Shown piece after piece: positions 1 through 33,559 of a stretch of DNA of 33,559 nt. How positions within the stretch are numbered: the first letter of the stretch is position 1; each line of letters opens with the position of its first letter. This DNA is from a virus: positions 1-33,559 of IMG/VR virus record IMGVR_UViG_3300032053_000286, one strand, 5' to 3'. Made by a program: the position numbers and the translations under genes. A model generated the notes under the pieces. The model did no database searches and was not told the DNA's origin. It saw only the letters and a list, made by a program, of their open reading frames with translations.

Positions 1-458
1 CTTACTCATACGGCGGTGCTTGTTACACGTACTACGTTAACAACGCAGGGAGTGTTAAGGCTTCCATTTGGGCGCAAGGTTATATGTCTTTGGGCGCTGA
101 TTCTGCTTTTGCATACAACTTAGAAATTACAGGGACTTCTTGGTTCAATGGTGCTGTGCATAATGTTAAAGGAGCTGACGTGGCAAGTGCATCCAACTTG
201 ACGTTAACAACCAATAGCCACATTATAACAGGAACAACAACTATCAATGCACTTACTATTGCGCCATACGTTGCAGGAGATCACATAACTTTAGTATTCA
301 CAGGAGCAACAACAGTGAAGCACAACACAGCTGGAGGTGCAGGTACAGCGGTTTTTAAATTAGCTGGCTCTGTTGACTTTGTAACAGCAGCAGACACAGT
401 GCTTGGTATTTATTATGACGGTACAGTATTCCAACAAACATTTGAAAAACACGCTTAA
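1..458 (+). CDS. Tail appendage/fibre-like protein, C-terminal part (partial)
   Basis: The reading frame (codons from base 3) is open from the left edge, so the ATG at 84 is probably internal and the true start lies outside the window. About 151 residues are visible. They are rich in Thr, Ala, Gly, Val and Asn, with alternating hydrophobic residues that suggest beta structure. The last part (GIYYDGTVFQQTF) has the style of phage appendage domains that repeat along fibres. It ends 3 bases before a clear tail-fibre gene. I infer a virion surface protein; the exact role (fibre, baseplate decoration) cannot be told from this fragment. Confidence 0.7.
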   Translation, partial: YSYGGACYTYYVNNAGSVKASIWAQGYMSLGADSAFAYNLEITGTSWFNGAVHNVKGADVASASNLTLTTNSHIITGTTTINALTIAPYVAGDHITLVFTGATTVKHNTAGGAGTAVFKLAGSVDFVTAADTVLGIYYDGTVFQQTFEKHA

Positions 459-461
459 TAT

Positions 462-2507
462 ATGGCAACAACAGCAAGTAAGGGCTACGTACAAATTGAC
501 GCAGCAACGGGGTTAGGAAGAACAGATCAACTTCCAGCAGCAGGCGGTAGTGGAACAGTTACAAGTGTTTCTGTAACCACCGCAAATGGTGTAAGTGGTT
601 CAGTAGCCACAGATACAACTACGCCTGCAATATCTTTAACACTTGGAGCAATCACACCTACAAGTGTAAGCACAGGAGATATAACTATCGGGGGTAATAC
701 AACTTACACACCACTTGTAAATAATTCTTTAACAGGGGCAAATCAAAGAGTTCCCTCACACGTCACTTCAAACTTAGTATTTACAAATGCTTCATTAACG
801 AGTATCGCAAGTGCTAACAACGGAGGTGTAACAGGAGGTCACACTTTATGTATAACCAACGCAACAGGAGCAGCAATAACGATAGTAAACAACTACGGTA
901 GTGCAGCAGCAGGAGAAGCTATTCTAACAGGTGTAGGGGGAGATTTAACGCTGCCTAACAATACTACTCTATGGTTACAATACAATGCTACAGGTTCTCT
1001 TTGGGCTTGTGTTAGCAGTGGATTAATTCCCATTGCGACAGGTGTAAGTGGCTTAGGTACTGGAATAGCTGGATATTTAGCAACAAACACAACGTCTGCT
1101 CCCACTGCTTCTGCGTTAGTCGCAAGAGATTCAAACGGCAATGCCTTTGTTGACAATATGGTCGAAGGATATACAACTACCGCAACAGCGGCAGGAACAA
1201 CAACACTGACTGTAAATAGTACTTATCTTCAGTTTTTCACAGGTTCAACCACACAAACAGTTCAACTACCAGTAACTTCTACTTTATCTACTGGCTATCA
1301 ATTCTATATTAGAAATAACAGCACAGGTTTAGTTACTATTACATCTTCTGGTAGTAATACTGTTAGAATTTTAGCAGGAGGAACACGTTGTTTAGTAACT
1401 TGTATTGGCACAGCATTAACAACTGCTGCGGATTGGTCTTCTATGTACGAAGGTATTAATGTTACAGACGGTAAACTTTTAAGCGTTTCAAATAGTTTGA
1501 CGTTAGCAGGAACAGATGCGACTACAATGACATTTCCTACTACTACTGCTACTATTGCTCGTACTGATGCCTCACAGACATTTACAGGAGTACAATCTAT
1601 GACTTCTCCAGCAATATTCACTTCTTTAGCTGCTGGTAATACATCAATGAATTTGTTTAATGCAGTTGCAACAACATTAAATATAGGTGGAGCAGCTACT
1701 ACTTTGGTTGTAGGCGGCACACCAACTGGATCTATTACCGCTAACTTCTTTGTTAATGCTTCTGTCAACGCAGCTATTAAGACGATAAACATAGGAACGG
1801 CTGGGCTTAGCGGATCTATAACTAACACTAATATCGGTTCAGCAGTATCAGGAGCAACAGGTACTATTACATTGAATCAAAACGTAACAGTTCCGACAGG
1901 TAAAACATTAACACTTACAGGCGTAAGCATAACTGGCGGAAAATATGCTTCTCTGTTAGACACCAACGGTAATACTTCTGTAAACTTAGTAGCTATTGCA
2001 TCTGCTGTAAACTACGTGGATGTATATAATGGAGGATCGGGGGCATCTCCTAAACTGGTTGCGAATGGCACAGATACCAACGTAAGTTTACAAATTGAAG
2101 CTAAAGGAACTGGAAACGTAGTTCTTGTGAGTAATTCTGTAACATCAAATGCTGTTGGGGCATCTTTTACTCAAACATTGACAAACAAAAGAGTAACACC
2201 AAGAACTGGTACAACTACTTCTTCTGCTACTCCTACAATTAATACTGACAACGTAGACTTCTATTCTTTAACTGCACAAGCTGCTGATATAACTTCATTC
2301 ACCACTAACTTAAGCGGAACGCCAACAGAAGGGCAGAAACTTTGGATTGCTATTACAGGAACAGCAGCAAGAGCAATAACTTGGGGAGCATCATTTGAAG
2401 CCTCAACAGTAGCTTTGCCTATTACTACCGTAACAACGGCAAGAATTGACGTTGGTTTTATTTGGAATGATGGAACTTCAAAGTGGAGATGTATTGGATA
2501 TGCGTAA
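462..2507 (+). CDS. Tail fibre / receptor-binding candidate, Ser/Thr/Gly-rich
   Basis: 681 aa of low-complexity, Thr/Ser/Gly/Ala-rich beta-type sequence. Residues 30-60 contain GTVTSVSVTTANGVSGSVA, a motif style common near the N-terminus of phage fibres. The middle has repeated VTLTGT/TITNTNIG-like units typical of fibrous shafts. The last 110 residues start with LTNKRVTPRTGTT and end with FIWNDGTSKWRCIGYA, which resembles a C-terminal fibre domain shared by many phages. It starts at an ATG 3 bases after the upstream stop. Likely role: a trimeric adhesion fibre on the virion. Family-level similarity is from memory; receptor specificity cannot be inferred. Confidence 0.8.
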   Translation: MATTASKGYVQIDAATGLGRTDQLPAAGGSGTVTSVSVTTANGVSGSVATDTTTPAISLTLGAITPTSVSTGDITIGGNTTYTPLVNNSLTGANQRVPSHVTSNLVFTNASLTSIASANNGGVTGGHTLCITNATGAAITIVNNYGSAAAGEAILTGVGGDLTLPNNTTLWLQYNATGSLWACVSSGLIPIATGVSGLGTGIAGYLATNTTSAPTASALVARDSNGNAFVDNMVEGYTTTATAAGTTTLTVNSTYLQFFTGSTTQTVQLPVTSTLSTGYQFYIRNNSTGLVTITSSGSNTVRILAGGTRCLVTCIGTALTTAADWSSMYEGINVTDGKLLSVSNSLTLAGTDATTMTFPTTTATIARTDASQTFTGVQSMTSPAIFTSLAAGNTSMNLFNAVATTLNIGGAATTLVVGGTPTGSITANFFVNASVNAAIKTINIGTAGLSGSITNTNIGSAVSGATGTITLNQNVTVPTGKTLTLTGVSITGGKYASLLDTNGNTSVNLVAIASAVNYVDVYNGGSGASPKLVANGTDTNVSLQIEAKGTGNVVLVSNSVTSNAVGASFTQTLTNKRVTPRTGTTTSSATPTINTDNVDFYSLTAQAADITSFTTNLSGTPTEGQKLWIAITGTAARAITWGASFEASTVALPITTVTTARIDVGFIWNDGTSKWRCIGYA

Positions 2508-2510
2508 AAT

Positions 2511-2798
2511 ATGGCAAATAACTATTATATAATCACAAAAAAAGAGTTTGTCAATAACAGCATTTTAGATACTGTTGTCGGCTATACTGCTTCATCTATT
2601 TTAGTAGGCGAAATAAACGCTATTTTTGATGCTTCCTACATTGCTTGGGTTAACACAAACAAACAGTTTTTGATTGACGGAATCACGAATATTTCAGAAT
2701 ACTTCGCTATCAACTCACATTGTTATAGTGCATATTGTACGACGAATGTAGTAGGCGAAGGTGTTGTACTTATAACAGATATTAATACACTCGTATAA
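2511..2798 (+). CDS. Hypothetical tail-region protein (95 aa)
   Basis: A small soluble protein with no membrane segment or motif I recognise. It begins 3 bases after the fibre stop and its own stop overlaps the next ATG (TAATG), so it is translated as part of the fibre cluster. Sequence includes aromatic-rich stretches (NNYYIITKKEF, ASYIAWVNTNKQF). It could be a fibre-assembly chaperone or a short capping protein because of its position, but nothing in the sequence proves this. Confidence 0.7.
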   Translation: MANNYYIITKKEFVNNSILDTVVGYTASSILVGEINAIFDASYIAWVNTNKQFLIDGITNISEYFAINSHCYSAYCTTNVVGEGVVLITDINTLV

Positions 2799-3445
2799 TG
2801 GCATTAGCGTTAAATAATAAGACGGCAAACATAGGTACACCCTCTGCAACTACGCAGACTATTTCCCACGTTACTACTGCTGGTTCAAATCTTGAGATGT
2901 CACTTACTATTGCTATGAGTAACGCTGTTACTGTTACTGGAGTAACTTACAATGGGGTAGCGATGACGCTTGTAGATACCAATACTGCAACTGGTTTGAG
3001 CACCTTGATTTACTTATGGAAGTTGGCAAGTCCATCATCTGGTACAAACAACATCGTAATAACCTTCTCTGCTGCACAATATAATCCTGTATCAACCTAC
3101 GCAATAAGTGCGAGTGGCGCAGCTGGCGTTGGAAACACTATTTTTGATGATACAGCAGCTTCGCCCAACTCAACAACATTAACAGTATCGACAAACTCAA
3201 TGATATTTGGATTGTTAGTAGCTGGAAATAACACGAGCCACGTAATTACTTTAGATGGTAGTTCAAGAACACTTGAATATACACATAATATTAATAACTA
3301 CACATCAGGCGCATTATCTGCAACGGGCTTAACATCGGGTTCTAAAACAGTTAGTGTTTCTGCGGGGGCTACTTTATGTGGTTATTACTATGAAATAAAA
3401 GAATTTGCAGCAACATCTACACAAGGAATGCTATTAATGTTTTAA
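2798..3445 (+). CDS. Beta-sandwich tail-associated protein
   Basis: 215 aa, beta-rich, with alternating small polar residues. The stretch VTGVTYNGVAMTLVDT followed by LWKLASPSSGTNNIVITFS (around residues 45-95) resembles a domain I know from virion and secreted adhesins of aquatic bacteria and phages (pattern VTYNG..L...W.L..P..G.n.i.v.f). It follows the fibre genes directly, its ATG overlapping the preceding stop. A surface decoration or adhesin-like role on the tail is inferred. No signal peptide and no Cys cluster are present. Confidence 0.7.
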   Translation: MALALNNKTANIGTPSATTQTISHVTTAGSNLEMSLTIAMSNAVTVTGVTYNGVAMTLVDTNTATGLSTLIYLWKLASPSSGTNNIVITFSAAQYNPVSTYAISASGAAGVGNTIFDDTAASPNSTTLTVSTNSMIFGLLVAGNNTSHVITLDGSSRTLEYTHNINNYTSGALSATGLTSGSKTVSVSAGATLCGYYYEIKEFAATSTQGMLLMF

Positions 3446-3468
3446 CTTTACACAATAAAAATAACTAT

Positions 3469-3858
3469 ATGATAGATTTAACAATTACCGTTGGAGAAAC
3501 GGCAGGATTAGGTGGAAACCCACTATACTTAGAATTAATCTCTTTACTTGTAAACAACAAGGATAAGACATTAGACGTAATGTATTCAGAATACACATTG
3601 ATTGACGCTGTTAAAGTAAATGAAAAGACTTACTCTTACTCTTTGAGAGATGGTTTGATTCAGTCTACTAGAGATGGGTCAACAGTTCAGAAGAAAGATG
3701 CGCAAGGCAATTTGGTATTCGATACTGACGCTGAAGGAAATCAAGTTCCAGCTTATACGCTCACTCAATTTACTGACTGGGTAACTGCGTTTAAACCTTA
3801 TATTTGGGATGCACCTAACGTATTAAAAGACGGAATTAAGCAGCATTACCAGTTATAA
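3469..3858 (+). CDS. Hypothetical protein (129 aa) in the tail cluster
   Basis: A soluble protein without recognised motifs. The middle (residues 65-95) is charged and contains repeated DAQGN/DAEGN units (AQGNLVFDTDAEGNQVPAY), which may form a beta-hairpin. The stop overlaps the next ATG (TAATG). Position between tail genes and the lysis cassette suggests a structural or assembly accessory protein; function unknown. Confidence 0.65.
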   Translation: MIDLTITVGETAGLGGNPLYLELISLLVNNKDKTLDVMYSEYTLIDAVKVNEKTYSYSLRDGLIQSTRDGSTVQKKDAQGNLVFDTDAEGNQVPAYTLTQFTDWVTAFKPYIWDAPNVLKDGIKQHYQL

Positions 3859-4256
3859 TGAAGAAGTTCTACTTTAAATACCTAAACGGTTTAGTGTTGT
3901 TTATTGTAGCACTAACCCTTACAATACCATTAAGTATCTTGGCCATCGTTTATACGGTGATCAAGTATATTATTATAGGTAGAGCTAGGGATATTAATGA
4001 TTATTTTACTAATAACGCAGTTAGTATAGATATGACAGGGAATGCTATTGTAGGTACAGAACTTATTAATGATGCGACTTCTAAGAAGAAGACTTATAGA
4101 TTTGGAAATAAACATCAAACAGTAAGTGCTATCTTTGGAAAGAATAAAAGAGCTAAGACTCTGTTTGGATTAGATAGGGAAATAGCTGACACCTTAAATG
4201 CTATTGAACCAAATCACGTAGAAAAAGCTGCTGAACTTGATATTATTAAGGATTAG
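3858..4256 (+). CDS. Small membrane-anchored hypothetical protein (132 aa)
   Basis: The N-terminal part (about residues 8-40) is one long hydrophobic stretch (NGLVLFIVALTLTIPLSILAIVYTVIKYIII), enough for one or two membrane passes, preceded by KKFYFKY. It is followed by a basic and polar domain of about 90 residues containing RARDIND and KKKTYRFGNKH. This suggests an inner-membrane protein with a cytosolic tail. It lies just before the promoter for the lysis region. A role in lysis timing is possible, but the sequence does not show one. Confidence 0.65.
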   Translation: MKKFYFKYLNGLVLFIVALTLTIPLSILAIVYTVIKYIIIGRARDINDYFTNNAVSIDMTGNAIVGTELINDATSKKKTYRFGNKHQTVSAIFGKNKRAKTLFGLDREIADTLNAIEPNHVEKAAELDIIKD

Positions 4257-4268
4257 TTTATATCTTTG
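4237..4268 (+). promoter_or_regulatory. Bacteroidota-type promoter before the lysis region
   Basis: TATCTTTG at 4261-4268 matches the Bacteroidota -7 element TAnnTTTG, and CTTG ending at 4239 lies 21 bases upstream, fitting the -33 element. It sits in the short gap between the genes ending at 4256 and starting at 4289. It would drive the 130-aa protein, holin-like, spanin-like and endolysin genes. This is a sequence match only. Confidence 0.5.
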
Positions 4269-4288
4269 AGTAAACAAAAATAGAAGAT

Positions 4289-4681
4289 ATGACACTAATT
4301 AAATTAAACACAGCAATAAAGACTTTAAAAGGAGAACCGATGACTTCTTTTAGAACTGTAGTTATTGAAGATTTAACAACTGAATCTGGTCTCAAAGAAG
4401 ATGAGAAAGGTATAGTTAAAGAGTTTAAAATCTTAGATTCTAGAGACGCTTTAACTATTGGCAGTGTAATTTCTGAAGCTATTTTAACTGAAGTAGACGG
4501 AGATAAAATAACTAATAAAGCGAAAAGATACGCAATGGCTATCCGTTGGTCTAATCTTGAGGAAATAGAAATAACTCCTGAAGAAATAACTCTTATTGAG
4601 AAGCACTTAGAGCCTTATTCAAGTCGTTTTATGGCGGGAGCTTTAATCTACGGTCAAATTATGCAAATTTTAAAATCTTAA
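4289..4681 (+). CDS. Hypothetical protein (130 aa) upstream of holin-like gene
   Basis: A soluble, acidic, helix-rich protein with no recognised domain. It is the first gene after the putative promoter and is followed by the holin-like gene only 1 base after its stop. Residues 75-110 (KRYAMAIRWSNLEEIEITPEE) are charged and probably helical. The family looks like a small conserved phage protein whose function I cannot name; a regulatory or assembly role is equally possible. Confidence 0.65.
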   Translation: MTLIKLNTAIKTLKGEPMTSFRTVVIEDLTTESGLKEDEKGIVKEFKILDSRDALTIGSVISEAILTEVDGDKITNKAKRYAMAIRWSNLEEIEITPEEITLIEKHLEPYSSRFMAGALIYGQIMQILKS

Positions 4682-4682
4682 T

Positions 4683-4904
4683 ATGAGTTTCTGGGAGAAA
4701 ATTAAAGAGTCTAAGTACAAGTATATAATAGGCGTAATGCTGATTATTCTATCTTTCGGTTTCTTTGCTACTTTAGTTTATCATCCAGTACCTATAGCTA
4801 ATAAATCAGCTATAGATCAATTTGCTGGGGGTTTACAGGTTATATTAGGTATAATGATTAGAGATATATTTAAAACGGAAACAGCTAAAACCACAGTAGT
4901 GTGA
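4683..4904 (+). CDS. Putative holin-like membrane protein (73 aa)
   Basis: Residues 14-34 (YIIGVMLIILSFGFFATLVYH) form a clear transmembrane helix. A second, weaker hydrophobic or amphipathic segment lies at about residues 44-60 (IDQFAGGLQVILGIMIR). The N-terminus is charged (FWEKIKESKYK) and the C-terminus polar. Size, membrane layout and position directly before spanin-like and endolysin genes suggest a holin, which would permeabilise the inner membrane at lysis time. Holins are too diverse to assign by sequence alone, so the call rests largely on context. Confidence 0.55.
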   Translation: MSFWEKIKESKYKYIIGVMLIILSFGFFATLVYHPVPIANKSAIDQFAGGLQVILGIMIRDIFKTETAKTTVV

Positions 4905-4987
4905 TAAACTTTATTAAGTCTATTATTAAATTATTCAAAGGGAGAATTCAAACAGTCCCTTCTAAATTAGATACTGATGTTGAATAA
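4901..4987 (+). CDS. Possible 28-aa peptide between holin and spanin
   Basis: A GTG start overlaps the holin stop (GTGA arrangement), and the frame runs 28 codons to a TAA inside the start of the next gene. The N-terminal half (INFIKSIIKLFKGRIQ) would form a basic amphipathic helix. Coupling and placement in the lysis cassette are suggestive, but the short length makes chance likely. Confidence 0.25.
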   Translation: MINFIKSIIKLFKGRIQTVPSKLDTDVE

Positions 4988-5318
4988 ATTCCAATGGGGA
5001 AGTATCGGTTTTATTGTAGGTATAGCAACAGTAATAGGAATTTACCTATATATGCAACCTCATAAAGTTTATACTGAAAGTGTAAATAATAAGATTAAAG
5101 TGGCAGAATTAAAACTAGATAGTCTTAATTCTGTTGTCGAGTGTTTAAAGTTAAAGTTAGGAGAAGATACTATAGCTAAACAGCACTTAATTACAAAAGC
5201 GGCTAAACAAGATAGTATCATACATAACTTAAATAATCGTAGAAATGAAACAAAGAGTTCTATTAAATCTCTTACTCCTGATGAGCTCTATAAGCTTTTC
5301 ACAAAGTTGGGTAAGTGA
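4977..5318 (+). CDS. Inner-membrane spanin-like (Rz-like) protein
   Basis: 113 aa with an N-terminal membrane anchor (about residues 8-26, WGSIGFIVGIATVIGIYLY) and then a long charged helical region with heptad-like hydrophobic spacing (VAELKLDSLNSVVECLKLKL). This is the classical layout of an i-spanin: anchored in the inner membrane with a periplasmic coiled coil. Its last 74 bases overlap out of frame with the next gene, which encodes an exported protein, much as Rz and Rz1 overlap. Known role of the family: disruption of the outer membrane in the final step of lysis. Assignment is by topology and context. Confidence 0.55.
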   Translation: MLNKFQWGSIGFIVGIATVIGIYLYMQPHKVYTESVNNKIKVAELKLDSLNSVVECLKLKLGEDTIAKQHLITKAAKQDSIIHNLNNRRNETKSSIKSLTPDELYKLFTKLGK

Positions 5319-5721
5319 TCCCTCAATAGATTATACCCCTAGTTATTATGGTATCGTTAAAACTGATACCTCTTTCTGTTGGGGTACTAAAGCGGCTAGA
5401 CAAATAGCTATTGATATATCAACAGCTTTAGTGACTGATTCTCTTTGTTATGCTTATATGGAAAGATTAAAAACTTCTGATAGTCTTAAGCATATTTTAT
5501 CTCTAGAAATAGAAGACCAAACTAAAATAATTAGTACCTTAGACACAGCAAGTAAAGTATCTCAAAACTTAGTAGAGCTTCAACGAATAGAAGCGGCTAG
5601 GTTTCAAGATCAGATAGACCTAGATAATCGTAAGATTAAACGCTTAAAGATTGAGAGATTCGTCTATCCAATACTCGCTACAGGGACGATGATTGTACTT
5701 TACTTAATATTACATAAATGA
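5245..5721 (+). CDS. Exported, C-terminally anchored lysis protein candidate
   Basis: 158 aa. The N-terminus (MKQRVLLNLLLLMSSISFSQ) looks like a Sec signal peptide with a likely signal peptidase I site after SFS. No lipobox Cys is present. The middle (residues 75-130) is charged and helical (SLKHILSLEIEDQTKIISTL). A C-terminal membrane segment (residues 139-156, FVYPILATGTMIVLYLIL) ends the protein. It starts inside the preceding spanin-like gene in another frame and overlaps the endolysin start (ATGA). The topology resembles a unimolecular spanin but without lipidation. It may be the partner of the upstream protein. Confidence 0.55.
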   Translation: MKQRVLLNLLLLMSSISFSQSWVSDPSIDYTPSYYGIVKTDTSFCWGTKAARQIAIDISTALVTDSLCYAYMERLKTSDSLKHILSLEIEDQTKIISTLDTASKVSQNLVELQRIEAARFQDQIDLDNRKIKRLKIERFVYPILATGTMIVLYLILHK

Positions 5722-6233
5722 AACTAAGTGTAAACGCCATTAAACTACTTAAAGAAGTAGAAGGTAATAAGCTAAAATCTTATAAAGATTCTGCGGGTAT
5801 TTGGACTATTGGGTACGGAAATATTACCTATGAAGATGGTTCAAGTGTGAAAGAGGGAGAAATCATTACCCAAGCTAGAGCTGAACTGTTGTTAAATAAC
5901 TTGTTTCCTAAGTACTATATGGCTGTTGAGAAACTTGTAAAATCTGCAGTTAATCAAAATCAGAAAGACGCTTTAGCGGTATTCTGCTATAACATAGGTA
6001 TAGGAGCTTTTAGTACTTCTACTGTTCTTAAACGAGTAAATCTTAACCCTAATGATGTAGCCGGAATTAAAGAGGCGTTTGGTCGTTGGGTTTATGCTGG
6101 AGATGGCACTAAAAATAAGAAAGATGATGATGGTGACGGTCTTATAGACGAACCTGGAGAGAAACAAAAGGTAGAAGGTCTCGTAAATAGACATTTAAAG
6201 GAAGTTAATCTATACTTTAAACCTCAAGAATAA
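5718..6233 (+). CDS. Endolysin, T4-type lysozyme (GH24)
   Basis: 171 aa, normal for a single-domain phage lysozyme. The catalytic triad follows the family pattern E-x8-D-x5-T: E15 in EVEGN, D24 in YKDSAG and T30 in WTIGYGN. NQNQKDALAVFCYNIG (around residues 76-91) matches the family's second conserved block. The enzyme cleaves the glycan backbone of peptidoglycan. There is no signal peptide, so it depends on a holin for release. Unusually, residues 132-146 hold an acidic DDDGDGLIDEPGE loop resembling an EF-hand or dockerin calcium site, just before the conserved GLVNRHLKE helix. It overlaps the previous gene by 4 bases. Confidence 0.93.
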   Translation: MKLSVNAIKLLKEVEGNKLKSYKDSAGIWTIGYGNITYEDGSSVKEGEIITQARAELLLNNLFPKYYMAVEKLVKSAVNQNQKDALAVFCYNIGIGAFSTSTVLKRVNLNPNDVAGIKEAFGRWVYAGDGTKNKKDDDGDGLIDEPGEKQKVEGLVNRHLKEVNLYFKPQE

Positions 6234-7207
6234 TGATTTTAACTTTAACGCCTAGCGTACCATTAAATACATTTAACGATACTACTTGTTATTCCAAAGG
6301 AGAAATAGCTACTATTACTCCTTCTTGGGTTATTGATGTAGGAGCTTCTGCAAGTACTATTACTTGGTCTATTACAGACGCTAATGATGTAGCAGTTGTT
6401 TTGCCTCAGTATGTTTTCCCTTTAGACACATTTACACCTGCACAAAGAGCTATTACATTTACGCTTAATGTTATCGGGACTTATACTGTAACAGGGATAA
6501 TGGAAAATGTAGATACAGGAGCCAAAATAATGACTACTATCTACGTTAAGACTTGTAATTTTATTGATATTGTTTACAATAGCTGTAATAACTACTCTTT
6601 ATATAATAGGTCAACAACTATTCCTATTCATTATTCAGTTACAAATGGTGTAGTTGGTTCTACAGTTATACCGAATACGCTTTTAGCTGTAACGTCTGTT
6701 GCTACATTAAATCTTCCAGACGTTAGTTTATATAACGTAAGCGTTACTTATATTAATGCTCAAGGGCAAGCTAAAACAGAGAACTATATTATATCTAATC
6801 ATTGCGCTTTAGATAATTGTTTAACTAAGTCTATCTTAAATAGTCTATGCGAAGATGAATCCACTTGTTCTGATGATTGTAAGCCTTCTGCTGAATTAGC
6901 AGAATTACGGATAGCTTCATTAAGACAAGCTTATTACTTTCACTTGAATAAGATATTCTCTGTAAATAATTACTTTACTTCATTTGATGTAACTTTAATT
7001 GACAGATTAACGAGTGCTCAAGATATACTATTAAAACTTAAAGAAGTATGCGCTAGAACAGGGTGTTTAGATGACGGTTGTGGTACTGATGCTAATAGTA
7101 ATATGATGAATGGGGGAAGTTGCTCTTGTGGAGCTCCTGCGATTGCTGGCTTTATAACTTGCGGAAGCTGCAGTTCTAATATAACAGCAGGATGTGGTTG
7201 TAACTAA
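6233..7207 (+). CDS. Cys-rich structural or surface protein of unknown function
   Basis: 324 aa. Residues 1-190 are beta-rich, with Ig-like spacing and few Cys (TPSVPLNTFNDTTCYSKGE, ITFTLNVIGTYTVTGIMENV). The C-terminal third is helical and then very rich in Cys: CEDESTCSDDC around residue 205-215, CARTGCLDDGC around 275, and a Gly/Ser/Cys tail ending SSNITAGCGCN. The Cys pairs could bind metal or cross-link. ATG overlaps the endolysin stop (TAATG) and the stop overlaps the next gene. Lying between the endolysin and a tail fibre, it is probably a virion or tail-linked protein. No family recognised. Confidence 0.65.
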   Translation: MILTLTPSVPLNTFNDTTCYSKGEIATITPSWVIDVGASASTITWSITDANDVAVVLPQYVFPLDTFTPAQRAITFTLNVIGTYTVTGIMENVDTGAKIMTTIYVKTCNFIDIVYNSCNNYSLYNRSTTIPIHYSVTNGVVGSTVIPNTLLAVTSVATLNLPDVSLYNVSVTYINAQGQAKTENYIISNHCALDNCLTKSILNSLCEDESTCSDDCKPSAELAELRIASLRQAYYFHLNKIFSVNNYFTSFDVTLIDRLTSAQDILLKLKEVCARTGCLDDGCGTDANSNMMNGGSCSCGAPAIAGFITCGSCSSNITAGCGCN

Positions 7208-7713
7208 TGAGTACTAGAACCCATACAAGATATGCTCCTTTATATGGAGATGCTGACGTTTTATACGCTCAAGCTCTTGATATCTTATATCCATTAATGA
7301 ATACTGTTATTAATTCCGCTTGGAATTGTGATGGTAGAGGAGCGGTAATGGGGGCTGTAAATGGCTATAAAGGATTAGCTAAACTTCAAATGCTTGCTGA
7401 TTATGGCTATATGCTATATACTGAATGTGTAGCTAATGGTACGGTAGGAAAAACCTGTAATACTTATGAACTTGAGTTTAAATTCAAGATTACTTGTATT
7501 GAAGCTAATCTTAAATGTTTCTCTTTAACTTATGGAGTTGACTTTGTTAACGCTTGGAAGGATATAGCAGCTATTTATAGTTTAGATAGAACAACTAAGA
7601 CTTGCGGAGAAGCTGCAGAAGCACTTACGGGAGTTTATTCTCCTTGTGAACATCAAATAAATGGATATGAACAACCAACAGGAGATACAACTAGTTTGTA
7701 CACCTGCTTATAA
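7207..7713 (+). CDS. Hypothetical protein (168 aa), coupled to Cys-rich protein
   Basis: A mostly helical protein with about ten Cys residues spread along the chain (for example CNTYELEFKFKITCIEANLKC in the middle), but no clear metal-binding spacing. Its ATG overlaps the stop of the 324-aa Cys-rich gene, so the two are probably made together and may interact. The end (QPTGDTTSLYTCL) is polar. No domain recognised; a structural role in the virion is inferred from location only. Confidence 0.6.
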   Translation: MSTRTHTRYAPLYGDADVLYAQALDILYPLMNTVINSAWNCDGRGAVMGAVNGYKGLAKLQMLADYGYMLYTECVANGTVGKTCNTYELEFKFKITCIEANLKCFSLTYGVDFVNAWKDIAAIYSLDRTTKTCGEAAEALTGVYSPCEHQINGYEQPTGDTTSLYTCL

Positions 7714-7722
7714 ATTTAAAAT

Positions 7723-9561
7723 ATGGCAACTGGAATAGTATTTACAGTAAAACAGGATCTATTAGATTCTGTAAGTAACAAAGTCTTCGCAAACAATAAC
7801 TTCGGTATTCTTGCTAAGAATGAACAACAAGCTTTACTTGATATGGTAGAGTCTTTATGGAATCACGGATCTAGTAGTTCTACTTCTGTAGCTTCTCTGA
7901 GAGCTGCAAGTATTCCACAAGCTGCGAGTGGTACAACTATTAACGCTTTACCTCTTTCTGCTACTACTATTTCATTAACCCCTGGAACAAGTAAGGGTTA
8001 TCAAATCGTAACAGGAACAGGAGTTCTTACAGGAAATACTATTATTACTGGAATCGGTTCTCCTTTAGATGGAGATAGATTTATTGTTGACTACAGAGCT
8101 ACTGTTTCAGGGTCTTTTTCTGTAACTATATTTGGTATTGCTTTAACTACTACTCAAAAACTTGAAGGTAATATAATTGTAATAGCTACTTATGATGCTG
8201 TTTTAGTAGGGTATAGAGCAGTGCTTCTTAAGACGTCTAATAATGAAGACTTAGTTGACACTATTCAACTTGCTACTAAAGAGCCTTTATTAGGAAATCC
8301 TGCAACAAATGGTTGGGCTTTAGTTTCAACTACTGCAGGAGTTAGATCTTGGGTAGCTAAAGAGAATGATTTAGGTAATCCTGGAACTAATGGTTATGTT
8401 GTAGCTTCTACGACTTCTGGTACTAGATCTTGGGTTAATAAAGAAAACTACTTAAGTGTTCCATCAGCGGATGGGGATGCGTTAGTTTCTACTATTTCCG
8501 GCACACGTTCTTTTACCTCTTTAAAAAGGCTTGTAGCAAACACAGTATTTGTTGATCCTATTTATGGAAGTGATTCTACAGGATTAGTAGAAAGACAAGA
8601 TAAACCGTTCTTAACTATTACAGCGGCAGAAAATGCAGCTTTAACTTATTATACTGCAAGGACACAAACCGCTAGAGTTCTTATTGACGTAATGCCTGGG
8701 GAAATGACAGGAGCTCTTGCTTTAAATGATTTTATAGATTATCGTTTTAGTAATAATACTATTAATGCTCCTGCAGCACAAAGAACTATTTACGATTCTG
8801 ATTTAGGCACTAATATTCCTAGAACTTTTGTTGTTACAACTAGTAACATTCCAAATGTCATTATTTATGGTAAAGCTCAATTTATAGATACACAGACAAA
8901 TATGGCAACTTTAGAAATGCTAAGCAATATGCGATTACATTTGGAAGGGGTAGCATTATTTACTACAGTGCGAAAAAGTATATTAATGCGTTCTGGATAT
9001 TTAAGAATTCAAGATTGTACTTTATATATGTCCGACGCTAGTGTTAACAATAATCAAACTATATCTTTAAGCACAAATAATGCTTATGCAAATGCTCCTA
9101 CATTAGAGGCTATTAATTGTAAAATTTACAACAATCCTACTGGGGCTATTAATAGTACTGTAGAATTCTATAACGGCCTTTATCCTAATCATAATACTGA
9201 TTATTGTAGAGCGTCTTTTGTAAACTGTGAAATTGGTAATTGGTCGTCTTTAGCTGTGGGGCCTAACGGGCGTGGGGCTATATCTGGAGCAGGCGCCGCA
9301 TCTGGAGGTGGAAGCGTTGTAACAAATGCCGTATCATTAGCTAAAATAACACTTAAAAATACAATTATTTATTCTGCTAATAACCCGTCTATTGAAGATA
9401 ATTATCACGTAACTAATTATCCATATAATGATTTTCAAGTATCCTCTTATGGGTCTTTCGCTAATAAAGCAATGGTTTTAGCTGCGCCTTCGAGTTCTAC
9501 TTTAGTAGGCACTCTTACTGTAGATGCTGATGTTAGAATGAATCAAGGTTTAGCCTTATAG
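7723..9561 (+). CDS. Tail fibre/spike with repeat shaft and beta-helix-like domain
   Basis: 612 aa. The N-terminal 60 residues (MATGIVFTVKQDLLDSV, then a helical stretch) may attach to the virion. Residues 189-267 hold three tandem units of about 26 residues based on LGNPxTNGxxLxSTTxGxRSW. After FVDPIYGSDSTGLVERQDKPFLTITAA (about 276-304), which matches the start of many right-handed beta-helix domains, come repeated short beta rungs (LRIQDCTLYMSD, APTLEAINCKIYNN). The protein is therefore likely a receptor-binding or polysaccharide-interacting spike. No catalytic residues can be assigned. It is the last late gene before the convergent terminator. Confidence 0.75.
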   Translation: MATGIVFTVKQDLLDSVSNKVFANNNFGILAKNEQQALLDMVESLWNHGSSSSTSVASLRAASIPQAASGTTINALPLSATTISLTPGTSKGYQIVTGTGVLTGNTIITGIGSPLDGDRFIVDYRATVSGSFSVTIFGIALTTTQKLEGNIIVIATYDAVLVGYRAVLLKTSNNEDLVDTIQLATKEPLLGNPATNGWALVSTTAGVRSWVAKENDLGNPGTNGYVVASTTSGTRSWVNKENYLSVPSADGDALVSTISGTRSFTSLKRLVANTVFVDPIYGSDSTGLVERQDKPFLTITAAENAALTYYTARTQTARVLIDVMPGEMTGALALNDFIDYRFSNNTINAPAAQRTIYDSDLGTNIPRTFVVTTSNIPNVIIYGKAQFIDTQTNMATLEMLSNMRLHLEGVALFTTVRKSILMRSGYLRIQDCTLYMSDASVNNNQTISLSTNNAYANAPTLEAINCKIYNNPTGAINSTVEFYNGLYPNHNTDYCRASFVNCEIGNWSSLAVGPNGRGAISGAGAASGGGSVVTNAVSLAKITLKNTIIYSANNPSIEDNYHVTNYPYNDFQVSSYGSFANKAMVLAAPSSSTLVGTLTVDADVRMNQGLAL

Positions 9562-9585
9562 GTTATAAAAAGTGGAAAGTCTAAA

Positions 9586-9614
9586 AAAAAGATGGGAGAA
9601 CTTCCCATCTTTTT
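9586..9614. terminator. Bidirectional terminator between convergent arms
   Basis: A12-bp inverted repeat: AAAAAGATGGGA (9586-9597) pairs with TCCCATCTTTTT (9603-9614) around a 5-base loop. A-run and T-run flank the GC-rich core on both strands, so it can stop transcripts from the late (+) arm and from the replication (-) arm. Confidence 0.9.
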
Positions 9615-9618
9615 CTGT

Positions 9619-9891
9619 TTACTCTAATAAACTACGTTGTTGTTCACGATTGTGTTCTAGTATATTAAATCGCTTCTTATCAAATAAAAAGTTATATATA
9701 TACTGAATACTTTCAACATCTAATGTTAACGGTATTGTTTTAATATGCTGTTCAAATATAAATTCTCCTTTATTTTTCAGCGCCTTAATCTGTTTAAATG
9801 TAGGGACTGAAGTTATTCTAATCGGAAAATCAAGTTTCTTTTGAAGACTCGCAAATTCCTGGATTGTAATATCTAACTCTACCTTTACCAT
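9619..9891 (-). CDS. Hypothetical protein (90 aa), last gene of replication operon
   Basis: A small soluble protein of beta-alpha character (VKVELDITIQEFASLQKKL, then EQHIKTIPLTLDVESIQYIY). No motif recognised. The ATG lies inside the end of the uracil-DNA glycosylase gene (7-base overlap), and the stop is next to the convergent terminator, so it is the most distal gene of the - strand operon. Confidence 0.65.
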   Translation of the reverse strand: MVKVELDITIQEFASLQKKLDFPIRITSVPTFKQIKALKNKGEFIFEQHIKTIPLTLDVESIQYIYNFLFDKKRFNILEHNREQQRSLLE

Positions 9892-10592
9892 ATAATTTCA
9901 AATTCGTGATTAGCTTTAAGGAAAGCGTTAGCTTTAACAAAATGATTACAACCTATAAAGTCCGCATCATTTAAGTACCCCTGAGAAGCGGGATGAGAAG
10001 CTCTAAGAATAAGATGTTTAGAATCGTCTAAACGATCTTTAACTATTGAATCGTAGGTTGCTTGCGCTTTATTACCCCAAAGCATAAACACTTTAGGTTC
10101 TAAATCTTCAACTAATAAATCTAAAACTAAACCAGTAAAATCCTCCCAACCTTGGTTAGCGTGACTAAGTGGTTGATTTCTTTCTACTGTAAGTATAGAA
10201 TTTAGAAGAAATACCCCTTGATTAGCCCAACGAGTAAGATCTGGAGTTTGTGATAATTTTATACCGTCGTATAGTGTTGCTTCTATTTCGTAAAATATAG
10301 TCTGTAAAGAGGGAGGAGTTATCATAGTATCCATACTCGAGAAGGCTAAGCCGTTAGCTACATTAGGAAGATTGTAAGGTTCTTGACCTAAAATAACTAC
10401 CCTAACATCACTAAAAGGACACAACCTAAACGCTTTAAATACGTCTTCTTTTGCGGGATACACATAAGAATTAAATCCATTTCTTCTCTCGTTTACGAAC
10501 TTCTGTAACGCTCTTACTCCATCTTGTTTAAATACTTCTGATAAGATTGAGTACCAATCTGAACCTAAGTGGTTACGTAATTTCTTATTCAT
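9885..10592 (-). CDS. ung: Uracil-DNA glycosylase, family 1
   Basis: 235 aa, typical length. Removes uracil from DNA by cleaving the N-glycosidic bond. Motif A reads GQEPYN (residues 69-74) where most family members have GQDPYH: the usual catalytic Asp is Glu71 and His is Asn74. The rest is standard: GLAFS (81-85, with the stacking Phe84), LLNSILTVERNQPLSH with the uracil-reading Asn131, and motif B HPASQG with catalytic His200 in place of HPSPLS. It overlaps the MazG-like gene by 8 bases. Likely role: keeping the phage genome free of uracil, or working with the nucleotide enzymes next door. The D-to-E change could alter activity. Confidence 0.9.
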   Translation of the reverse strand: MNKKLRNHLGSDWYSILSEVFKQDGVRALQKFVNERRNGFNSYVYPAKEDVFKAFRLCPFSDVRVVILGQEPYNLPNVANGLAFSSMDTMITPPSLQTIFYEIEATLYDGIKLSQTPDLTRWANQGVFLLNSILTVERNQPLSHANQGWEDFTGLVLDLLVEDLEPKVFMLWGNKAQATYDSIVKDRLDDSKHLILRASHPASQGYLNDADFIGCNHFVKANAFLKANHEFEIIW

Positions 10593-11046
10593 ATTTTACA
10601 AATGTTAAATCTGGTTTTCTATAATGTGGGCCTTTAAGAACTTTACCATCAGACATACGATAAAGCACGAATTTACTTCCTACTTCATCGTAGTACAACA
10701 TAGGCCCGCACGAACCAGTTGAATCGTCTATTGCTTCGTGCGCCTCTTCTATTGTATTACAAGTTTTTGACATATTTGAATCGTGAATCTCTTTTAAGAT
10801 TCGATCTTTATACTTGTCTAAACCAAATACAATAAAAGTTCCATCTAAAAGGTACTGTATATCCCCTAAAGCGTCTGCACATTCTACAATATCTCCTTGA
10901 TTAACCGCAGTAATTAGTTCATCTATCTCTTCTTTAAGAAGTCTAAGGCGTAAAGACATTATATTCTTATTAGGGATATTAGGAATTAATCCGTTAGGTT
11001 GTTTAAAGGTTTTATGAAACTCTTCAACTAGTTTAATGGTTTTCAT
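10585..11046 (-). CDS. MazG-like nucleoside triphosphate pyrophosphohydrolase
   Basis: 153 aa with an all-helical MazG/HisE-type fold at residues 25-85. The metal-binding pattern ExxE...ExxD is present as E40xxE43 and E55xxD58, followed by GD at 61-62 (ADALGDIQYLLDG). Members hydrolyse (d)NTPs to monophosphates and pyrophosphate; phage versions adjust nucleotide pools. The C-terminal part (EVGSKFVLYRMSDGKVLKGP) resembles a short beta extension seen in phage homologues. The ATG overlaps the stop of the dNMP kinase gene (ATGA). The substrate cannot be read from the sequence. Confidence 0.8.
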   Translation of the reverse strand: MKTIKLVEEFHKTFKQPNGLIPNIPNKNIMSLRLRLLKEEIDELITAVNQGDIVECADALGDIQYLLDGTFIVFGLDKYKDRILKEIHDSNMSKTCNTIEEAHEAIDDSTGSCGPMLYYDEVGSKFVLYRMSDGKVLKGPHYRKPDLTFVKYE

Positions 11047-11831
11047 TTTCTTATATTATTTATAAATGAGATTACATCTTTCTGAAACTGCTCGTCTGTA
11101 CAATAGATAATAGTCTTATCAAATTTATAACTGTCTAAAGCTGTTTCCGAAGGATGCGCTAATTTAGAAGTTTCTATAGAATTTCCATTAGTTCTTTCTT
11201 TTAAACTTCTCTCTATTCTTAAAATAGTTCCACCTTTAGCTTTAATAGCCTTAGCTTCATTTGGGAATCTTACATCTGTAATAACATAAGATTTCTTAGG
11301 GTCTAATTTATTAAGTAGAGCATTAACAAAGATATTAGGATGAATTCCTCTCAAAGCGTCCCCTAAACTTGTAAGTAATGACCTTCCTGTATAAAAGGCC
11401 ATCATATGATTAGGGTAATAATAACCTGGAGAACCTATCATCTCTACATAGTTTTCTTTAAGAGTTTTAGCCGCCTCTTCTTTAGTTAAGAATGTTTCCA
11501 AATCTGCTTCTGTAATTAAAATTGTAGGGGCTACTAAATCCCAATCTTTAGAGAGTTTAGAATCTTTAAATTCTCTTTCATTAAACTTTAGCGGATTTAC
11601 TCCTAAGAGTAAACCTGCTACCTGTTTAAGAGAATCGGCAAATGCTATAGCTTTTAAATTAGAGATCCCTTCGCCATAATCTTTAACATTATAAGAGGCA
11701 GCATTCTTTAAGAATTGTTCTAATGGGGAATTATATGGAGCGTGTTTCATTGTATGCTGCATAATTAATGCTGCATAGTTTTTACCACTATTCATCTTAC
11801 CGGATATACCGATTAATATAGGTTTTTCCAT
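11043..11831 (-). CDS. Deoxynucleoside monophosphate kinase-like P-loop protein
   Basis: 262 aa. The N-terminus has a P-loop, GISGKMNSGKN (8-18). The block YVITDVRFPNEAKAIKAKGG (about residues 197-216), followed by LRIERS, is characteristic of phage dNMP kinases of the T4 gp1/T5 type. These enzymes phosphorylate dNMPs for DNA synthesis. Placed between the exonuclease and MazG-like genes, so salvaged dNMPs from exonuclease action could be recycled. It begins 3 bases after the exonuclease stop. Confidence 0.8.
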   Translation of the reverse strand: MEKPILIGISGKMNSGKNYAALIMQHTMKHAPYNSPLEQFLKNAASYNVKDYGEGISNLKAIAFADSLKQVAGLLLGVNPLKFNEREFKDSKLSKDWDLVAPTILITEADLETFLTKEEAAKTLKENYVEMIGSPGYYYPNHMMAFYTGRSLLTSLGDALRGIHPNIFVNALLNKLDPKKSYVITDVRFPNEAKAIKAKGGTILRIERSLKERTNGNSIETSKLAHPSETALDSYKFDKTIIYCTDEQFQKDVISFINNIRK

Positions 11832-11834
11832 ATT

Positions 11835-12656
11835 TTAAAAATCATCTGAAGGTTCCACTGAAGGTGTAAATGTTGCACTTTTAAATACTTTAGGTTCAAT
11901 AGGAACTACTAAATCCCGAAGTAAATGTACTAACTGATACATCTCTGTATATAATTTAATACCTTCTCTTTCGCCGAGTTTATCAATAAAAGCGACTAAA
12001 ACAGCCGCAGGATATTGAGCGTAATTCCAATTCTCTAAGATTTTATGAGCTCCTACTTTACCAACTTTAGGTAAACCTGGAATATTATCTACAGAATCTC
12101 CAGTAATAACGGACATCCATAAAGATTTAGCTGCAGCTTCTGTACTCACGCTATAAGATTCATTAGTTTTCCAGTTCCAATGCTTACCTACGATTTGATC
12201 TAAGTCTTTATCAATAGTACAAATAAGAAGTTCAGATTCTTCTCCATCTACAGATATTCCTTGAGTTCCAACAGAAGACATTAAATCGTCTGCTTCATAA
12301 GTAGCCATAGACATAAACCCATATCTTTCTTCTAAATGATTACGCAAAGCTCTATAATGTACAGGTTTCTCTGCATTTTCTCGATTTCCTTTATAAGGCT
12401 TAGTAACGGCTATTGCATTTCTAAAGTTCTCAACTCTTGGGCAAGAGAGAAAACCCACATAATGCGTACAGCCTGTTTCTTGTTGAATAAAGAACATAAA
12501 ATCATCGAGACTTTTAATAGTTTCTTCTTCTGTTCGTTCTAAAACTACAGTAGAAGAAGAGAAACCCTCAACCTGTTCTGGTTGAGGTTTCTTTTCAAAT
12601 CCAATTTTATAGAGAATAATATCTCCATCAATCACGGCAACTTTAGAAGTCCTCAC
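11835..12656 (-). CDS. 5'-3' exonuclease (FEN/PIN-like)
   Basis: 273 aa with all acidic motifs of the flap-endonuclease/5'-3' exonuclease family: D10 and D12 in VIDGD, EADD (121-124), D149 and D151 in TIDKDLDQI, and D187/D190 in TGDSVDNIPG, followed by the helix-hairpin-helix GLPKVGKVGAHKIL (194-207). Likely jobs are Okazaki primer removal, host DNA degradation or recombination. The polymerase here keeps its own 3'-5' domain, so this separate enzyme supplies the 5' activity. It starts at GTG, overlapping the upstream gene by 14 bases. The C-terminus ends in an acidic EPSDDF tail like that of the SSB candidate. Confidence 0.9.
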   Translation of the reverse strand: MRTSKVAVIDGDIILYKIGFEKKPQPEQVEGFSSSTVVLERTEEETIKSLDDFMFFIQQETGCTHYVGFLSCPRVENFRNAIAVTKPYKGNRENAEKPVHYRALRNHLEERYGFMSMATYEADDLMSSVGTQGISVDGEESELLICTIDKDLDQIVGKHWNWKTNESYSVSTEAAAKSLWMSVITGDSVDNIPGLPKVGKVGAHKILENWNYAQYPAAVLVAFIDKLGEREGIKLYTEMYQLVHLLRDLVVPIEPKVFKSATFTPSVEPSDDF

Positions 12657-13533
12657 TGTATCTTGATTTAGGAGGAGAAGGTAAAATCATTTTATTATAA
12701 TGTCTATCTTCTTCAGGTCTTTTGACTTCTCTAAGTGTTCCTAATTCTTTAAGCGCTTCTCTAAGAAGAATAGCCCCTTCTAAAATAGTTGTATGAGGGA
12801 TTAAAGGAATGCTTTCCATAGGTTGTTCCCAGGTTTCTTCCATTGTTTCGTCTGATACTACATATTTAGAATGCCCATTACTATTTCTAGAAACTTCAAG
12901 AATAATAGGCTTATCTAAATGCTCACTATTGTTTAAATTGCAAATCATATTAGCTAAGAAACTTTGAGTGAACAAAGTATATCTAAACTGTAAAATATAG
13001 TAAACACGTTTACCATTTATTACATCTTCTAAAGTAACCTGCATCTTATGAACAACTGATCCTGTAGCTGTTTTACCAGTACAATCATAAAGCTGTACGT
13101 CAATAAGCTTACCTTCAATTTTCTGCATTTTACATCTTTGAGCTTGATTGTAGAATACAGGACATTCTTCCCCTTTAACAAGAATTGCTTCTCCTTTAGC
13201 CCACTCTTTAGTTACTAAAATGCAATATTGCATTGTAAATATTTGTTGAATAGGAGTTTCCACTTCTACTGTTTCTGCAATTTTTGCTGTAGTAAAAGCA
13301 GGAACGTCTGAAACTTCTTCTGTTTTAGCTACACCATAAACAATGGGAGCTATTTTAAGATGTTGTAAAACGCTATTTAAGTTATACACCATCTTAGCGT
13401 CAATCATTGTAAACTGTAATTTACCTGAAGCTCTTAAATCTTTAACAGCTCCGGCAGGTATGAGCTTCTTAATATCTTCTTGATTAATCCATAAAGGGAC
13501 GTTATCAAAACTTACTTCTAATTTTGCTTTCAT
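12643..13533 (-). CDS. Hypothetical replication-operon protein with acidic tail (296 aa)
   Basis: No family recognised. Residues 100-215 are beta-rich with a few Cys (EECPVFYNQAQRC, QLYDCTGKTATG) and could form an OB-like or zinc-supported fold. A helical segment follows (LEGAILLREALKELGTLREV). The last residues, RYSEDF, match the acidic C-terminal tail with terminal Phe found on SSB proteins. It overlaps both neighbours (RusA-like by 29 bases, exonuclease by 14). A DNA-binding or recombination-accessory role is inferred from context and tail only. Confidence 0.7.
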   Translation of the reverse strand: MKAKLEVSFDNVPLWINQEDIKKLIPAGAVKDLRASGKLQFTMIDAKMVYNLNSVLQHLKIAPIVYGVAKTEEVSDVPAFTTAKIAETVEVETPIQQIFTMQYCILVTKEWAKGEAILVKGEECPVFYNQAQRCKMQKIEGKLIDVQLYDCTGKTATGSVVHKMQVTLEDVINGKRVYYILQFRYTLFTQSFLANMICNLNNSEHLDKPIILEVSRNSNGHSKYVVSDETMEETWEQPMESIPLIPHTTILEGAILLREALKELGTLREVKRPEEDRHYNKMILPSPPKSRYSEDF

Positions 13534-14248
13534 ATTCGATCTGCTCTTTTAATAGTTTTTGAAATGTGGCATTACCGATGATACGGGGATCTGTTTCTTT
13601 TATGATTATGAATACTAACTTTCTTTCTTCTGGAGTAGCCACTGGGATAAATAGAGGAGAAGGAGGCATAGTAACAAATAGAATATTGTCATCTGGTATT
13701 ATTTGTTTAGTTGTAGGTTTTCTAGTAGATCCGTCTTTATTACCAGTAAGAACGTCTTGGAACGCTTTCTGATAAGGGTAGAATCTATTGTCTAAATCCC
13801 ACAACTTCTTAGCTGCAGGCTCTAAAATCGTATCGTGAAGCTCTACCATAATCCTGATAGGAAATTCATTTAACTTTCTAATCTTCTCTACGTGAGGTAC
13901 AAAGAATCTCTTGATTTCAGACATCATTCGATCTCTTGTAAACTTCTGTACAGATTGATTATAAAAACCTTGACCATTAATGGTCTTAATTTTAGGAGTC
14001 CCTGCCGCTAATGGATTTTTTAATACTACCTCTCCAGTTTTTAAGTCTGTTAAAACCTTAATAAACTTACTACCTATCTTCTTGGGAAGATAGGCGTAAA
14101 GTTCAGGGTTTAACAACTTCTTAGCTTTTGGCTTAGGGCCGTTATAAAGATAGTATTGAGGTCTTCGTTTATCCGACAATTTGATATGTCGAATATATTG
14201 AGGTATTGTAATTCTCAATATCTCATTTTTATGCAATTTCGTACTCAC
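13505..14248 (-). CDS. RusA-like Holliday junction resolvase candidate
   Basis: 247 aa. Residues 130-200 carry the RusA pattern: IRIMVELHD, then DLDN (151-154), QDVL (164-167) and IIPDDN (183-188). The acidic residues D151, D153 and D186/D187 fit the metal-binding Asp cluster of RusA. The protein is about twice the size of E. coli RusA (120 aa), with an extra basic N-terminal region (KPKAKKLLNPE). Such enzymes resolve branched DNA before packaging. It starts at GTG, overlapping the upstream gene by 20 bases; no nearby in-frame ATG exists. Placed between the Ub-like module and the exonuclease. Confidence 0.65.
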   Translation of the reverse strand: MSTKLHKNEILRITIPQYIRHIKLSDKRRPQYYLYNGPKPKAKKLLNPELYAYLPKKIGSKFIKVLTDLKTGEVVLKNPLAAGTPKIKTINGQGFYNQSVQKFTRDRMMSEIKRFFVPHVEKIRKLNEFPIRIMVELHDTILEPAAKKLWDLDNRFYPYQKAFQDVLTGNKDGSTRKPTTKQIIPDDNILFVTMPPSPLFIPVATPEERKLVFIIIKETDPRIIGNATFQKLLKEQIEYESKIRSKF

Positions 14249-14846
14249 GTTTTAAGCTTATTAGTATTTCTTCTGATACTTTTCCTAAGTCTATCTTAGG
14301 TATTAGCATAGAAGGTTCCCCAAATATAAGCTTTTTTAGTACTTCTCTACTTGCGTATTTCTCTTTGATTCCGTGTGGTTTTATTGCTTTCTTAAGCCCT
14401 GTGTGGTATTTTTTATTTCTAGAATCGTGTAGTAATTCTTCTGATAGATATAAAGTTAAAGAATCAGTATTAAATAGTCCGTCAGATTCAATTAAATAAG
14501 ATTCTTTACAAGTTAAGACTGCTAAAGGCTCTATAACCCCATTAAATTCGTGACTACTCGTTGTCATGAGACAAAATAAACCACCACCAGCAAGAATTGT
14601 GTCAGGATTATTAAATTTTCGATAGACTCTACACTTATAATCTAGAATACAATTATATAAAAACCCCATATTATATCTAGAAGTTGTATATGAAGACCAC
14701 ACTTTAATTTCATTAAATATTGTATTAGTTGTAATACCTTTAACGCAATAAATAGGAACATCGTTATTCAAATCCTCAGATACAGGAATAATCACATTAT
14801 AAGGATATTTAACATCATTACCGCTATTTCTTAAATCTATATTCAT
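14229..14846 (-). CDS. Unknown protein translationally coupled to the E1-like gene
   Basis: 205 aa when started at the ATG that forms an ATGA overlap with the E1-like stop; a frame-open TTG 21 bases upstream is less likely. No known motif. The sequence has several Cys (YCVKG, NCILDYKC, FCLMTTSSHEFNG) and a basic, helical C-terminus (KVSEEILISLKREYEIA). It is the gene next to the Ub-like pathway enzymes and, by coupling, likely to be made with the E1-like protein. It could be a target-recognition (E3-like) or partner subunit, but this is speculation. Confidence 0.75.
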   Translation of the reverse strand: MNIDLRNSGNDVKYPYNVIIPVSEDLNNDVPIYCVKGITTNTIFNEIKVWSSYTTSRYNMGFLYNCILDYKCRVYRKFNNPDTILAGGGLFCLMTTSSHEFNGVIEPLAVLTCKESYLIESDGLFNTDSLTLYLSEELLHDSRNKKYHTGLKKAIKPHGIKEKYASREVLKKLIFGEPSMLIPKIDLGKVSEEILISLKREYEIA

Positions 14847-15541
14847 AGTTGACGTTGTGTATAACAAAGAGGAGCTTCATAGATATACTTAAAGGGTACA
14901 GTTCTTTCATCTCTTCCTTGTTTTTGGTTAGTAAGAAAATTAGTAAAAAATTCAGTCAACATAGCACCTATATGACCTCCTATATGAGAAGTCGCTTTTA
15001 ATGAACAGGGCAAATCTGGAATTAAGCCGTCGTCAAATAAAGTAAGTCTATACTTATCTGCATCTTTAGGAGCTACACAATAAATCTGAAATGACTCTGC
15101 CGTCATTCTGCCGTCAAAAAACATAGCAGGACGATCAAATCGCTTCATATTATACATAGAAAGCCACTTTTCAAATAAGGCTTTCCTTGCGGCAATACTA
15201 TCGAAACAAGCAAAAGTTAAAGGTAAAATGTTCTCATCGTCTGGTGTAGTTAAATCTAATTTTCCGCAATCCTTAACTCTAACTTTATTACCTGAAAATT
15301 GGCGAACAACATTAGAAACGGCTGTAACTTTAGCTTCACCTATCGCGTTTTCTGGATATAATTGTCCTCCTAAATTAGTAAAGTCTATTGTATCAAAATC
15401 AAATATACGCATATCAATGCCTATACGACTTAAATATAAAGCCAACCAACTACCGATTCCTCCGGCTCCTCCTATTGTTACCTCTTTCTGATAACTATGC
15501 CATATAGCATCTTTAAATCGACTGTGGTATATATTTTCCAT
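14843..15541 (-). CDS. ThiF/E1-like ubiquitin-activating enzyme homologue
   Basis: 232 aa with the Rossmann-type adenylation domain of the ThiF/MoeB/E1 superfamily. GGAGGIGS (24-31) is the nucleotide loop; FDFD (47-50) provides the ribose-contacting acid; NLGGQ (56-60), K71 and D114 in ACFDS follow in the expected order. The usual Arg of NxxRQ is Gly59. C179 in DLPCSLKATSHIGG is the candidate thioester Cys. No CxxC zinc pairs are present. The family adenylates the C-terminus of a Ub-like protein. Flanked by a JAMM peptidase gene (4-base gap) and coupled to the 205-aa unknown. The set resembles the ThiF protein of PRTRC cassettes. Confidence 0.88.
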   Translation of the reverse strand: MENIYHSRFKDAIWHSYQKEVTIGGAGGIGSWLALYLSRIGIDMRIFDFDTIDFTNLGGQLYPENAIGEAKVTAVSNVVRQFSGNKVRVKDCGKLDLTTPDDENILPLTFACFDSIAARKALFEKWLSMYNMKRFDRPAMFFDGRMTAESFQIYCVAPKDADKYRLTLFDDGLIPDLPCSLKATSHIGGHIGAMLTEFFTNFLTNQKQGRDERTVPFKYIYEAPLCYTQRQL

Positions 15542-15545
15542 ATAA

Positions 15546-16721
15546 TTAAATTGCGGCGGGAGCTAGATCATCTAATAAACTGTTAATTTCAAAAACAATA
15601 TCCGTTAAGGTTTCGTCTTGAAAGTATTTATTAAGTTCCTCTTGACAATCGTCTATTAATAATTGTTGTTTATTGATAGGTACAAAACCTAACTGTTTAA
15701 ATAGTACCTCATCAAAAGAGTTTAATAAAATCTCTAATATTAGGTCATTAGCTTCTGGCGTTGTATACTCAGCATCCCAACGTTGAGCTCCCGCAGTTAA
15801 AGCCTCACCTAAAACATCAGAAGCGCCCATAGAAATCCAGACAGCTAAAAATTCTCTAACCTCTACCTCTGTAAAAAGGCCAGTCGTTTTAAATTGATTA
15901 TAGCCATGAATATACTTCTTAGGAGTATAACCTTCTATCGGGAATAACTCTTGTTGAACAGGTTTTTTAGGTTCTTTAATTATTTTAGCTGGTTTAATTG
16001 ACATTTTAACAGTATTGAATCTATCTTTAAAATTAGAAGACACTTCACTTTCTATTATACAATTAAATATTCCTAAGAATTGTTTGGTTTTTAATTCGAC
16101 TATAGACTTCTTGCCGTTAGTTAAAACCATTTCTACACTTTTAGATGTTTCAGTTATAACCGTAGCTATTTTAGCTATATACTCGTTTTTATAGTTTACA
16201 ATAAGAGATAGGAAATAATTATAACTCGGAGCACTATCGTGCAGTTCTCCCATATCAGTACCTGAGAAGAATGTTTCCATATTATGATGTGTATGAATCA
16301 ATCCCATAGACCAATTCTCATCTATATACTCCGGATAATGTTTACAGATTTGAGCAACTTCTCCTCCTGCTGTATAAGAAGTAAAAGCTTCTGATCCAAT
16401 ATCCATAAAGAATAGACCTTTAACATCAATAATTAAGTTAATAGCGTCATTAATATCTCCGCTTCTAACTTTGTAAAGAAGAATACCACACCATTCTTTT
16501 CCTTTAGGGGAATTAGCGTGAAGCCATTGAATTTGGTGTTGAACTTCTTTAGATAGGATAACCAAAGGTTTATCCTCAAAAACTAGTTCCTCTAGTCTAG
16601 TAGGTTTCTTATATGTAATAGGCTTAATCTCATCTTTAAGACGTTTACTATCCCACATACCATATAGACTACCGGAATCCAAAGAGCCAGATTTTACAAT
16701 TTTACTTTTTTTATTCTTCAT
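15546..16721 (-). CDS. JAMM/MPN+ metallopeptidase (deubiquitinase-like)
   Basis: 391 aa. The N-terminal domain (about 50-215) carries a complete JAMM zinc site: E76 in KEWCG, H143 and H145 in LIHTHH, S153 and D156 in FSGTD, giving HxH-x7-S-x2-D. Family members remove or process ubiquitin-like proteins. The C-terminal 165 residues, after a Pro-rich linker (KEPKKPVQQELFPIEGY), are helical and unassigned and may bind a partner. The ATG overlaps the end of the E2-like gene by 11 bases; the stop is 4 bases from the E1-like start. The best comparison from memory is PRTRC protein A or Prok-JAB. Catalytic competence is likely since every ligand is present. Confidence 0.9.
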   Translation of the reverse strand: MKNKKSKIVKSGSLDSGSLYGMWDSKRLKDEIKPITYKKPTRLEELVFEDKPLVILSKEVQHQIQWLHANSPKGKEWCGILLYKVRSGDINDAINLIIDVKGLFFMDIGSEAFTSYTAGGEVAQICKHYPEYIDENWSMGLIHTHHNMETFFSGTDMGELHDSAPSYNYFLSLIVNYKNEYIAKIATVITETSKSVEMVLTNGKKSIVELKTKQFLGIFNCIIESEVSSNFKDRFNTVKMSIKPAKIIKEPKKPVQQELFPIEGYTPKKYIHGYNQFKTTGLFTEVEVREFLAVWISMGASDVLGEALTAGAQRWDAEYTTPEANDLILEILLNSFDEVLFKQLGFVPINKQQLLIDDCQEELNKYFQDETLTDIVFEINSLLDDLAPAAI

Positions 16722-17595
16722 TTAATTTCTTATTTAAAATATTTGTGATATACTCTTTAATTGTTGGCTCTGGTATATATTCCACTACTGCGTTATCTTC
16801 TTCTACGGGCATTAAAATTTCTTGAATAACAGGATTATCTTTAAAAATTAAAACCACTTTGCGTTGTGCATTTGTAGCATTAACTCGTATTACAGCTTCT
16901 GTATTATTAAGCGCCGTTACAAAAATGCCATTAAGCATAAAACCTTTAATTCTAATAATTTCTAAAAGCCCTGCTATATAATCTGGGTGCTCTTCATCTA
17001 CCCTTTTTATATACTTAAGGCCATTAACGTTTACCCATTTAATAGGAAAAGAAGAGTTAGCACGTAAATAATTCCTTATATCACCGCTTCCAACAGAAAC
17101 ATAACCTGGGGCTGAGTAATTTGAAATCTTATTTAGATAAGAATAAGGAACACCTTCTAAACTTTCCCAAGAAATAAAAGCCTTAAGTTGAAATAAGAAC
17201 ATTTCAAAATTTTCAATATTTAAACCAGTAGTAGCTAAATAAGAAATAACACTAGGAAGTCCACCGGTTGATCCTAAACAGAAATTATCTAGACAAACAG
17301 TTTCTTTTTTTAAATGTGAATGAACATACTTTGAGTTATATTCAGCAAAAGTTAAAGTACCGCGAGAGCCTTGAATACGACTATCAATCCATATAGATGT
17401 ATCGCTATAACGCAAAGTGAATCTAACGTATAAATTTAGAATTTTATGTGCTTGTCTGTTTGAATTTTTAATCTCTATTTCGGGATATAAAATAGTTACC
17501 TGTGTTTCCTTATTTGAAGGAATACGAAGCACATCAACGTTATCTCCGTACTTATCTATTAAATAACCGTATAATTCATTTAATACTAAATCCAT
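16711..17595 (-). CDS. E2/UBC-like conjugating enzyme candidate
   Basis: 294 aa. Residues 1-160 resemble prokaryotic E2-like proteins (Prok-E2_D/PRTRC protein B type): a beta meander (VTILYPEIEI, ILNLYVRFTLRY, SIWIDSRI) is followed by KYVHSHL with H92 and H94, and then CLDNFCLGSTGG where C106 is the candidate active Cys. A helical segment follows (NIENFEMFLFQLKAFISWE). The C-terminal 130 residues form a further domain without assignment. Context strongly supports the call: Ub-like protein upstream, JAMM and E1-like downstream, overlapping genes. It follows an intrinsic terminator, so its expression may be lower than that of the Ub-like gene. Fold assignment needs a structure prediction. Confidence 0.62.
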   Translation of the reverse strand: MDLVLNELYGYLIDKYGDNVDVLRIPSNKETQVTILYPEIEIKNSNRQAHKILNLYVRFTLRYSDTSIWIDSRIQGSRGTLTFAEYNSKYVHSHLKKETVCLDNFCLGSTGGLPSVISYLATTGLNIENFEMFLFQLKAFISWESLEGVPYSYLNKISNYSAPGYVSVGSGDIRNYLRANSSFPIKWVNVNGLKYIKRVDEEHPDYIAGLLEIIRIKGFMLNGIFVTALNNTEAVIRVNATNAQRKVVLIFKDNPVIQEILMPVEEDNAVVEYIPEPTIKEYITNILNKKLNEE

Positions 17596-17604
17596 ATAAA
17601 TAAA

Positions 17605-17637
17605 ATAAAAAAGGAGAGGAATTGCAGTCCTCTCCTT
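17605..17637 (-). terminator. Intrinsic terminator/attenuator between Ub-like and E2-like genes
   Basis: On the - strand AAGGAGAGGA (17637-17628) pairs with TCCTCTCCTT (17620-17611) as a perfect 10-bp stem around a 7-base loop, followed by a run of Ts and A/T-rich sequence. It lies 20 bases after the Ub-like stop and about 12 bases before the E2-like ATG. It is positioned to end most transcripts after the Ub-like gene while some read through. Confidence 0.85.
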
Positions 17638-17656
17638 ATAAGTTGTTTAATTAAGA

Positions 17657-18262
17657 CTATTTCTTAAATTTTCTTGAAAACTCACAACGAGCTTCTGCGA
17701 ACTCATCTTTGAATTCTGGGTAAGTGTTTACAAGCTTATCCATTTCTATTTGAGCAGTTTCCATAATATCTCTAACAGCTCGTTTCAAATCGGCTTTAGT
17801 TTTAACTGGCGGAGCTTGAACAACTTTAGGTTGAACTTTAGCTACAGCTACCGTCTTAGAAGGATTAATGATTTTAACGCCTCCATTATTTGACTTTTTA
17901 GCTTCAAATCTACGTAGACGACTTTTCAAAGCGTCTACATTTCCCGGAGCTGTATTAAGCTTATTAGCTTTTAAAGCTCGCATAAGTTGTGTAGAATTAA
18001 GATTAGAGTATTGGTCTTTTCTTACTACTTGCCCAGACTTAGTGTTCTCGATTACAAAGAAAAGGTCAAACGCTTCTTCAGGCAAGATTATGCTGTTATT
18101 ATCTAATTTAACTTCCGTTTGTCTTACAACAGCTACTGTATTAGGAGGAATGTGATCTGCAATAAGAGATTTCAATTCTCCCCAAGTAGTTACATTAGTT
18201 GTAATTTGAGGTCTGTCATTTGTTGTTGTTAGAATTAATCTAACGATTCTATCTGTTTGCAT
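17657..18262 (-). CDS. Ub-like (beta-grasp) protein fused to a SAP-like domain
   Basis: 201 aa. Residues 5-77 fit a beta-grasp: two strands (RIVRLILTTTND, QITTNVTT), helix WGELKSLIADHI, then VAVVRQTEVKL and DLFFVIENTKSG. The end resembles prokaryotic Ub-like proteins (Prok_Ub/PRTRC protein C). Residues 85-120 (NLNSTQLMRALKANKLNTA, then RLRRFEAK) resemble a SAP/HeH DNA-binding helix-loop-helix. A NNGG occurs at 125-128, then a Pro/Val/Lys linker and a helical tail. There is no C-terminal Gly-Gly. The ATG overlaps the primase stop by 14 bases and an intrinsic terminator follows. Inferred role: a modifier or scaffold linked to phage DNA. Domain calls are from pattern only. Confidence 0.68.
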   Translation of the reverse strand: MQTDRIVRLILTTTNDRPQITTNVTTWGELKSLIADHIPPNTVAVVRQTEVKLDNNSIILPEEAFDLFFVIENTKSGQVVRKDQYSNLNSTQLMRALKANKLNTAPGNVDALKSRLRRFEAKKSNNGGVKIINPSKTVAVAKVQPKVVQAPPVKTKADLKRAVRDIMETAQIEMDKLVNTYPEFKDEFAEARCEFSRKFKK

Positions 18263-19256
18263 AATTAATAGCGTTATCTAAATGGTAATATAAAAATTGT
18301 TTGGTGGTTTCTTGATCGTTTTCTATCCTGAAGTCGCTGAGGTCTTTCTGTAAGCAGTCTAGTTCTATATGGTTTAACTTATACTTTTCAGCATTAAGTT
18401 TAGACCAATAAGTTCCAACTTCATCGTTATCATATAATATGAAAACGTGTTCAAATTTGGTTTTAAGAGTTTCTATTAAATCAGAAGGCACTAAAGAAGA
18501 TTCCTGTGGAGGAGCTACTGAAGTAATACCTAAAGAATGTAGAACCATTACATCTTTTAAAGATTTGGTTATGATTACTATTTTTTGATTTAAGTCTAGT
18601 TGACTTAATCCTTGTATGTTGTTACCATTACCCCAAAACTTCTGCCTTCCTAATTCTTTCGCCCTAGGAAAGTAAATCTTGTAATCTCCATCTCCAAAAT
18701 AATAGACATACGCTGGATTGTTTACATTATAAGTGTAAGCTAACTTCTCGTCTAGCCATATATGGCTACACGAAGCAACGTTAAAATGATTAAGAATTTT
18801 ACTATTTAAACCAAACTGTTTCCAGTAGGTCTTATCAGCAGTCGTCCAAGCCTGCCGTTTTACTTGTATTATTTTCTTAACCTTTTCTATTTTCTGTCGA
18901 TTGACTCTTTCAACTAATTCTGGTTTTTTTGGATACGGTATGAACATACCACAACTAATCATATTGTAATCTGTTGCTACTCGTTGAATAGCTTGAGAAT
19001 ACGAAATGTTTAAAATTGTGGAAACCGCTTTGAAACAATCGCCAGAGAACTTTCCTGAGAAGTCCTTTAAAAGTATCATTGATCCCATATCTTTAAAGCC
19101 GCAAGTAGGATTTTTATCCTCTCTTAACGGGCTACAAAAACGGTAATCAAATTGAACCTCAACATTAAGATAGCGTCTGAAGATCTCCTCTTCAGACACT
19201 ATCTCTAATACTTGATCTCTTGTTACTTTACTGGTTATGTTTCTTGAACTAAACAC
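18249..19256 (-). CDS. DNA primase with zinc-binding-like N-terminus and TOPRIM domain
   Basis: 335 aa. The N-terminus follows the CHC2-type primase layout (FCSPLREDKNPTCGF, then DFSGKFSGDCF) with Cys residues in the right region, though not a full CHC2 set. The TOPRIM part holds VIITKSLKDVMVLHSLG (around 225-241), where the usual EG is replaced by KS, and ILYDNDEVG (about 275-283) with the acidic DxD, then KDLSDF. Such K-S-containing TOPRIMs are, from memory, common in Bacteroidota phages. It makes RNA primers for the replisome. It starts at GTG, whose first base is the last base of the preceding TAG. Confidence 0.8.
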   Translation of the reverse strand: MFSSRNITSKVTRDQVLEIVSEEEIFRRYLNVEVQFDYRFCSPLREDKNPTCGFKDMGSMILLKDFSGKFSGDCFKAVSTILNISYSQAIQRVATDYNMISCGMFIPYPKKPELVERVNRQKIEKVKKIIQVKRQAWTTADKTYWKQFGLNSKILNHFNVASCSHIWLDEKLAYTYNVNNPAYVYYFGDGDYKIYFPRAKELGRQKFWGNGNNIQGLSQLDLNQKIVIITKSLKDVMVLHSLGITSVAPPQESSLVPSDLIETLKTKFEHVFILYDNDEVGTYWSKLNAEKYKLNHIELDCLQKDLSDFRIENDQETTKQFLYYHLDNAINYANR

Positions 19257-19801
19257 TAAAAATCGTCGTTATCAGCTTGAGGCGCGGCGATAGGAGATGC
19301 GATATCCTTATCTGCTTTTACGTCCGGCTTAACTAATAAATCGTATTTAGGGTTAATAGTAATATTAACTTTATGGAAAGTAGTAGATAGGAAATTACCT
19401 AAATACGGGATTTGTAAAAATCCGTTCTTTGCATTGTAGGTTAACTTTAACTCTTCAATAGCGGGAGCAGCTATAACTCTAGGCAAAACAAGAGCTACTA
19501 ATTTAGAAGCCCAATCTTTAAAGTCGTTTCCAGATATAGCATCTAATTCCGCTTTAGTCGCCCAACCCATAAAAATATGAGTAATACGCTCGATTGCTCT
19601 TTCTTCATTCTCTTTCTTCCAATTTGCATTAGTTCTATCAATAGCAAATTCTCTCACTTTTGTAGTTCCTTGGGCAGAACTAAACATAAAATCAATATCC
19701 CCTTTATCAGAGAGTACGATATTATCCAACTTTGCAGGATGAACTCCTGCCAACATACTTGAAAATTTGCTTTCTCCTGTTGCTTCTTTTGTACTAAACA
19801 T
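19256..19801 (-). CDS. Single-stranded DNA-binding protein candidate
   Basis: 181 aa, of mixed beta-alpha content, with a disordered acidic C-terminus ending ADNDDF. That acidic tail with a terminal Phe is the mark of SSB proteins (E. coli SSB, T7 gp2.5), where it recruits partners. The core has basic and aromatic positions (ANWKKENEER, FLQIPYLGNFLSTTFHKVN) but no OB-fold motif I can identify by eye. It is located between primase and RecA-like genes. The call rests on tail plus context; it could also be another DNA-binding accessory protein. Confidence 0.55.
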   Translation of the reverse strand: MFSTKEATGESKFSSMLAGVHPAKLDNIVLSDKGDIDFMFSSAQGTTKVREFAIDRTNANWKKENEERAIERITHIFMGWATKAELDAISGNDFKDWASKLVALVLPRVIAAPAIEELKLTYNAKNGFLQIPYLGNFLSTTFHKVNITINPKYDLLVKPDVKADKDIASPIAAPQADNDDF

Positions 19802-19828
19802 AGTTATCTATTTTAAAATTAAACTTAC

Positions 19829-20281
19829 TTATTCTGCTATTTCTTCTGTTGATGCTACTGCGGGCATTGTAATAACTTCTGTGCCTGAGGCTTCCAATGT
19901 ACGGACAGCCGTTTCTTCAACTTTAACAACAGCTTTAATGACCTTATGCCAAATAAGATTCTCAGCAACTGTGGTTTCAGATGTGATTTCTGCGTCTGCT
20001 CCCTCAGTTAAATCCGAGATCCAGCTATGAATCATCTCTTGTTGAAACTTACCGTGTTTACTTACAGCTCTTCCCTCTGTTTTATTGATTACTTTAGCAA
20101 TATAAAGTTCCTCTACGCCTTCTACGTTTGGAATTACCGCAAAGTCTACTCTATCACTTTCTTTAATGTCTAAAAGAGATACAGCCGTACTGCTTAATAC
20201 TAAACCGAAGTTCTTCTCTAAAGAGATTAAAGGAGACTTCATTGTTGCTTTATTACCTGATAATTTACTTAATCTTAGCAT
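19829..20281 (-). CDS. Hypothetical replication-operon protein (150 aa)
   Basis: Residues 1-70 are beta-rich with alternating charged and hydrophobic residues (FGLVLSSTAVSLLDIKESDRVDFAVI, shortened: GLVLSSTAVSLL). The second half is helical and acidic. The C-terminus is acidic and Ala-rich (VASTEEIAE) and lacks a terminal aromatic. No family recognised. It lies 2 bases from the RecA-like gene and 27 bases from the SSB candidate, so a role in recombination or DNA binding is inferred. Confidence 0.65.
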   Translation of the reverse strand: MLRLSKLSGNKATMKSPLISLEKNFGLVLSSTAVSLLDIKESDRVDFAVIPNVEGVEELYIAKVINKTEGRAVSKHGKFQQEMIHSWISDLTEGADAEITSETTVAENLIWHKVIKAVVKVEETAVRTLEASGTEVITMPAVASTEEIAE

Positions 20282-20283
20282 TG

Positions 20284-21012
20284 TTATTTATTTAAAGTTT
20301 CAAAGTTATTCATTTGTGTTATTATTGCATATAGATCATTATCTACATACAATTCTTCAAACATTCCGTAACTTGTTTTAGCTGGGGAATATCCGTCATC
20401 ATTAGTTACAAATTTGTAACGTTCCGATTGAGGCGTAGGACTAGTTCTATTAGTCGGTAGAACTTTAGTGTATAGAAGATTCGTAAAGTATGAAGGAATA
20501 TCAACTTCTCTATCTAATAGATTACCTGGAGTTTTAATCTTTAACTTCTCTCCTTCTGGAGTCATATATGATTCTGGATGAAACATTGTGATTAAAGTTA
20601 AATCTTCTCTATATTCTGATCCATTAAACAGTGATTGATAAACTGTTGCTCCAAAATCTCCCCATCTAGCCCAAGCAGCATTACCCGTGTTTTTACTTCT
20701 AAAAGCATCACCTAATGTGATAGCATTGAAGTAATGAGTAATATCCTCGAATACAAGATACTTAATCTCTGGTCTTTTAGTTGAGATGGTTTTAAGAATA
20801 CTAGGAAGATCACTGATATTATTGCAAATGCAAAAATTACCATCTCCTACTTTCTTTCCATCAGAACTCATTTTATACTTACTCTTAAAACCTGGAATTG
20901 GTAATTCTGATTTATAAGGAGTAACTATAAAGGTTTCTTTTGCAGGCATATTGCGTAATGAAGTGGACTTACCACTACTACTATATCCTACTATTCCTAT
21001 TAATTTGCTCAT
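20284..21012 (-). CDS. RecA-like AAA_24/Sak4-type ATPase
   Basis: 242 aa. Walker A is GYSSSGKS (9-16). Walker B is YLVFED (85-90). The block AAWARWGDFGATVYQSLFNG (about residues 107-126) and LTLITMFHPES fit phage single-domain RecA-like ATPases such as Sak4, which help annealing or recombination on single-stranded DNA. No N-terminal oligomerisation domain is present. Position beside an SSB candidate and a DnaB-like helicase supports a recombination or replication role. A plain P-loop ATPase is the alternative. Confidence 0.72.
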   Translation of the reverse strand: MSKLIGIVGYSSSGKSTSLRNMPAKETFIVTPYKSELPIPGFKSKYKMSSDGKKVGDGNFCICNNISDLPSILKTISTKRPEIKYLVFEDITHYFNAITLGDAFRSKNTGNAAWARWGDFGATVYQSLFNGSEYREDLTLITMFHPESYMTPEGEKLKIKTPGNLLDREVDIPSYFTNLLYTKVLPTNRTSPTPQSERYKFVTNDDGYSPAKTSYGMFEELYVDNDLYAIITQMNNFETLNK

Positions 21013-21028
21013 TGTTTAATTGTTAAGG

Positions 21029-22066
21029 TTAAAGATTGTCACATCTTAAATAATCTGCATCTGTCATTTCATCTCCTTTTGGGAGCTCTTGGAATAAACC
21101 TAAATGACCTGCGAAATGCAAGCCTAGTCTAGCGCCTCTATCTCCATTTCGATTCTTTAATACTTGAATTTGACGAAATCGAGTTCTAAGTCTTGTAATA
21201 TCGTAGCCTCTATGATTTTTGATTTTTACTTCAAAGGGGTCAAAGATAGCGATAAAAGTATTACAATCTTTAGAAGGTCTTTTACTGTCTTCTATATCAT
21301 CTGAAATAGGTTCTAGATTTCCTTGAGCTGTTCTTCTTGGATCAGAAACATTTGCATTAAATTGTTGTATTGGTACGAGAGTAAACTTACACACATTACG
21401 AAACCATATGAATTTCTTAGACAGATCATCAATAGCTTCTTTTAGTGTTTGTTTTGGGCCCGGCTCGATAAGGTTAATAGTATCAACAAGAACTATAACG
21501 AAATGATTGGGATGATTTGGCGTATATACAGTACGACCTCCTACATCTTCAAACGTTCCATTAGCAGCTGCGAAGTCCATTATTTGACGACCAATAGCGT
21601 CTGGTGTTGTATAAGTATCCATCATAGATACTCTTTCTTCTAATTCGTCAAACCAAGGCTTTAATTCTTCTACCTTTTGTCTTAACTCTGGAGACATTTT
21701 ATAACCTCCTAAACTAAGTAGTTCTCTGAAATCCGATACAATACCAAATTGCTCATATAGTTGTCTTACAGCCATCTTCGCGAACTTCTCTTCTGCGCTA
21801 ATTTCAAGAGAGTGATAAAGTATATCTAACTTTACATTCCTATCTTTAGCTGCTTGAGTTCTTGAATAATTAAATGGATTTAGAACGTAACATTGATCTG
21901 CAAAAGCTGTTTTACCAGAAGAGGTTTTACCAGCTATAAGATCATACCTTCCCTTCTGTACATCACAGATGTACGAGGAGAGTTTAGGTAATCCCATAGG
22001 CAAACCTACGTTCTGTCCTGCCATTCCCTTATCTATATTTTCTAAAACTAATTTAAATACTGCCAT
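21029..22066 (-). CDS. DnaB-like replicative helicase (RecA core only)
   Basis: 345 aa. Walker A is GKTSSGKT (46-53), followed by the DnaB motif LDILYHSLEIS (H1a, with the conserved SLE). Walker B is IVLVDTINLI (around residue 193). The region KFTLVPIQQFNANVSDPRR matches the Q-containing motif III, and LKNRNGDRG (about 310-318) fits the basic motif IV/arginine-finger stretch near the C-terminus. The N-terminal primase-binding domain of bacterial DnaB is missing, as in many phage helicases. It unwinds DNA ahead of the fork with the primase encoded downstream. Confidence 0.85.
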   Translation of the reverse strand: MAVFKLVLENIDKGMAGQNVGLPMGLPKLSSYICDVQKGRYDLIAGKTSSGKTAFADQCYVLNPFNYSRTQAAKDRNVKLDILYHSLEISAEEKFAKMAVRQLYEQFGIVSDFRELLSLGGYKMSPELRQKVEELKPWFDELEERVSMMDTYTTPDAIGRQIMDFAAANGTFEDVGGRTVYTPNHPNHFVIVLVDTINLIEPGPKQTLKEAIDDLSKKFIWFRNVCKFTLVPIQQFNANVSDPRRTAQGNLEPISDDIEDSKRPSKDCNTFIAIFDPFEVKIKNHRGYDITRLRTRFRQIQVLKNRNGDRGARLGLHFAGHLGLFQELPKGDEMTDADYLRCDNL

Positions 22067-22068
22067 AC

Positions 22069-22611
22069 TTAAGCGTCGAAACCTGTGTCAACATTCTCTT
22101 CAATCTTTCTTTTCCATTGTTCTGTTGTTAACCACTTCTTTAAACCCATAAATAAAGTTCCATTGGAAATATGGAGCTTTAAAGCTTTAAAGATTTCTTC
22201 GTGATTTGTAAATCTGCCTTTATGATAGAGTTTTAAATACTCAATCTCACATTCTTCTAAAGACATAGTTCTTCCAGGTACTTTACGACCATCTGTCATA
22301 ACTACTTCTGTAGGATAAGTTTCCCAAATTCTTTCAGCATAGTCTCCAGTATAGAGTCTAAAACTTTCATAAAACTTAGGTAGAATCTTGTAATGATCCG
22401 CAAACTTACCTCCATTAGGATCTTTATCCTTTAAAAATCCTCGAGCTTCTAAATCGGCTCTATTTTTTAAATTGAACGGCTTAACTTCATTATGGTATTT
22501 ATATAATGAAGGCATTTCGTTCTTATGGACAAGATAACATAATAGAAACTGCTCTATACTGAGTTTGTGCGCAGCGCACAGATTTACAACTTTTTCTGCG
22601 TCAAAATACAT
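22069..22611 (-). CDS. Hypothetical protein (180 aa), possible helicase-loading or initiator factor
   Basis: A mostly helical protein. Residues 1-60 (KLSIEQFLLCYLVHK, then NLKNRADLEARGFLKD) have a winged-helix or DnaD-like look. The C-terminal part ends VDTGFDA and includes the aromatic-rich helix LKKWLTTEQWKRK. It sits 2 bases before the DnaB-like helicase gene in transcription order, the usual place for a loader or initiator. No motif is diagnostic, so the function is only suggested by position. Confidence 0.65.
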   Translation of the reverse strand: MYFDAEKVVNLCAAHKLSIEQFLLCYLVHKNEMPSLYKYHNEVKPFNLKNRADLEARGFLKDKDPNGGKFADHYKILPKFYESFRLYTGDYAERIWETYPTEVVMTDGRKVPGRTMSLEECEIEYLKLYHKGRFTNHEEIFKALKLHISNGTLFMGLKKWLTTEQWKRKIEENVDTGFDA

Positions 22612-22620
22612 AGGTATGCT

Positions 22621-22827
22621 TTAAAAACCTGAGAAGTAATCATCTGGATTAGGAGGTTGAAAATCCATCTCCTCTGATTTTATACAGAGAAGTTCATCTT
22701 CAACCTCTAATACTTTATATTTCTTTCCCCAGATTCGATTTATAATCTCGCAAAGATATTCCGGGTCTTCGCTCCCAACGCATCTTAGCTCTGATACTAA
22801 CACACGCTTTAATCCTAAATTGCTCAT
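22621..22827 (-). CDS. Small hypothetical protein with acidic aromatic C-terminus
   Basis: 68 aa from the ATG at 22827 (MSNLGLKRVLVSELRC). A TTG at 22860 would give 79 aa and a TTGA overlap with the helicase stop, so either start is possible; I prefer ATG. The protein ends FQPPNPDDYFSGF: acidic and aromatic, similar in character to SSB tails. It lies between the SF2 helicase and the 180-aa gene. No family recognised. Confidence 0.6.
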   Translation of the reverse strand: MSNLGLKRVLVSELRCVGSEDPEYLCEIINRIWGKKYKVLEVEDELLCIKSEEMDFQPPNPDDYFSGF

Positions 22828-22856
22828 AAAGATACTAGAATAGATTATAAATTCAA

Positions 22857-24134
22857 TCAATCGTTAATAATTACTTCCTCTAAACTGTCAATCCAAACAG
22901 GAGTCTTAGTTCCTTTTAAGGCACTTTTCAGCCACCTATTCTCCTGTGTATTAAAGTTTTCAGAATGGATATTAAGTATAAAGATATACGCAACTTTTCC
23001 ATCTAAATATCGGACAGCTCTTCCGATACGTTGAATTAATTGTCTAGGCGTTGATGAGTAAGAAGCTATAATAGCTACATCTACACCTTGTATATCCGCT
23101 CCTTCGTCCATTGCTTTTGCGGTATTCATTACTCTTATTGCGCCAGAATTAAAGTCTGATAAGGCTTTCGCTAATAGCTTCTTCTTTCCTAATTTCTTAC
23201 CATTAATCATACGAGTAACTAAACCTGTATGATAAGAAGAAGATATATCTCCTAATCTTTCTGTTAATCTGTCGGCAAAACTTGTAGCTTCTGAAAAAGT
23301 AAGAATCTTACTTTTCGGAAACATTCTAACGATGTTTTCAACTGCATCAACTTTACATTCTGGAGTTTGAAGAAACAACTTACGATCTCTCATAAGTTTA
23401 AATGCTTTTGTAAGTAAACCAAATCCAGTTCCAGAGGGTAATTGAGCTGCAATCTCAAATTCATCTCTTAAACTTTTATTACTAAGCATATTCTTCATTC
23501 TGTCAAAATCAAAACCAAATAGTTTGAAATAACGATTGAACTCCTTAGTCATCTTCTGATATTTATCTTCATCAGAAGTTGTTAAAGGTAATCTAACCAC
23601 GTACAGATGATGAGCAGATACAAACTGTTCCGTTTCTGCCTCTTCTAAAGTAATCTCTGCTATCTTAGGAATATTCCTTTGCATTAGAAACCACTCTTGT
23701 TCGATAGATAACGTCGCAGAAAGACATAAAGTCCATCTAAACTCTGTCTTATCAATGATTGTAGAAAACGAAATAGCCGACTCATTAGAGTATCTATGAC
23801 ATTCATCTAAAATCAATAAATCACAAGCTCTTTGAGAGTCTGTGAGTTTTACATAGCTATTAACTATGTAAATGTGAATATTTTGGTTATTAACCAAAGT
23901 TCCTTTAAGATCTTCCCATACCTGTAAGACGATCTCAGAAGGAACTATTATATGCACAATTCTATTAGGATCTGATTCAAAACATCTAGATATAGCAAGA
24001 CCGCCTAAGCGAGATTTACCAAATCCAGTTGCAGCTAATACGTATCCTCGTGCTTTTGCTTTTAACCAGAGAGATAGAATCTCCTGTTGCCTAATGGTCT
24101 TTCGTTCATTAGGGCTTAAGTTTAAATCTGCCAT
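22857..24134 (-). CDS. Superfamily 2 DNA/RNA helicase
   Basis: 425 aa. Motif I is ATGFGKS (35-41), motif II DECH (110-113), motif III SAT (139-141), and motif VI QRIGRAVRY near residue 370. Motif Ia/Ib region (HIIVPSEIVLQVWEDL) and IV/V parts (KILTFSEATSF; MNTAKAMDEGADI) are also in order. It is a compact UvsW/RecG-type ATPase likely acting on branched DNA during replication or recombination. It is preceded by a terminator and a 220-base gene-free stretch, so it may have its own promoter. ATG start. Confidence 0.9.
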   Translation of the reverse strand: MADLNLSPNERKTIRQQEILSLWLKAKARGYVLAATGFGKSRLGGLAISRCFESDPNRIVHIIVPSEIVLQVWEDLKGTLVNNQNIHIYIVNSYVKLTDSQRACDLLILDECHRYSNESAISFSTIIDKTEFRWTLCLSATLSIEQEWFLMQRNIPKIAEITLEEAETEQFVSAHHLYVVRLPLTTSDEDKYQKMTKEFNRYFKLFGFDFDRMKNMLSNKSLRDEFEIAAQLPSGTGFGLLTKAFKLMRDRKLFLQTPECKVDAVENIVRMFPKSKILTFSEATSFADRLTERLGDISSSYHTGLVTRMINGKKLGKKKLLAKALSDFNSGAIRVMNTAKAMDEGADIQGVDVAIIASYSSTPRQLIQRIGRAVRYLDGKVAYIFILNIHSENFNTQENRWLKSALKGTKTPVWIDSLEEVIIND

Positions 24135-24153
24135 ATTTAGTTTTTTTTAGTTT

Positions 24154-24184
24154 ATAAAAAGGGCAGAATATTTCTAAACTGCCC
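24154..24184 (-). terminator. Intrinsic terminator after DNA polymerase
   Basis: On the - strand GGGCAG pairs with CTGCCC (24184-24179 with 24166-24161) around a 12-base A/T-rich loop, followed by TTTTTATAAACT. It lies about 20 bases before the SF2 helicase ATG and ends transcription from the polymerase gene, or acts as a partial stop ahead of the helicase. Confidence 0.75.
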
Positions 24185-24354
24185 TAGTTTCTTTTTTTTA
24201 TTTCTTACTTATTTTTAATTACAATCCCTAAGTTTATTTATGCTGTTGCTAAAATCAAATACCAACAAAGAAAGCAGCAGTTAAAAAGAAATAACCTACC
24301 TCAACCCGGAAAGGGCAGCTAAATGAGTGGGATATACTTTGTTGTTTAATATTG
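24185..24354 (-). other. Gene-free stretch with inverted repeat between polymerase and helicase
   Basis: No credible ORF. An 8-base inverted repeat, CAACAAAG (24263-24270) with CTTTGTTG (24337-24344), encloses about 66 bases. A second pair, TGCTG (24241-24245) with CAGCA (24275-24279), overlaps it, so alternative pairings are possible. The enclosed sequence contains a small CCC/GGG hairpin (24305-24314). It may form part of the 3' end of the polymerase transcript or a small RNA. No clear promoter was found. Confidence 0.35.
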
Positions 24355-26460
24355 TTATTTATTCCAAGTTAACATTGTATGCGCTTCTGCTTCCATTTCT
24401 AATACACCGTTTAAGTATTTATTAGAAACTTCACACATTGCTTTTGCTATGTAGTCTTTAGCTATAACCTCTACATTTCTATAAGGACATATAACTTTAT
24501 AATCAATAGGGTGAGCATAACAAAGTTCATCGTGAACTTGCATTAATAATTGCAAGTTCCAGTTGAACTGTTTAATATGCTTATCTATTTCTACAATAGC
24601 TTCCTTCACTAAATCACTTTGAGTTCCTTGAATAGAACTATTTCTAGCAGCACCTTCAACTTCTATTCTTTCAATAAAAGACATTATGTGAGAAGGTTTA
24701 GCATTTTTCCATTTAAGTTGAAAAGGTAATCCTGGAACAATTCCATCAGGTTGAGTTTTACACATCTCTTTAATTAGCTTTGAGGCTTCTAGGACAGGCG
24801 TAAACCATCTTCTTGAGTTTGTTCGAGTATTGTGTATAATATAACCATTTTGAAGAGCTCTAGCGGCATTAGTTTCAACCATAGAGAATACTGTTGGTAT
24901 TTCTTGCTTAATACTATCTACTACAATTTGCCCTTCTTCTTCAGTTACGATTAAAGATTGAGCGGCTCGTTTCTTCTTTAATCCGTAAATAGCGCCAAAA
25001 GTAAGAGGCTTAAAAGCGTCTCTTTTTTCTTTATGTTGCTTTTTACTTATTATATCAGCTTCTGTATAAGGCAAACCTCTATGAGTAAAGATATTCTTCC
25101 AACATAAGTTTGCCATAAAACTGTGCATATCGCCTTTAGAGATCTCAAGGAGTTTTACATCTCCGGATAACGCTACCATAATACATAATTCCGCCCCTGT
25201 CAAATCTGACGTAGTCATCTCATAGCCTTCTTCTAAGCCGAAGCAATGTCTAAACTTATTTTCCCGTTTTATGTTTTGCATATTAGGGTAACCCTCTTTA
25301 CTATTTCCTGATGCAAATCTCCCTGTTTCTGTCACACATTGTCTAAAGACTGTATGTAGTTTACTAGATACAGGATTTATCATCTTTAAGAATTTCTCTC
25401 CATAAGTAGTAAGTTCTTTGTTAATGGTGGAATATTGAAGATATAAGTCCAGAAAGTCTTTAAAAGGACTTTCTGGGTTTTCTGTAAGATAAGAGTTTAA
25501 TAAAGACACATTTACAGACTCATTACCGTCTTTAGTTGGTATAGGCATACCTAAGTCATTAAATAACTCTTTAACTTGTTTAGAGCTTCTGTAATTGATC
25601 TTACCAAAACTTTTACCTTCTATTACTTTATCCTCTCCAAATAAATCAAATTGAATGATTTCTACATAGTTCCTAGAAGCTCCGTATTTTGCAAGAAGAA
25701 GTTTATAATCCCTATCGGACATTGAGACGGCTCTACGCTTTTCAATGATTGAAAGAATAGAACTATCCATCTCTGTTTCAATTTGTTTAAGTTTCTGTTT
25801 ATTCTCTACTATATTCTCTCTCCATTTCTTCTTATTCATTACAAAACCTTGAAGCTCACACTCTCCTATAATAAGAACTAAAGGGAGCTCGATTTCATAA
25901 ATCAAGAAGTCCATATTAAACTTCTTAATGTAAGGCTGTTGCTTTTCGTGAATACTGAATAAATGAATAATGTCAATAGCAGCATAGTTTATATGCCTAT
26001 CGTAGAATACAGAGTGCTTTTGCATAGTGATAAATTCAGAACGAACAACTTTCGACACTTCTAAACCTAATCTTCTATGAATAACAGCATCTAAACTATT
26101 CTTTCTGCCAGAGCCTAAACCTAAGCGTTGTTCAACAATCATAGTATCGTAAATCCGTTTAAGAATCACACCTTGAAACTTGGCCATTTGGTAATCAATC
26201 TTGATATTGTGCCCAATAAATATCTTATCCGTTAGAAACTCTAATGGGGATATATCTACACTAGTATCATCAATTACAAATTGGTGTTGTTCGTCTCCTA
26301 TAACTGTTAATAAACGTATTGCTCTGAAGGGGTCTAAACCATTAAATTCTTTATCGAATCCTAGCATAGGCTTATCAGAGCAATAGTCTATAACATCATC
26401 TAACGATGCTCGAGGTAATGTAACTTGATGATCTTCTCGATTGCTTACGAAATAGATCAT
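24355..26460 (-). CDS. polA: DNA polymerase, family A, with 3'-5' exonuclease domain
   Basis: 701 aa, T7/T5-like in size. Exonuclease motifs: D36-K-E38 (ExoI), N85/D89 in GHNIKIDY (ExoII), and Y159/D163 in NYAAIDI (ExoIII). Polymerase motif A: SDLTGAEL (418-425) with D419 and E424. Motif B (O-helix): R480, K484, F488 and Y492 in KRDAFKPLTFGAIYG; F488 takes the place that discriminates against dideoxynucleotides. Motif C: QVHDE (641-645). It copies the phage genome with proofreading. It starts at ATG and ends before a structured, gene-free stretch. Confidence 0.95.
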   Translation of the reverse strand: MIYFVSNREDHQVTLPRASLDDVIDYCSDKPMLGFDKEFNGLDPFRAIRLLTVIGDEQHQFVIDDTSVDISPLEFLTDKIFIGHNIKIDYQMAKFQGVILKRIYDTMIVEQRLGLGSGRKNSLDAVIHRRLGLEVSKVVRSEFITMQKHSVFYDRHINYAAIDIIHLFSIHEKQQPYIKKFNMDFLIYEIELPLVLIIGECELQGFVMNKKKWRENIVENKQKLKQIETEMDSSILSIIEKRRAVSMSDRDYKLLLAKYGASRNYVEIIQFDLFGEDKVIEGKSFGKINYRSSKQVKELFNDLGMPIPTKDGNESVNVSLLNSYLTENPESPFKDFLDLYLQYSTINKELTTYGEKFLKMINPVSSKLHTVFRQCVTETGRFASGNSKEGYPNMQNIKRENKFRHCFGLEEGYEMTTSDLTGAELCIMVALSGDVKLLEISKGDMHSFMANLCWKNIFTHRGLPYTEADIISKKQHKEKRDAFKPLTFGAIYGLKKKRAAQSLIVTEEEGQIVVDSIKQEIPTVFSMVETNAARALQNGYIIHNTRTNSRRWFTPVLEASKLIKEMCKTQPDGIVPGLPFQLKWKNAKPSHIMSFIERIEVEGAARNSSIQGTQSDLVKEAIVEIDKHIKQFNWNLQLLMQVHDELCYAHPIDYKVICPYRNVEVIAKDYIAKAMCEVSNKYLNGVLEMEAEAHTMLTWNK

Positions 26461-26738
26461 TTAGTTATGTTGTACTTCTTTTTAAATAGATTCTCATTAT
26501 AAAAGAACTCTTTAACGTGAGCACTTTTACTTTTATCTTCTAAAGACTCTAAATGGATTTCTTTACTTACCGCCACCAATCTCATTTCCTCTGCTATTTC
26601 GTCCATTATTAAACTTCTTTGATGAAAGCTATATAATTGAGTTTGAACTTTTAAATAGGCAAACCTAAGTTGCTTAGGGGTTAGTTCAGAAAGTTTCTTC
26701 TGTTCTCCTTTTACTGACCAAGTAATGTCCTTCTTCAT
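26457..26738 (-). CDS. Hypothetical protein (93 aa) before DNA polymerase
   Basis: Helical and charged (LSELTPKQLRFAYLKVQTQL; SLIMDEIAEEMRLVAVS), likely a small coiled protein. The ATG forms an ATGA overlap with the stop of the 57-aa gene and its stop overlaps the polymerase start by 4 bases, so translation of all three is coupled. Could be a polymerase accessory subunit because of this coupling; no sequence proof. Confidence 0.7.
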   Translation of the reverse strand: MKKDITWSVKGEQKKLSELTPKQLRFAYLKVQTQLYSFHQRSLIMDEIAEEMRLVAVSKEIHLESLEDKSKSAHVKEFFYNENLFKKKYNITK

Positions 26739-26908
26739 TTAATAAAGTTTGAAGGGTTAGCTTTAAATGCTTTCTTCATACTTTTAAGTTCTAACCTTTC
26801 TTCGGGGGTTTTTTTAAATATCTCCGCAGAAATAGGGGGATATACATTCGCATTGATTTCTGCTCTAAGTTTTTCTTGAGCTGCATAATTGTTTTCTTCT
26901 TTTTTCAT
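26735..26908 (-). CDS. Small hypothetical protein (57 aa) coupled to the polymerase operon
   Basis: An ATG at 26908 opens 57 codons ending in TGA that overlaps the next ATG. The peptide begins MKKEENNYAAQEKLRAEI and ends KAFKANPSNFIK; it is charged and helical, with no membrane segment. Upstream is an intrinsic terminator (26942-26972), so it is the first gene of the polymerase operon. It is below the usual length cut-off but is well supported by the overlap. Confidence 0.65.
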   Translation of the reverse strand: MKKEENNYAAQEKLRAEINANVYPPISAEIFKKTPEERLELKSMKKAFKANPSNFIK

Positions 26909-26934
26909 TATAAAAGGTTTAAGAGATTACTAAA

Positions 26935-26980
26935 TAAAAAAAGAGAGAGAAGTTGAGTTCCGCAACATTCTTCTCTCTCT
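26935..26980 (-). terminator. Intrinsic terminator after ferritin-like gene
   Basis: On the - strand AGAGAGAGAAG pairs with CTTCTCTCTCT (plus coordinates 26942-26952 and 26970-26980), extended by a GTTG/CAAC pair inside, and followed by TTTTTTTATTTAG. It ends the transcript of the ferritin-like gene group and separates it from the polymerase operon. Confidence 0.85.
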
Positions 26981-27011
26981 AGTTTAAATACAAGCTAGTT
27001 GTATTAGGTTT

Positions 27012-27509
27012 TTAAAATAAATGCTTCTGTAATTGAAGCATTTCAAATTTATCTGATGTATTAACACCTTCAAGAACACCAATCATATCACTATACTCAG
27101 CTACTGACTGTCTTTGGGTTGTTCTGTAAAATTCTAAAAAATCAAAAACACATAGATCTGATGATTTAAAAATTACAGAACTTGTTTTCTCGTATTCTTC
27201 GTATAAAGCGAGCTCCATTTCGTAAGCCCGACAAATAACATCAGAAAGATCTTTAAAGTCGCAAGAAGGAGAGGCTATACTTGGAAGCGCTGGAATTACG
27301 TTCCATTCGACTAAGAAATCTTCGTGTTTCTTTGCGTGCTTTAATTCTGATTTAGATTCAGCTTCAAAGTATTCTGCAGCCTTAATAAACCCTTCATTTC
27401 TACACCAGTTGGTTGCAGATCTATAAAAGTAGAAAGCTTTAAATTCATCAGCTAATCTAGGAAGTAATAAAGCTATTACTTCTTTAGGGAGAGTCATTGG
27501 TTTTTTCAT
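27012..27509 (-). CDS. Ferritin-like four-helix diiron protein
   Basis: 165 aa, the size of ferritin/Dps subunits. The pattern of a ferritin-like diiron site is present: E22 in DEFKAFYFYRSA, E55-x-x-H58 in SELKHAKKH, E97/E99 in AYEMELAL, and Q132-E138 region in TQRQSVAEYSD. Ferritins oxidise and store iron as cages; shorter relatives bind DNA (Dps) or act as iron traps. It contains several Cys (C36, C83, C93, C120), unusual for ferritins. A phage-encoded copy could buffer iron or oxidative stress late in infection. It is followed by a terminator and preceded by a Cys-rich gene. Confidence 0.8.
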   Translation of the reverse strand: MKKPMTLPKEVIALLLPRLADEFKAFYFYRSATNWCRNEGFIKAAEYFEAESKSELKHAKKHEDFLVEWNVIPALPSIASPSCDFKDLSDVICRAYEMELALYEEYEKTSSVIFKSSDLCVFDFLEFYRTTQRQSVAEYSDMIGVLEGVNTSDKFEMLQLQKHLF

Positions 27510-27517
27510 TAGTATTT

Positions 27518-27796
27518 TTAATTAAAGGATTCAGAACGTCTTAGCAAATGTAAGGAATCAAAATCAAGTTTATTCTCATACCATATCTTTTTAGGGCATT
27601 CTTTCTTAAAAACGGTTACAGCAGCACTTAAAGTACAACCACAACCTCCTTTATCTTTAAGACAAGTATCTGTAAATTTTTGATCTTTATGGGCTATTGG
27701 GCATAATCTGCACATTTCTATTCTTTTCTTAGATAGATCTGTTTCATAGCCAATGAGTTTATTAAATTGTCCTCTAATTATCATCATTAATTCCAT
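27518..27796 (-). CDS. Cys-rich zinc-binding candidate (92 aa)
   Basis: Cys pattern C29-x2-C32, C45, C52-x-C54 and C67 (EMCRLCPIAH, DTCLKDKGGCGCTLSAAV, KKECPKK) suggests one or two metal sites. From memory it resembles a small family found in Bacteroidota phages with CxxCP...GGCGC...CP spacing; function unknown. It lies 8 bases upstream of the ferritin-like gene, so the pair may be co-expressed. Confidence 0.65.
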   Translation of the reverse strand: MELMMIIRGQFNKLIGYETDLSKKRIEMCRLCPIAHKDQKFTDTCLKDKGGCGCTLSAAVTVFKKECPKKIWYENKLDFDSLHLLRRSESFN

Positions 27797-27797
27797 A

Positions 27798-28196
27798 TCA
27801 TTTTTTTAAATCGGTTAAAGCTAATAACATTCTACAATCATTCAATGCGGTCTTAAGTTGTGCTTCTATATTGTGAATATTAAAAGCTAAATAGATATAC
27901 TCAGTAGCATCTAAATCCAAAAGATGCTTATAAAGTTCGTCTACAATATCATTCCAAATGTCTATTAAAGACAATTTAAAAAAGGCTAGAGATAAAGCTT
28001 CTTGTGCTTCTTTTTCTGTCCAAAGCATAAGATTTAAATCGTCTACCCATTTAGTAATTCTACTATAATACTTTCTAAATACTTTATCTTCAGAAGCTTT
28101 TAACAACTTTCGTCTTTCTGGTATTAAATCCAAAGCGTCAGAGATTCTAATAGAAGTATCCCCAGCATCTCTCTTGATGTCTATTAATTTAATCAT
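27798..28196 (-). CDS. Hypothetical protein (132 aa)
   Basis: Helical throughout (LMLWTEKEAQEALSLAFFKL; IEAQLKTALNDCRMLLALTD), with no membrane segment or known motif. It is the first gene after the structured element at 28220-28340, and its stop sits next to the 92-aa gene. Could be a regulator or scaffold; nothing more can be said. Confidence 0.65.
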   Translation of the reverse strand: MIKLIDIKRDAGDTSIRISDALDLIPERRKLLKASEDKVFRKYYSRITKWVDDLNLMLWTEKEAQEALSLAFFKLSLIDIWNDIVDELYKHLLDLDATEYIYLAFNIHNIEAQLKTALNDCRMLLALTDLKK

Positions 28197-28219
28197 ATAA
28201 ATAAGTTAAGGTTAAATAA

Positions 28220-28340
28220 AAAAGTAAGCAGAGCCGTATGGCCGGGAATGAATGTAGAGACTTTACCCTGACTCTATGGCTCATTCAATATAGCAGGCGG
28301 TATTATCCTAGCTACATCTTTAATACGGGTGCTTACTTTT
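28220..28340 (-). ncRNA. Candidate structured RNA: three-way junction with terminator-like closing stem
   Basis: Between genes. Closing stem: AAAAGTAAGC (28220-28229) with GCTTACTTTT (28331-28340), 10 bp, extended by CCGTAT (28234-28239) with ATACGG (28323-28328). Inside, arm one is GAATGA/TCATTC (28246-28251, 28281-28286) capped by TAGAG/CTCTA (28255-28259, 28272-28276). Arm two is TAGC-AGG/CCT-A-GCTA (28291-28297, 28307-28314). On the - strand the closing stem is followed by TTTTTTATTT, so transcription on that strand would terminate there. It is either an unusually branched terminator, an RNA gene or a riboregulator. No tRNA fits. Confidence 0.5.
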
Positions 28341-28351
28341 GGGTAATGTTA

Positions 28352-28603
28352 TTATACAGTACGCAAATGCTGCTCATTAAGAGATAAAAGTAAATGTTGA
28401 ACCTGTTTAATGGTCTTAATCATTTCTTCTTCTTCTCTATTAATGGTGTTAGAATGTTCTTCAATAAAGAATAATGTAGCTTGTAGTTTGATACTTAAAA
28501 CTTCAGTTAATTCTTTAAATTCTCCATTCATTTCTCTCCATTTAGCCCAATCAATATCTAAACTGATTTGATCTAATACATCATTTACGTAAGTGGTTTT
28601 CAT
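28352..28603 (-). CDS. Hypothetical protein (83 aa)
   Basis: A helical, Leu- and Glu-rich small protein (LTEVLSIKLQATLFFIEEH; INREEEEMIKTIKQVQHLL), likely a coiled coil. It ends 12 bases before the structured element. No motif or membrane segment. Confidence 0.6.
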   Translation of the reverse strand: MKTTYVNDVLDQISLDIDWAKWREMNGEFKELTEVLSIKLQATLFFIEEHSNTINREEEEMIKTIKQVQHLLLSLNEQHLRTV

Positions 28604-28608
28604 TGTTT

Positions 28609-29364
28609 CTAATTTATATAAGATACTTGAATATCAATATTCATATCGTGAGGAGCAACTTGTGTTCCTCCATAATAAGGGAAAGATAATCGGTTCCAGT
28701 TCCATTTTTTAAAGCTATCGGAAGAAATTCCTGAGACTATAAATGAACCTATCTCTTTTTTATCTTGACCTTCGTATATTTTATAAATTATTTGTCCTAG
28801 AGTTTCGTCTAGTGTTATAGAACAGAAGTATTCTACACCTAAAGTAATATCACAAATAATAGGCTCTCTTTGGGTAAGAGGGTTTAAAACCCTTTTACCA
28901 TTAAGATAAGTATAAGCGAATATTCTTCCTAGTTTAGAACTCTGTTGTTCTGTCGTCCAACCAAGTCTAGCACTATCTCCGTGAATACCATTTAAAGCAA
29001 CACCAAAGAGTTTCTTTATAGAGTATTTAGCGTCCTTTTGTTCTTGAGTTAGTCTATCATCGTTGAATCCGATTAATGTAAAACAATCAGGATTTAATCT
29101 AAAATAGAATTGTAGTTCTCTTAATTTGTAAACAGGTCTGAAATGTAATTCAGAGAAGTGATCCCCCTTTTTAATATGGAATCTTCTTCTATGATAAATA
29201 AGTTGTCCCCATAGTACCCAGACTAAGCAAATAAAGACGAAAGCTGTAGAGCTTATGATTGTTAACAATGTCAACCACTCCCAATTGAGTAATGCGACAA
29301 TTGTCAAGTAAGTTAGACCTATCGGTATAACTAACCAAAGGATTGTTGACATTTTTAATTTCAT
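28609..29364 (-). CDS. Membrane-anchored hypothetical protein (251 aa)
   Basis: Two N-terminal membrane helices (about residues 8-27 and 33-56, TILWLVIPIGLTYLTIVALL and LTLLTIISSTAFVFICLVWV) are followed by a soluble beta-rich domain of about 190 residues (ELHFRPVYKLRELQFYFRL; ITLGVEYFCSITLDETLGQI). No signature of a known enzyme. A role at the host membrane, for example superinfection exclusion, would suit an early phage gene, but this is a guess. Confidence 0.65.
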   Translation of the reverse strand: MKLKMSTILWLVIPIGLTYLTIVALLNWEWLTLLTIISSTAFVFICLVWVLWGQLIYHRRRFHIKKGDHFSELHFRPVYKLRELQFYFRLNPDCFTLIGFNDDRLTQEQKDAKYSIKKLFGVALNGIHGDSARLGWTTEQQSSKLGRIFAYTYLNGKRVLNPLTQREPIICDITLGVEYFCSITLDETLGQIIYKIYEGQDKKEIGSFIVSGISSDSFKKWNWNRLSFPYYGGTQVAPHDMNIDIQVSYIN

Positions 29365-29375
29365 AATTTTAAGTT

Positions 29376-29723
29376 TTATTGTTGATTTTTAGACTTTTTA
29401 AGTCTTTGAGATTCTTCTACTTGTTTCCAAGCTTGAATCATACGATTAGTTTGTTCGGTTTCTAAGCCCACTAAACAGCATTTCTTGTATTTTCTACCAG
29501 AACCGCAATCGCAAACTTCATTTCTGCCTTGCTTTGCTTCTATTTTGTGCTTAGACCAGCCTTCTGTTTGAGTTATTGTTGTTGCTTCATTTAAGCAGCT
29601 TTCACACCACATTCTTGATTTACCATCTGATTTGAAACCTTCTTTTCCGCATATAAAACACGTATTAGGATCAGTATGATCTTCTGGTAAACTAATTATG
29701 CTGTCAATAGTATTTTCTTCCAT
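29376..29723 (-). CDS. Zinc-ribbon protein with SEC-C motif
   Basis: 115 aa with two likely metal sites. The first is CFIC (C22, C25) with CESC (C40, C43). The second is a SEC-C motif, CDCGSGRKYKKCC (71-83), found at the end of SecA and in many small adaptor proteins, where it binds zinc and helps dock to partners. N-terminal and C-terminal stretches are polar. Likely an adaptor or regulator; the substrate is unknown. A gene for it would be useful to the phage as a host-interaction factor, but that is inferred. Confidence 0.7.
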   Translation of the reverse strand: MEENTIDSIISLPEDHTDPNTCFICGKEGFKSDGKSRMWCESCLNEATTITQTEGWSKHKIEAKQGRNEVCDCGSGRKYKKCCLVGLETEQTNRMIQAWKQVEESQRLKKSKNQQ

Positions 29724-29744
29724 ATAGTAAAGATAGTTTAAATA

Positions 29745-30281
29745 TTAAGGTAAAGTGATGAACTTAAGGTTTTTAAGTTGTTTTGGTAGTGTTAAAGACT
29801 TACAGATATAAGTATAATAGAAATAAGTAAGATCTTTACATCTTTCTAATTCTTCTTCTACTTGTTTCTTACTCTGTATAGTTCCAAGTTTAATACCTAC
29901 AGATCTTTCTTCGATGTGCTCTCTTGGCTGTAAAGAATAAAGGTGATCTAACGTCAATATAGTTCCTTCAAAATAGCAATGATTTTCATTGCTTAATAAT
30001 CCTGAAGCTTCTAATATTTTCCATTGATGTTTAGGAATCTCATAGACTTCATTTGTGCCTAACTCTTCGATAGTAATTCTATATAATTCCCAAGGGAAAC
30101 ATTCCCATTCAGAATAAGTGTTATGACATTGAATTATTGTATCCTTACTTAATTTCCCTTTAGGGATTGAATTAATGACGCCTAATTGACTTGTTTCTCC
30201 TGCTGGATCTAACCAGTAAATAACTTTACCTTCAGAGATATTAAGCTCATTGATTAATTTAATAGTTCCGACTTTTAACAT
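29745..30281 (-). CDS. Hypothetical protein (178 aa)
   Basis: A soluble protein with a beta-rich N-terminus (KVGTIKLINELNISEGKVIY) and aromatic-rich middle (YSEWECFPWELYRITIEELG). No known motif. It is part of the same - strand gene series with small gaps (21 bases to the SEC-C gene). Function unknown. Confidence 0.6.
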   Translation of the reverse strand: MLKVGTIKLINELNISEGKVIYWLDPAGETSQLGVINSIPKGKLSKDTIIQCHNTYSEWECFPWELYRITIEELGTNEVYEIPKHQWKILEASGLLSNENHCYFEGTILTLDHLYSLQPREHIEERSVGIKLGTIQSKKQVEEELERCKDLTYFYYTYICKSLTLPKQLKNLKFITLP

Positions 30282-30293
30282 TAGTTTAAATTT

Positions 30294-30506
30294 TTATAGG
30301 GTTTCTCTGCAACTTTCAATAGCGTCTTGAACAACTTCTTGAAGTTCGGTGTTTCTGGTCATTGGATTAAGAAAATCTCTTAAACTAAATATTAACCATC
30401 TATTTACTTCCTCTTTATTCTGTAATCTAACTAATACGGCCTTAGCTTCAAGTTGTCTATCTTCAAAGATGATAGCTTGTTTTAAATGATTCATAGCTTT
30501 AGACAT
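30294..30506 (-). CDS. Small hypothetical protein (70 aa)
   Basis: Helical and charged (MNHLKQAIIFEDRQLEAKAV; NRWLIFSLRDFLNPMTRN). There is no motif. It lies 1 base from the 117-aa gene and 12 bases from the 178-aa gene, so it belongs to the same transcript. Confidence 0.6.
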   Translation of the reverse strand: MSKAMNHLKQAIIFEDRQLEAKAVLVRLQNKEEVNRWLIFSLRDFLNPMTRNTELQEVVQDAIESCRETL

Positions 30507-30507
30507 A

Positions 30508-30861
30508 TTAAATAGTTTTAGATAAAAATTCTAAAACAGGATCTGCAATATAAGGAGGACAAGCTAAGACAATAGAGTGTCCTATATTTGTAAAAGTTAA
30601 AGATCGTTGAAATGACATTAGCATTTTAAGTTGAGGATCTTGATAGGATTGTAAGCCTGAACCTTCGACTACTATTTGACTATCTACTATTAAAAGATTA
30701 AATAAAGAAATCTTCATAACTCTAGCTTGAGTAGTTGTTAAAGGTTGAATAACAGTTAATAAATCCCTACTTACTGAAGTTGCTGTTGGCGTGTTTTCTA
30801 CACAACTTGGGAAATAAGCATAACATAAGTTTTTAACTCTTTCTATTGTAGTTTCAGTCAT
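30508..30861 (-). CDS. Hypothetical protein (117 aa)
   Basis: The ATG at 30861 is preferred over a TTG at 30888, because it sits only 8 bases inside the stop of the upstream gene (ATGACTGA). Beta/alpha with a hydrophobic core (SLFNLLIVDSQIVVEG; SIVLACPPYIADPVLEFL). No motif is recognised and no signal peptide is present. Confidence 0.6.
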   Translation of the reverse strand: MTETTIERVKNLCYAYFPSCVENTPTATSVSRDLLTVIQPLTTTQARVMKISLFNLLIVDSQIVVEGSGLQSYQDPQLKMLMSFQRSLTFTNIGHSIVLACPPYIADPVLEFLSKTI

Positions 30862-31060
30862 AAGAAGTAGATTTAATTTCGTTTTCAATCTGTTTACTAT
30901 ATTTCATTTTAGTTTCATAGCTCCATACTACATTTTCTGGAATACCACAACGCTTAAGGAGTCTTCTTGCAGTTTCTCCTTTATCCTCTTCTATTGGAGT
31001 AGAAGTAAAAATGCCCCCACCAAATATAGGTAGGAGCATAAATATTATTAGCATTCGCAT
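30854..31060 (-). CDS. Small exported or membrane protein (68 aa)
   Basis: The N-terminus (MRMLIIFMLLPIFGGGIFTS) is a hydrophobic signal or anchor. The rest is basic and polar (GETARRLLKRCGIPENVVWS). No lipobox. The stop overlaps the next gene. Could be a small membrane-associated phage factor; unassigned. Confidence 0.55.
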   Translation of the reverse strand: MRMLIIFMLLPIFGGGIFTSTPIEEDKGETARRLLKRCGIPENVVWSYETKMKYSKQIENEIKSTSYD

Positions 31061-31064
31061 TACT

Positions 31065-31373
31065 TTAAATTGTTTGATCTTTAGTAGTAATCACAATCCA
31101 ACCTAATTCTGTAATTTCTCTATAGTTGAAAGCTGTGATGAATTCATCTATGCTATAAATCTTTACAAGTGGATGATTAATTATATCATCATCTTGAGGC
31201 TCTTCTCTAAGAGTTAAGTTCCAGTGTTTAGGGTGTAAGTAATATACTTTAGCCGCAAGTTTAAGTTGTTTTTCTTTTGTTTTAAGGTGACGTTTAAACT
31301 GTTCCTTTGCTATTAAATAACCAGCTAAGCCAGTGTTAATAGCTAATAATACGATAATTATCCACATAATCAT
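31065..31373 (-). CDS. Single-pass membrane hypothetical protein (102 aa)
   Basis: An N-terminal membrane helix (residues 1-20, MIMWIIIVLLAINTGLAGYL) leads into a basic helical region (KEQFKRHLKTKEKQLKLAAK) and an acidic C-terminal domain. Topology suggests a cytosolic domain at the inner membrane. It is the first gene after the large structured, gene-free stretch at 31374-31812. Confidence 0.6.
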   Translation of the reverse strand: MIMWIIIVLLAINTGLAGYLIAKEQFKRHLKTKEKQLKLAAKVYYLHPKHWNLTLREEPQDDDIINHPLVKIYSIDEFITAFNYREITELGWIVITTKDQTI

Positions 31374-31399
31374 TATTGTTTTAAAGTTTATAAATTTTA

Positions 31400-31800
31400 A
31401 AATAAGAACTGCCTTTACCTAGCAGGAGTGAGAAAGAGAATGACCTCTAACAAGGAGATATTACAACCGACCCTAAAGTCGATAGATTTCACAATCTAAA
31501 TAGAGAAAGCTGTTTAGATTGTATGTTTAGTCGTATTTAATCAAAGATTAACACTTTATAAGCTTTCACTAACTAAAAACCCTCTCGGATTGGGGATATC
31601 CACCCTTAACCATTTAATAATCTAAAACCAGTTAGACATTACCGTGTTTGTCTGCTTGTTTAAAACTCTTAGGTATCGCGTGTACCTAAATACAATTTTG
31701 CCTGTATCATAAGCTTTGCGAGTAGAGATTTTAGATAATTAAAAAGATAAACAGCTTCTCACTGTTTTGTAGGCTTCATACTAAGCCCCATTTAAGGGGA
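31400..31800 (-). ncRNA. Candidate large structured noncoding RNA (about 400 bases)
   Basis: This stretch has no ORF of note and is the only gene-free stretch above 300 bases. Plus-strand coordinates of pairs: ACAATCTAAA/TTTAGATTGT (31491-31500, 31513-31522; 10 bp); its loop GAAAGCT (31505-31511) pairs with AGCTTTC (31561-31567) as a pseudoknot; TTAATC/GATTAA (31537-31542, 31546-31551); TTAGGTA/TACCTAA (31669-31675, 31683-31689); a long-range pair 31616-31627 with 31729-31740 (11 of 12); AAACAG/CTGTTT (31749-31754, 31762-31767); CCCC/GGGG near 31786-31799. The gene strand is assumed. No tmRNA, RNase P or intron core was recognised. Confidence 0.5.
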
Positions 31801-31812
31801 CAACCTATAAGT

Positions 31813-32058
31813 TTATTTAGATTTTTGTTTAGACTCCTCAATGAAGTTTATTAACACTGTCTCTAAACCTTTAGACGTAAGAGAATCAATTGTTATATGT
31901 TCCATTGTTATTCTGTAATAAGTATCATCATACTGATGGACATCTAAAACAGAATGAAACTTCATTTGATCTTCTTCTTCGTGAGCTTGTATTAATACAA
32001 ATAAAAGCATCATTAATCCTAGTAATATTACTAAGAGGTGTATTGTTGTATCTTTCAT
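31813..32058 (-). CDS. Single-pass membrane hypothetical protein (81 aa)
   Basis: Start chosen at the ATG at 32058, which overlaps the stop of the 36-aa gene (ATGA). Longer starts (ATG 32070, TTG 32091) are open but less likely. Residues 4-25 (TTIHLLVILLGLMMLLFVLI) span the membrane; an acidic domain follows (AHEEEDQMKFHSVLDV). Its stop lies beside the structured 31400-31800 region. Confidence 0.6.
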   Translation of the reverse strand: MKDTTIHLLVILLGLMMLLFVLIQAHEEEDQMKFHSVLDVHQYDDTYYRITMEHITIDSLTSKGLETVLINFIEESKQKSK

Positions 32059-32165
32059 AAGTTTGTACATAAGAAATAAATAACAACACAAAGAGCTAAA
32101 ATAAACATAGCAAACATAGCGTACATTTGCTCGTTGTCTGATATAGGTTTTCTAGAATATCCCAT
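32055..32165 (-). CDS. Very small membrane protein (36 aa)
   Basis: An ATG at 32165 opens 36 codons to a TGA that overlaps the next ATG. The peptide has a polar head (GYSRKPISDNEQ) and a hydrophobic helix (MFAMFILALCVVIYFL), i.e. one membrane segment. The ATGA coupling to a second membrane protein supports it being real. Confidence 0.55.
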   Translation of the reverse strand: MGYSRKPISDNEQMYAMFAMFILALCVVIYFLCTNL

Positions 32166-32166
32166 T

Positions 32167-32547
32167 TTATAATTTATTAAGTTTAAAGAGTTCATTAGTG
32201 ATTTTCACTAATACGTAATTACCTTCTAATATTTCTATTCCAATTTCAATAGAAACCGTCCAAAATAGAAATCTAACACCTTGATTATTGTTTATTCTAC
32301 TTAAATGCTTTGAGTCTTTAAAATTCAAAGATTTAGAAGAAGAAGTCATTGAAATTAATAATTGTAATTCTAAAGTATCGAGCGGTTTAGTTAGAAGAAC
32401 AGCTAATGATGTTACTTCTTTAGGTAAAATTTTAAGAGTCTTCCCACTAAAAATAAACTCAACACTTAAACTATTTGAAAATAGAGGGTGTTGGGTTTTA
32501 ATTATTTTTACTTTAGGGCCGATCTTTTTATGTGATCTTTTTTTCAT
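32167..32547 (-). CDS. Hypothetical protein, tandem relative of the upstream gene (126 aa)
   Basis: A basic N-terminus (MKKRSHKKIGPKVKIIK) precedes a beta-rich domain. The C-terminal EGNYVLVKITNELFKL parallels EGHYELMKIDDDLWHAI of the 121-aa gene directly upstream, and both domains have similar lengths, suggesting distant paralogues. No family recognised. Confidence 0.6.
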   Translation of the reverse strand: MKKRSHKKIGPKVKIIKTQHPLFSNSLSVEFIFSGKTLKILPKEVTSLAVLLTKPLDTLELQLLISMTSSSKSLNFKDSKHLSRINNNQGVRFLFWTVSIEIGIEILEGNYVLVKITNELFKLNKL

Positions 32548-32913
32548 TTAATCAGATATTAAAATAGCGTGCCATAAATCATCATCAATCTTCATTAACT
32601 CGTAATGCCCTTCTTGTACTTGATCTGTGATTTCATTACTAAAAGTTTTAGAAATACTTCTAGTATAAGAACAACCGGTTTGCATTGTTACAGTAACTAG
32701 TTTCCGATCTGTTAAAGTTGGAGTTTTAAGTACTATAGTTAAAGGATCATAAATAGTTTTAGGATGGATTTCTAATACTAACTCTTTAAATGTAAGAGGA
32801 ATCAAATGAGAAGCGCTTTTAGTAATAATTATAAAGATAGCTTGGTTATTAACAGATAGTCTATTATATCTTTTTTTAACTATTACAATAGGCTCTTGAT
32901 AGGACGTAGGCAT
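32548..32913 (-). CDS. Hypothetical protein, tandem relative of downstream gene (121 aa)
   Basis: Beta-rich (NNQAIFIIITKSASHLIPL; DPLTIVLKTPTLTDRKLV), with an EGHYELMKIDDDLW segment matched by the next gene. Stop and next start are contiguous. No signal peptide. Function unknown. Confidence 0.6.
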   Translation of the reverse strand: MPTSYQEPIVIVKKRYNRLSVNNQAIFIIITKSASHLIPLTFKELVLEIHPKTIYDPLTIVLKTPTLTDRKLVTVTMQTGCSYTRSISKTFSNEITDQVQEGHYELMKIDDDLWHAILISD

Positions 32914-32958
32914 AATGATTATTAGTTTATTTATTATTGGAACAAATGTACTATAATT

Positions 32959-33144
32959 CTATTTATCTTTAATATCTATCCAACCTATAATAGCGCCTAA
33001 TCCAGAAACTGTTCCTATAGTATAGCATACTTCAGCCTTGCCTACTGGCTCCCAATTACATTTAATTGTTTTATAAATACATTGTAGCCAGCCTAAGCTT
33101 GCCAATAGTATCATTAGTCCTGCAATAAATGTTGTTGTTTTCAT
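32959..33144 (-). CDS. Small membrane protein (61 aa)
   Basis: Two hydrophobic segments (residues 5-22, TFIAGLMILLASLGWLQC; residues 41-57, YTIGTVSGLGAIIGWID) flank a Cys-containing loop (TIKCNWEPVGKAEVC). From memory, similar short two-pass proteins occur in other Bacteroidota phages. Function unknown; an inner-membrane location is likely. Confidence 0.6.
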   Translation of the reverse strand: MKTTTFIAGLMILLASLGWLQCIYKTIKCNWEPVGKAEVCYTIGTVSGLGAIIGWIDIKDK

Positions 33145-33155
33145 ATTGCTTTTTT

Positions 33156-33559
33156 TTAAAAAGTGATTAATGATTTTATTTTCTCAATGCCATAAGCATT
33201 TGATTTCTCAAGCATTGGCAATAGGTCAATAGCTTTTATCGGTTGTTTTTCTGTTACAACATCATCTTTAATACTGTATTCTACACCATTGTTTTGCAGC
33301 CATTGTTTAACTCCCTCTTCGCAAGCACCAGTAAGTAACCTATAATATTTAACAGTAAACAACGTATCCTTAGTAATAGGCTTAGATTTTAATTGTAAAG
33401 CGATAATTTTAAATTCAAGATCAATGATACCCTTTTTTACTGTTTTAGCGTGAGCGGTGAACTTTCCTTTTTTTACAACATACTCAAACGGTGTGGTGTA
33501 GATTGTGTATTTCCCTTTTACAGTAACCTTTAGTACTTTAGAAAGTATCCCATCAAAAA
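33156..33559 (-). CDS. Hypothetical protein, C-terminal 134 residues (partial)
   Basis: The frame is open to the right edge, so the gene starts outside the window; the TTG at 33362 is internal. The visible part opens with beta-rich repeats (VTVKGKYTIYTTPFEYVVK, KGKFTAHAKTV) and then a helical end (IDLLPMLEKSNAYGIEKIKS). No motif recognised. Confidence 0.7.
   Translation of the reverse strand, partial: FDGILSKVLKVTVKGKYTIYTTPFEYVVKKGKFTAHAKTVKKGIIDLEFKIIALQLKSKPITKDTLFTVKYYRLLTGACEEGVKQWLQNNGVEYSIKDDVVTEKQPIKAIDLLPMLEKSNAYGIEKIKSLITF

Follow-up and report, generated by a model that had tools for sequence, protein, structure and literature searches.

A phage-encoded gene cassette that probably forms a complete ubiquitin-like conjugation cascade in crAss-like and related phages

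Complete ubiquitin (Ub)-type sets have been reported from bacteria, archaea and eukaryotes, and in bacteria Ub-like conjugation is known mainly from plasmid-borne PRTRC sets and from anti-phage defence. The 33.6-kb virus record IMGVR_UViG_3300032053_000286, the whole of which is called the window here, raises the question of whether a phage itself encodes such a set. An earlier note had proposed a Ub-like conjugation module inside the replication operon at 14229–18262, and the five open reading frames (ORFs) were located there on the minus strand. The Ub-like gene (17657–18262, a 201 aa ORF), the start of which overlaps the end of the DNA primase gene (18249–19256, minus strand; phrog_12622, 1.9e-48) as described, is followed by genes for a putative UBC-type E2-like protein (16711–17595, 294 aa), a JAMM/JAB metallopeptidase (15546–16721, 391 aa), a ThiF/E1-like adenylating enzyme (14843–15541, 232 aa) and a variable partner, termed gene X (14229–14846, 205 aa from an ATG or 212 aa from a TTG), whose ORF overlaps the E1 stop codon. 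The gene reported to follow X also proved to encode a RusA-like Holliday junction resolvase (13505–14248, minus strand; phrog_4632, 1.4e-6). Genes for a Sak4-like annealing protein, a helicase, a family-A-type DNA polymerase, a dNMP kinase and a MazG-like protein also surround the cassette, and an endolysin gene sits in the plus-strand block of the window.

Neither the Ub-like protein and its homologues, searched for Ub-family matches, nor the E2-like protein and its homologues were matched in Pfam, so both assignments were made from the predicted structures, the residues that never vary and the gene neighbourhood. A sequence search of the PDB with the Ub and E2 profiles returned only chance-level matches, chiefly to coiled coils and to a zinc-finger protein, and fold comparison was therefore used. 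The AF2 model of the Ub-like protein, built with 65 homologues, had a pLDDT of 91–98 across the first seven 10-residue blocks and comprised a Ub-like domain modelled with confidence and, behind it, a helix-loop-helix (SAP/HeH-like), a floppy linker and two helices. In the Foldseek comparison of this model with the PDB, the leaders with a probability of 1.00 were ubiquitin-superfamily and related beta-grasp folds (DWNN, UBX, ISG15, ubiquitin and FAT10), although none had an E-value below 0.001, and a bacterial Ubl-deubiquitinase complex was found at rank 38. The beta-grasp fold implied by the Ub-like call in the earlier note was thus predicted by AF2. This domain spans residues 1–77 (18032–18262, minus strand) and terminates in Lys-Ser-Gly77, and residues 78–201 (17660–18031) make up a C-terminal extension.

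The junction between the two parts is strongly conserved. Gly77 was invariant in all 113 distinct Ub-like sequences, and in 79 of 87 loci it is preceded by Lys-Ser. Exactly one residue separates the Gly from the stop codon in 15/87 loci (KSGK, KSGE or AAGH directly before the stop codon), at most three do so in 18/87, and an extension of more than 40 residues is present in 67/87; most loci without the one-residue ending have an extension of 50–240 aa. A SAP match was obtained for 2 of 65 homologues (best 3e-4). In several loci the extension is missing or a separate small ORF takes its place, and several phages with a short Ub protein carry a small helical ORF between the Ub and E2 genes; in cr106_1, an HNH endonuclease gene lies directly behind KSGKF and the extension restarts as its own ORF. 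An HMM of the fused tails gave only marginal scores with the separate small ORFs (best 0.016), which suggests homology between the two. By analogy, the long or one-residue tails after the Gly resemble ubiquitin-type precursors, for which the JAB would be the obvious processing enzyme.

In the E2-like protein, His94 (17314–17316), the candidate catalytic Cys106 (17278–17280) and Gly108 were each conserved in 115/115 distinct sequences. The AF2 model showed a helix, beta strands, a long loop carrying His94 and Cys106, and two helices, which is the element order of UBC proteins. The PDB folds matched with the best probability were an RWD domain (0.72), Atg10 (0.60) and another RWD domain (0.60), none of them significant, and the E2/RWD-type matches as a whole were weak (E 0.14–0.25, probability 0.38–0.72). 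In a BFVD fold search, significant matches were confined to the protein's own family or to unnamed proteins, and a 'Type II CBASS E2' was matched weakly (E 0.056). The E2-like call made earlier therefore stands in the predicted order of elements, whereas the fold match to UBC is only weak, and from the model we consider the E2 assignment of this 294-aa protein likely.

Family matches were obtained for the other two proteins. Prok-JAB matched the window JAB with E=7e-4, under the Pfam cut-off, and matched 11/11 JAB homologues, and the PADLOC JAB model matched the window protein as well (1.3e-4). The JAMM ligands named in the earlier note, Glu76, His143, His145 (as H-x-H), Ser153 and Asp156, were each invariant in 117/117 distinct homologues. 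Pfam ThiF matched the window E1 above its cut-off (E=1.2e-14), and a profile of 11 phage E1 homologues matched structures of UBA5, MccB, ThiF, MoeB and Cap2. With conservation counted over 113–118 distinct sequences per protein, Arg8, Asp50, Lys71, Asp114, Arg119, Asp143 and Arg145 of the E1 were found in 116/116 and the candidate catalytic Cys179 in 114/114; a GxGGIG motif is also present. The E1 landmarks R8, GxGGIG, D50, K71, D114 and C179 are thus invariant or nearly so, but the Arg normally found in the N-x-x-R-Q motif is absent, its position being occupied by Gly59 in 113/116 sequences. The corresponding Arg73 of MoeB is a key residue that matters for adenylation (PMC12355090).

The distribution of the cassette was assessed with several searches. 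A tblastn search with the E1 retrieved 82 phage records, 74 of which covered at least 80% of the query, from Fpv1-type Flavobacterium phages, Steigviridae crAss-like phages (crAss001, DAC15, cr128_1 and others) and a bajarodcaudo virus; the hosts on record are Bacteroides and Flavobacterium. A search with the crAss001 E2-like protein alone gave 74 records, whose organism names point to the same make-up. Annotated neighbourhoods of the deposited phages run primase, Ub-like, E2-like, JAB, E1, X and then usually uracil-DNA glycosylase (UDG), and crAss001 carries Ub, E2, JAB and E1 as gp79–gp76, with X as gp75. When the window E1 was run against viral contigs as a single sequence, no relatives were found, and an alignment-based E1 scan of IMG/VR found 221, from which 80 loci were kept. 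The order Ub-E2-JAB-E1 was constant in 87/87 family loci of IMG/VR and deposited phages uncut by a contig edge, related loci whose counts are not independent. A JAB-seeded IMG/VR scan gave the same order in 74/74, the five other loci being contig edges; with two seeds a bias toward E1-bearing loci is less worrying, though the two sets share contigs. The four genes, which the earlier note had treated as a unit, were therefore found together in every untruncated homologous locus. E1 matches in two jumbo-type phages (L011 and L012), which have no recognisable Ub, JAB or X partners, were set aside.

The cassette lies in the replication gene block, as had been proposed, but adjacency to the primase is not universal: three loci (L091, L092 and L094) have an intact cassette away from the primase, and the unit is therefore the four-gene cassette, not the cassette plus primase. 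Pairwise distances correlated with those of the primase with r=0.89 for E1, 0.87 for JAB, 0.69 for Ub and 0.73 for E2; since the E1 and JAB distances track the primase, the cassette has long been resident in these phages. A pattern-based scan of bacterial genomes found relatives in two MAG contigs only, one with the full cassette, and both contigs are probably of phage origin.

Behind the Ub gene, in the gap before the E2-like gene, lies a terminator-like hairpin (17607–17637, minus strand), AAGGAGAGGA-CTGCAAT-TCCTCTCCTT, with a perfect 10-bp stem and a T-run, and the 60-nt stretch containing it folds with -15.2 kcal/mol. Such hairpins were found after the Ub stop codon in 69/112 distinct loci, after E2 in 10/115, after JAB in 10/115 and after E1 in 4/112, and in 0/165 shuffled sequences. 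When gaps of at least 20 nt were considered, a hairpin was present in 49/72 behind Ub compared with 56/429 behind other genes (Fisher p 1.6e-21, for loci that are not independent). The stems vary in sequence from locus to locus, and the crAss001 Ub gene is also followed by a hairpin, with an imperfect stem. Partial termination at this hairpin would yield more modifier than enzymes.

The gene set was compared with known systems. Iyer et al. (2006) distinguished bacterial operons of five types and described a Ub-like/JAB pair of phages without E1 or E2 (PMC1779556), and the PRTRC set (NCBIfam PRTRC A, B, C and ThiF) matches their operon type 6d (PMC1779556). Like the PRTRC sets, which were taken from plasmids for the comparison, the phage cassette is carried on mobile DNA and encodes, each in a gene of its own, a small Ub-like protein with a C-terminal Gly, an E2-like protein, a JAB and a ThiF/E1. 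The phage E1 profile aligned with PRTRC ThiF (hhalign probability 99, E 2e-19), both having a Cys-Ser motif, and the phage JAB aligned with PRTRC A around H-S-H...S-x-x-D (E 3e-6). In contrast, neither the E2 nor the Ub profile of the phages matched its PRTRC counterpart (PRTRC B and C, respectively), the Arg of the ThiF motif NVGRQ is Gly in the phage E1, and the phage E2 has an upstream His that is absent from type 6d E2s (PMC1779556). Prok-E2_D, the PRTRC B type, had no match in five phage records and aligned by hhalign over 12 columns only (E 0.19); counterparts of PRTRC E and F were not recognised in the phage cassettes, and no ParB_N match was obtained at E 0.01 in the window and seven related phage records. 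The window E1 scored 27 bits against the PRTRC ThiF model, with a cut-off of 144.75, and is related to this family, not a member. With ParB absent, E2 and Ub unlinked by profile and the ThiF score far below the cut-off, PRTRC membership was rejected; the view that the cassette resembles PRTRC and Bil sets but is distinct from PRTRC, and probably from Bil, was supported, ParB being absent from these eight phage records.

Bil (BilABCD) and Cap2-Cap3 of type II CBASS are bacterial defences against phage. They share with the cassette the logic of E1, E2 and JAB and, in Bil, the Ub-like protein, and the phage E1 profile matched CBASS Cap2; the difference is that here the phage itself owns the set, as a core module of its replication region. 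PADLOC assigned only generic JAB and E1-E2 models to the five cassette proteins, and neither a CD-NTase nor an effector was seen with the phage cassette. In the phage set E1 and E2 are separate genes, not an E2-E1 fusion as in type II CBASS Cap2/Cap3 (the fusion is reviewed in PMC12355090). The lambda/T1 proteins TAPI and TAPK also offer a phage Ub-like protein with a C-terminal Gly, a second domain after the Ub-like domain and a JAB predicted to cut behind the Gly, but they lack E1 and E2, belong to the tail assembly cluster and have a ThiS/MoaD-like Ub domain (PMC1779556). With the eukaryotic UFM1-UBA5-UFC1 system the phage cassette shares a compact E1, UBA5 structures being the top PDB profile matches of the phage protein. 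The UFM1 precursor has a single Gly and a very short tail, like the phage modifier precursor, and is cleaved by a cysteine protease, whereas a JAB would cut that of the phages. The phage modifier and E2 have no demonstrated sequence relation to UFM1 and UFC1.

Collectively, gene order, invariant residues and the predicted beta-grasp fold support the phage-encoded Ub-like conjugation module that had been put forward, and the best reading, with a probability of roughly 0.77, is a complete cascade leading from precursor to conjugate. The JAB would cut the Ub-like precursor after Gly77, removing a single residue in some phages and the whole extension here; the E1-like enzyme would then adenylate Gly77 using ATP, and Cys179 of the E1 probably carries the modifier thereafter. 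Cys106 of the E2-like protein may accept it and link Gly77 to lysines of target proteins, and the same JAB may remove the tag. The hairpin would stop part of the transcription behind the Ub gene and leave the modifier in excess of the enzymes. Because the cassette co-diverges with the primase and has primase, Sak4, helicase, polymerase and UDG genes around it, we expect its targets to belong to genome replication or to the early takeover of the host; the replisome, recombination or host proteins suggested in the earlier note are putative targets. That the modifier ends in Ser-Gly, unlike Gly-Gly, counts against the cascade reading, as do the missing Arg of the E1 motif and the lack of significant fold matches for the E2-like protein.

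Three other explanations were weighed. The cassette might serve sulphur transfer, which we regard as unlikely: the Ub-like protein would be a ThiS/MoaD-like carrier, to which the E1 adds sulphur that is used in the chemistry of nucleotides, tRNA or cofactors and which the JAB trims. The E1 is single-domain, its best NCBIfam match, far under the cut-off, is the ThiF of the ThiS system, and nucleotide-metabolism genes are close by; yet the E2-like protein with its invariant Cys is constant in the cassette and would be superfluous in such a pathway, the scanned window proteins included no recognisable rhodanese or thiolation protein, and the C-terminus is Ser-Gly instead of Gly-Gly. Quite improbable, too, is a Cap2/Cap3-like priming or counter-defence device, in which E1, E2 and JAB attach or remove mainly one protein and so switch off CBASS or Bil or regulate a phage enzyme. 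Phages are known to require answers to such defences, and the E1 matches Cap2 structures and PADLOC E1-E2 models, but counter-defence genes are patchy, whereas this cassette supplies its own Ub-like protein, is co-inherited with the primase and is core, being kept by many environmental phages as well as by those of the crAss001 and Fpv types. Finally, the Ub-like protein might be mainly a fusion partner from which the JAB frees a DNA-binding-like helical extension, conjugation being secondary or lost. The long extension on 67/87 Ub proteins, the SAP match in some and the small helical ORFs of several short-Ub phages would suit such a maturation device, but it leaves the constant E1 and E2 with the invariant Cys unexplained, and 15/87 phages have just one residue to cut away, which makes it very unlikely.

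The conjugation cascade would extend to a large phage group including the Steigviridae gut crAss-like phages. These phages probably have a core Ub-like system, inherited vertically, that processes its own precursor, includes E1, E2 and a deconjugase and itself controls the excess of modifier; it would tag phage replication or host proteins in infection and would be the first full viral Ub-like cascade in bacteria. A literature search covering few subscription journals and no preprints found no paper linking crAss-like phages with a Ub-like system and no account of a complete phage set, so earlier notice elsewhere is possible; in the main text of Yutin et al. (2021), ThiF and JAB are not mentioned. 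The full set, always intact, is kept in the replication block by phages including the growable isolates crAss001, DAC15 and the Fpv1-type, and what a prokaryotic Ub-like system does can therefore be tested directly in tractable infections. Four genes of crAss001 gain likely functions, the record giving a function for two of them only: gp77 is annotated as a metalloprotease and gp76 as thiamine biosynthesis ThiF, a label that is corrected here, and the rest of gp79–gp75 are hypothetical. The phage cassette also provides an independent lineage in which the origin of ubiquitin-type signalling can be studied.

Around the conserved core, X homologues were found directly after E1 in 48/91 loci, and family searches with gene X matched no known family. 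Further along the window, the gene at 9885–10592 clusters with the UDG family of the relatives. The dN/dS ratio was well below 1 in all five cassette genes, and between crAss001 and cr112_1 it was 0.09 for the Ub domain and 0.34 for the extension, from small counts.

The C-terminal helical extension of the Ub-like protein was found to share its ending with another product of the same gene block, a small transmembrane protein, as both terminate in a C-terminal helix with the motif ..E-x-x-x-LAxEAxExExxF... Small transmembrane proteins carrying this helix motif were located in three related loci, at L028:685-939, L063:477-659 and L185:17263-17445 (the last counted on the reverse strand). Because the same motif ends both proteins, a binding partner common to the Ub-like extension and the small transmembrane protein is hinted at. 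In the crAss-like phage cr106_1 (L006, region 3725-4925), the extension is a separate ORF, split from the Ub-like ORF by an inserted HNH endonuclease gene, which lies just 3′ of the Ub-like ORF end KSG-KF.

Directly 3′ of the Ub-like gene of the window, a terminator-like hairpin followed by a T-run was observed (17607-17637, minus strand). Such an element occupies the gap between the Ub-like and E2-like genes in most related loci, and its position is conserved across them but its sequence is not. At the other end of the cassette, gene X (14229-14846, minus strand) is the least conserved member; comparison of the gene behind E1 in all loci indicated that in about half of them this gene has no recognisable relation to X, and these genes are linked as tightly as X itself. 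Within the replication block, three minus-strand proteins (19256-19801, 12643-13533 and 11835-12656) terminate in ..DNDDF, ..YSEDF and ..PSDDF, endings that resemble the acidic tip found at the C-terminus of single-stranded DNA-binding protein.

The genome collections yielded only two matches, a Clostridium sp. MAG contig (L096) with the full Ub-E2-JAB-E1 set and a Spirochaetia MAG contig (L095) that begins at E1; both are probably phage contigs binned with bacteria. In the 229 kb Xanthomonas phage PhiXhv-16 (L011, region 5232-8606), a ThiF-like gene directly follows the gene for an 893-aa cysteine-rich protein with an E2-like HPH...CLGS motif, perhaps representing a second phage E1-E2 pair, different from that of the cassette.
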